Notes under the pieces: model-generated
What the model saw: only the letters and a program-made list of their open reading frames with translations
Database searches by the model: none
What the model was told of the DNA's origin: nothing
Virus record (IMG/VR): IMGVR_UViG_3300034104_006301
Location: 1-37,139 of that record
DNA length: 37,139 nucleotides
Direction: 5' to 3' (one strand)
Origin: a virus
Shown: positions 1 through 37,139 of the stretch, piece after piece
Position numbering within the stretch: the stretch's first letter is position 1
Layout of the letters: each line of letters starts with the position of its first letter
Made by a program: the position numbers and the translations under genes

Positions 1-117
1 GATTCTCTTGCTGTTATGCAAAAGAATCCTTTGTATAGAAGTTTTTTTAATCAGCTTAATGGTAATCAAAACTTACAAGAACAAATAAAAAGAATAAAAA
101 GAATTATGTTTTTGTAA
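1..117 (+). CDS. 3' end of an upstream gene, cut by the window edge
   Basis: The first frame is open from base 1 to a TAA at 115-117 and gives the last 38 residues of a protein. It ends in a basic amphipathic stretch (LQEQIKRIKRIMFL). The next gene starts 13 nt later behind its own TATTTAT element. The fragment is too short to assign a function. The reading frame is supported by AT-rich coding composition and by its tight fit to the next gene. Confidence 0.6.
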   Translation, partial: DSLAVMQKNPLYRSFFNQLNGNQNLQEQIKRIKRIMFL

Positions 118-118
118 G

Positions 119-130
119 GTATTTATTAAT
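119..130 (+). promoter_or_regulatory. TATTTAT promoter element
   Basis: GTATTTATTAAT directly abuts the ATG at 131. It is one of about 23 copies of this element in the window. Confidence 0.5.
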
Positions 131-739
131 ATGAAAAGAATTATTATCACAGAGGAAGAAAAATCAAGAATCCTTGGATTATATGAAGGACCTACGTCAA
201 TTAATTTGGCGAAAGATTTGGCCACAATTCTTGGGATTACAGAAAATGAGTTAAGTTTTTTAAATTCACTTTCACAAGAAAATATTAATAATCAATCACC
301 AAAAAATTTAACGACAATTGAGACAAACATTACAAACGAATTGTCAAAAGTTTTACCGTTAATTTATCAAAAAAATAATACACCAGAAAAATTTAAACCA
401 ATTGCCGAAAAATTAGTAAGTTATAAGATAGATGTTTATGGTAAATTAAATCAAAATCAAAAAATGATATTAGATGGTATTGTAAGTCCGTTTGAAGAAT
501 TTTTAAGAAAAAGTACACCACAACAGAATCCCCAACAACTTCAAACAAAGCCATCAAGTAGTCCAAACGCTAAAATAGGTTCAATACCTGGTGATAAAGA
601 TTATGAGTATAAATTGGAAAACGGAAAGTATTACTTCAAAGGTAAGGAAGGTAGACCATCTGCGACAAAATACCCAAATTGGATTGAAGCCAAAGGAAAA
701 GGACTTCAGTCAATAAAACAAAAAGTTAAATTTCAGTAA
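131..739 (+). CDS. Putative internal virion protein, TEEE-type leader
   Basis: A 202-residue protein of unknown function. Residues 1-20 form the leader KRIIITEEEKSRILGLYE, which ends in L-Y-E followed by Gly and so fits the [IL]-x-E rule of T4-type prohead proteases. The middle is a polar, Asn/Gln/Ser-rich helical region. The C-terminal ~55 residues (DYEYKLENGKYYFKGKEG then YPNW) resemble the C-terminus of the 202-residue protein at 10989-11597, so the two are paralogues with different leaders. A strong terminator follows at 744. Role as packaged cargo is inferred from the leader. Confidence 0.85.
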   Translation: MKRIIITEEEKSRILGLYEGPTSINLAKDLATILGITENELSFLNSLSQENINNQSPKNLTTIETNITNELSKVLPLIYQKNNTPEKFKPIAEKLVSYKIDVYGKLNQNQKMILDGIVSPFEEFLRKSTPQQNPQQLQTKPSSSPNAKIGSIPGDKDYEYKLENGKYYFKGKEGRPSATKYPNWIEAKGKGLQSIKQKVKFQ

Positions 740-743
740 ATAT

Positions 744-766
744 ACCTCATCAAGTGGGGTTTTTTA
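744..766 (+). terminator. Rho-independent terminator
   Basis: Hairpin ACCTCA / TGGGGT with a 5-nt loop (one T-G pair) followed by a T run, just after the stop at 739. Confidence 0.75.
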
Positions 767-775
767 TTTCCTTTT

Positions 776-787
776 TATATTTATTAA
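776..787 (+). promoter_or_regulatory. TATTTAT promoter element
   Basis: TATATTTATTAA, 13 nt upstream of the ATG at 801. Confidence 0.45.
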
Positions 788-800
788 CTATATATAAATT

Positions 801-980
801 ATGAACAACGAACTAAAAGCCCAGCAGTATAATCAATTAATGTTTGAATATACAAAAACACAAAATAGAATTTCATCAATAAAAGGTGAAGCAATAGATT
901 TAAATCAAAATCAGTTAAAAGAAATCCGTGAACTAGAAAATAAGTTAAGACGACTTATGGAAACGGCATCCCGGTTATAA
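801..980 (+). CDS. Small coiled-coil protein (59 aa)
   Basis: A short gene lying cleanly between a TATTTAT element and a terminator at 987. The product is highly charged, and its second half (EIRELENKLRRLME) has heptad-like spacing of hydrophobic residues, so it probably forms a coiled coil. It has no leader peptide and no signal peptide. Function unknown. Confidence 0.7.
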   Translation: MNNELKAQQYNQLMFEYTKTQNRISSIKGEAIDLNQNQLKEIRELENKLRRLMETASRL

Positions 981-986
981 TATATT

Positions 987-1011
987 CCCCACCATTAAAG
1001 TGGGGTTTTTT
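987..1011 (+). terminator. Rho-independent terminator
   Basis: CCCCAC / GTGGGG stem, loop cattaaa, then TTTTTT. It separates the 801 and 1036 genes. Confidence 0.85.
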
Positions 1012-1021
1012 GTTTTATGTT

Positions 1022-1033
1022 GTATTTATTATT
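1022..1033 (+). promoter_or_regulatory. TATTTAT promoter element
   Basis: GTATTTATTATT, 2 nt upstream of the ATG at 1036. Confidence 0.5.
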
Positions 1034-1035
1034 AA

Positions 1036-1386
1036 ATGAAAACCAATTTAAAAAATATTATAAAACGGGTATTAAATGAAGAGGTCACCGAGACCAGTAC
1101 TCTTTATTGGGAATTACCAGAAAAATTGGTTGATGAATTGGGTCTTCAATTATATAAAGAAAATGATGTCGTATTTCTTGTTGAAATTCATTTTGATACA
1201 AGAAATATTGTTTTTGAATTAACCACAACAAACCAGTTTGGTGATTTGGTACCTTACGACGATTCATTAGAGGTACCAGCATCTTATAATGGTTGGTATA
1301 GAAGAAATCTTGATGACCTATCCGATGAATTTAAAAGATTTATTTTTAGAAGATTAGATCCTAAATGGTTAAAGTATTTATTTTAA
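1036..1386 (+). CDS. Putative virion cargo protein with short propeptide-like leader
   Basis: A 116-residue protein of unknown function. The N-terminus (KNIIKRVLNEEVTE) is a shortened form of the LTESDL-type leader and ends in L-N-E. The same short form (NIIKRVIKEE) opens the gene at 18641. The body is acidic with aromatic residues. The next gene begins 2 nt after the stop, so the two are probably co-transcribed. Confidence 0.8.
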   Translation: MKTNLKNIIKRVLNEEVTETSTLYWELPEKLVDELGLQLYKENDVVFLVEIHFDTRNIVFELTTTNQFGDLVPYDDSLEVPASYNGWYRRNLDDLSDEFKRFIFRRLDPKWLKYLF

Positions 1387-1388
1387 AT

Positions 1389-2102
1389 ATGAAAATCATA
1401 ATTACAGAAGAACAATTTTATAATCTCATTCCCCAATCTGTTAGAAGGAGAATGACCGAAAAAGAGTTTCAAATTCTTTATGATATTATTGATAATAATA
1501 AAAGATATTATGTTGCACAAGATTTTGATAGGTACCTTGAAGGTAATTTACAAGATTCATTAAATGAATTTATTAAATACTACAAAGTTGAAGAAATTGA
1601 CCCAAACCTTAATAATGATGATTGGGATGATGAGGAAAATCTTAAATATAAAATTTTTTGGCAATTAATTCCATTTCTAAAAAAGAAATATTACGATGAC
1701 TTATATGATTATCATAAGGAGTATCATAAACGACGTGGAAGTATGAATGAATCTAAAGACGAAAGATTGTTTAAGGAACTACCAATATTTATTAGAAGAA
1801 GAATAACTCCAGATGATTTGGATTATATTGATGGAGAATTAACACATTATATTTTATCAACACCACCAACAAATAGGTTTGAAGATTTTTCTAGTTCTGT
1901 TATTGGTGATGTTCTTCACGAATTTATTATTGGTTATAAGGGTGATGAAATTGAAATTGAGGATGATCCGGAATATGGTGAGGTTTATAATGAAGAAAGT
2001 AGAAATAAAGTTATGGATAGGTATTGGGTTTTAAAACCATTTCTTGAGAAAAAATATAAGGACCGATTATACCAAGCTTGGGAAAGAAAAAAATCAATCT
2101 AG
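1389..2102 (+). CDS. Putative virion protein made of two tandem repeats
   Basis: I place the start at 1389, where the product opens with MKIIITEEQFYNLI; an upstream in-frame start would add eight unlike residues. The 237-residue protein is an internal duplication. Unit 1 (about residues 10-115) and unit 2 (about 125-237) share the order RRR(M/I)T, an acidic F-D/E-D stretch, EFI..Y(K), then PFL.KKY.D.LY. The units are joined by MNESKDE, itself like a leader cleavage site. The leader has no clear [IL]-x-E of its own. Function unknown. Confidence 0.85.
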   Translation: MKIIITEEQFYNLIPQSVRRRMTEKEFQILYDIIDNNKRYYVAQDFDRYLEGNLQDSLNEFIKYYKVEEIDPNLNNDDWDDEENLKYKIFWQLIPFLKKKYYDDLYDYHKEYHKRRGSMNESKDERLFKELPIFIRRRITPDDLDYIDGELTHYILSTPPTNRFEDFSSSVIGDVLHEFIIGYKGDEIEIEDDPEYGEVYNEESRNKVMDRYWVLKPFLEKKYKDRLYQAWERKKSI

Positions 2103-2122
2103 TAAGTTTTTTTGTTTTTTAT

Positions 2123-2134
2123 GATATTTATAAA
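2123..2134 (+). promoter_or_regulatory. TATTTAT promoter element
   Basis: GATATTTATAAA, 11 nt upstream of the ATG at 2146. Confidence 0.55.
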
Positions 2135-2145
2135 TAAAAATAATT

Positions 2146-2625
2146 ATGAAAAAAATTATAAAATTAACCGAATCTGATTTAACAAGAATTGTTAAAAGAG
2201 TTATTTTAGAAAACGAAGAACAAAGTTTGGCTGATCAAGAATTGGCTGGAAAAAATATTGATGTACAACAATATTGTTCACCATCTACACCACCAAGAAT
2301 TGTAACAAAAATATTAAATAAATTACCAGATAACTTAAGAAAAAAAGCTATTGATTTTATTAAAAAGTTTGCCAACGCTATTAAAGGTAAAAGTGTTAAA
2401 GAGTTAATTTTACTTAAAAGAGAGTTAAAAGACAAAAAAAACGCATCAAAAAATCTACAAGAACAAGCAGGTTTGATTGTTATTGCCGGACTTACAATCT
2501 CAGTAGAATTATTACTTTTAATTGGTGGTATTATTTTATTTATTATTATTGTATATATAATTATAAAATCTAGTAAAGGTGGTGGGTCTTGTAATCCCGG
2601 ATGGTGGGATAATCTAAATCAATAA
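2146..2625 (+). CDS. Putative virion protein, LTESDL leader and C-terminal membrane helix
   Basis: A 159-residue protein. The leader KKIIKLTESDLTRIVKRVILE (residues 2-22) is the clearest example of the LTESDL type and ends in I-L-E. A basic central region (residues ~50-100) follows. One strongly hydrophobic segment lies at about residues 108-142 (LIVIAGLTISVELLLLIG then FIIIVYIII), enough for one or two membrane passes. The tail is short and Gly/Cys-rich (GGGSCNPGWW). If cleaved after E22, the mature protein would be a small membrane protein. Function unknown. Confidence 0.85.
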   Translation: MKKIIKLTESDLTRIVKRVILENEEQSLADQELAGKNIDVQQYCSPSTPPRIVTKILNKLPDNLRKKAIDFIKKFANAIKGKSVKELILLKRELKDKKNASKNLQEQAGLIVIAGLTISVELLLLIGGIILFIIIVYIIIKSSKGGGSCNPGWWDNLNQ

Positions 2626-2637
2626 AATAAAAAAATT

Positions 2638-3186
2638 ATGAATAAATTTATTATAACAGAAGAAGAAAAATCAAGAATTATTGGTATGCACCAAAATGCA
2701 ACCTCAAAACAATATTTATCTGAAGATATAAATGAACAATTGGGTTCAGACATTAAAGCAGCTGCCAAAGGTCTTGGGGCTAGAGTTGGTACTATTGCTC
2801 AGAATTTAGGTAAAGCTGTCGGTATTAATAAAAGTGATAGGACATTACAAAGTCCAGAATTAAATGCTCAGATGGCAAAGATAAAATCTAAAGTTCAGTC
2901 ATTCCAAAAAATAATTGATGGTTTGAACACTGATATTGCAGCAATACAACAAGTTGCAAAATCTCAAATGACGGGTCAGTATCAACCGGAAGCAACTCAA
3001 ATAAACACTTTAATTACAAATTACTCTCAATTATTAGGTAATTTAACTCAATACAACAATAGTATTATAAATCAACAACAAACACAACAACAAACACCAA
3101 CACAACAACCAACACAACAACCAACACAACAACCAACACAACAACCAACACAACCTCAAGCAATTCCACCACAACAAGTTGCATAA
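2638..3186 (+). CDS. Putative virion protein, TEEE leader and PTQQ-repeat tail
   Basis: A 182-residue protein with the TEEE-type leader NKFIITEEEKSRIIGMHQ.A...QYLSED; the L-S-E tripeptide is the likely cleavage point. The middle is Ala/Gln/Lys-rich and probably helical. The C-terminus from about residue 150 is a low-complexity run of PTQQ units encoded by 12-bp tandem repeats. It starts 12 nt after the previous stop, without a promoter of its own. Function unknown. Confidence 0.85.
   Translation: MNKFIITEEEKSRIIGMHQNATSKQYLSEDINEQLGSDIKAAAKGLGARVGTIAQNLGKAVGINKSDRTLQSPELNAQMAKIKSKVQSFQKIIDGLNTDIAAIQQVAKSQMTGQYQPEATQINTLITNYSQLLGNLTQYNNSIINQQQTQQQTPTQQPTQQPTQQPTQQPTQPQAIPPQQVA
3097..3156 (+). 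repeat. 12-bp tandem repeat encoding PTQQ
   Basis: The unit CCAACACAACAA occurs four times exactly and once with changes, all in frame in the gene at 2638. It could vary in copy number by slippage. It is a coding minisatellite, not a CRISPR. Confidence 0.9.
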
Positions 3187-3207
3187 TAAAAAAAATTAAA
3201 ATAAAAA

Positions 3208-3235
3208 CCCCATCAAATAAAAGGTGGGGTTTTTT
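3208..3235 (+). terminator. Rho-independent terminator
   Basis: CCCCATC / GGTGGGG stem with a T run. The -33 box of the next promoter overlaps the end of this T tract. Confidence 0.85.
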
Positions 3236-3263
3236 GTTGGTTAAAATAATTTTATTATATTTG
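3233..3263 (+). promoter_or_regulatory. Host-type (Bacteroidetes) promoter
   Basis: TTTG at 3233-3236, a 19-nt spacer, then TATATTTG at 3256-3263. This is the Bacteroidetes housekeeping form TTTG-N19-TAnnTTTG. It lies 18 nt upstream of the ATG at 3282. Confidence 0.7.
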
Positions 3264-3281
3264 TAATCAATTAATAAAATT

Positions 3282-4019
3282 ATGGAAGAAAAGAAACTAT
3301 CAATTAGAGATATTGTAATTAAAGAACAAGAAAGATTAACAATTTTAGTTGATCAATTTATTACAATACAAAATACTATTGAAAATAAATTTGATAAGTT
3401 CTTTAGTGAAATCTTAAAATGTTCAAAAGAGTTTGAACTTAAAAAAAATAAAAGAACATATAGTAAAGAGATAAGATATAGACACGAAAACGGAAGATAT
3501 ATTAACGTTGGGTGCGTCCAAAAAGATTACAATGAATGTTCTATTTCATATATTGGTAAATTACCAGATAATGTAAACAACCCATTTACCATTTCGGTTC
3601 AAGAACATATTGTCTATGGTAGAAGTTATTGGAATAAAAGAAATGAGGGACTCAAATTAGTTGTAAGAATCAACTATGATAAAGAAATTTTTTACAAGAC
3701 AGGTAAAGGACTTGTAAAAAAAATAAATGAAGAGGTACAATTAATTTGGGATAGACATAATTCTAAACTTGTTAGCGAACGTAAACGTGAGTTAGCTGTT
3801 TCTTCTGTAAGTAAAAAATTTGGTAAATGTTTAGTTACAAATAGTGATAATTCAGTAATTACAATCTTATTTGAAAATAGTGTTAATATATCATTATACT
3901 ATAACTCAAATCTTGAAACCGGTGAAGTTACTTTTACTCTTCGTAATTTAAATTTTGGTTCGTCAATAAAAAATGAAAGTAAACTAAACGATTTAATCAA
4001 ATTTTTTAGTAGTATATGA
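3282..4019 (+). CDS. Hypothetical protein, host-type promoter, no leader
   Basis: A 245-residue soluble, Lys/Asn-rich protein with an N-terminal helical region (RDIVIKEQERLTILVDQF) and a beta-rich remainder. I do not recognise the family. Unlike its neighbours it has no propeptide-like leader and is transcribed from a host-type promoter, so I infer expression on a different schedule, probably inside the infected cell rather than in the virion. Confidence 0.8.
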   Translation: MEEKKLSIRDIVIKEQERLTILVDQFITIQNTIENKFDKFFSEILKCSKEFELKKNKRTYSKEIRYRHENGRYINVGCVQKDYNECSISYIGKLPDNVNNPFTISVQEHIVYGRSYWNKRNEGLKLVVRINYDKEIFYKTGKGLVKKINEEVQLIWDRHNSKLVSERKRELAVSSVSKKFGKCLVTNSDNSVITILFENSVNISLYYNSNLETGEVTFTLRNLNFGSSIKNESKLNDLIKFFSSI

Positions 4020-4030
4020 TATTTATAGTT
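4018..4030 (+). promoter_or_regulatory. TATTTAT promoter element
   Basis: GATATTTATAGTT, overlapping the stop codon at 4019 and 13 nt upstream of the ATG at 4044. Confidence 0.5.
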
Positions 4031-4043
4031 AAAATAAAAAACT

Positions 4044-4919
4044 ATGAAAAAAATAGTTAGAATTACCGAATCAGAACTTAATCATATCACTAAAAGGGTA
4101 ATTTTTGAAATGGATAATGAAAAAAAAGAATTTCCAGAATCATATAGAGATTTGTATGACCAACTACCAGAAGATTTAAAAAAATTATTGTTTAAACAGT
4201 GGGAAGCAAAACAAAATCCAAAATGGCATCCAGAAGGTAATTCATTAAAACATATTTTAGTTGTCATAAAGAGAGCTTACCATCATTATCCGGAGGACCC
4301 AAATATGATTATGACAGCACTATTCCACGACTTAGGTAAAATGGATACATACGGAATCAACCCAAAAACTGGTGAACCTACGGCTTATGGTCACGAAGAT
4401 AAATCTGAAAAATATGTTGAGGAGTATAAAGATTGGATTGAATCATACGAAGGAACAGATGTTGATGAAATTAAATATTTGGTTAAAAACCATATGAAAA
4501 TTAAACCATCAACCTGGGATGTAATGAAAGACACAAAAAAAGAACCAATATCATCTCATAAAGCTTTTGAAAAATTAAAAGGGTTTACAGATAAACTTGA
4601 TGGTGGCGGAACAGATATTTCGGAACAACAAATAAGAAAAATCATTAAACAATTTATTAATGAAGAAAGGGAAGATAGTATTTCAAAACCATTAGGTTAT
4701 GACAGTTTTCAAAAAAAATGTAAAACAAAAAATAAAGGTTCTTTTCGTACATTTACCGATGGGGTACATTTAAAATGTTTGGAGACTAAAGGTACATTTT
4801 TTACTCAAGATAAAACGACCGGATTAACAGTTAAAGAAAAACCTTTTAAAAATAAGGTAGGTGTAAATGGTACCTGGGTTTTAAATGGAAATAAAATTAA
4901 TCTTAAAACAACATTATAA
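4044..4919 (+). CDS. HD-domain phosphohydrolase-like protein with N-terminal and internal leaders
   Basis: A 291-residue protein. Residues 2-22 are an LTESDL-type leader (KKIVRITESELNHITKRVIFE, ending I-F-E). Residues ~60-175 form an HD domain: H in SLKHI, HD in ALFHDLGK (about 95-96), H in GHEDKS (about 117) and H in KNHMK (about 150). Such domains hydrolyse phosphate esters or nucleotides using metal ions. A second leader-like segment, ISEQQIRKIIKQFINEE, lies at about residues 192-208, before a C-terminal domain with paired Cys residues. Two propeptide-bearing proteins may thus be fused and cut apart on maturation. Substrate unknown. Confidence 0.8.
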   Translation: MKKIVRITESELNHITKRVIFEMDNEKKEFPESYRDLYDQLPEDLKKLLFKQWEAKQNPKWHPEGNSLKHILVVIKRAYHHYPEDPNMIMTALFHDLGKMDTYGINPKTGEPTAYGHEDKSEKYVEEYKDWIESYEGTDVDEIKYLVKNHMKIKPSTWDVMKDTKKEPISSHKAFEKLKGFTDKLDGGGTDISEQQIRKIIKQFINEEREDSISKPLGYDSFQKKCKTKNKGSFRTFTDGVHLKCLETKGTFFTQDKTTGLTVKEKPFKNKVGVNGTWVLNGNKINLKTTL

Positions 4920-4938
4920 AGAATTAGACATTTTAAAA

Positions 4939-4963
4939 CTCCACTCTCTAAGTGGGGTTTTTT
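4939..4963 (+). terminator. Rho-independent terminator
   Basis: CTCCAC / GTGGGG stem, then a T run, 20 nt after the stop of the HD-domain gene. Confidence 0.8.
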
Positions 4964-4970
4964 GTTTTAT

Positions 4971-4985
4971 GATATATTTATAAAT
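4971..4985 (+). promoter_or_regulatory. TATTTAT promoter element
   Basis: GATATATTTATAAAT, 8 nt upstream of the ATG at 4994. Confidence 0.5.
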
Positions 4986-4993
4986 AAAATAAT

Positions 4994-5398
4994 ATGAAAA
5001 AAATAGTAAGACTTAATGAATCAGACCTTACTCGTATTGTTAAACGAGTGGTTAATGAGTCCGATAAAAAAAATAAGGACCTAGACGATAATATCAAAAT
5101 CTATAATTTATATAAAAAAGGTGAAATACCTAAAAAACATTTTGATATGTTTATGGGTATTTTAACAAGAAAAGAAAAGGAAGATTTGATGGATTATATT
5201 AGAAATGGAAAAAATAAATCTGATATCCAGGAAATGCGTCGAGGTTCTGATGATGAAATGTTTGATCTTGAAATAGATAAAATAAAAAGGGCTCTTCACG
5301 ATATTAAAAGAATGGCACATCACGACCCACAAACAGTTGACCATATTTGTAATATGATTGTTAATGTTTCTTTACCAAGATTAAAAGAATTTAGATAA
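4994..5398 (+). CDS. Putative virion protein, LTESDL-type leader
   Basis: A 134-residue charged, probably all-helical protein. The leader KKIVRLNESDLTRIVKRVVNE ends in V-N-E, a conservative departure from [IL]-x-E. The body contains HDIKRMAHHDP and CNMIV but matches no family I know. The next gene starts 5 nt downstream, so the pair is probably one transcript. Confidence 0.8.
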   Translation: MKKIVRLNESDLTRIVKRVVNESDKKNKDLDDNIKIYNLYKKGEIPKKHFDMFMGILTRKEKEDLMDYIRNGKNKSDIQEMRRGSDDEMFDLEIDKIKRALHDIKRMAHHDPQTVDHICNMIVNVSLPRLKEFR

Positions 5399-5403
5399 AT
5401 ATT

Positions 5404-5760
5404 ATGGATAAATATAGATTTAATCAATTATTAGAATCAACAATGGGAAATGTTAAACCATTGTTAAGTGAAAACGACACCCAAGAACTAAGTTCGGTTG
5501 AACAAAACCTAATCAATCTGGCAAACGCTGAAAGATTTTTGGTAGATTTTGGAAAATCATCTAACCCAGATAATACCGATGAAGTAACGTATACAGATTT
5601 AAGTGATGTGAGTGTTAAAGACGATTTTACAATACACTATGACCGTATGATTGAGTATTTAAATGATAATGACAATGAAGTTACATTATTTGATAATTAC
5701 AATAATAAAAAATTTAGATTTGAGCTTGATGGTGATAAACTTATTATAACAAAACTATAG
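5404..5760 (+). CDS. Putative virion protein, atypical leader
   Basis: A 118-residue acidic protein. The N-terminus (DKYRFNQLLESTMGNVKPLLSEN) is not one of the two main leader types but carries L-L-E and L-S-E, either of which would suit the same protease. The remainder is acidic with regular beta-type alternation. Function unknown. Confidence 0.75.
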   Translation: MDKYRFNQLLESTMGNVKPLLSENDTQELSSVEQNLINLANAERFLVDFGKSSNPDNTDEVTYTDLSDVSVKDDFTIHYDRMIEYLNDNDNEVTLFDNYNNKKFRFELDGDKLIITKL

Positions 5761-5778
5761 TTTTTTTAACTTATTGTG

Positions 5779-5790
5779 GTATTTATAAAT
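5779..5790 (+). promoter_or_regulatory. TATTTAT promoter element
   Basis: GTATTTATAAAT, 11 nt upstream of the ATG at 5802. Confidence 0.5.
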
Positions 5791-5801
5791 AAAATTAATT
5801 T

Positions 5802-6491
5802 ATGAAAAAATTTATTATAACAGAAGAAGAAAGAAGCAGAATCCTTGGAATGCATAATAAGGCTGTCGGGAGACAGTATTTGATGGAAAATACTGGTTAC
5901 GATAGTACTCAAGGCCCGAAAGTAAATGATGGACCTGCCGCTTATAATTACTTTATGGGTATTGTTAATAAAACAAAAACTTTAAAAAAGGGTACTGCAT
6001 GGGTTGGTAAAAACACATATTGGGTTGTAACATCAGATTGGGGTGAAGGGCAAACTGGTGCCATAATTGGAGAACGATGTGACATTCTTATGAGAGGAAT
6101 TGTGAAAAGAAACGGACTTTATTTTGATGTTTCAAATGATAGTGAATCTATGTTAATGAATTTGGCTAAAACTAATGCCGATTCATTTTTAAATACACTT
6201 AATGGTAATGAACCAGATAAATGGTTACCTAATACACAAACATTAAAATCAGAGTCTACTGGTACTCCAGGTGGTAATATAGCGCTTGTTGGTGGATTAG
6301 AGACTTTTAAAAAAATGGTTAAAAATTTACCTAATAAAGAACAATTATTAACAAACTTTATTAATGCTAGAAAAACAAAACCTAATTTTGGTTTTGGAGC
6401 TGTACCTCAAGACCAACAAGATTTATACCCTCCACTAACACCAACAACGGCAACACCAGTTAAAACTCAACAACCAGTAAAAAAACCATAA
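5802..6491 (+). CDS. Putative virion protein, TEEE leader and QPVKKP tail
   Basis: A 229-residue protein. The leader KKFIITEEERSRILGMHNKA..RQYLMEN carries L-M-E. The central domain has WVGKNTYWVV and GERCDILMRG. The Thr/Pro-rich C-terminus ends in QPVKKP, the same last six residues as the protein at 7023. Leader, linker and tail are thus shared while the centres differ, which points to a modular family. Function unknown. Confidence 0.85.
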   Translation: MKKFIITEEERSRILGMHNKAVGRQYLMENTGYDSTQGPKVNDGPAAYNYFMGIVNKTKTLKKGTAWVGKNTYWVVTSDWGEGQTGAIIGERCDILMRGIVKRNGLYFDVSNDSESMLMNLAKTNADSFLNTLNGNEPDKWLPNTQTLKSESTGTPGGNIALVGGLETFKKMVKNLPNKEQLLTNFINARKTKPNFGFGAVPQDQQDLYPPLTPTTATPVKTQQPVKKP

Positions 6492-6493
6492 TA

Positions 6494-6521
6494 AAAAAAG
6501 TCCTCAATTGAGGACTTTTTT
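6494..6521. terminator. Bidirectional terminator
   Basis: Near-perfect palindrome: A tract, GTCCTC, AATT, GAGGAC, T tract. It lies between the convergent genes 5802 (+) and 6524 (-) and can end transcription from both sides. Confidence 0.9.
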
Positions 6522-6523
6522 AT

Positions 6524-6946
6524 TTAAAAAGAAACCATTGTGTATTTTGTTGGTTTGGTTATAACATAACCAAAAATTAATCTGTAGTAATAAATAAATT
6601 CTTTATTTTCTAGGTTCAAAATAATTTTTGTATCAATTGCTGTATCATCAAGTGTTATAGTGTATTCATAACTATTTTGATTAATATCTAAAATTGCAAC
6701 ATCAGCAATCATTTGTCCCTCAAAAAACAACATACATCTATTGTTTTTGAAATCCAATGTATAATTACAATCTGTAACCTCATTTGAAACTGTGTCTGGA
6801 TTTGCAATTGCAATTTTAAAAATAGTATCATTAAAATTTTGAATTTGGTCAAAATTGTCAATATGAACATCAACAATGTTCGGTAATTTTTGAGAAAAAC
6901 CAAAAATTACAAAAATAAAGGATAATACGATAAATAAAGTTTTCAT
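6524..6946 (-). CDS. Exported protein with signal peptide
   Basis: A 140-residue protein. Residues 1-19 (KTLFIVLSFIFVIFGFSQ) form a typical Bacteroidetes signal peptide with FSQ at the cleavage point, so the product should leave the cytoplasm. The mature part is a small beta-rich domain with two Cys. It is one of few genes on this strand in the region, has no propeptide leader, and stands alone between 5802 and 7023. A role at the host envelope is inferred only from the export signal. Confidence 0.8.
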   Translation of the reverse strand: MKTLFIVLSFIFVIFGFSQKLPNIVDVHIDNFDQIQNFNDTIFKIAIANPDTVSNEVTDCNYTLDFKNNRCMLFFEGQMIADVAILDINQNSYEYTITLDDTAIDTKIILNLENKEFIYYYRLIFGYVITKPTKYTMVSF

Positions 6947-6966
6947 AGAATAATAGTTTTTTTTTA

Positions 6967-6981
6967 CAAATATAAATATTT
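6967..6981 (-). promoter_or_regulatory. Promoter region of the 6524 gene
   Basis: Read on the minus strand it contains AATATTTATATTTG: both the TATTTAT element and a host-type TATATTTG -7 box. No convincing -33 TTTG is seen at the right distance. Confidence 0.4.
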
Positions 6982-6996
6982 TTTTTTAACTATTCT

Positions 6997-7008
6997 AATA
7001 TTTATAAT
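6997..7008 (+). promoter_or_regulatory. TATTTAT promoter element
   Basis: AATATTTATAAT, 14 nt upstream of the ATG at 7023. Confidence 0.5.
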
Positions 7009-7022
7009 TAAAATAAAATACT

Positions 7023-8090
7023 ATGAATAGATTAATTATAACAGAAGAAGAAAGAAGTAGAATACTTGGGATGCACCAATCGGCAACTAAAAAACAGTAT
7101 TTAAATGAAGATGCTGTAACAGTTGCACCAGGAACAATATCAGTACCATACAATATAGACTCAAAAACAGGTGCACAAGTACTTGCAACAAATAAATATG
7201 TTAAGGTTACTATAATAAATGAAAAAACCCCACAGAATAAAAACGGTTGGTTAACTGAAATGGGGTATGATAGTCTTGGTCAAATCCAATTTCAGACTCC
7301 TGGTTTATCTTTTCCTTTGAAGGGTATCCAAAAAGATTCAAACGGAAATTTAACTGGTATGTTTGCTATAACACCTAGCCAAAAAGATTTAATTAATTAC
7401 CTTACAAGTATGAATGGTAAAAATTTACCTAACACAAATTCTGTTTTTATTGAACTAAAAGGAAAGGGTGCTGTCAAATCATTACCAATGGGTGTCACCA
7501 CTAAATTTACAACATATAACCCAAGCACACCAGCAACCACAACACCAACTAAAACTAAAGGATTAAATGAATCTGATATTAGAAGAATTGTAAGAAGAGT
7601 TATTAAGGAATCAAATAGAGGTTATTTGGTAGAAGATGACTTTAAAGGTGGGCTAACCTTAGCTTTAATGAATCAACTTAATAGCTATTTAAATAGTTTA
7701 ATTCCTAAAGCTAAAGCTATGAATGTTGCTATGAATAGTGTTTTTAGTGTTGTACAATCTGGTACATCACCAGATGTAAATGGTAACCCAGTACCAAAAT
7801 ATACAATAAATTACGGGTCTAAAGATATATTTCAAGGTGAAGGATTTTCAGATGTTGATTTACAAGGTGCAATGAAATCTGATTATTTAAATAAAATATA
7901 CCCAACTAGAATTAACACTAAATTAAATGCTAATAACATTACGGCGGTGAAATCAAAGGAACTTTCAAATTTAGCGATGAGATTTGATTTGGCGAATGGT
8001 GCTTCAAACACATATAAAGCTTGGGTTGCATCAATTGGACCACAACAACCAACAAAAACACCTACCAAACAACCAGTAAAAAAACCTTAA
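7023..8090 (+). CDS. Fusion of two leader-bearing virion proteins
   Basis: A 355-residue protein. Residues 1-33 are a TEEE-type leader (EEERSRILGMHQSA..KQYLNED, with L-N-E). A first domain follows, with an Ala/Thr/Pro linker near residues 165-178. At about 180-197 an LTESDL-type leader appears in the middle of the chain (LNESDIRRIVRRVIKES, ending I-K-E). A second domain follows, then the tail QPVKKP shared with the protein at 5802. The order suggests fusion of two precursors, each with its own propeptide and cleavage site. Function unknown. Confidence 0.85.
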   Translation: MNRLIITEEERSRILGMHQSATKKQYLNEDAVTVAPGTISVPYNIDSKTGAQVLATNKYVKVTIINEKTPQNKNGWLTEMGYDSLGQIQFQTPGLSFPLKGIQKDSNGNLTGMFAITPSQKDLINYLTSMNGKNLPNTNSVFIELKGKGAVKSLPMGVTTKFTTYNPSTPATTTPTKTKGLNESDIRRIVRRVIKESNRGYLVEDDFKGGLTLALMNQLNSYLNSLIPKAKAMNVAMNSVFSVVQSGTSPDVNGNPVPKYTINYGSKDIFQGEGFSDVDLQGAMKSDYLNKIYPTRINTKLNANNITAVKSKELSNLAMRFDLANGASNTYKAWVASIGPQQPTKTPTKQPVKKP

Positions 8091-8112
8091 ACAAATTAAA
8101 ATAGAATAAAAT

Positions 8113-8139
8113 CCCCATCTAATTAAGGTGGGGTTTTTT
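8113..8139 (+). terminator. Rho-independent terminator
   Basis: CCCCATC / GGTGGGG stem followed by TTTTTT, the same stem as at 3208. Confidence 0.85.
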
Positions 8140-8149
8140 GTTTTATAAA

Positions 8150-8161
8150 GTATTTATCTAA
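8150..8161 (+). promoter_or_regulatory. TATTTAT promoter element
   Basis: GTATTTATCTAA, 1 nt upstream of the ATG at 8163. Confidence 0.45.
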
Positions 8162-8162
8162 A

Positions 8163-8732
8163 ATGAGATACATAATAACAGAAAACCAATACGAAAAAAT
8201 ACAAAACCAGATTTTAAACTCAATTAAAAAACATGGGTTTTATGATGCTATGAAGGCTTATAAATTAAATGTTGAAGGTCTTCATAAAATATTTGGTGAA
8301 GGTAATCTACCAAAATTTGATTGTCGTGATTTGTATCAAATATTTTCATACTTTGTTTTTAAAGATTTAGTTCATACTGAATTTAAAATTAAAAAAAATG
8401 GGTCAATTAGTTTTTATACTGACAGTTTTTCCGGTACTATTTTTTTTAGAAGAAAGTTCAAAGATTCAACTATGATTGATGGTTATGCAACACCTTACTT
8501 TGATGGTAATTGTAATTTACCTTTGGACGCAGATTTTTACGTATATAATATTAACGATGATGAAGAACCAGATGAAGTTGATATTGTGGGTAACTATCAA
8601 GAATCTGTTAAACTACCAAAACAATGGAACTCATTTATGGAAATGAAAAACTGGCTTGAAAATGACTATGTTAAAATTTTAATTGATTACACAAATAATG
8701 TTTATGATAAACTAGGTGACTATCGTGATTAA
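8163..8732 (+). CDS. Hypothetical protein with TENQ-type N-terminus
   Basis: A 189-residue protein. It opens with MRYIITENQYEKIQNQIL, a relative of the leader family (compare MKIIITENQ at 8736 and MKITITESQYKKLILE at 21335) but without a clear [IL]-x-E. The centre is rich in Phe, Tyr and Asp (KFDCRDLYQIFSYFVF), and an acidic patch (DDEEPDEVD) lies near residue 140. The family is not recognised. The next gene follows after 3 nt. Confidence 0.8.
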   Translation: MRYIITENQYEKIQNQILNSIKKHGFYDAMKAYKLNVEGLHKIFGEGNLPKFDCRDLYQIFSYFVFKDLVHTEFKIKKNGSISFYTDSFSGTIFFRRKFKDSTMIDGYATPYFDGNCNLPLDADFYVYNINDDEEPDEVDIVGNYQESVKLPKQWNSFMEMKNWLENDYVKILIDYTNNVYDKLGDYRD

Positions 8733-8735
8733 ATA

Positions 8736-9386
8736 ATGAAAATTATAATAACAGAAAATCAAAATAAATTAAGACATCTATACCGAAGAATTGGTGAGAT
8801 TGAAGATGTGTTTAAGGAATATGAGGAACTTTTTACACGTACATCCAAAACATTAAATAAAGATGGTTTTATTCACGCGGTGGGTATGTTTATTGGTGAT
8901 ATAATTGCCGGAAAACTAGAAGAAAAAGATGTTGATTTTGATTATGTTACTTTTAGAAATCAAATTAAAAGATTTGTTGAAACACATTTTTATGAGGAAT
9001 TAATTGACTTTTATTTTAAACATAAAAAACAATTAAACGAATCAAAAAATATGGCTTTTCTAAGAAGAAGAGAAACAATAAAAGATTTGATTGATAATGG
9101 TATTGAAGTTATTCGTAATGATACCGATGTGTGTGATTATACATTTTCTGAATTTCTTACTGAAGTTTCTTGGCAAGTATCAGATAATTCAGATGAGTTG
9201 GGAATTGAACTTACTAATACTAAAATAGATTTAATACATAGGTGGGTTAGAAATAATTTTTCACAATATATCAAAGACGAGTATCTTGAATTAATTGATA
9301 GTGAAGGATGTAATGATTATGATGAAGACGAAATAGATGATGATTATCTATCAGGATTTTTACATAATGTGGATAATAATCAATAA
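8736..9386 (+). CDS. Hypothetical two-unit acidic protein
   Basis: A 216-residue protein that starts MKIIITENQNKLRHLYRRIGE (I-G-E). Its second half begins after LNESK (about residues 100-104), like the MNESK joint in the protein at 1389. Both halves are helical with an FxxF..D pattern, so an ancient duplication is possible, though much less obvious than at 1389. The C-terminus is strongly acidic (YDEDEIDDDY). Function unknown. Confidence 0.8.
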   Translation: MKIIITENQNKLRHLYRRIGEIEDVFKEYEELFTRTSKTLNKDGFIHAVGMFIGDIIAGKLEEKDVDFDYVTFRNQIKRFVETHFYEELIDFYFKHKKQLNESKNMAFLRRRETIKDLIDNGIEVIRNDTDVCDYTFSEFLTEVSWQVSDNSDELGIELTNTKIDLIHRWVRNNFSQYIKDEYLELIDSEGCNDYDEDEIDDDYLSGFLHNVDNNQ

Positions 9387-9391
9387 TAGAC

Positions 9392-9410
9392 GATATTTAT
9401 ATTTATAAAT
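9392..9410 (+). promoter_or_regulatory. Double TATTTAT promoter element
   Basis: GATATTTATATTTATAAAT contains two overlapping copies, 15 nt upstream of the ATG at 9426. Confidence 0.5.
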
Positions 9411-9425
9411 TAAAAATTAAAAATT

Positions 9426-10322
9426 ATGAAAAAAATTGTTAGGTTAACGGAATCCGAGTTAGTCCAAAAAATATTTAAAATACTTAATGAACAAGGTTTT
9501 GCAAAAGATAAAAAAGATAGATGGGGGCGACCATTAATGGTTAATGGAAAACCAAGCTTATGGTTTGGTTTTGATACAAAAACAAAAAAATACGTTGAGG
9601 GGCAGTGTGCTGGACTTTCAAGCGAAAATAATAATGAAGCTTGTAGAAGAAAACTAGGCATGAAAACTCGTTCAGAAATGAGTGCAAAAGAAGAAGCGTT
9701 AGCATATCAACCTAAAACAAGTAAAAACACCCCTTGGCCAATTCAAGTTAATTATTATGCACCTTTTGATAAAAAATTTCCTACCGGACATATAGAATGT
9801 AGATCCCTTAAAGAACCTCAATATCAAATGAACGCCAATCCAATTAGAGATAAATGGGTCGAAGCTCTTTTTAGTACTGCTAAAAGTAATAATTTTTGGA
9901 ATATGCCAATGACTGGTAAAAAATGGCTTCCAGATAAACCAAAAAACGCCCAAACTATATTTGTATATTTAACAAATAAAGAATATCAAATTTTTAAAAG
10001 TGCAACACCAAAATTAAACTTGAAATTAGATTACAAGGCAGATAAATTAAAACAATCTGTTAAAAGCCCTGATCAAGCTATTACAAATTATAACGTACTT
10101 ACCCAAAACTGTGCAGATGGGGTTGCAAAATCTCTAGGTGTTAGCGTCGCTAAAACAACAAGAACTGAATCGATTATTATTGCGGGAACAAAATTTTTTA
10201 GTTCATTGTTAGGTGGTGCTTTGGAATTGTTAAATGATGAAATTGATACAACATTACCGTATGACGTATTTGAAAAAATTAAACAACAATATAAAGGTAG
10301 ATGGACAAGTTCATTAAAATAA
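9426..10322 (+). CDS. Putative virion protein, possible permuted papain-like hydrolase
   Basis: A 298-residue protein with the LTESDL-type leader KKIVRLTESELVQKIFKILNEQ (L-N-E). The body contains TGHIECR near residue 120 and TQNCADGVAKSLGV near residue 220. A His in a GH context followed later by Asn-Cys matches the residue order of permuted papain-fold enzymes (LRAT/NlpC-P60 type), which cut amide or ester bonds. The fold is a guess from these two motifs. If right, this would be an enzyme delivered with the DNA. Confidence 0.75.
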   Translation: MKKIVRLTESELVQKIFKILNEQGFAKDKKDRWGRPLMVNGKPSLWFGFDTKTKKYVEGQCAGLSSENNNEACRRKLGMKTRSEMSAKEEALAYQPKTSKNTPWPIQVNYYAPFDKKFPTGHIECRSLKEPQYQMNANPIRDKWVEALFSTAKSNNFWNMPMTGKKWLPDKPKNAQTIFVYLTNKEYQIFKSATPKLNLKLDYKADKLKQSVKSPDQAITNYNVLTQNCADGVAKSLGVSVAKTTRTESIIIAGTKFFSSLLGGALELLNDEIDTTLPYDVFEKIKQQYKGRWTSSLK

Positions 10323-10332
10323 AAAAAAATAA

Positions 10333-10872
10333 ATGAAAAAAATAATAATAACCGAAGAACAATTATCTAGATTAATCGATAGATTAAACGAAGAAGCGGT
10401 TGGGTACGATGATTTTTATCAGATGTTCCAACATGGTGGTAAATCTATGGGAATTTTAATGGACACTTTGCGTGATTTATTAAAGGTATTTGAAGGAATT
10501 GTTTCTATGATAAATTCTGAAAATATTGAATATATCGATTTACGAGAGAATTTAGAAGCTGCAATTGATTTAATTACGGAGATTAATGATGTTATGAAAA
10601 TTGTATTTAAAGACTTTACAGATAGAGATGTTATTAAATCTGGTGAAATTATGCACAGAAAATTGGAATCTTATCAGGAAAAAATAAGGGTATTAATTAA
10701 TATGGGTGAAGAGTTATTATCAAAAGAAAATTTGATTGATAGACTTTACAGTATGACAGAAAATCTTGGTAAATTTATTGCTGATTATACAGATAAACTA
10801 GGAAATGCTGATAAAACATTTAAGAGAAGATTAGAAATAGGAAGAGATAAAAGAAATCCGGATTATAATTAA
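10333..10872 (+). CDS. Putative virion protein, helical, TEEQ leader
   Basis: A 179-residue, almost wholly helical protein with the leader KKIIITEEQLSRLIDRLNEEA (L-N-E). The body is a run of amphipathic helices resembling a coiled-coil or four-helix bundle. It follows the 9426 gene by 10 nt and has no promoter of its own. Function unknown. Confidence 0.8.
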   Translation: MKKIIITEEQLSRLIDRLNEEAVGYDDFYQMFQHGGKSMGILMDTLRDLLKVFEGIVSMINSENIEYIDLRENLEAAIDLITEINDVMKIVFKDFTDRDVIKSGEIMHRKLESYQEKIRVLINMGEELLSKENLIDRLYSMTENLGKFIADYTDKLGNADKTFKRRLEIGRDKRNPDYN

Positions 10873-10876
10873 AAAT

Positions 10877-10999
10877 ATGAAAAAAGAAGAAAGAAAAGCC
10901 AAAAATAAAAGTAATTTAAAAAAATGGAAAAAAATACAAATTAATAATAATTTGATATTAGAATCTTATTTTAAAAATCTTAAAAAAGATGGGTTATAA
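10877..10999 (+). CDS. Very small basic protein (40 aa)
   Basis: An ORF between 10333 and 10989 that overlaps the start of the latter by 11 nt. The product is Lys-rich and contains NNNLILESYFKNL. The I-L-E sits in the same NLILE context as in the next protein (SNLILENRLL), which suggests the ORF is real and related to the leader family. It could also be a remnant of a duplicated leader. Confidence 0.5.
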   Translation: MKKEERKAKNKSNLKKWKKIQINNNLILESYFKNLKKDGL

Positions 11000-11597
11000 C
11001 AAGATAAGACATATTAAGAAATCCAATCTAATATTAGAAAATAGATTACTAAATGAAGATAATGTAACAGGATCAACTGGTAACGCAAAAACTTTAGCAA
11101 ATATAACCGGTGTTCCTGAAGAAGTATTTAAATATTTTGACACAAAAAAACCAACAGATATAAATACATTATACACTTTTTCTAATTCAATGTCACAAAA
11201 CGTACAAAATCTTAATAAAGATGGGAATGGACAACAAAAAATTGATGAAATGTTAAAAAAATTAGATGAAACATCAATATCTTTTAATGATTATGAAAAA
11301 AAACTTATAAACTGGTTAAAAGATACAATACAGAGTCAAGCAAGTCATTTCCAAATTTATAAAGGCGCTCAAAATCAACCAGAAGTACAAGGTGCTAAAA
11401 TGGCACAAGATAAAACAATTACCGATGCAGATAATGATTATGATTATAAAAGAGAAAAAGGAAAATACTATTTTAAATTAAAAGATAACCCAAAATCCAC
11501 TAATGCTCAAAATTTAAGAAAACAAGGGAAATATACCAATTGGTCTTTAGCAACAGGAAATGTAGAAAAAATTATAAAAAGAAAATTAGATTTTTAA
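10989..11597 (+). CDS. Putative virion protein, paralogue of the 131 gene
   Basis: A 202-residue protein, the same length as the product at 131-739. The C-terminal ~60 residues (DYDYKREKGKYYFKLKD then YTNW) align with that protein's end. Its N-terminus differs: GYNKIRHIKKSNLILENRLLNED, with I-L-E and L-N-E. So the same mature domain has been paired with two different leaders. Function unknown. Confidence 0.85.
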   Translation: MGYNKIRHIKKSNLILENRLLNEDNVTGSTGNAKTLANITGVPEEVFKYFDTKKPTDINTLYTFSNSMSQNVQNLNKDGNGQQKIDEMLKKLDETSISFNDYEKKLINWLKDTIQSQASHFQIYKGAQNQPEVQGAKMAQDKTITDADNDYDYKREKGKYYFKLKDNPKSTNAQNLRKQGKYTNWSLATGNVEKIIKRKLDF

Positions 11598-11625
11598 AAT
11601 GGGGTTTTAATACCCCATTTTTTTT
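11596..11625. terminator. Bidirectional terminator
   Basis: AAAATGGGG / CCCCATTTT with a T run on the plus strand and an A run on the other side. It sits between convergent genes, and its edge touches the last codon of the FKBP gene. Confidence 0.85.
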
Positions 11626-12049
11626 AAGATAAAGAAACAACCTCAATATCAAAAATTAATTTTTTACCAGCCAAAGGATGATTTGCATCAATTTTTACAG
11701 ATTCTTCATTTATTTCTAATACTTTAACAACTGAAACACCAGCAGGACCAAAAGTTTGTAACATCATACCAACCTCAACATTTTCTGGAACTTTGTCTTT
11801 TGGTACATCAACAAATGCTTCTTCATTTACTAAACCATAAGCGTCTTCCGGTTCTATTTCGATTGTTTTTGTATCACCAACACTCAAACCAATTAAACCA
11901 TTTTCAAAACCAGGAATTAAAGCACCTTGTCCTAATGTTACAGAAAGAGGATCTCTTCCTTCAGTCAAAGATGTATCAAATACTGTCCCATCTTCTAATT
12001 TACCTGTGTAATTTACAGTTACACTACTGTTTACATCAATTTTTACCAT
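11624..12049 (-). CDS. FKBP-type peptidyl-prolyl isomerase, SlyD-like
   Basis: A 141-residue complete protein. N-terminal FKBP half: VTVNYTGKLEDGTVFDTS, then GQGALIPGFENGLIGLSVGD. Next comes the insert-in-flap type region with EPEDAYG and VPKDKVPE, then DANHPLAGKKLIFDIEVV, the usual SlyD ending before the metal-binding tail, which is absent here. SlyD proteins catalyse proline isomerisation and act as folding chaperones in the cytoplasm. It reads like a bacterial gene acquired by the phage. It stands alone on the minus strand. Confidence 0.93.
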   Translation of the reverse strand: MVKIDVNSSVTVNYTGKLEDGTVFDTSLTEGRDPLSVTLGQGALIPGFENGLIGLSVGDTKTIEIEPEDAYGLVNEEAFVDVPKDKVPENVEVGMMLQTFGPAGVSVVKVLEINEESVKIDANHPLAGKKLIFDIEVVSLS

Positions 12050-12100
12050 AATTTATTTTTTTATAATTATAGTTTTTTTAAATAATTAAGTAAACTACTT

Positions 12101-12112
12101 GATATTTATTAA
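12101..12112 (+). promoter_or_regulatory. TATTTAT promoter element
   Basis: GATATTTATTAA, 18 nt upstream of the ATG at 12131. Confidence 0.5.
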
Positions 12113-12130
12113 TAATAAAAGTTTATTAAA

Positions 12131-13042
12131 ATGAAAAAAATTATTAAATTAACTGAATCAGAATTAAGTAAAGTTATTAAAAAAATAATTACTGAAGTTA
12201 CTATACCTAAAACTACAGATGAAATAAAAGATTTTCAATCTTGGGTTGTAAATGTAAAAAAAAATAAAACAATTTTAGGTAAGGGTGGTGATAGTGGTTT
12301 TGGTGATGATGGAAAATGGGGTTCAAAAACACAATTAGCTTGGAACACGTATTCAAATGAGTATAATAAAAATGTTAAAAAAACTAGTAAGAAAAAACCC
12401 TTGGTAACCCCAAGTACAAGTGTTTTACAAATTGCTAAAATCTGGTTTAATAAATTAACAAAAGGTAAAAACCCAAGTAAAAATTCTTCATTATTATTTG
12501 ATGGTTCTAAACTTATTTGGTTGTCAAATGGTAGTGAAATTGAGAGCTGGGGAGCAACTAGTGGTGTTAATCTTTTTAACGCCGAACCTTCTCAGTGGTT
12601 AGATCTTGCAAAAAATATATTTTCATCTAAACAGGAAAAATCAAAATTAAAAGGGTTTGGACCAATCCCAGAAGGAAAATATACTGTTGGTAAATTACAA
12701 ACAAGTAAATTGGAACGAACTAACCCATTTATGGATTTTGTTAGATTAATATTTAAAACAAATCAAACAAATCATGATTGGAATAAAGATACTGCTAGTA
12801 CAAGAATTTCTTGGGGGTACTATAGAGCGCCAATAATTTCAAATAGTGGAACCAAAACATATGGTAGGAGTGATTTTTATATTCACGGTGGTGCACTACC
12901 AGCATCCCATGGATGTATTGACTTAACATCAAGTATGGATGATTTTGCTAAATTTTATTCTTCTTGGGCAAGTAAATACAAAAAAAACTCAATTCAGTTA
13001 ACTGTTAAGTATTCATCATCATTAATTAATATACTCGCGTAA
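12131..13042 (+). CDS. Putative virion L,D-transpeptidase (YkuD-like) with leader
   Basis: A 303-residue protein. The leader KKIIKLTESELSKVIKKIITE ends in I-T-E. Residues ~30-80 resemble a peptidoglycan-binding unit (DGKWGSKTQLAWN). Residues ~115-300 look like a YkuD L,D-transpeptidase: GPIPEGKYTVGKL, then IHGGALPASHGCIDL at about 251-265, holding the catalytic His and Cys. The usual Arg after GC(V/I) is Asp here. Such enzymes cross-link or exchange peptides of cell-wall murein. The leader implies packaging in the head and injection, in contrast to the exported relative at 13112. Confidence 0.82.
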   Translation: MKKIIKLTESELSKVIKKIITEVTIPKTTDEIKDFQSWVVNVKKNKTILGKGGDSGFGDDGKWGSKTQLAWNTYSNEYNKNVKKTSKKKPLVTPSTSVLQIAKIWFNKLTKGKNPSKNSSLLFDGSKLIWLSNGSEIESWGATSGVNLFNAEPSQWLDLAKNIFSSKQEKSKLKGFGPIPEGKYTVGKLQTSKLERTNPFMDFVRLIFKTNQTNHDWNKDTASTRISWGYYRAPIISNSGTKTYGRSDFYIHGGALPASHGCIDLTSSMDDFAKFYSSWASKYKKNSIQLTVKYSSSLINILA

Positions 13043-13057
13043 AAAAGTAAAAATAAA

Positions 13058-13088
13058 ATTGTAAATTAAAATTTTATTTATATATTTG
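13058..13088 (+). promoter_or_regulatory. Host-type promoter
   Basis: ATTG at 13058-13061, a 19-nt spacer, then TATATTTG at 13081-13088; 23 nt upstream of the ATG at 13112. Confidence 0.65.
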
Positions 13089-13111
13089 TACTATAATTAA
13101 AATTTGAATTT

Positions 13112-13654
13112 ATGAAAAAGTTATTATTTTATTGTTTTTTATTTGTTGTCTCAGCATTTAGTTTTATGTCATTCACATCAAAAAGTGAAAACGAACTCTT
13201 TACAATTGCGTCTGAAAAATTAATTGAGTATAGAATCAAAAAAAGAGATTATGTTATTATTGTAGATTACACCAAACCTATTTTTAGTGAAAGACTTTAC
13301 GTTTTAGATATGAAAAACAAAAAAATTGTTTTAAAATCAACCGTAAGTCATGCGTTTAAATCGGGTGTAATGTATCCAACAGACTTTAGTAATGTTAGTG
13401 GTACAAACAAATCATCAAAAGGAGCTTTTATTACAAAAGGAACATATAATGGAGGTTTTGGTTATTCAATGGTAATCAGAGGTCTAGATAGAGGTATAAA
13501 TGATAATGTTGAATCTAGAAAAATAATTTTCCACTCAACAAAAAAAATGAAAACAAGTTGGTCAAATGGTTGTTTTGCCACACCAGAAGAAACAAATAAA
13601 ACAATAATTGAACTAACAAAAAATGGTAGATTAGTCTATGTCATAACAGATTAA
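13112..13654 (+). CDS. Exported murein L,D-transpeptidase catalytic-domain-like protein
   Basis: A 180-residue protein. Residues 1-19 are a signal peptide (LLFYCFLFVVSAFSFMSF). The rest matches the short L,D-transpeptidase-like family: DYTKPIFSERLYVLDM, a central GAFITKGTYNGGFGYS, a conserved His in IIFHSTKKM and the catalytic pattern SWSNGCFATPEE (S-x-G-C). Expected site of action is the periplasmic cell wall. It has a host-type promoter and no propeptide leader, so it is probably made early and exported by the infected cell. Confidence 0.8.
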   Translation: MKKLLFYCFLFVVSAFSFMSFTSKSENELFTIASEKLIEYRIKKRDYVIIVDYTKPIFSERLYVLDMKNKKIVLKSTVSHAFKSGVMYPTDFSNVSGTNKSSKGAFITKGTYNGGFGYSMVIRGLDRGINDNVESRKIIFHSTKKMKTSWSNGCFATPEETNKTIIELTKNGRLVYVITD

Positions 13655-13684
13655 AAACATATTCTAAATTGAGTTTTTTAATTA

Positions 13685-13697
13685 CATATTTATTAAT
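13685..13697 (+). promoter_or_regulatory. TATTTAT promoter element
   Basis: CATATTTATTAAT, directly abutting the ATG at 13698. Confidence 0.45.
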
Positions 13698-13907
13698 ATG
13701 TTAGCTAAAATAAAAAAATTCTTAAAATACCTAATAGTCCAAGTAATGAATAAATATGGTTCATTTATGTGGTTTGGAACACATATAACTATGACCCAAG
13801 TTGATTGGCATTATTTACTTGAGATTTTTTTATGTTTAGGTATTAACTTTTTAATGATTTTTTCCGTATATTTGGAATACATAGAAAAACAAAATGAAAA
13901 CCTATAA
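13698..13907 (+). CDS. Small membrane protein (69 aa)
   Basis: The N-terminus is basic (LAKIKKFLKYLIVQVMNKYG). A hydrophobic helix lies at about residues 40-60 (LLEIFLCLGINFLMIFSVYL) and is followed by a charged tail. It overlaps the next gene by 14 nt, so the two are probably translationally coupled. Function unknown; it could assist lysis or membrane remodelling. Confidence 0.65.
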   Translation: MLAKIKKFLKYLIVQVMNKYGSFMWFGTHITMTQVDWHYLLEIFLCLGINFLMIFSVYLEYIEKQNENL

Positions 13908-14475
13908 AAAACTAATAGTACCGAATGATTCTGCTTGGAGTAGAAATACTTTATTTAGTAAACTACATTGGAGAATAAGATATTTTTTAACTGGTATTAA
14001 AAATATATTCAGATGGATTCCGATTTTATATAAAGATAGAGATTGGGATCCTTGGCATATCTACACAGTACTACAAAAAAAGATAGAATTTCAAAGACAA
14101 GAAATCATAAATGCAAATCGTCACACTGAAATTGATAAAGATAATCGTGATATGACAATTGTACTTAATTTACTTGAAAGGGTAAAAGAAGATTATTATA
14201 CCACAGAATATCTTGATTACGATGAAACAAAATATGATTTCATACCCGTTAAAGATAATCCTAATCTTAAAGAAATGGTTAAGACAATTTTAAGTGAAAA
14301 TTATGATGAGTTTTTAAAAAAATATCCATCAAGTGTTAAAAAAGTTTTAAAAGAAAAAGGTACCGATTTGGAGAAAGATGTTCTTTGTCATTATGTTGCA
14401 AGACATAATCAAGAAAAAGCAAGAAAATTATTATTTAAATTATTAGAACAAAAAATTGAAAGATGGTGGGATTAA
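13894..14475 (+). CDS. Conserved phage-type hypothetical protein
   Basis: A 193-residue protein. The segment WRIRYFLTGIKNIFRWIPILYKDRDWD (given here only as a motif around residues 26-52, with key residues RWIP and DRDWD) resembles hypothetical proteins common in environmental tailed phages; I know no function for them. The rest is helical and ends in KIERWWD. The gene overlaps both neighbours by 13-14 nt, which indicates one operon. Confidence 0.8.
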   Translation: MKTYKKLIVPNDSAWSRNTLFSKLHWRIRYFLTGIKNIFRWIPILYKDRDWDPWHIYTVLQKKIEFQRQEIINANRHTEIDKDNRDMTIVLNLLERVKEDYYTTEYLDYDETKYDFIPVKDNPNLKEMVKTILSENYDEFLKKYPSSVKKVLKEKGTDLEKDVLCHYVARHNQEKARKLLFKLLEQKIERWWD

Positions 14476-14657
14476 AAAATTTACAGGTATATAAAATTAA
14501 AGATAAAGAAACTTACAATCATTTACAAACAGTTTTAAATGGTTGGTGTTTTTTTAGAAATGATGGTGAAAACTTTTATGTAAAAGCTCCAGAAAATAAT
14601 ACAATTAAAAGTTTAATAGAAATGGGTCTTATTCTGGAGTATCAAGAGAAAAATTAA
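14463..14657 (+). CDS. Small hypothetical protein (64 aa)
   Basis: It overlaps the preceding gene by 13 nt in another frame. Beta-alpha content with NGWCFFRNDGENFYVKAP. It overlaps the convergent gene 14629 by 29 nt, which is unusual but tolerable at 3' ends. Function unknown. Confidence 0.6.
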   Translation: MVGLKNLQVYKIKDKETYNHLQTVLNGWCFFRNDGENFYVKAPENNTIKSLIEMGLILEYQEKN

Positions 14658-14907
14658 CCATTATTGGTTTTTTATCACCAACAACAGACCATCCTTGTTT
14701 TATAATTAAGGGAGCCCCCTCTTGTATTAATTCAGAATCCGTATCAAGATCATCTAAATGTAGTATAGCATTTATTGTATAACAATCTTTACTTCTTACA
14801 TAAATAAGATTTGTTATTTTAATATAACTATTTTTTCCGAACATTTCAGTAACTCTACCCTTTAAAGCTGTATCTAAAATTTTCTGAAGATATAGTTTTC
14901 TATTCAT
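14629..14907 (-). CDS. Hypothetical protein (92 aa)
   Basis: A compact mixed alpha/beta protein with no leader and no signal peptide. Neither a TATTTAT element nor a good host-type promoter is obvious upstream (the 14908-14950 region is AT-rich). Its 3' end overlaps the 14463 gene. Function unknown. Confidence 0.65.
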   Translation of the reverse strand: MNRKLYLQKILDTALKGRVTEMFGKNSYIKITNLIYVRSKDCYTINAILHLDDLDTDSELIQEGAPLIIKQGWSVVGDKKPIMVNFSLDTPE

Positions 14908-14974
14908 ATGTTAAATAATACACGAATAATATTCATTTGACAACTAAAAAACAAAACTTTATTATTATTTAAAC

Positions 14975-14986
14975 GTATTTATAATC
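14975..14986 (+). promoter_or_regulatory. TATTTAT promoter element
   Basis: GTATTTATAATC, 2 nt upstream of the ATG at 14989; it serves the three-gene secreted cluster. Confidence 0.5.
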
Positions 14987-14988
14987 AG

Positions 14989-15582
14989 ATGAAAAATTTA
15001 ATAACCATATTATTATTCTTAATTAATTTTAACATATTTAGTCAATGTAATGGTACACAATCATTTACGTTAACACCACCACCAGTTGGTGGAACATATT
15101 TACCAGGACAAACTATTACAATGTGTTATACAATGAATGGTTATACACAAGCTGGAACTAACTGGATTGAGGGTTTTGACTTAAACCTAGGTCCTGGTTG
15201 GGTATCTGTTACACCACAATCAGCACCAGCAAACTGTGGTGGTAATGCAACCGGAGGTCAATGGGTATGGAGTACTTCTGTAACATCAACAGTAACACCA
15301 ATAGTAACTGTAGGACCAGGATATTTCTTTGACTTAGCAATTGACGGAAATCCAGGAAATGATTTTGGTGATGCTGGTAGTTGTGTGTGGACATTTTGTG
15401 TAACTTTAACTGTTGCAAACGTATGCACACCCCAAAACTTATTAATTCAAGTTACGCCAGGATCTGACGGTATGTGGGGGAGTTATATTAGTACTTCTTG
15501 TGACTTAGCAACACCATTTAATGTATTTAATGGAACAATAAACGTAACCCCAATTGTATTGGGACCAATAAACCATAATTAA
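14989..15582 (+). CDS. Secreted adhesin-like protein 1 of 3
   Basis: A 197-residue protein. Signal peptide MKNLITILLFLINFNIFSQ (residues 1-19), then a Thr/Gly/Pro-rich, Cys-containing beta domain (CYTMNGYTQAGTNWIEGFDL). It ends in GPINHN, which resembles the ending QPIQHN of the next protein, so the last residues may be a shared signal. First gene of a three-gene unit with 15590 and 16171. The codons are GC-richer than in the leader genes, and the style is that of flavobacterial surface proteins. Confidence 0.85.
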   Translation: MKNLITILLFLINFNIFSQCNGTQSFTLTPPPVGGTYLPGQTITMCYTMNGYTQAGTNWIEGFDLNLGPGWVSVTPQSAPANCGGNATGGQWVWSTSVTSTVTPIVTVGPGYFFDLAIDGNPGNDFGDAGSCVWTFCVTLTVANVCTPQNLLIQVTPGSDGMWGSYISTSCDLATPFNVFNGTINVTPIVLGPINHN

Positions 15583-15589
15583 ATAAAAA

Positions 15590-16171
15590 ATGAAAAGAAT
15601 TTTACTAATTTTAATGACAATGATTTCAACAGTTTCATTATCACAACTATCAACAGTTAATCCAGATACAGTTTGTTATCAATCAACCGTATTATCAACC
15701 TATACAATTCCTTCTGTTGGCTCCGGAACATACACTTGGACTGTTACATCCCCTGGCGTAATAACCGCTGGTCAAGGAACTAATAGTATTTCGGTAAACT
15801 GGTCAGCTGCAACCCCTGGATTAATAACAAATGGTGTGTCAGTGACATATTCTTCACCCCCACCAGCAAACTGTCCTGCAACACCAGTTAACTTAAACGT
15901 ATTAATTTATCAAGTTATACCAACAATTACAACTTTAGGTCCGTTTTGTGAATCAGATCCTTGCGTAAACTTGGTTGGGACACCGGTTGGTGGTACTTGG
16001 TCTGGTTTAGGGGTGTCTGGTAACCAATTTTGTCCAGATAACGTAACAAATGGAACAAATGCAACATCAACAGTGACATATACTGTAGGTTCTGCTGGAT
16101 GTACGTTCTCAACATCAGTTGTTGTACCAGTATTTGGAACACCAACATTACAGCCAATCCAACATAATTAA
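15590..16171 (+). CDS. Secreted adhesin-like protein 2 of 3
   Basis: A 193-residue protein. Signal peptide MKRILLILMTMISTVSLSQ, then Ig/PKD-like beta segments typical of flavobacterial surface proteins: GSGTYTWTVTSPG, TPGLITNGVSVTY, GTPVGGTWSGLGVSG. It ends in LQPIQHN. The stop overlaps the next start by one base (TAATG). Predicted to be displayed on or released from the host outer membrane. Confidence 0.85.
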   Translation: MKRILLILMTMISTVSLSQLSTVNPDTVCYQSTVLSTYTIPSVGSGTYTWTVTSPGVITAGQGTNSISVNWSAATPGLITNGVSVTYSSPPPANCPATPVNLNVLIYQVIPTITTLGPFCESDPCVNLVGTPVGGTWSGLGVSGNQFCPDNVTNGTNATSTVTYTVGSAGCTFSTSVVVPVFGTPTLQPIQHN

Positions 16172-16737
16172 TGAAATATATTCTTTTTATAGTATTTTTT
16201 AGTATGTCCTTACTTACTCTGGCACAACAGACCTTTGAACTGTGTGCCGGAGAAAGTAAAACTGTTGTATATACATCAGAATCTGGTGGTGATGGAACAA
16301 ATGTATGGTCAGTAAATGGTACACAATACCTTACTAATGACTTAACATATACATTTACCAATTCTGGAACATATAATATTGTATTAAGAAGAGAAAATGG
16401 CCTTTGTTACGTTGAACAAACACTACAGGTGGTAGTAACTGATTGTCCTGGAGTTATTTATTGGGTACCAAATTGTTTTACACCGGATGAAAATGAAGTA
16501 AATCAACAATATGGACCTATTATGTCCGAAGGTTATGATATAAATGGGTTTAATTTTACCATTTTTAACCGTTGGGGTGAGGTTGTATGGGAATCTAATG
16601 ACCCAAATGGTCGTTGGGATGGTACTTTTAATAATAAAATGTGTACAGATGGGGTTTATATCTGGAAATTAACCTTTAATGTCTTTAATAATGATGGAAA
16701 AATCACAGATCACGGACATTTAACAATAATTCGTTAA
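16171..16737 (+). CDS. Secreted protein with gliding-motility-type (CHU_C) C-terminal domain
   Basis: A 188-residue protein. Signal peptide MKYILFIVFFSMSLLTLAQ, then a short beta domain (residues 20-90), then at about 95-188 the T9SS type-B sorting domain: VPNCFTPDENEVN, FTIFNRWGEVVWES, GRWDGT, DGVYIWKLTF and a final GHLTIIR. In Bacteroidetes this domain directs proteins through the type IX secretion system to the surface. Its presence suggests that the phage uses the host's own secretion route. Partners are probably the two preceding gene products. Confidence 0.92.
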   Translation: MKYILFIVFFSMSLLTLAQQTFELCAGESKTVVYTSESGGDGTNVWSVNGTQYLTNDLTYTFTNSGTYNIVLRRENGLCYVEQTLQVVVTDCPGVIYWVPNCFTPDENEVNQQYGPIMSEGYDINGFNFTIFNRWGEVVWESNDPNGRWDGTFNNKMCTDGVYIWKLTFNVFNNDGKITDHGHLTIIR

Positions 16738-16789
16738 ATAATTTGATTTTTTATTAAAAATTAACTATAATTTAATAAAAAAATAAAAT

Positions 16790-17020
16790 ATGTTAGTTTT
16801 TACAATTGTTTTATTAGTATTTGTTATAGAAATTGCAATTGCTGGGGTAATTTTGTACTTTTTATGGAAAAAAGTTGGAAAAAACTTATACCAATTCATA
16901 AAAAAAATTACAAATCCAGTAAATCAACTTAATACTCCGGTAAAACCACCAAAATTAAGTCATTTTCAAGAACAACTTAATAAAATTAACGAAATTTTAA
17001 AAAATTCTCACAAAAAATAG
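16790..17020 (+). CDS. Small single-pass membrane protein (76 aa)
   Basis: N-terminal hydrophobic helix (LVFTIVLLVFVIEIAIAGVI, residues 2-21, extended to FLW), then a basic, Pro-containing cytoplasm-type tail with a helix ending in KNSHKK. Overlaps the convergent gene 17008 by 13 nt. A spanin- or holin-accessory role is possible but not shown. Confidence 0.65.
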   Translation: MLVFTIVLLVFVIEIAIAGVILYFLWKKVGKNLYQFIKKITNPVNQLNTPVKPPKLSHFQEQLNKINEILKNSHKK

Positions 17021-17451
17021 TCATTTTCGGTATTAATTTCCTCAATTTTGACAATTTTTACGTTTTTTCCCTTATTTTTTACTGTTATTTCGTATTCATT
17101 GGGGTAAAGTATGTTATTTATAAGCATTTCTTGTAAATCTACCTCTTTTTTGGGTATTTTTGCTGTAATTAGGAAGTATTTTTCACCACAACCGGTACAA
17201 AATGAGTGATTTGATAGTAATTCTACCTTATTTTCACTAAAATGTGACCCAATTTCGTCTAAATTGATGTCTTTTTTGTCGTTTACAACCAAAATTCGGT
17301 ACCCAGTTAGTGTTTCTGGAAGGTTTTTTACCCTATTTAGGTGCCATTTTAGTTCATTTTTAGCCTCTTTTTCACTATAATCCATTGATTTTAAGGTCAA
17401 AATGAGGGCTTTTTTGTCTATTATTTCACTTAAAATGGGTAATAATTGCAT
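17008..17451 (-). CDS. Hypothetical protein with CxxC motif
   Basis: A 147-residue protein. It has a helical N-terminus (SEKEAKNELKWHLNRVKNLPETL), an alpha/beta centre and SFCTGCGEKYF near residue 85, whose paired Cys could bind zinc. A mature TATTTAT element sits 4 nt upstream. Family not recognised. Confidence 0.75.
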   Translation of the reverse strand: MQLLPILSEIIDKKALILTLKSMDYSEKEAKNELKWHLNRVKNLPETLTGYRILVVNDKKDINLDEIGSHFSENKVELLSNHSFCTGCGEKYFLITAKIPKKEVDLQEMLINNILYPNEYEITVKNKGKNVKIVKIEEINTENDYFL

Positions 17452-17455
17452 ACAT

Positions 17456-17463
17456 ATAAATAC
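17456..17463 (-). promoter_or_regulatory. TATTTAT promoter element
   Basis: GTATTTAT on the minus strand, 4 nt upstream of the start at 17451. Confidence 0.45.
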
Positions 17464-17468
17464 TATAA

Positions 17469-17624
17469 TTAACCCTTTTTCTTTAAATGTTTGATTTCTA
17501 CCTCATATGGACCGGTATTTGTCTTATAATTGTCATATTTCCACACAACAATACAATCATCAAAGGTAATTGTTCTCTCAAATTTTTTCTGTTCTACTGG
17601 TTTTTTTGTTTTTTTATCACTCAT
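17469..17624 (-). CDS. Small basic hypothetical protein (51 aa)
   Basis: Read on the minus strand, ATG at 17624 to TAA at 17469. The product starts MSDKKTKKPVEQKKFERTIT and continues with FDDCIVVWKYDNYKTNTGPYE and a KKKG end (given in two pieces). A host-type -7 box (TATATTTG) lies 6 nt before the ATG. A small beta-sheet protein with a Lys-rich N-terminus; function unknown. The plus-strand ORF over the same bases lacks coding character. Confidence 0.65.
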   Translation of the reverse strand: MSDKKTKKPVEQKKFERTITFDDCIVVWKYDNYKTNTGPYEVEIKHLKKKG

Positions 17625-17630
17625 AGACCA

Positions 17631-17638
17631 CAAATATA
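17631..17638 (-). promoter_or_regulatory. Host-type -7 box
   Basis: TATATTTG on the minus strand, 6 nt from the start at 17624, so the mRNA would be nearly leaderless. The -33 element is weak (GTTT). Confidence 0.4.
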
Positions 17639-17650
17639 CAAAAAATTTCT

Positions 17651-17679
17651 AAAAATAAACCCCTCTTTATGGGAGGGGA
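17651..17679 (-). terminator. Rho-independent terminator (minus strand)
   Basis: CCCCTC / GAGGGG stem. On the minus strand it is followed by a T-rich tract (TTTATTTTTAG). It lies downstream of the holin-like gene at 17700. Confidence 0.75.
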
Positions 17680-17699
17680 GTCAAAAAATACTATAAAAC

Positions 17700-17933
17700 T
17701 TACTCTTGGGGCGTTGAATCATCAATTTTGAAGAAGTTTGTAAGGAATTTTCCTACAACACCAAACACAATTGACGTTATAATCATCACTTTTAACTCAC
17801 CTGGAGTAAAAATTTCCTTTAAACTATCATATTGCCATATACCACCAATAGCAATAACTGTTGCAACAGCAAGTAATGAGTCCCCAAGTCTCCTCCACTT
17901 TTTAGGTGTGGGTTTCCAATAATGTTTCATCAT
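17700..17933 (-). CDS. Holin-like small membrane protein (77 aa)
   Basis: Basic cytoplasmic start (KHYWKPTPKKWRRLGDS), a first membrane helix (LLAVATVIAIGGI), a short loop (WQYDSLKEIFTPG), a second helix (VMIITSIVFGVVGKFL) and an acidic tail. Two helices, this length and charged ends fit a class II-type phage holin, which opens the inner membrane at lysis. ATG at 17933 or the adjacent one at 17930 could be used. Assignment is by topology; no endolysin is adjacent. Confidence 0.7.
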   Translation of the reverse strand: MMKHYWKPTPKKWRRLGDSLLAVATVIAIGGIWQYDSLKEIFTPGELKVMIITSIVFGVVGKFLTNFFKIDDSTPQE

Positions 17934-17941
17934 AGTTTTTT

Positions 17942-17953
17942 ATTATAAATATC
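17942..17953 (-). promoter_or_regulatory. TATTTAT promoter element
   Basis: GATATTTATAAT on the minus strand, 8 nt before the start at 17933. Confidence 0.55.
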
Positions 17954-17961
17954 GTAAAATA

Positions 17962-17992
17962 AAAAAGGGACAGTAGCGAATTGTCCCTTTTT
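17962..17992 (-). terminator. Rho-independent terminator
   Basis: AAAAAGGGACA / TGTCCCTTTTT, a 11-bp stem with A and T tracts that can act in both directions. On the minus strand it ends the gene at 18031. A further GTTACC / GGTAAC hairpin lies at 17995-18012. Confidence 0.85.
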
Positions 17993-18030
17993 GTGTTACC
18001 ATAACTGGTAACGGTCCTAATAAAAACCTT

Positions 18031-18564
18031 TTATTCTCCTTTTAATAAGTCAATTGACCTTTTTAAATATTCTTTTGCTCTAGGTGATGGAGTAAATTCA
18101 TCTTCTTTTGTCTGAAGATTTAATATCCTTTCAATATCCTTAACCAATTCTGTTCCGTGTTCGTTTTCTTTATACAATTCAACGATTTTATCCATAGCTT
18201 TATGACAATCACCGGTTGTTTCATCGTAATAATTTTTATTTCTAAAACGATCTAAATGATTCATCATATCATAAGCCAAATGAGCACCACCATCTTTAAC
18301 ATCTTTAAATAATCTTATGTTATTTAAAATACCTAAAGTATCAACAAATGAGTTTACACCAGACATTCTTTTTGAAATTCCTGGAGAATACTTACCATAT
18401 TCATCAGCTCTACCAACAATCTCATCTAATGGAATTACATTTTCCGGAATACATCTTGGTTTTACAGCGTCCTTTTTACCGACCTTTTTTTCTTTATCAT
18501 TCTCAAGAATAACTTTTCTAATTATTCTTTTAAGGTCCATTTCGTTTAATTTAATTCTTTTCAT
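18031..18564 (-). CDS. Putative virion protein, LTESDL-type leader
   Basis: A 177-residue helical protein. I place the start at 18564, where the product opens MKRIKLNEMDLKRIIRKVILEN; the longer reading adds 11 unlike residues and would cover the promoter element. I-L-E is the expected cut. The body has HLAYDMMNHLDRFRNKNYYD and a single TGDCHKAMDKI. One of two leader genes on the minus strand. Function unknown. Confidence 0.82.
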   Translation of the reverse strand: MKRIKLNEMDLKRIIRKVILENDKEKKVGKKDAVKPRCIPENVIPLDEIVGRADEYGKYSPGISKRMSGVNSFVDTLGILNNIRLFKDVKDGGAHLAYDMMNHLDRFRNKNYYDETTGDCHKAMDKIVELYKENEHGTELVKDIERILNLQTKEDEFTPSPRAKEYLKRSIDLLKGE

Positions 18565-18580
18565 ATGAAAATTATTTTTA

Positions 18581-18592
18581 ATATAAATATAG
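18581..18592 (-). promoter_or_regulatory. TATTTAT promoter element
   Basis: ATATTTATAT on the minus strand, about 17 nt before the start at 18564. Together with the copy at 18613 it forms a divergent pair. Confidence 0.5.
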
Positions 18593-18612
18593 TTCAATTA
18601 TGAATTTTTACA

Positions 18613-18624
18613 CTATTTATACTA
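18613..18624 (+). promoter_or_regulatory. TATTTAT promoter element
   Basis: CTATTTATACTA, 16 nt upstream of the ATG at 18641. Confidence 0.45.
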
Positions 18625-18640
18625 ATAAATATCTACAACT

Positions 18641-19255
18641 ATGGGAACATTAGAAAATATAATAAAAAGAGTGATTAAAGAAGAATACCAAAATGGTATG
18701 AGATTACTTAAAAAAACTAAAATTTCAGACGAACTTAAATATCATATTGAAAATGGTATAACACTTTCTGAAAATATTTTTCGTATTTATTCCGATAATT
18801 ATTTTAATTTAATCAATGAAGTTAGAAAACTATATAATAAAGGTCTTATTGATTTAAATAATAAAGATAGATGGATTGTTGAAAGTGATTTAGGAAAATC
18901 TGTTATTTTAGAGAGTGGTGAAAAAGTATGGCTTGACGCACCATTTGAGGTTCAAGAAACTTTAACTGAAGCAAAACATAGAGGAAAAAATGTTAGGTTA
19001 GGAAGTCCTTTTAGAACTCCTGGCGGACCAAAGAAATTTGCTGTTTATGTTAAAAGCCCTGGGGGTAATATTAAAAAGGTTACATTTGGGGATCCGAATT
19101 TAAGAGTTAGAAATGCAAGTAAATCTCGTGCTAAATCATTTAGAGCTCGTCATAAATGTGACCAGAAAAAAGATAGAACAACTGCTGGATACTGGTCCTG
19201 TAATGTCTCAAGATATAGAAAAAAATTAGGTCTTAAATCTTCAAGAAGTTGGTAA
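18641..19255 (+). CDS. Putative virion protein with basic FGDP..FRARH..C domain
   Basis: A 204-residue protein. The leader GTLENIIKRVIKEE ends in I-K-E. A winged-helix-like middle (about 20-110) follows. The C-terminal ~80 residues are very basic and contain KKFAVYVKSPGGNIKKVTFG, then NASKSRAKSFRARHKCDQ and YWSCNVSRYRKKLG. This small two-Cys domain is widespread in structural and head-maturation proteins of environmental phages (DUF5872-like, from memory). DNA or scaffold binding inside the head is plausible. Confidence 0.82.
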   Translation: MGTLENIIKRVIKEEYQNGMRLLKKTKISDELKYHIENGITLSENIFRIYSDNYFNLINEVRKLYNKGLIDLNNKDRWIVESDLGKSVILESGEKVWLDAPFEVQETLTEAKHRGKNVRLGSPFRTPGGPKKFAVYVKSPGGNIKKVTFGDPNLRVRNASKSRAKSFRARHKCDQKKDRTTAGYWSCNVSRYRKKLGLKSSRSW

Positions 19256-19259
19256 TAGT

Positions 19260-20321
19260 ATGACGCCATATCAAAAATTTATAAACCCAACATATGTAAA
19301 GGTATTTAACTACTTTTTAAAAAATGTCGTTGAAAAACAATTTGAACGTAAGTACCATCAAGAAATAAAATTAAAGTTATATGGTATTAGTATACAACCA
19401 AATAGTAAATCTTATTATTCAATACCAGTGGAAGAACTATTAACTTCACAAGCAATGGTTAGTTTTTTTATTGATTCAGAAAATCCAAAACTTCATACTA
19501 GTAATTTTATTGAAGACTTAATATTCAAAGGTGGTAAAACGTTTTTAATGTTACAAGATTCTAGTTGGTTTCACCAACCAAATAAATTTTTACTTAGAAT
19601 TATGTTTAATAAAAGACCATTATATGAGTTGGATTATCAATCTGACGAACCATTAAATGAAAATAGTGAGTCAAATAAAACTCAATATGATTATGAAGAT
19701 AGTGAAGAATATTACGAAAAAATAGATAAATTGTTAAATAAATTTTTATCAACAACTGGTAAAGAAAAAAATATACCAAACTTTTTAGGTTATAGAGTAA
19801 TAACCGGAAAAAATCGTTATGGTGAATTTGTTATTAAATTAACAGGTATTTTTAAAGAACCTTTTAGGTCTGAAGATTCAGATACAATTCACACAAAAAG
19901 TCGTAAAATGACAAAATTAATAAAACAAATGTTTCCATTTTTAAGTAAGGCAACATTTTACGGTGGTAGTACATCAACATTAGATAATTATGAACGTTAT
20001 TTGAATTTGGAAAAACTATATCTCAATAGAAAAGTAAAAGACGATGATAAGGATGATGAATTACCATTTTTACAAGAAGAAAAAAATGGTATAAAAACAA
20101 GATTATTTAAAGAGAGTACCGACAATCACGAATTAAAGTGGCACTTTGATAAAACAGATAGAAAAGTTAAAGTTGTAAAATCAAATGGTTGGGAATTACA
20201 AATGGATAATGAACTCCCGGTTAAATTAACAGAAGGAAAAACTTTCTTTATTCCAAAAGGTGTCTATCATAGAGTTATAAAAGGTCAAGGTGATTTAGTT
20301 GTTAAAATAAAAGAATTATAA
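19260..20321 (+). CDS. Hypothetical protein with C-terminal cupin-like domain
   Basis: A 353-residue protein. Residues 1-270 are unrecognised and acidic in the linker near 140-160. The last ~70 residues look like a cupin barrel: KWHFDKTDRKVKVV, GWELQMDN, LTEGKTFFIPKGVYHRVIKG, LVVKI. The H in KGVYH is the usual second metal ligand position. It has no clear leader. It starts 4 nt after the previous stop and its stop overlaps the next start by one base, so translation is coupled to the zincin gene. Confidence 0.78.
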   Translation: MTPYQKFINPTYVKVFNYFLKNVVEKQFERKYHQEIKLKLYGISIQPNSKSYYSIPVEELLTSQAMVSFFIDSENPKLHTSNFIEDLIFKGGKTFLMLQDSSWFHQPNKFLLRIMFNKRPLYELDYQSDEPLNENSESNKTQYDYEDSEEYYEKIDKLLNKFLSTTGKEKNIPNFLGYRVITGKNRYGEFVIKLTGIFKEPFRSEDSDTIHTKSRKMTKLIKQMFPFLSKATFYGGSTSTLDNYERYLNLEKLYLNRKVKDDDKDDELPFLQEEKNGIKTRLFKESTDNHELKWHFDKTDRKVKVVKSNGWELQMDNELPVKLTEGKTFFIPKGVYHRVIKGQGDLVVKIKEL

Positions 20322-20917
20322 TGAAAATAAAAATACTTACCGAAATGGATAATAGAAGACGAAATGTTATTAGAACATTAGTCCGAGATATTATTAAACT
20401 TTATAAAATAGAAGAAGAAGGTGAATTTTATTTACCAAATTACATTGATGAAAATGAAGATTTTTATAACTTCCCAGGATTTAGTCACGATATAGTTTTA
20501 CAAGTGTCATTAGAGATAGACGATAATGTTGAAGATTATAAATTAAATGGTGATTACTGGCGGGATGAAGATATAATTGAAATTAACATAAAATATAACC
20601 CAAACGTTAAAGAACAAATAACATATGACCTTGTTGGTGATTTAAATGAACTGATTGGACACGAAATTAGACACATTGATCAAAAAACAAAAAGTTTGTA
20701 TAATTTATATACTGACGAACCAGATAATCCATTTGAATATTATATGCAACCGCATGAAATTGATGCCCAAGTATTTGGGTTTAAAAGGTTAGAAAGATTA
20801 TCAAAAAAACCATTTGAAAGTTTGGTTAGAAGATGGTTTGAAAGAAATAAAGATATTCATCAATTAACAGATAGTGAGGTCGAGATTGTTATAAATGAAA
20901 TATTAAAACATAAATAA
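20321..20917 (+). CDS. Putative zinc metallopeptidase (HExxH) with short leader
   Basis: A 198-residue protein. N-terminus KIKILTEMDNRRRNVIRTLV carries L-T-E. Residues ~105-150 show LIGHEIRHIDQ (HExxH, two zinc ligands and the catalytic Glu) and, downstream, QPHEIDAQVFGF, whose Glu could be the third ligand. This pattern is that of small gluzincin-like peptidases. Substrate unknown. If packaged, it could process virion or host proteins after entry. Confidence 0.8.
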   Translation: MKIKILTEMDNRRRNVIRTLVRDIIKLYKIEEEGEFYLPNYIDENEDFYNFPGFSHDIVLQVSLEIDDNVEDYKLNGDYWRDEDIIEINIKYNPNVKEQITYDLVGDLNELIGHEIRHIDQKTKSLYNLYTDEPDNPFEYYMQPHEIDAQVFGFKRLERLSKKPFESLVRRWFERNKDIHQLTDSEVEIVINEILKHK

Positions 20918-20918
20918 G

Positions 20919-21338
20919 ATGAAAAAAATTCCAGAAAAATATAGGTCAAAAATTGAAACAATTAAAAAAGCAATTTTAATTAGATCAGGTCTTTTGTCCG
21001 AATTTGGTAAAAATGTAACAGTTGAACTTACAAATTATGATTTTCAAAATATTGTTACTGTCGAAAACCCAAAGTTTTACGAACTTGTTTTTTTATTAAA
21101 AATAAATACAACTTTAGAATGTGATGATTGTGCTCACAATCCAGATGATATTATGGAAACAATACATTCAGTTTTTAATAAAGTATATGAAGCGGCAAGG
21201 TTTTTTATTGACGATGATTTAATAATTAAAAATGGTAGTTCATTAAGAGGTGTTTTAGTTGAGGAATTTAGATTTGGTTTTGATGAAATAAATGATTTAG
21301 GATTTTCAATATTCTATGATGTTGGTGAACAACACTAA
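20919..21338 (+). CDS. Hypothetical protein (139 aa)
   Basis: It starts 1 nt after the previous stop. Opens MKKIPEKYRSKIETIKKAIL and has a central ECDDCAHNPDD with two Cys. Alpha/beta, acidic at the end. The first 30 residues are basic but lack [IL]-x-E. Its stop overlaps the end of the convergent gene 21335 by 4 nt. Function unknown. Confidence 0.75.
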   Translation: MKKIPEKYRSKIETIKKAILIRSGLLSEFGKNVTVELTNYDFQNIVTVENPKFYELVFLLKINTTLECDDCAHNPDDIMETIHSVFNKVYEAARFFIDDDLIIKNGSSLRGVLVEEFRFGFDEINDLGFSIFYDVGEQH

Positions 21339-21952
21339 GATTTAAATCTTTTTACAATTTCAAAAATTAATCTTTTAAGTAAAACACTACCATAATTTAT
21401 GCTAAAAAACATTATAATTCTATAAATTATAAGTGAAATGTTTTCTGTGTCGTGATTTTGAACTAAATCTAAAATATCACCCAATACTGGAATAAGAAAT
21501 GTGAACGCCATCATATTCCCAATTTTACCAATAGGTATTGCCAAACTTTCAATGAATGAAATGAAAACTTTTTTTAGTTCATCAGCTTTACTTAACATTT
21601 CATCAAAAATTCTAACTAAACCTCTTTCTTTAATTAAATCAAGAAGTTCGGCCAACATTTTTTTATTAGAATGATAATATGTAATTATTGTTGCAGCACT
21701 TATTAAACACAAATCAGAAAATCTTAATTCTGGAAAATTACCTTTTATGAACTCAGCAATAGGATACATAAATCCACCAATTGCAGCACTAAAAGTTATA
21801 AGAATACTCAAGTCAAACCCAACAATTTTTTTTGTTTCTTTTGATACTTCACTAAAAAAATTCTCAGACTCCTTCAATTTTTCTTCAATTGCCTCCCCTT
21901 TAGATTCTAGTATTAATTTTTTATATTGTGATTCGGTAATTGTAATCTTCAT
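21335..21952 (-). CDS. Putative virion membrane protein with TESQ leader
   Basis: A 205-residue protein. Leader KITITESQYKKLILESKGE, with I-L-E. Hydrophobic segments at about residues 45-70, 80-100, 140-160 and 175-195 suggest three or four membrane helices, one with IAFTFLIPVLGDILDL-like character (read from NMMAFTFLIPVLGDIL). It resembles proteins that insert into membranes after delivery. Function unknown. Confidence 0.78.
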   Translation of the reverse strand: MKITITESQYKKLILESKGEAIEEKLKESENFFSEVSKETKKIVGFDLSILITFSAAIGGFMYPIAEFIKGNFPELRFSDLCLISAATIITYYHSNKKMLAELLDLIKERGLVRIFDEMLSKADELKKVFISFIESLAIPIGKIGNMMAFTFLIPVLGDILDLVQNHDTENISLIIYRIIMFFSINYGSVLLKRLIFEIVKRFKS

Positions 21953-21954
21953 AA

Positions 21955-21965
21955 CAAATAAATAT
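21955..21965 (-). promoter_or_regulatory. TATTTAT promoter element
   Basis: AATATTTATTT on the minus strand, 2 nt before the start at 21952. Confidence 0.45.
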
Positions 21966-21970
21966 TACGC

Positions 21971-21983
21971 TATATTTATTATT
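21971..21983 (+). promoter_or_regulatory. TATTTAT promoter element
   Basis: TATATTTATTATT, 19 nt before the ATG at 22003; divergent partner of the element at 21955. Confidence 0.45.
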
Positions 21984-22002
21984 GAATACGAAAAAAAAAA
22001 TT

Positions 22003-22395
22003 ATGAAAAATTTTGAAAAAAATGTCGAATTAAAACCTGGAGATACTGTTATTTGTTTATATATGGAAGATATTACACCAATTCCCGGTGGAACACCAGG
22101 TGTTGTAAGAAGAGTGTCAGAAGTATATGGTCAAAAACAATATTACGTTGATTGGAAAAATGGGTCAAGGTTTGCTTTAATTGAAGGTGAATGGGTTAAG
22201 TGTAGTCCAGAAGAAGCAAAAAAACAAAAAGGTAAACAAAGAGAAGTTAGACAAGATGAGGACGGAAATTGGGAATATAAAAACGGTGATGCTTGGTTAA
22301 AAACCGGAAGTAGTGAAGAAAATGTAAACGAAAACTTTATGTTTTTTACAACTAAAAGAGCATTAATAAACGAAGTAAAAAAAAGTAAAAAATGA
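22003..22395 (+). CDS. SH3-like (DUF4314-like) small protein
   Basis: A 130-residue protein. ATG at 22003 is preferred over an upstream TTG that would run into the promoter element. Residues ~8-60 read KPGDTVICLYMEDITPIPGG, then GVVRRVS and YVDWKNGSRFALIEGEW. This matches the DUF4314-type barrel of phages. The Lys-rich tail ends in RALINEVKKSKK, so an I-N-E lies near the C-terminus. The stop overlaps the next start (ATGA). Confidence 0.78.
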   Translation: MKNFEKNVELKPGDTVICLYMEDITPIPGGTPGVVRRVSEVYGQKQYYVDWKNGSRFALIEGEWVKCSPEEAKKQKGKQREVRQDEDGNWEYKNGDAWLKTGSSEENVNENFMFFTTKRALINEVKKSKK

Positions 22396-22967
22396 ATCAA
22401 TATTTTTTTAAAATGTCACAAGCTGAAAAAAATAATATTTTAGATCAGCACAAAACAATATATGATGGTTATGTTACCAATTATAATCAAGAATCAAATA
22501 CTCAACCCTTGTATGTCCAAGATTTTGCAAATGACAAAGAAGGGATTACAGTTTCAAATAAAGGAGTTGTAAAAAAATATACAAATATGGGTATTAACGA
22601 ATCTCATTTACCGTTAGACAAAATTGCTGATGGACCAACAGATCTTAAACACGGAACAATTGACATTGATAGTATTTCTGATATGTTAGATAAAAATAGA
22701 AAACATATCGAAGATGATTACATTTCATTAGGTGTTGAAGAAGAAATTGATGAAGATTACGAATTTGATATCGATGAAACTGATGATTTTATGAGCGAAC
22801 CAATGAATGAAGATGAATTTGAAGCTATGGTACAAGATGATTCTGATGATTTTAAAGAAATCGATGTTGAGGATTTTGAAGAAGTTGATGAAGAAGAATT
22901 ACCAGAATTTATGAACAAACTAAACGAGTCTTTAACTATGTTTAGAAGAATGAAGAATTATAATTAA
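22392..22967 (+). CDS. Very acidic putative virion protein
   Basis: A 191-residue protein. The N-terminus KMSQAEKNNILDQHKTIYDG looks like a drifted TEEEKSRILGMH leader. Residues ~95-175 are strongly acidic (FDIDETDDFMSE, then VEDFEEVDEEELPEF). It ends with LNESLTMFRRMKNYN, which includes L-N-E. ATGA coupling to 22003. Acidic internal proteins often act as scaffold or DNA mimics, but this is only a possibility. Confidence 0.75.
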   Translation: MNQYFFKMSQAEKNNILDQHKTIYDGYVTNYNQESNTQPLYVQDFANDKEGITVSNKGVVKKYTNMGINESHLPLDKIADGPTDLKHGTIDIDSISDMLDKNRKHIEDDYISLGVEEEIDEDYEFDIDETDDFMSEPMNEDEFEAMVQDDSDDFKEIDVEDFEEVDEEELPEFMNKLNESLTMFRRMKNYN

Positions 22968-22968
22968 A

Positions 22969-23268
22969 ATGGAAATTATAGAACTTATATCATATTATAT
23001 TCACGAACAAACAAAAATGATTGAGGTGTCATTTAGAACAAATGTTGACACTGAAGAAGAATTTAGAAATGATACAATTTCACTTAAAGAAGCTAAAGAT
23101 TATGGTTATGATTTAATCCAAGAAGATTTTGATTTTTTTACTGATGAAGATTTAGATGATGAAGATATTGATGATTTTTTAACAATTGATGAAGATATTT
23201 TAATTTCATATTTAAATGAATATTATACAGTAAACCCGGAAACACTACCAAAAAAAGAATTATTATAA
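22969..23268 (+). CDS. Small acidic protein (99 aa)
   Basis: It starts 1 nt after the stop of 22392. Beta-rich N-terminal half (IIELISYYIHEQTKMIEVSF) and acidic second half (DEDLDDEDIDDFLTIDED). No leader. Likely the last gene of the 22003-23268 operon. Function unknown. Confidence 0.72.
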   Translation: MEIIELISYYIHEQTKMIEVSFRTNVDTEEEFRNDTISLKEAKDYGYDLIQEDFDFFTDEDLDDEDIDDFLTIDEDILISYLNEYYTVNPETLPKKELL

Positions 23269-23271
23269 AAA

Positions 23272-23296
23272 AGAATTGGTCCATTAAGGACCAACT
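23272..23296 (-). terminator. Rho-independent terminator for the minus-strand lipoprotein gene
   Basis: TTGGTCC / GGACCAA stem with loop ATTAA; on the minus strand TTCTTTTTT follows. It overlaps the last codons of the 23284 gene and can also stop plus-strand reading. Confidence 0.75.
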
Positions 23297-23790
23297 CTTG
23301 TTAAATGTATGGTAACAGATTCATTTGCTCCGGCATTACCATTTTCCCATTGACCGGATGTTCTAATAACCAAACTTTCGGCACCATCATCAATAATTTT
23401 CCAAACTCTTCTTGTACCATCACAATCAAAAACAATATATCCCAAATCATATTGAGTATTTTGTCCTTGAACATAGTAGTAATATTCTTTAGCCCAAAAT
23501 GTAGAACCAGATTGTGTTTGAGTTGGTTTAAAACGAATCATACTATAATCCATATGTAATCTAAAAAAACCAACTTGAATGGTATCAATAACATCAATAT
23601 CATTTGGATTAACATACAAATCACCAGGGTAATAAACATAATTTGTTGTTGATGAAGAATTATCAACTTTTTCATATGTAATTTTATCAACACGATACTC
23701 TCCACTTAAACTTAAAAGTTTTGATTGTTCGTATTTTAAACAAGAAGAAAGAAAAAGAACTAAAAAAGAAAAAAATGCTAAGTGTTTCAT
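23284..23790 (-). CDS. Lipoprotein with host-type promoter
   Basis: A 168-residue protein. Type II signal KHLAFFSFLVLFLSSC with the lipid-carrying Cys at about 17. The mature part is a beta barrel-like sequence (SGEYRVDKITYE, then IQVGFFRLHMDY and DYSMIRFKPT), ending in SVTIHLTRVGP, in the style of small lipocalin-like lipoproteins of Bacteroidetes. It should be anchored in the host envelope. Expressed from a host-type promoter and without propeptide, so I suspect an early role such as exclusion of rival phages. Confidence 0.82.
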   Translation of the reverse strand: MKHLAFFSFLVLFLSSCLKYEQSKLLSLSGEYRVDKITYEKVDNSSSTTNYVYYPGDLYVNPNDIDVIDTIQVGFFRLHMDYSMIRFKPTQTQSGSTFWAKEYYYYVQGQNTQYDLGYIVFDCDGTRRVWKIIDDGAESLVIRTSGQWENGNAGANESVTIHLTRVGP

Positions 23791-23812
23791 AAGTTGTTTT
23801 ATTATTTATTTA

Positions 23813-23843
23813 CAAAGTTAATTATTTTTTTCACTTGAACAAA
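23813..23843 (-). promoter_or_regulatory. Host-type promoter (minus strand)
   Basis: Minus strand: TTTG (23843-23840), 19-nt spacer, TAACTTTG (23820-23813), then 22 nt to the ATG. Its -33 box shares bases with the plus-strand TATTTAT element of the 23863 gene. Confidence 0.7.
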
Positions 23844-23853
23844 TATTTATAAT
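23842..23853 (+). promoter_or_regulatory. TATTTAT promoter element
   Basis: AATATTTATAAT, 9 nt before the ATG at 23863. Confidence 0.5.
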
Positions 23854-23862
23854 AAAAAATTT

Positions 23863-24114
23863 ATGGAAATTGATGATATAATTTCCTTGATGGTGAAATA
23901 TACTTTTAGTGATAAAATTGATGGTGAACTTGGGGAAGAGGACGCTGCAGCAACAACAACAGCAAGTACTGGTGGTGGACCTTCAGCTGGATACCCAACG
24001 GTTACAAAGTGGGAAACTGGGTTAACTAGAAGTGTTGCAAATACAATTGATGACAAGGTAACTTGGAAGTCTTTAAATAAACTTACCAGAGGTAAGGCTA
24101 ATACCTTACTATAA
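23863..24114 (+). CDS. Small putative structural protein (83 aa)
   Basis: Helical start (EIDDIISLMVKYTFSDKID), an Ala/Thr/Gly-rich linker, then SAGYPTVTKWETGLTRSVAN and LTRGKANTLL. The KWETG.TR..AN / LTRGKAN pattern recurs in virion proteins of environmental phages in my memory; I cannot name the family. First of four consecutive genes (23863-27233) with 4-20 nt spacing. Confidence 0.72.
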   Translation: MEIDDIISLMVKYTFSDKIDGELGEEDAAATTTASTGGGPSAGYPTVTKWETGLTRSVANTIDDKVTWKSLNKLTRGKANTLL

Positions 24115-24118
24115 AAAT

Positions 24119-25315
24119 ATGAAAAAGAATTTAATTACAGAATCTGAAAAAAATAGGATACATAATCTTCATAATAAAAAAGTTGTTAATGAAGAAGTTG
24201 TTATTACTGATTGGCTTTCACCAGATGAAAAATATGTTATTTTTCTTGACGAATTATATGATATTAAAAATAAAAAGAAACTAGGAAACATTTGGGAAAA
24301 CTTTGAAAATTTCAAATTCTTTTTAAGGTATTCATTCAATGTCTCAAATCTTGATAATACACTAAAAGAAGAAATTAACAATGAAATAAATAATCTACTT
24401 TTAATTGAAAATATATCAAATATAAATTTGATTAAAGAAGATATTAAAGCATTACTTAATGAAGGACTTTGGAGTTCTTTTAAGAATTGGGTAAAAGAAA
24501 CCGGTAAATCAACTTGGGAAGGGTTTAAAGAATTTGGAAAAAAAGTATATAAAGGAGCTGGTGATCTTATTGATAAAATATCAAAAGGTGAATGGAAACA
24601 AGTTTTTTCATTAATTGGTAAAGGTGTATTATATCTTGCTAGAAAATTAAGAAGTGCTATGTATCACCCAGTTGGTTTAATTTTGGATGCAATACTTGTT
24701 GCAACAGGAATTGGTAAAGCGGTACAGTGGATTCCTTGGGCTATAATTGTAGCTCTTGATGTTTATGAAATGGTAAGTGGAAACTACGAAGAACAATTAC
24801 CAATGTGGCAAAGACTTTTATTTTTAGGTGTTGATATATTGGGTCTTGTTTTTGCTGGAGTTGCAGCAAAAGGGGCCAAAGTCGCCGTAAAAGGGGCTGT
24901 TAGTGGTTTAAGAACCGCTGAAGAAGTTGCAGTTGTTGTCGGAAAAAACTCAACATTTAAAAGTATCTTAACAAGAATTGGTGAAGCTCTTTCTAAAGTA
25001 CCTGGAAAATTGAGTGAAGCAGCATCCTATTTGAGTGGTAAATTTCCTGCCGGGGCTAATTTTATTAAAGGTATTGTAGGTAAAATTGGAAAATTTATAA
25101 AAAGTATTTCTGAATTTATTTCAAAAGCACTAAACACTGTAATTCCTGGTTCTAGTAAATTGGCAAAAGGAACTAGAACTGGAATTGCAACAACAGCACT
25201 TGTTGGTGGTATTGGCACTTATCATAACTATAAACAAGAAAAAGAAATGGAAAAAATGTCAGGTATTTTATCAGACACAAAAGATATAAAAATTGATTTT
25301 TCACAAGGATTATAA
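24119..25315 (+). CDS. Putative injected membrane protein with TESE leader
   Basis: A 398-residue protein. Leader KKNLITESEKNRIHNLHNKKVVNEE (V-N-E). Residues ~115-175 are amphipathic and basic. Two long hydrophobic Gly/Ala-rich stretches lie at about 185-225 (GLILDAILVATGIG, then WIPWAIIVALDVYEMVSG) and 235-265 (LLFLGVDILGLVFAGVAAKG). The C-terminal third is Ala/Gly/Lys-rich with a last hydrophobic piece (GIATTALVGGIGTY). The layout suits a protein that inserts into membranes. Function otherwise unknown. Confidence 0.8.
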   Translation: MKKNLITESEKNRIHNLHNKKVVNEEVVITDWLSPDEKYVIFLDELYDIKNKKKLGNIWENFENFKFFLRYSFNVSNLDNTLKEEINNEINNLLLIENISNINLIKEDIKALLNEGLWSSFKNWVKETGKSTWEGFKEFGKKVYKGAGDLIDKISKGEWKQVFSLIGKGVLYLARKLRSAMYHPVGLILDAILVATGIGKAVQWIPWAIIVALDVYEMVSGNYEEQLPMWQRLLFLGVDILGLVFAGVAAKGAKVAVKGAVSGLRTAEEVAVVVGKNSTFKSILTRIGEALSKVPGKLSEAASYLSGKFPAGANFIKGIVGKIGKFIKSISEFISKALNTVIPGSSKLAKGTRTGIATTALVGGIGTYHNYKQEKEMEKMSGILSDTKDIKIDFSQGL

Positions 25316-25333
25316 AAATTAAAAATAAATTAA

Positions 25334-26587
25334 ATGGAGAATTTAAGAGAAGAATTAGAAAGATTTAGTTTGTTATCTGGATATAATAGTAAATTAACAT
25401 TAACTGAAAATAAAACTATTTTAATAAATGAACAAGGTTTTTTTGCAAAGTTTTTAACAACATTTTCAGATGACGCAATAAAATTATTAGCTAGAGACAT
25501 TGAATCTTTTTCTTCGGTTTCAAAATACGGTAAAGATTCTGAAACTTTCCTAAAGGATTTAAGAAGTGGTAGTAAAGCCGCAAAAGGATTGGTTGGTGAA
25601 TTTGTTAAAGACATTTTGAAATCTGATAAAATATTACAAAGTAATAGGGGATTGTATGATCAAGCTATTGATGCTTATACAAGACAACTAGCTGGTTCGT
25701 CTGAATCATTTGCAAAACAATTTAAAAACGCTAGTAAAGCCGATAAAGCAACTATGTTAAGAAATGCAAAATATCCTGAACGAGCAATTAATAGAATTAT
25801 CAAAAAAACTGAAGAATTTGCCGGTGTTGGGGCAAAAGAAGCTGAAGTTGTTGCTAAAGATTTTGAATCTGTGGCTCAAACTGGAAAAGAAATGAGTAAA
25901 GAAGCAACCAAAACTTTTTTCCAAAAGTATAAAGATAGATTTATGAACTATTATAATAGAGGCAAAGGAAAAATTGATAGAGCTCTTAAATCAAGATGGA
26001 TTAAAAATAGATTTTTAAATGCCGCCGGAAAAATATCAAAAAGAAAGTTATTAGCTTGGGCTGCAGTTATTGGTGTAAGTTATCTTGTTTTAAAAAGTTG
26101 GTTAGAAAGTCAAGGAATTCAAGAAGAATCTTTAACACCAGAACAAAAATTAGCTAGAGCAAAAAAATGTGGACACAAAAGTTGGGATGCGTACAAAAAT
26201 TCTGGATGGAGTTGTGGTAGAACGGGATCCAGCAATATGGGACCTAATGGTGGTAGAACATATAAATCTTGTTCTGGAACATATTCACTTGGTTGTGAAT
26301 CAGAAAGAATTACCAAAGTACAAGGGTGTTTAAATGAACTATTACATTTTAATGATGATGCAAATAAAATGGCTGAAGATGGTAAATTTGGAAAAAAGAC
26401 ACAAGAAGCTTTAAAACAACATTTAGGTAAAACAACATTTACAGATGCTGAAGCTCACAAAATATGTCAAGATGCTCTTGCTAAAGTGACAAAATTTGAT
26501 CCATCACAAATTAATCAGGATGTTGACCAAGAACCACCAGTTGATGAACCACAAGCAACTCAAACACAAAGTAATGACATTGCATAA
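25334..26587 (+). CDS. Putative virion protein with peptidoglycan-binding domain
   Basis: A 417-residue protein. Distinct leader ELERFSLLSGYNSKLTLTENK then TILINEQ (I-N-E). Residues ~35-235 are helical and basic. A membrane helix lies at about 240-255 (LLAWAAVIGVSYLVLKSW). A Cys-rich segment (KKCGHKSWDAY, SCGRTGSS, SCSGTYSLGC) is followed by a PG_binding_1-like domain at about 320-375 (VQGCLNELLHF, DGKFGKKTQEALKQHLG). The tail is acidic and Gln/Pro-rich. Cell-wall binding after injection or as part of the entry apparatus is inferred. Confidence 0.82.
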   Translation: MENLREELERFSLLSGYNSKLTLTENKTILINEQGFFAKFLTTFSDDAIKLLARDIESFSSVSKYGKDSETFLKDLRSGSKAAKGLVGEFVKDILKSDKILQSNRGLYDQAIDAYTRQLAGSSESFAKQFKNASKADKATMLRNAKYPERAINRIIKKTEEFAGVGAKEAEVVAKDFESVAQTGKEMSKEATKTFFQKYKDRFMNYYNRGKGKIDRALKSRWIKNRFLNAAGKISKRKLLAWAAVIGVSYLVLKSWLESQGIQEESLTPEQKLARAKKCGHKSWDAYKNSGWSCGRTGSSNMGPNGGRTYKSCSGTYSLGCESERITKVQGCLNELLHFNDDANKMAEDGKFGKKTQEALKQHLGKTTFTDAEAHKICQDALAKVTKFDPSQINQDVDQEPPVDEPQATQTQSNDIA

Positions 26588-26606
26588 AAATAAAAATTAA
26601 GATATA

Positions 26607-27233
26607 ATGAGAATTTCAAATAACAGTTTAAAGAAAAACATTCACGAATCTTTGGTTAAAAAAGCCAGAAGAAAAAAAGTAATAAATGAAAATTTTGTAA
26701 GAGTTAAATCAATATTAAATGAGTCAAACGAAAATATTATTGAGGACTTTATAAATGAAATTTCTTATTTAAAAAACAAAGGATTATCAAGTAAAATGAT
26801 AAATGAAGGTATTGGCGACCTTTTTTCAAGTGTCTTGGGTAAATCTGGAACTGGAATTACAGAGTATTTTAAAGTAAAGATTGCACAATGGGTATTAGAA
26901 AAATTAAAAATTGTTGATCCTAATTCTTTTTTAGGTCTTGCTTTAGCAAACATTTTTGCCGAAATTACAATAGCTGAGTATGGTAAAGTTTTTGCTGGTG
27001 ATTGTGATTTAATAACAGAAAGAGTTAGTCACGGTTTAGTTGATGCTATGGCACAACATTTTATGCAACAAAAAGGATATGATAATCCATTGAGTGGAAT
27101 ATTATTACAAAGCGTGTCAGAATCATTAGCTAGTACTGAAATTATAGAAAAATTACAAGACAAATTGAGTAGCTTAATATGTCCAATATTTGGTCAAGCA
27201 GCAAATAAATTTAAAAATGTTGTTGCGGCTTAA
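26607..27233 (+). CDS. Putative virion protein, last of the 23863 cassette
   Basis: A 208-residue protein. The N-terminus KKNIHESLVKKARRKKVINEN carries I-N-E, and ILNESNENI and MINEG follow within 60 residues, so several cuts are possible. The rest is helical with a hydrophobic stretch (FLGLALANIFAEITIAEYG) and a Gly-rich GIGDLFSSVLGKSGTG reminiscent of short membrane-active segments. Function unknown. Confidence 0.78.
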   Translation: MRISNNSLKKNIHESLVKKARRKKVINENFVRVKSILNESNENIIEDFINEISYLKNKGLSSKMINEGIGDLFSSVLGKSGTGITEYFKVKIAQWVLEKLKIVDPNSFLGLALANIFAEITIAEYGKVFAGDCDLITERVSHGLVDAMAQHFMQQKGYDNPLSGILLQSVSESLASTEIIEKLQDKLSSLICPIFGQAANKFKNVVAA

Positions 27234-27240
27234 TATTTAA

Positions 27241-27308
27241 GAAACTTATCTGGTGTAGTTACCGGATAAGGATAAACCATCTAACGAAGGGAGGTGTTTA
27301 CTTATCTA
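27241..27308 (+). ncRNA. Structured leader or small RNA with switching hairpins
   Basis: CTTATCTGGT (27245-27254) pairs with ACCGGATAAG (27261-27270), 10 bp with one T-G pair. CTTATC recurs at 27301-27306 and could compete for the same GATAAG. TAAAC (27273-27277) can pair with GTTTA (27296-27300). A terminator follows at once. This could be an attenuator ahead of the glycosyltransferase genes or a small RNA cut from the 3' UTR of 26607. No known riboswitch core is recognised. Confidence 0.5.
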
Positions 27309-27343
27309 ACAAAATGGGAACTTCGGTTCCTATTTTGTTTTTT
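27309..27343 (+). terminator. Strong Rho-independent terminator with TTCG loop
   Basis: 13-bp stem ACAAAATGGGAAC / GTTCCTATTTTGT around a TTCG tetraloop, then a T run. It ends the 23863-27233 cassette and the structured element before it. Confidence 0.92.
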
Positions 27344-27346
27344 AAT

Positions 27347-27358
27347 CTATTTATATAT
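27347..27358 (+). promoter_or_regulatory. TATTTAT promoter element
   Basis: CTATTTATATAT, directly abutting the ATG at 27359. Confidence 0.4.
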
Positions 27359-28237
27359 ATGAAGATAGCGGTTTGTGTTCATTTATATCATATTGATATG
27401 TGGGATAAAATTAAAAAATATTTAGATAATTTAAATCGTGATTATTCACTATTTGTTAGTCTTCCAGTAAAAGATGAAAGAAACATACCTTATGATTTTG
27501 ACTGGGAGTTTTATGTCTCTTATTACCAAGATTTGAAAAACGCTAACAAAAATACATACGAAAAAGCAATTAATCATTATTTGAAACACGGCGAAAAAGA
27601 AGGTAGGGTTTATTCAAAAGGTAATTTAGAAATTATTAGTAAATTAAAAAAATACAAATCAGATGTTAACATATTACTTTCACCAAATAAAGGTGTTGAT
27701 ATTGGTGGTTTCTTATATACATACAAAAAAGTACCTAAAGATATTGATTTAATTTTAAAGATACATACAAAGGCTGGGTTGGGATCAAATGAAAAACCAT
27801 CTACCCACTTGAAAAAACACGGATTGGAAAACTCAATTAAAAGGGGTGAGGTTTGGTTTCGTAATTTATTGTCTGGTGTGTTAGGTGATAAAGAACGTGT
27901 TAATAGAATTATAGAGTCGTTTATAGACAATCCAAAATGTGGTATGGTTGGATTTAAAAAGTACAATAGCTTTCAACTAAATAAAAAAGAGATGAATCGT
28001 GTTTTTGATCTTTTATTATTAGATGTTGATTACACTAATCATTTTTTTATTGGTGGTACAATTTTTTGGGTTGATAACTCAATCCTTAAAAAATATTTGA
28101 CAAATTCAGTTATTGATGAAATATTAAATAAATCATCATTTGGTTATACTTATGAACCATCAATTAATCATGCAATGGAAAGAGTTTTTGGGTGTCTAGT
28201 GTATAATGAGAATAAAGAAATATACGTGATAAAATGA
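27359..28237 (+). CDS. RgpF-like polysaccharide biosynthesis protein
   Basis: A 292-residue protein. I place the start at 27359 because the upstream extension is encoded by the terminator. Features of the rhamnan-synthesis protein F family: AVCVHLYHIDMW at the start, NKGVDIGGFLYTY, ILKIHTKAG near residue 140, a WF..LL segment, MVGFKK, FIGGTIFWVDN and a late E..INHAMERVFG. RgpF proteins add sugars to cell-wall or capsular polysaccharide. An inserted segment (WEFYVSYYQDLKNANK) is also common in such enzymes. Stop overlaps the next start (ATGA). Confidence 0.88.
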   Translation: MKIAVCVHLYHIDMWDKIKKYLDNLNRDYSLFVSLPVKDERNIPYDFDWEFYVSYYQDLKNANKNTYEKAINHYLKHGEKEGRVYSKGNLEIISKLKKYKSDVNILLSPNKGVDIGGFLYTYKKVPKDIDLILKIHTKAGLGSNEKPSTHLKKHGLENSIKRGEVWFRNLLSGVLGDKERVNRIIESFIDNPKCGMVGFKKYNSFQLNKKEMNRVFDLLLLDVDYTNHFFIGGTIFWVDNSILKKYLTNSVIDEILNKSSFGYTYEPSINHAMERVFGCLVYNENKEIYVIK

Positions 28238-30651
28238 AACATATTGTTATAACTAGGGTAAAATTTGATGACGATACCTTATTTGAGAAATATTTTGATG
28301 TTATGAAAAACATCTATATACCTTCAATTAAAAACCAAACAAATTTGGATTTTGAAGTGGGTTTTATAATAAACCCAAAACATATTAAATTTTTAAGACC
28401 TTATTTTACGGAAAAAACATATTTTTTCCAAACATTTTCTGAAGCAAAACATCACTGTATTAATACCGAATATCAGATACAAACCAGGCACGATTGTGAT
28501 GATTGGATGAGTTGTGATTATATACAAAGAATTCAAGATGTTTATTATGAGAATTTACATAAGTATGATAAATTTTTAATCCATTCTCAGGTTAATAAAT
28601 TAAATTATAAAACAAATGAGGTTTACCTTCATAATATCCCGTATTGGAGTGAGGAGAACAAAACTGGATTTATCTCAAGTTTCTTAACATTATGTCAAAA
28701 AAAAGTTGATGACTTTGTTTTCAATGGTAATCACGTAAAGATGAATGAAACAACAACACCAAACATAATTTACCTCAACGAAAATTTAGTTAGATTGACG
28801 GTACACGGAAATAATATATACTCAAAAATAAGAGAACATGACGTAAAAATTGGTGAATTAAACAAAAAATATGATATTAGTTTGGTAGTTCCATCATTTG
28901 ATAATGTTGAGTATTTAGATGATTTTATAGCATCTGTAATACAATCTAAAAAAAACTTTGATATTGAGGTTTTAATTGGTATTGACAATTGTGAAAAAAC
29001 TAAAGAATACGTTATAAAAAATTTTAAGTCTTTTGATTCATGTTTTAAATTTTATTTTTTTGATAAAAATGTTGGTCCATACTTAATTAGAAATTCGTTA
29101 TCAAAACTTGCAAGTTCAGAAAAAATTTTATTTGTTGATTCTGACGATATTTTACATACAAATTTAATTGGTGATGTAATAAACTCATTAAACACTTACG
29201 ATGTCATTAGGTTTAAATTTTATAATTTTACACAAAAAAACGAAATAGGAATTTTTAAAAAAGAAAATATTAATCCGTTTTTATCTATTGGTCAATTTGG
29301 TATTAAAAAACAATTATTACTTAATTTTAAAGGTTTTGAACCTTGGGTGTGTAGTGCGGATTCAGAATTTAAAATGAGAGAGGAGTTAAATAATGTTAAT
29401 ACGTTATTAATAAATAAAATATTATATTATAGGAGAAGACACGAAAAAAGTTTAACAAAAAAGAAAAAAACTAATTTTGATTCACAAATAAGAAAAAATT
29501 ATGAATCAATAATTAATAGAAAGAAAAAACAAAAACTATCAACAAAAACTACAGAAATGGTAACTAGTGATGTTTACCATATTATATCGGAAAAAGATAT
29601 TATTAAAGTAAATTACAACACGACAACCAGTCGTATTATATACAACTTATCAATAATAATACCCACTTATAAAAATACGCAGTATATTGATGAATGTCTT
29701 AACTCAATTATTGAATCTGGTAAAAATGATAGTATTGAGATTTTGGTGGGTATTGATGCTTGTGAAAAAACTGTAGAACATATTAAAACAAAAACATATC
29801 CAGATTTTATTAAGTTTTATTTATTTGAGAAAAACGTTGGACCTTATATTATTAGAAATACATTATCTAAATTAACAAATTCTGATAAATTATTATTTTT
29901 TGATTCCGATGATATTATGAGGAAAGATATGATTACTCAAACAATTCAAAAATTAAAAACATATAAGGTAGTAAGATTAAAATATCAAGATTTTAATGAA
30001 AACGGAATCCAAAAACAAATAAGTCACGAAGGTGTATTTGCTATAGACAAAAATTTATTTTTAAGTATGAATGGTTTTGAGCCCTGGATGGTTGCGGCAG
30101 ACACCGAATTTTTAGCAAGATTAAAAAGAAAAAATATCCAACAATACTTTACACCTGAATTACAATTTAAAAGAAGAATACATTCACAAGGGTTAACAAG
30201 TAGAAAAGATACCGGAATTGGTTCTAAATTAAGACAATCTTACTCAAAACAAATTATATCAAAACAAACGTATAGGGATCCAGACATTTTAAATGTTTCT
30301 GAATTTATTAAAATAAGTTTAGTAAATGAAATCCCAAAATTACCAAGACCAAAAAAAATGGACCTAACAAATGTTTTAAATAAACAAACAAGAAAGGCTG
30401 TTGAACAAAAAGTAATTACCGATAACACCCAAAAACCAATAGAAAAAAGATTACCGCCAGACATATCAGATTTATTAAAACCAAAAGAAAATCAAAACCA
30501 AAATAAACCAAAAGAAAACTTCCATTCAAATCCCAACCCAATTAAAACACAAAATGATTTAATTAGACAAAATTTAATTAACATAAAAAAAACACAAAAA
30601 TTAAACAGAATGCCAATTGTGAAAATAAATGTAGGAAAATTTTCAAGATAG
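28234..30651 (+). CDS. Triple glycosyltransferase fusion
   Basis: An 805-residue protein. Residues ~1-200: rhamnosyltransferase-like domain (HIVITRVKFDDDTLFEKYF, with DCDDW at ~87 as the nucleotide-sugar metal site). Residues ~214-430 and ~471-690: two GT-A family 2 domains in tandem, each with a (S/L)(V/I)(V/I)P(S/T) start, LIGID-C-EKT, KNVGPY.IRN.LSKL, DSDDI and GFEPW. The two are clearly a duplication. The tail (~700-805) is Lys/Asn/Pro-rich. With the RgpF-like gene it probably modifies host surface sugars, phage DNA or virion proteins; acceptor unknown. Confidence 0.9.
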   Translation: MKHIVITRVKFDDDTLFEKYFDVMKNIYIPSIKNQTNLDFEVGFIINPKHIKFLRPYFTEKTYFFQTFSEAKHHCINTEYQIQTRHDCDDWMSCDYIQRIQDVYYENLHKYDKFLIHSQVNKLNYKTNEVYLHNIPYWSEENKTGFISSFLTLCQKKVDDFVFNGNHVKMNETTTPNIIYLNENLVRLTVHGNNIYSKIREHDVKIGELNKKYDISLVVPSFDNVEYLDDFIASVIQSKKNFDIEVLIGIDNCEKTKEYVIKNFKSFDSCFKFYFFDKNVGPYLIRNSLSKLASSEKILFVDSDDILHTNLIGDVINSLNTYDVIRFKFYNFTQKNEIGIFKKENINPFLSIGQFGIKKQLLLNFKGFEPWVCSADSEFKMREELNNVNTLLINKILYYRRRHEKSLTKKKKTNFDSQIRKNYESIINRKKKQKLSTKTTEMVTSDVYHIISEKDIIKVNYNTTTSRIIYNLSIIIPTYKNTQYIDECLNSIIESGKNDSIEILVGIDACEKTVEHIKTKTYPDFIKFYLFEKNVGPYIIRNTLSKLTNSDKLLFFDSDDIMRKDMITQTIQKLKTYKVVRLKYQDFNENGIQKQISHEGVFAIDKNLFLSMNGFEPWMVAADTEFLARLKRKNIQQYFTPELQFKRRIHSQGLTSRKDTGIGSKLRQSYSKQIISKQTYRDPDILNVSEFIKISLVNEIPKLPRPKKMDLTNVLNKQTRKAVEQKVITDNTQKPIEKRLPPDISDLLKPKENQNQNKPKENFHSNPNPIKTQNDLIRQNLINIKKTQKLNRMPIVKINVGKFSR

Positions 30652-30683
30652 TTTGTTTTAATTAAAATATTTTTATAAGTTTG
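30652..30683 (+). promoter_or_regulatory. Host-type promoter
   Basis: TTTG 30652-30655, 20-nt spacer, TAAGTTTG 30676-30683; 17 nt before the ATG at 30701. It also reads into the tRNA-Arg. Confidence 0.65.
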
Positions 30684-30700
30684 TAAAAAAAACAAATCTT

Positions 30701-30880
30701 ATGTATGTAATTGTAAAACACATTAAACAAAGAAAAACCGGAAAAAGATTACCAGTAATCCTAATTGACAGTCAAGCAGAAATCCTTGAATTTGAGGAAA
30801 AAAGAGAAGCTGAAAAACTATGCACAATTTTAAATGCTAACACAGACTCAGGTCACGTTTATACCGTAAAAGAAGTATAA
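30701..30880 (+). CDS. Small hypothetical protein (59 aa)
   Basis: Product starts MYVIVKHIKQRKTGKRLPVI and ends GHVYTVKEV: a small beta-alpha-beta fold with LDSQAEILEFEEKREAEKL-like centre (positions 25-45). Good coding character, own promoter, and the tRNA-Arg gene follows after 6 nt, so protein and tRNA share a transcript. Function unknown. Confidence 0.7.
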   Translation: MYVIVKHIKQRKTGKRLPVILIDSQAEILEFEEKREAEKLCTILNANTDSGHVYTVKEV

Positions 30881-30886
30881 AATTAT

Positions 30887-30959
30887 GGTTCTATGATGTA
30901 ATTGGATAGCATATTTCTCTTCTAAAGAAATCGTTTAGGTTCGAGCCCTAATAGGACTA
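30887..30959 (+). tRNA. tRNA-Arg(TCT), solitary copy
   Basis: 73 nt. Acceptor GGTTCTA / TAGGACT, anticodon arm TTTCT-CTTCTAA-AGAAA, T arm TTAGG-TTCGAGC-CCTAA, discriminator A, no CCA encoded. It lies 2.2 kb before the main array and decodes AGA, a frequent codon here. Confidence 0.93.
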
Positions 30960-30999
30960 CAAAATTTTAATCAAACTTGGTTCGTTTTTTATTTTTATT

Positions 31000-31011
31000 G
31001 ATATTTATAAT
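31000..31011 (+). promoter_or_regulatory. TATTTAT promoter element
   Basis: GATATTTATAAT, 11 nt before the ATG at 31023. Confidence 0.5.
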
Positions 31012-31022
31012 AAAAAAATGTT

Positions 31023-31622
31023 ATGAATTTTTTTGAAAAATATAAAAGGGATGATTTACAAAATTTAATTTACGAAAAAAACCTTTCGTACCGTGAAATT
31101 GGTAAAATTTATGGTGTAAGTGATACATACATTAAAAAAGTGGCAAATAAATTGGGTATATCATTACCTAAAAGAAAAAATTTTAGTTCAAAATTTATAC
31201 CACACAATAAAGGTACTGGTAAAAAAATTAAATGTGAAAATTGTCAAACTGAAATAATAAATCCTTGGAAAAATCAAAAGTACTGTTCAAGGGAATGTAA
31301 CACCAGTTTTAACATAAATGAGAAATATTTGAATTACCAAAAAAATCAAGAATTATACTGTGATGTAGACGTAAATATGGGTTGGATAAAAAAACACATA
31401 TTAAGTGAACAAAAAAATACTTGTACTATTTGTGGAATTGGGGATATTTGGAATAATAAAACAATAGTTTTTATTTTGGACCATATTGATGGTAACGCAC
31501 ATAATAATACTAGAAAAAATTTAAGGTTAATATGTCCAAATTGTGATTCACAACTTGAGACATATAAAAGTAAAAATAAAAATTCAGCTAGAAAGGAGAG
31601 ATATTTAAAAAATTATAAATAA
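31023..31622 (+). CDS. HNH homing-type endonuclease
   Basis: A 199-residue protein. Residues ~12-55 are a helix-turn-helix (LSYREIGKIYGVSDTYIKKV). Residues ~73-100 are a zinc finger (CENCQTEI, CSREC). Residues ~135-185 are the HNH nuclease with a second Cys pair: CTICGIGD, ILDHIDGNAHNNTRKNLRLI, CPNC. The H in LDHIDG and the N in the NN/N positions form the metal site. Such free-standing nucleases nick DNA and spread into neighbouring phage genes. Confidence 0.92.
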   Translation: MNFFEKYKRDDLQNLIYEKNLSYREIGKIYGVSDTYIKKVANKLGISLPKRKNFSSKFIPHNKGTGKKIKCENCQTEIINPWKNQKYCSRECNTSFNINEKYLNYQKNQELYCDVDVNMGWIKKHILSEQKNTCTICGIGDIWNNKTIVFILDHIDGNAHNNTRKNLRLICPNCDSQLETYKSKNKNSARKERYLKNYK

Positions 31623-31648
31623 ATAATAATTAAACCAAAAAAAAGTAT

Positions 31649-31656
31649 TATATTTG
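31649..31656 (+). promoter_or_regulatory. Host-type -7 box
   Basis: TATATTTG, 30 nt before the ATG at 31687. No good -33 TTTG is seen, so the promoter is weak or needs an activator. Confidence 0.4.
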
Positions 31657-31686
31657 TGTATATTATTAATTTAAAACTATATAAAA

Positions 31687-32310
31687 ATGAAAAAACTATT
31701 TATTTTCTTAACTGTAATTTTTTTGGTTTATTGTTGTAATAACCTAGATGAAAACAAAAAAATTGGAACATCTCAAAATGAACTTGATGAATATTTTAAT
31801 GAAGTTGTGGCAAGTTCGGAGTATGACCCAGAAAACCATACAATATCAAAATGGAAAAAAGATGTAAAAATTTTTGTCAAAGGAACAAAAAAACAAAATC
31901 TTATGACAGAACTTAATTCAATTGTAACTGAATTAAATGGTCTTATTGAACCAATTGATATTAAAATTGTAAACAAAGAAAGTGATGCAAATCTTGTTTT
32001 ATTTTTTGGCTCACCAGAAGGGTTTACAAAACTATACCCAAATTTAAAACCATATATGGAAGAAAATTGGGGTCTATTTGAAATATTTGGTGGTGAAGAA
32101 ATCACATCTGGTCGAGTTTTCATTGATATTGTTAGAAATACAGGTTTGGCAGCACAAAAACACGTACTACGAGAAGAACTTACTCAATCACTCGGTCTTT
32201 GCAATGATTCTTATTCATACCCGGAAAGTATTTTTTACCAGGATTGGTCTGAAACAAATGAATATGCCGAAATTGATAAAGAATTGATTAAAATGTTATA
32301 CAACAAATAA
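31687..32310 (+). CDS. DUF2927-like lipoprotein
   Basis: A 207-residue protein. Type II signal KKLFIFLTVIFLVYCC (lipid Cys at 16 or 17). The mature part shows the DUF2927 pattern: WKKDVKIFVKG, a TELN...I motif, ANLVLFFGS and HVLREELTQSLGLCND, followed by YPESIFYQDW. DUF2927 proteins look like inactive or atypical zinc peptidases; the HVLREE-TQ helix replaces HExxH. Expected in the host envelope. It has a host-type -7 box rather than a TATTTAT element. Confidence 0.82.
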   Translation: MKKLFIFLTVIFLVYCCNNLDENKKIGTSQNELDEYFNEVVASSEYDPENHTISKWKKDVKIFVKGTKKQNLMTELNSIVTELNGLIEPIDIKIVNKESDANLVLFFGSPEGFTKLYPNLKPYMEENWGLFEIFGGEEITSGRVFIDIVRNTGLAAQKHVLREELTQSLGLCNDSYSYPESIFYQDWSETNEYAEIDKELIKMLYNK

Positions 32311-32311
32311 T

Positions 32312-32419
32312 ATGGAAGATATTTTTGAAGAACTGCATATTGAGTTCATAAATTCTGAAGAATATTTTTTATATCTTAATGATATTTATCTTTATGAAGA
32401 AAAAGATATTATTAAGTGA
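32312..32419 (+). CDS. Possible very small acidic protein (35 aa)
   Basis: ATG at 32312 begins 1 nt after the preceding stop. The product (MEDIFEELHIEFINSEEYFL then YLYEEKDIIK) is acidic and aromatic. It overlaps the next gene by 26 nt and includes that gene's TATTTAT element, so it may be spurious. Confidence 0.35.
   Translation: MEDIFEELHIEFINSEEYFLYLNDIYLYEEKDIIK
32381..32393 (+). promoter_or_regulatory. TATTTAT promoter element
   Basis: GATATTTATCTTT, directly abutting the ATG at 32394. Confidence 0.45.
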
Positions 32420-32831
32420 AAGTCAACTTATTGAACTTATTAAAAGAATAATTAAAGAAGAAAAATATTCTGAAGAAGATCTTAAATATACCCACCCAAG
32501 AACTGGTGCTGCTTGTAAAATCAAGGTTGCAGAAAACAAGGTAACCAATAGAGAACACTCAAAATTTGGAGCTGTATTACTTTGTGATACTTATGGTGAT
32601 GGCGAATATATGGTGACAGCCGAATTACCGGCGGTTGATGGTCCAACACCAGAATCTGTTAGTGATTTTATTTGTGATAATATTGAGAAAACTTATGAAA
32701 TTTTAGATGATATGTTAACTCAAGATGAAGATTTGATGGAAAATGTCAATCACAGAAGATGGGATATTATTGATGAACCAATTAAATGTGGTTTAGAAAG
32801 ACCAAAAGAAAAAAAATCTTGGAAATATTAA
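32394..32831 (+). CDS. Putative virion protein, LTESDL-type leader
   Basis: A 145-residue protein. Start at 32394 (MKKKILLSESQLIELIKRII, then KEE, giving I-K-E); five residues further upstream would be coded by the promoter element. The body opens with THPRTGAACKIKVAENK and is beta-rich, then acidic (LDDMLTQDEDLMENV) with a basic end. Last protein gene before the tRNA array. Function unknown. Confidence 0.82.
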   Translation: MKKKILLSESQLIELIKRIIKEEKYSEEDLKYTHPRTGAACKIKVAENKVTNREHSKFGAVLLCDTYGDGEYMVTAELPAVDGPTPESVSDFICDNIEKTYEILDDMLTQDEDLMENVNHRRWDIIDEPIKCGLERPKEKKSWKY

Positions 32832-32839
32832 TAAAAAAA

Positions 32840-32870
32840 CTTGTCAATTAAAAAAAATTATCTATCTTTG
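32840..32870 (+). promoter_or_regulatory. Host-type promoter ahead of the tRNA array
   Basis: CTTG 32840-32843, 19-nt spacer, TATCTTTG 32863-32870. Confidence 0.65.
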
Positions 32871-32923
32871 TAACAGAAATTAAAACTTTTAGTAATAATA
32901 GTATATTTATAACAAAACAAAAA

Positions 32924-33034
32924 ATGAAAACAACTAATAAACATATGGTCATTTGTAAACCGAGCACCCAGTGGTCGTTTAATAGCTATAGAACGCTTCG
33001 TTCAGATGTTAGGGCATTTTCATTTATGAGTTGA
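32924..33034 (+). CDS. Possible 36-aa peptide or small RNA between promoter and terminator
   Basis: ORF MKTTNKHMVICKPSTQWSFN, then SYRTLRSDVRAFSFMS. The transcript from 32840 would carry it and stop at 33096. The DNA also forms a GAACG / CGTTC hairpin (near 32990-33002), and composition is less AT-rich than in the protein genes, so an untranslated RNA is equally possible. Confidence 0.35.
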   Translation: MKTTNKHMVICKPSTQWSFNSYRTLRSDVRAFSFMS

Positions 33035-33066
33035 TAAAGATTAACAAAAATAAAAAGGAATATAAG

Positions 33067-33096
33067 ACCCGGACTAAAAACAGTTCGGGTTTTTTA
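33067..33096 (+). terminator. Rho-independent terminator
   Basis: ACCCGGACT / AGTTCGGGT (9 bp, one G-T), loop aaaaac, then TTTTTT. It lies before the first tRNA, so the array needs read-through or processing. Confidence 0.88.
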
Positions 33097-33105
33097 TTTT
33101 ATATT

Positions 33106-33177
33106 GCTTTGTAAGCATTGATGGCGATGCGCCTGACTTGTAATCAGGAGAAATTGGTTCGATTCCGATACGAAGCT
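33106..33177 (+). tRNA. tRNA-Thr(TGT)
   Basis: Acceptor GCTTTGT / ACGAAGC, anticodon arm CCTGA-CTTGTAA-TCAGG, T arm ATTGG-TTCGATT-CCGAT, discriminator T. Confidence 0.93.
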
Positions 33178-33213
33178 CAAAAGAAAAAGTTCTTTGACAT
33201 ATTGGCCTTATAA

Positions 33214-33284
33214 TGTTCTCTCGTCTAATGGCAGGACACACGGTTTTGGTCCGTGGGATTGGGGTTCGAGTCCCTGGAGAACAA
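33214..33284 (+). tRNA. tRNA-Gln(TTG)
   Basis: Acceptor TGTTCTC / GAGAACA (U1-A72, as usual for Gln), anticodon arm CACGG-TTTTGGT-CCGTG, T loop TTCGAGT, discriminator A. Confidence 0.92.
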
Positions 33285-33292
33285 CATAAAAA

Positions 33293-33376
33293 GGAAGTCT
33301 AATTTAACCGGCGTTAAACCTAGTCTTGAAAACTAGTGGTACCGAAAGGTATGGGGATCGGCACCTCAGGCTTCCT
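33293..33376 (+). tRNA. tRNA-Ser(TGA)
   Basis: 84 nt with long variable arm (TACC / GGTA). Acceptor GGAAGTC / GGCTTCC, anticodon arm CTAGT-CTTGAAA-ACTAG. T loop is ATCGGCA: A54 in place of T54. Confidence 0.9.
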
Positions 33377-33386
33377 CCAAAAATAA

Positions 33387-33462
33387 CGGGATGTGGACTA
33401 ATTGGCTAAGTCGCCACTTTTGGGAAGTGGACATCATCTAGGTTCGAGTCCTAGTATCCCGA
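33387..33462 (+). tRNA. tRNA-Pro(TGG)
   Basis: Acceptor CGGGATG / TATCCCG, anticodon arm CCACT-TTTGGGA-AGTGG, T arm CTAGG-TTCGAGT-CCTAG, discriminator A. Confidence 0.93.
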
Positions 33463-33530
33463 CTAATAAATAAACAAATAAAAACAAGTGTTATGGAAAG
33501 TGACAAGAGCGACAAGGTTCGCAAACACAA

Positions 33531-33602
33531 TCCCTCGAAGCTTTAAAGTGAAGCTTTCCGCTTTTAACGGAAAGAAGTCGGAGCGTTACCGTCCGGGGGG
33601 AC
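33531..33602 (+). tRNA. tRNA-Lys(TTT)-like, degenerate
   Basis: Anticodon arm TTCCG-CTTTTAA-CGGAA has the canonical Lys loop. A D-arm-like hairpin GCTT / AAGC precedes it. The outer TCCCTC / GGGGGA (one T-G pair) could be a 6-bp acceptor. The T arm is poor: CGGA / TCCG around a 9-nt loop GCGTTACCG without TTC. It is the only Lys anticodon loop in the array. A further 40 nt upstream (33490-33530) contain GTGTT / AACAC and GCGA / TCGC pairings of unknown meaning. Confidence 0.4.
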
Positions 33603-33611
33603 AAAAAAAAA

Positions 33612-33642
33612 TTTGGTAGATTAAAAAAAAGTATTAACTTTG
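33612..33642 (+). promoter_or_regulatory. Host-type promoter in the tRNA array
   Basis: TTTG 33612-33615, 19-nt spacer, TAACTTTG 33635-33642; 11 nt before tRNA-Val. Shares the extended upstream box TTTGGTAGATTAAAA with 36129. Confidence 0.72.
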
Positions 33643-33653
33643 TAGAAACAAAA

Positions 33654-33724
33654 GCCCCAATGGCGTAATGGGAGCGTGGTAGTATTACAAACTACCGGCG
33701 GTGGTTCGATTCCATCTTGGGGTA
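33654..33724 (+). tRNA. tRNA-Val(TAC)
   Basis: Acceptor GCCCCAA / TTGGGGT, anticodon arm GTAGT-ATTACAA-ACTAC, T loop TTCGATT, discriminator A. Confidence 0.92.
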
Positions 33725-33733
33725 CAAATAGGT

Positions 33734-33848
33734 TGATTAGGGAATGGTATAACGTTAACGTGTCAGTATTCGTGGTTATATCGGAGTTTTAACTGTCAGA
33801 GTAATGCTAATCATAAAAGGGGATGTCCACGGAACCATCTTCCCCTTT
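33734..33848 (+). ncRNA. Unclassified structured RNA between tRNA-Val and tRNA-Tyr
   Basis: TGATTAG (33734-33740) pairs with CTAATCA (33807-33813), 7 bp enclosing 80 nt of tRNA-like size. Inside, GGTATAAC (33746-33753) pairs with GTTATATC (33775-33782). A second hairpin, AAAGGGGA (33816-33823) with TCCCCTTT (33841-33848), follows. No T-arm or anticodon arm is recognisable, so it is not a standard tRNA. Confidence 0.5.
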
Positions 33849-33856
33849 CCTAAACT

Positions 33857-33942
33857 GGGAGAGTTGAGCAATTGGTTGGCTCAGCAGACTGTAAATCTGT
33901 CGTCGTAAGACCTTGGGGGTTCGAGTCCCTCCTCTCCCACCA
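33857..33942 (+). tRNA. tRNA-Tyr(GTA), CCA encoded
   Basis: Acceptor GGGAGAG / CTCTCCC, anticodon arm CAGA-CTGTAAA-TCTG, long variable arm, T loop TTCGAGT, A73 then CCA at 33940-33942. Confidence 0.94.
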
Positions 33943-33946
33943 CAAT

Positions 33947-34019
33947 GGACAAGTAGCTCAATTGGTAGAGCAATCGGCTGTTAACCGATAGGTTACAGGA
34001 TCGTACCCTGTCTTGTCCG
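33947..34019 (+). tRNA. tRNA-Asn(GTT)
   Basis: Acceptor GGACAAG / CTTGTCC, anticodon arm TCGG-CTGTTAA-CCGA. T arm ACAGG-ATCGTAC-CCTGT: A54 and T58 swap the usual T54 and A58. Confidence 0.93.
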
Positions 34020-34025
34020 CAATAA

Positions 34026-34098
34026 GTTCACGTAGCTCAATTGGTAGAGCGCCGATCTGATACGTCGGAGGTAATGGGATCGTAACCCGTCGTGAACA
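34026..34098 (+). tRNA. tRNA-Ile(GAT)
   Basis: Acceptor GTTCACG / CGTGAAC, anticodon arm CCGAT-CTGATAC-GTCGG. T loop ATCGTAA has the same A54/T58 swap as tRNA-Asn. Confidence 0.92.
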
Positions 34099-34102
34099 CT
34101 AC

Positions 34103-34188
34103 GGAAGATAAACCTTGATGGCGATAGGGTCCGCCTGCTAAGCGAGATGTACCCGTAAGGGTATTTGGTTCGATTCCAATGTCTTCCT
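34103..34188 (+). tRNA. tRNA-Ser(GCT)
   Basis: Acceptor GGAAGAT / GTCTTCC, anticodon loop CTGCTAA, long variable arm TACCC / GGGTA, T arm TTGG-TTCGATT-CCAA. Confidence 0.9.
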
Positions 34189-34195
34189 CAAAAAC

Positions 34196-34268
34196 GCCGA
34201 TAGGAAAGGTTTTCGGTCCGGGCTCATATCCTGGATGTCATTGGGTTCGATACCCTTTATCGGTACCA
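34196..34268 (+). tRNA. tRNA-Met(CAT), reduced D arm, CCA encoded
   Basis: Acceptor GCCGATA / TATCGGT, anticodon arm CCGGG-CTCATAT-CCTGG. The D region is only GAAA-GGT-TTTC (3-nt loop). The T stem GGG / CCC lacks two outer pairs. CCA at 34266-34268. It could be elongator Met or an Ile(AUA) tRNA whose C34 is modified. Confidence 0.75.
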
Positions 34269-34271
34269 TAT

Positions 34272-34344
34272 GGTGTGTGTAGCTCAGAGGAAGAGCGGTG
34301 GTTTGTGAAGCCATAGGTCGGGATTTCGATACTCCTCATACACC
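34272..34344 (+). tRNA. tRNA-His(GTG)
   Basis: Extra G at -1 opposite C73 (34272 and 34344), as required by HisRS. Acceptor GTGTGTG / CATACAC, anticodon arm GTGGT-TTGTGAA-GCCAT. T arm weakly paired (GGGATTTCGATACTCC). Confidence 0.85.
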
Positions 34345-34350
34345 CAACAT

Positions 34351-34423
34351 ACCTTCGTAGTTAAATAGAATAGAACCTGTGGCTACGGACCACAAGATGT
34401 GAGTTTGAGTCTCGCCGAAGGCA
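34351..34423 (+). tRNA. tRNA-Arg(ACG)
   Basis: Acceptor CCTTCG / CGAAGG with an A1-C72 mismatch at the end, anticodon arm TGTGG-CTACGGA-CCACA, T arm GTGAG-TTTGAGT-CTCGC (T56 instead of C56). A34 would need deamination to inosine by host TadA. Confidence 0.88.
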
Positions 34424-34424
34424 C

Positions 34425-34597
34425 AAAAGATGATAAGAAGCGTAGAATGACAGACGTGGAGAGACGTGTCGCAAGGGTACAAACTAAGGAAAGGTGTTCA
34501 ATCTTAATTGTATTGATGTAATAACCCAACTCTCTAATGGTGTGTGAAGCTTTGATAGAAGTAGCGGGATTCCTGATAAAGTCATTTATCATCTTTT
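34425..34597 (+). ncRNA. Unclassified structured RNA between two tRNA-Arg genes
   Basis: 173 nt closed by a perfect 12-bp helix, AAAAGATGATAA (34425-34436) with TTATCATCTTTT (34586-34597), continued after a bulge by ATGAC / GTCAT. Inside are ACGT-ggagag-ACGT, a TCAAT / ATTGA hairpin, and a GGGT / ACCC helix. No coding frame of quality, and no RNase P, tmRNA, 6S or group I intron hallmarks that I can see. Confidence 0.55.
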
Positions 34598-34601
34598 ATT
34601 T

Positions 34602-34673
34602 GCCCCTTTCGTATAATGGAAGTACAACGCTCTTCTAAGGCGTCAGGTCGGAGTTCGAGTCTCTGAGGGGGTA
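34602..34673 (+). tRNA. tRNA-Arg(TCT), array copy
   Basis: Acceptor GCCCCTT / AGGGGGT, anticodon arm ACGCT-CTTCTAA-GGCGT, T arm CGGAG-TTCGAGT-CTCTG. Sequence differs from the copy at 30887, so it is not a recent duplicate. Confidence 0.92.
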
Positions 34674-34687
34674 CACTAGAATAAAAA

Positions 34688-34760
34688 GCGTCGTAGCTTA
34701 TGGAAGCGGCAGGCCTCCAAAACCTCGCATGGACATTGGGTTCGATTCCCTGACGACGCG
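34688..34760 (+). tRNA. tRNA-Trp(CCA)
   Basis: Acceptor GCGTCGT / ACGACGC, D stem GCTT / AAGC, anticodon loop CTCCAAA, T loop TTCGATT, discriminator G. The anticodon stem keeps only three pairs (AGG / CCT) with mismatches at both ends, so function is likely but not assured. Confidence 0.8.
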
Positions 34761-34769
34761 CTAAAATAA

Positions 34770-34842
34770 GGACAGGTAGCTCAGTTGGTAGAGCTCAGGA
34801 TTGAAGATCCTGGAGTCGGGGGTTCGACACCCTCCCTGTCCA
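34770..34842 (+). tRNA. tRNA-Phe(GAA)
   Basis: Acceptor GGACAGG / CCTGTCC, anticodon arm CAGGA-TTGAAGA-TCCTG, canonical D arm, T loop TTCGACA, discriminator A. Confidence 0.95.
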
Positions 34843-34859
34843 CAAAAAAAATAGAAACA

Positions 34860-35315
34860 ATGAACAGAGTATTCCGAAAAATAAGTGGTGAATCTGTCCC
34901 AGATATTGTAAAACATACAATTGACATATTAAAAGAATGTCCCTGGATTGAAGTACATATCGGAACTGACTCACAAAACCATAGGCGAAGTACCGTATAT
35001 GTTACAGCAATTGCATACCGGTTCGGAAACCGTGGGGTTCATTACGTTTATCACAAACAAAAAGTAAAAAAGATAAAAGATAAATGGACAAGATTATGGA
35101 ATGAGGCTGATTATTCAATTGAAGTTGCCGAATGGTTAACACAAAAAGTGAATGTGAAAGTTGAAATTGATTTGGATTACAATAGTGATGAAAAACATTT
35201 TAGTTCAAAATTAGTTCAACCGGCTGTTGGTTGGGCCGCATCACTGGGGTATAAAACAAACATTAAACCCCATAATCAAATTGCAACAAAAGCGGCAGAT
35301 CATCACTGCCGTTAA
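34860..35315 (+). CDS. RNase H-fold protein, YkuK (DUF458)-like
   Basis: A 151-residue protein. Start at 34860; the 25 codons upstream lie in tRNA-Phe. Residues ~30-60 show IEVHIGTDSQNHR and TVYVTAIAYRF, the first strands of an RNase H fold with the Asp in GTDSQ as the likely metal ligand. Later KVEIDLDYNSDEKH and a final AADHHCR match the YkuK family's closing Asp. The family is linked to RNA or nucleic-acid handling, but its substrate is not settled. Its place inside the array suggests a role with tRNA. Confidence 0.82.
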   Translation: MNRVFRKISGESVPDIVKHTIDILKECPWIEVHIGTDSQNHRRSTVYVTAIAYRFGNRGVHYVYHKQKVKKIKDKWTRLWNEADYSIEVAEWLTQKVNVKVEIDLDYNSDEKHFSSKLVQPAVGWAASLGYKTNIKPHNQIATKAADHHCR

Positions 35316-35320
35316 TATAT

Positions 35321-35392
35321 GGTCCTATGGCCGAGAGACTTAGGCACCGGTCTGCAAAACCGGTTAGATTGGTTTGATTCCAATTAGGACCT
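35321..35392 (+). tRNA. tRNA-Cys(GCA)
   Basis: Acceptor GGTCCTA / TAGGACC, anticodon arm CCGGT-CTGCAAA-ACCGG, T loop TTTGATT (T56), discriminator T as usual for Cys. Confidence 0.94.
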
Positions 35393-35399
35393 CAAAAAT

Positions 35400-35473
35400 G
35401 CCCTTATGGCGGAATAGGTATACGCGTGTGATTTAGGATCACAATTTTGCAGGTTCGAGCCCTGCTAGGGGTA
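35400..35473 (+). tRNA. tRNA-Leu(TAG) with short variable loop
   Basis: 74 nt. Acceptor GCCCTTA / TAGGGGT, D arm with AATAGGTATA, anticodon arm TGTGA-TTTAGGA-TCACA, variable loop only ATTTT, T arm GCAGG-TTCGAGC-CCTGC. Bacterial Leu tRNAs normally have a long variable arm. Confidence 0.88.
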
Positions 35474-35492
35474 CAAAAAATTTAAAAAAAAC

Positions 35493-35522
35493 TTGACACT
35501 TTTAAAAAGTATCATATATTTA
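35493..35522 (+). promoter_or_regulatory. Host-type promoter, imperfect
   Basis: TTG at 35493-35495, 19-nt spacer, TATATTTA 35515-35522 (last base departs from TTTG). It also contains a TATTTAT-like core. Confidence 0.45.
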
Positions 35523-35545
35523 TAAAACAAATTAAAAAAACACAA

Positions 35546-35614
35546 ATGAAAAATTTACACATATTATTGATAGGGGGCGATTTAGCTGAGGCAACTTTCA
35601 AGGAGAGGGTGTAA
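35546..35614 (+). CDS. Possible 22-aa peptide or small RNA
   Basis: ORF MKNLHILLIGGDLAEATFKE then RV, between the promoter at 35493 and the terminator at 35638, mirroring the arrangement at 32924. The hydrophobic-acidic peptide has no known match; a short non-coding transcript is an alternative. Confidence 0.3.
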   Translation: MKNLHILLIGGDLAEATFKERV

Positions 35615-35637
35615 TATTTTATACATATGAAATTCGG

Positions 35638-35667
35638 AACCCCTCTCTAACAAAGAGGGGTTTTTTT
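35638..35667 (+). terminator. Rho-independent terminator
   Basis: CCCCTCT / AGAGGGG stem, loop ctaacaa, T7. Confidence 0.9.
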
Positions 35668-35692
35668 GTTCTTTGACATTTTGGTGAATTAA

Positions 35693-35772
35693 GGTCCGGT
35701 GGTGAAATTGGTATACACGCTGCATTTAAGCTGCAGTCCATTGGGTTGTGGGTTCGAGTCCCACCCGGACTA
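35693..35772 (+). tRNA. tRNA-Leu(TAA)
   Basis: 80 nt. Acceptor GGTCCGG / CCGGACT, anticodon arm CTGCA-TTTAAGC-TGCAG, short class II variable region TCCATTGGGTT, T arm GTGGG-TTCGAGT-CCCAC. Confidence 0.93.
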
Positions 35773-35782
35773 CAAAAATAAA

Positions 35783-35814
35783 TTTGGTAAATTAAAAAAT
35801 TATTTATACTTTTG
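35783..35814 (+). promoter_or_regulatory. Host-type promoter
   Basis: TTTG 35783-35786, 20-nt spacer, TACTTTTG 35807-35814. The start codon at 35819 coincides with the expected start of transcription. Confidence 0.65.
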
Positions 35815-35818
35815 TCTT

Positions 35819-36112
35819 ATGATAACATTTGATAATATAGAATTTAAACCACACGGTGTTGGGAATGGTGTTCACGGATTGATATTTTTTCCTGGTGGAT
35901 ATGGACTTTCGGTTGTAAGATTTAGAAATCCATTTGGTGGTGGTGGTTCATACACATCAAATGATACTGAAGATTATGAAGTTGCAATAATCAAAGGAAC
36001 AAAAGATCAATGGGAAATTTGTTATGATACAAAATTAACAAATGATGTTTTGGGTTTCCAGACAAAAGAAGATATTAATAATATTATTAAACATATAATT
36101 AGATTACATTAA
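35819..36112 (+). CDS. Hypothetical protein (97 aa), probably leaderless mRNA
   Basis: Start at 35819 gives MITFDNIEFKPHGVGNGVHG; the upstream extension lies in tRNA-Leu. Gly-rich beta domain (FPGGYGLSVVRF, FGGGGSYTSND), then ATIIKG-like and a helical end. No later Met is available near the N-terminus. The ATG sits 4 nt after the -7 box. No family recognised. Confidence 0.75.
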   Translation: MITFDNIEFKPHGVGNGVHGLIFFPGGYGLSVVRFRNPFGGGGSYTSNDTEDYEVAIIKGTKDQWEICYDTKLTNDVLGFQTKEDINNIIKHIIRLH

Positions 36113-36128
36113 AAAAGTTTAAAAAAGA

Positions 36129-36160
36129 TTTGGTAGATTAAAATAAAATACATACCTTTG
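36129..36160 (+). promoter_or_regulatory. Host-type promoter in the tRNA array
   Basis: TTTG 36129-36132 within TTTGGTAGATTAAAA, 20-nt spacer, TACCTTTG 36153-36160. Confidence 0.72.
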
Positions 36161-36170
36161 TTGAAGATAA

Positions 36171-36259
36171 GTGGTTGTAAGAAACGGGAAACTCGTAAAG
36201 TACATTAACCGGTTAATACAAGATGGTGAAACGAGGGTGTGTATTAACTACTAAATCAC
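36171..36259 (+). ncRNA. Unclassified structured RNA before tRNA-Leu(CAA)
   Basis: GTGGTT (36171) pairs with AATCAC (36254). CTCGT (36192) pairs with ACGAG (36231). GTTAATAC (36212-36219) pairs with GTATTAAC (36241-36248). The perfect palindrome ATTAACCGGTTAAT (36204-36217) competes with that last helix. First element of the transcript from 36129. No known class. Confidence 0.5.
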
Positions 36260-36269
36260 AAATCTAAAT

Positions 36270-36375
36270 AGTCAAGTGGCGGAACTGGCAGACGCTGGGA
36301 GATAGTACTCAAAACTCCTTGATATAAGGTGATTATCACACTTATATCGTATAGGTTCAAATCCTTTCTTGACTA
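36270..36375 (+). tRNA. tRNA-Leu(CAA) with enlarged anticodon loop and variable arm
   Basis: 106 nt. Acceptor AGTCAAG / CTTGACT, Leu-type D arm GGCGGAACTGGCAGACGC. The anticodon stem GGGAG / CTCCT encloses a 13-nt loop, ATAGTACTCAAAA, which ends in the normal Leu loop CTCAAAA. The variable arm has an 8-bp helix GATATAAG / CTTATATC. T loop TTCAAAT. Confidence 0.75.
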
Positions 36376-36380
36376 CATAT

Positions 36381-36453
36381 TGCGGGCGGACAGGTTGGTA
36401 TCTGGGGGGGTCTCATAAGCCTCATAAATCTGGTTCGATTCCAGAGCGACGCA
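36381..36453 (+). tRNA. tRNA-Met(CAT), second copy
   Basis: Anticodon arm GGGGT-CTCATAA-GCCTC, T arm TCTGG-TTCGATT-CCAGA, D region GACAGGTTGGTATCTG. The acceptor is poor: TGCG / CGCA pairs, then three mismatches. A run of Gs before the anticodon and weak end pairing recall initiator tRNA, but identity is unsure. Confidence 0.65.
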
Positions 36454-36460
36454 ACAATAT

Positions 36461-36541
36461 GCTGACGTACCGGTGGATGCTTATATCATCTATGCCCGTA
36501 GAGGAAAGTTTTAAACGTTGGTTCGAGTCCAACCGTCAGTA
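36461..36541 (+). tRNA. tRNA-like, possible Ile(TAT)
   Basis: Acceptor GCTGACG / CGTCAGT and T arm GTTGG-TTCGAGT-CCAAC are good. The hairpin GGATG-CTTATAT-CATCT gives anticodon TAT. It leaves only TACCGGT for the D arm and 25 nt between anticodon and T arms. An alternative hairpin TCTA-TGCCCG-TAGA could indicate another anticodon. Confidence 0.5.
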
Positions 36542-36547
36542 CAATAA

Positions 36548-36619
36548 GCGGGTGTCGTATAATGGCTATTACTCCAGACTTCCAATCTGGCGACGAGGTT
36601 TCGACTACCTCCACCCGCT
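36548..36619 (+). tRNA. tRNA-Gly(TCC)
   Basis: Acceptor GCGGGTG / CACCCGC, anticodon arm CCAGA-CTTCCAA-TCTGG, T arm with TTCGACT, discriminator T. Confidence 0.94.
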
Positions 36620-36626
36620 CAAATTT

Positions 36627-36699
36627 GGGCCTGATGCCGACGGCAGGTCGAGTGGTTTGCAACCACATCGTTTGGGTTCGATTCCCACAGTGTCCACCA
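36627..36699 (+). tRNA. tRNA-Ala(TGC), reduced D arm, CCA encoded
   Basis: Anticodon arm AGTGG-TTTGCAA-CCACA, T arm TGGG-TTCGATT-CCCA, A73 and CCA (36697-36699). D arm is TGCC-GAC-GGCA with a 3-nt loop. The acceptor GGGCCTG / AGTGTCC is imperfect and has no G3-T70 defect: G3 faces T70, the Ala identity pair. Confidence 0.75.
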
Positions 36700-36721
36700 A
36701 ATAAACAACAAATACGAAAGA

Positions 36722-36901
36722 ATGATGAAGGAAGTTTTATCAGGAACTTGTGAATCAGGAAGAGTTAAATTTGTTAAAACTAACGTAAGACCTGGTTTAC
36801 TAAAAAAACTGAAAAAAACGCTTAATAGAACGAAGTACAAGTTCAAAGTGGGGAGCGGGTCCCACAAAATTTTTAAAAAAATATTTGGTAGGTTGGATTG
36901 A
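36722..36901 (+). CDS. Possible small basic protein (59 aa)
   Basis: Reads MMKEVLSGTCESGRVKFVKT, then NVRPGLLKKLKKTLNRTKYK and a Gly/Ser/Lys end. Lys/Arg-rich, so nucleic-acid binding is conceivable. Its last codons run through a hairpin at 36848 and the promoter at 36884, which weakens the case. ATG at 36722 or 36725. Confidence 0.4.
   Translation: MMKEVLSGTCESGRVKFVKTNVRPGLLKKLKKTLNRTKYKFKVGSGSHKIFKKIFGRLD
36848..36874 (+). terminator. Terminator-like hairpin
   Basis: GTGGG / CCCAC stem with an 8-nt loop, then AAAATTTTT. It separates the tRNA-Ala transcript from the next promoter. Confidence 0.5.
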
Positions 36902-36915
36902 AATCCATATCTTTG
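36884..36915 (+). promoter_or_regulatory. Host-type promoter in the tRNA array
   Basis: TTTG 36884-36887 within TTTGGTAGGTT, 20-nt spacer, TATCTTTG 36908-36915; 11 nt before tRNA-Glu. Confidence 0.72.
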
Positions 36916-36926
36916 TAAGAGTTAAA

Positions 36927-37000
36927 CGCCCGTTGGACAAGCGGTTTAAGTCGTCTCCCTTTCACGGAGAAGATCATGGGTTCGATTCCCATACGGGTGA
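36927..37000 (+). tRNA. tRNA-Glu(TTC)
   Basis: Acceptor CGCCCGT / ACGGGTG, anticodon arm TCTCC-CTTTCAC-GGAGA, T arm ATGGG-TTCGATT-CCCAT, discriminator A. Confidence 0.93.
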
Positions 37001-37062
37001 CAATTAGATGAACAACGCGACCGCAGGAGTTGTACCTTTATGGTTTTGTAATGTGGTTTTTT

Positions 37063-37134
37063 GGTCCATTGGTGTAACGGCTAACATATATCCCTGTCAC
37101 GGATATGCTTCGGGTTCGATTCCCGGATGGACCG
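37063..37134 (+). tRNA. tRNA-Asp(GTC)
   Basis: Acceptor GGTCCAT / ATGGACC, anticodon arm TATCC-CTGTCAC-GGATA, T arm CGGG-TTCGATT-CCCG, discriminator G. The 62 nt before it contain only a short CAAC / GTTG hairpin. The array continues to the window edge. Confidence 0.94.
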
Positions 37135-37139
37135 CACAA

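Follow-up and report, generated by a model that had tools for sequence, protein, structure and literature searches.

Putative two-cargo precursors with internal leader sequences suggest that the T4-type capsid-targeting leader system has a polyprotein form

We analyzed a virus record of 37,139 bases, a genome fragment of a large uncultured phage that we refer to as the window, and found two genes that probably each encode a natural precursor of two cargo proteins in a T4-type phage head. The predicted product of each gene (named by its first base, 4044 or 7023) comprises an N-terminal leader, a first cargo, a second leader within the chain and a second cargo (Table 1). Textbook accounts of such targeting center on the T4 internal proteins, in which each cargo has one targeting peptide. 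The T4-type capsid-targeting leader system is known and the tandem leader-cargo arrangement is what is new here; the two genes are likely to represent a natural polyprotein variant of that system. Related phages have the cargo units both joined and as separate genes, which suggests that one chain can supply several cargo proteins to be packed and cut in viruses with T4-like heads. If this is true, phage heads can process polyproteins, much like RNA viruses. Leader and cut-site sequences would then serve to predict which proteins of uncultured jumbo phages are injected as cargo, and the arrangement would suggest a route to packing several proteins in equal number.

Table 1. Coordinates of the putative precursors, their parts and two further tandem-unit reading frames in the window. 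A slash within a sequence marks a joint or a putative cut site, here and in the text.
Feature	Position	Strand	Basis
Putative two-part precursor 4044 (leader, HD-domain cargo, internal leader, second cargo), 291 aa	4044..4919	+	Pfam HD, E 2.3e-05; HD domain standalone in G027
N-terminal leader of 4044, MKKIVRITESELNHITKRVIFE, residues 1-22	4044..4109	+	Leader profile, 32.1 bits
Internal leader of 4044, ISEQQIRKIIKQFINEE, residues 192-208	4617..4667	+	Profile scores; position equals the end of the G027 homologue and the start of the next gene's leader
Second cargo of 4044, orphan, beta-rich low-confidence model	4668..4919	+	Without relatives; AF2 pLDDT about 30
Putative two-part precursor 7023 (TEEE leader, cargo 1, P/T-rich linker, internal leader, cargo 2), 355 aa	7023..8090	+	Open reading frame; homologues of parts
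TEEE-type N-terminal leader of 7023, MNRLIITEEERSRILGMHQSATKKQYLNE, residues 1-29, end QYLNE	7023..7109	+	Type-B leader family
Cargo 1 domain of 7023, residues 31-168	7113..7526	+	AF2 pLDDT 75-88; standalone homologues in L004, L107, G010, G018
Internal leader of 7023, LNESDIRRIVRRVIKES, residues 181-197	7563..7613	+	40.4 bits
Cargo 2 of 7023, start NRGYLVEDDF	7614..8090	+	64% identity to standalone L107 3361-3918; likewise L305
Further tandem-unit ORF, joined at KKQLNE/SKN	8736..9386	+	Separate homologues of unit 1 (L087) and unit 2 (L293)
Further tandem-unit ORF, duplicated ~115-aa unit, joined at GSMNE/SKD	1365..2102	+	Single-unit homologues in L229, L225, L193, L281

We built leader profiles from the N-terminal leaders of related phages (222 loci, 3.1 Mb of sequence). 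In these phages, diverse and unrelated cargo lies behind common short N-terminal propeptides, comprising 219 distinct long-type and 75 distinct short-type leaders. The profiles used cover the 16- and 12-residue leader cores; an earlier 21-aa profile was dropped. In a logo of 255 leader sequences, position 14 is [IVL] in 97% and position 16 is E in 93%, position 15 is free, and after E16 no conservation is left. Such an abrupt collapse is the pattern expected at a cut site. We note that the site by itself is weak proof, since a protein has several [IVL]-x-E triplets outside any leader context. The significance of internal leader scores was assessed against 1000 shuffled proteomes. For the TEEE-type (type-B) leader family, we found no internal copies, compared with 45 distinct N-terminal members.

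The long and short profiles matched internally in exactly two of the 51 window genes, 4044 and 7023. Both matches (residues 192-208 in 4044, 181-197 in 7023) lie where an earlier note on this DNA had approximately placed leader motifs, and each keeps the [IL]-x-E of its own that the note had described. Its term "complete leader" was an overstatement: the copy in 7023 lacks the start codon and MKKII, the copy in 4044 is weak, and the half that is kept is the cut-site half.

Gene 7023 is almost certainly, to judge from its relatives, a fusion of cargo genes that were once separate. None of the 1000 shuffled proteomes reached the score of its internal leader. In L107, the two halves are separate genes that follow one another in the same order as in 7023. 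The first half is a 180-aa gene (33% identity over residues 9-177), and the second half has its own 185-aa gene 23 bases downstream (3361-3918), whose protein is 64% identical over residues 181-349 of 7023 (E 6e-73). This second gene starts with MKKIIRLTESDL and its leader is MKKIIRLTESDLTRIVRRVIKEQ, of which 13 of the 16 core residues are identical in the internal copy of 7023, with the cut site kept. Relative to L107, four elements are absent in frame from the 7023 junction (KTKG/LNESD): the stop codon, the intergenic spacer, the start codon and the opening codons of the leader. The text there reads TPTKTKG/LNESDIRRIVRRVIKE/S. Both halves also occur as separate neighboring genes, in the same arrangement, in another contig (L305). 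L004 has the first half alone: residues 1-170 are present at 88% identity in a 174-aa protein that stops within the P/T-rich tail, just short of the junction. G010 and G018 have the first half alone as well, G010 with a long-type leader replacing the TEEE type. These are the separate halves for which the earlier note had proposed to search. We rejected G016 as a homologue of the second half because the shared part is mostly leader. Searches with 7023 and the leader gave no match among the INPHARED phages, a result that is weak for the leader since the 23-aa query is short and possibly low-complexity-filtered.

For gene 4044, a fusion of once separate cargo genes is very probable from the sequence comparisons. 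Its internal copy is a degenerate leader match that directly follows DGGGTD. It scored 9.7 bits with the long profile (reached in 2 of the 1000 shuffled proteomes) and 15.1 bits with the short profile (reached in 10). On the first, stricter 21-aa profile it scored 3.0 bits, which is chance level, because that profile required the MKK part that is lost in 4044; the case for fusion therefore leans mainly on a homologue in G027. There, the HD domain stands alone in a 186-aa protein with 77% identity over residues 27-194 of 4044 (81% across the 161-residue HD domain) and with another leader, MNLQENIQRIKQVINLICEE. The protein ends in DGGGNNIEK, which corresponds to the junction position of 4044. 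The next gene overlaps its stop codon (ATGA) and opens with the leader MSIQQIIRKVLKEE; it shows no visible kinship to the second half of 4044. The HD domain lies behind a third kind of leader, MSLKQSIRRILKEED, in L303, and in L302 (5998-6867) it lacks an N-terminal leader and is fused to a phrog_7595 domain at EVLTEA/EYKGKKV. Together, these arrangements indicate that the HD cargo stops at the 4044 junction and that its flanks are exchanged as modules. Searches of viral contigs, of GTDB genome contigs and of 50 leader-bearing records gave no homologue of either the complete 4044 protein or the second half, so that the evidence for fusion is one-sided and concerns the HD half only. The fusion of two precursors proposed in the earlier note is supported for 7023 and for the HD half of 4044, which does occur alone, whereas the second half of 4044 lacks a homologue. 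As a separate observation, the phrog_7595 domain follows LTEA/ in two architectures, behind an unknown N-terminal part in the window (18641-19255) and behind the HD domain in L302.

Pfam and PHROGs detected the HD domain and nothing else in 4044, and no domain in 7023. The HD domain is also the sole confident part of the AF2 model of 4044. In the model of 7023, residues 31-168 are confident, the junction is a low-confidence linker, the leader forms a helix at 183-198 and the second half has low confidence. The input alignments were three and five sequences deep, so the low confidence elsewhere is no sign of disorder. The models are poor beyond the first domains and are, as structures, compatible with a fold that spans the junction. 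Foldseek searches with both models returned nothing below E 0.001.

Protease and capsid genes of the T4 type occur in leader-bearing relatives. An S77 (gp21 family) protease occurs in 21 of 30 leader-bearing records, the one of a relative, L196, lies at 7773-8495, and leader-bearing relatives have a gp23-type capsid protein (E 2.5e-74). Among gp23 homologues, all 14 full or near-full sequences have LIxE near residue 60 (LINE in 13, LIYE in one), and this LINE/A site matches the [IVL]-x-E end of the leaders. No protease, capsid or scaffold gene was recognized in the 37 kb window. Among cultured Bacteroidota phages, Flavobacterium phage immuto is the closest relative by capsid protein. It has gp20, S77 and gp23; three stretches of it, about 150 kb, contain no long-type leader and served as a negative control.

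In the mechanism that we propose, each cargo unit of this phage group would normally have its own N-terminal leader ending at the prohead-protease site [IVL]-x-E. The leader probably steers the cargo to the core of the prohead, a role that the capsid targeting sequence has in T4. Neighboring leader-cargo genes would have merged into one reading frame in 4044 and 7023, and a single N-terminal leader would suffice to bring the entire chain into the head. A gp21-type (S77) protease would then cut behind both leaders and release two mature cargo proteins in equal number, the predicted second products starting with SNRGYLVEDDFK at residue 197 (7023) and EREDSISKPLGYDSFQK at 208/209 (4044), behind the putative P1 glutamates E196 and E207/E208. 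We infer the protease step from the kept [IL]-x-E in its leader context and from the gp21-type protease of the relatives, and there is a good likelihood that the internal leader is indeed cut. We likewise infer that the chain is targeted to the head and that its products are injected into the host. Fixed-ratio delivery would follow if fusion and protease cutting both hold.

We compared this arrangement with that of T4. The T4 capsid targeting sequences are the short propeptides of IPI, IPII, IPIII and Alt, cut by gp21 after L/I-x-E; one N-terminal propeptide is described for the internal proteins, Alt is also cut at its C-terminus, and in IPIII the N-terminal part of the sequence serves mainly for targeting and the end for processing (PMC9026906). 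As in T4, the leaders described here are short N-terminal propeptides with an L/I-x-E end and varied cargo behind similar leaders, and the leader-bearing relatives have a gp21-family (S77) protease and a gp23 capsid protein. Unlike those of T4, they are longer (about 22-29 residues), have no visible sequence kinship to them, are of several kinds, are very numerous and are repeated within one chain. The internal copy of 7023, which has lost the N-terminal part and kept the end with the putative cut site, resembles the IPIII layout, a likeness that is suggestive only. Leader-like sequences were also seen at the C-terminus, apparently in one conserved family (L278 1986-3098, L282 15205-16281, L108 57-734 and L239 15243-15929); they recall T4 Alt, which is also cut near its C-terminus.

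Joined units recur in further reading frames of the window (Table 1) and in other contigs. One ORF in L295 has leaders at residue 1 and at about residue 104. Both halves have counterparts that are separate genes: those in L079 and L207 are 95.7% and 79% identical to the second half, and one in L210 resembles the first. In L112 (3173-4195, - strand), one 340-aa ORF has three short leaders, each preceding a ~110-aa unit; the three units are related to one another and to single units in other contigs. For 7023, 8736 and L295, units that are found separately elsewhere are joined at cut sites; for 4044, this applies to the first unit only. Junctions fused as in 4044 and 7023 themselves were found in no other contig. 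In a survey that included 408 ORFs with N-terminal leaders, 12 of 32 internal leader matches were left under a strict rule for obligate fusion (no start codon near the internal leader, score cut-off of 18 bits), and some of the 12 are barely above 18 bits and may be chance. L034, L056, L084, L242, L269 and others were dropped as obligate fusions because an in-frame ATG precedes the "internal" leader.

The fusions could be real and the internal leader an uncut relic, with trimming at the N-terminus only, so that the product would be, like polyvalent proteins, a chain of two joined domains. We consider this unlikely. The start and the MKK[IV][IV] part are gone from the internal copies, that of 4044 is degenerate, and the HD-phrog_7595 fusion of L302 has no N-terminal leader, all of which would suit a relic. 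However, the cut-site part is kept, the leader cores of L107 and 7023 differ at 3 of 16 residues whereas the cargo is 36% diverged, and [IVL]-x-E is kept in several independent fusions, although the profile itself rewards that residue. It is less likely still that the leader, instead of being a head-targeting propeptide, is a helix at the N-terminus that docks to the host or to another assembly, with another role for the terminal E. Conservation stops sharply at E16, the leader end matches the gp23 site of the same phages, and S77 is present in most leader-bearing records, which argues for a propeptide. In favor of a docking helix, we found no published experiment on a phage carrying such leaders, and immuto, with gp23 and S77, has no long-type leader in the stretches scanned.

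We regard it as very improbable that assembly or sequencing errors joined neighboring genes. The window is a single metagenomic contig and both loci are leader-rich, and repeats are prone to mis-assembly; yet both frames are open across the junction, the second parts lack a start codon, and fusions recur in other contigs, including L295 and L112 with its three leaders. We give the least credence to two overlapping genes in each ORF, with the second unit made from an internal start. Several other internal leaders in the survey do come after an in-frame ATG, but there is no in-frame ATG, GTG or TTG in the 12 codons before the 7023 copy or, on inspection of the sequence, directly before the 4044 copy. 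The second parts are therefore apparently made only as fusions.

The proposed precursors of two cargo proteins, which would be cut at an internal leader, can also be set beside other phage systems. In the heads of the giant phages SPN3US/phiKZ (gp245, gp175), a protease related to gp21 cuts many proteins, and in some of them it cuts at more than one site; the SPN3US motif is A-x-E, and 13 of 14 mapped sites remove N-terminal propeptides (PMC10052503, PMC9026906). In the portions of these papers that we draw on, the extra cuts fall inside removed propeptides and no two-product cargo precursor is seen. Polyvalent proteins of phages and conjugative elements likewise have several effector-like domains per injected chain and were likened to polyproteins by their authors, but they use an embedded peptidase domain (PMC5512222), whereas here the units are separated by the leader/cut-site sequence of the head; neither Pfam nor PHROGs detected an embedded peptidase domain in 4044 or 7023. 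Phage P1 DarB also has an N-terminal signal, which is sufficient to package a reporter; the signal is single, and the portion of the source used here describes no repeated internal copy (PMC9024508). It is quite possible, and we put it forward tentatively, that in a large group of uncultured T4-type phages the head maturation protease acts generally on polyproteins. A single leader would load a tandem chain of two or three units, and cutting in the prohead would yield host-takeover proteins in fixed ratio for injection, with leaders and cargo as freely swapped modules.

We made several further observations. The leader and upstream DNA of window 2609-2727 and 5802-5891 and of L004 6891-7010 are about 80% identical although the genes are otherwise unrelated, so the leader and its 5' flank may travel as a DNA module. 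In L107 (3942-4484, - strand), the N-terminus resembles a palimpsest of three leader kinds (QILEKRMLNE, KKQYLNE and GRVIKEQ), as if old cut sites had remained after leader replacement. Two adjacent L,D-transpeptidase genes lie at 12131-13042 and 13112-13654 of the window, one with a leader and the other apparently secreted. A CHU_C type IX secretion domain at 16171-16737 (E 2.3e-12) points to a Bacteroidota host. Finally, ARAGORN predicted 19 tRNA genes at 30887-37135, mostly in a dense array at the right end of the window.
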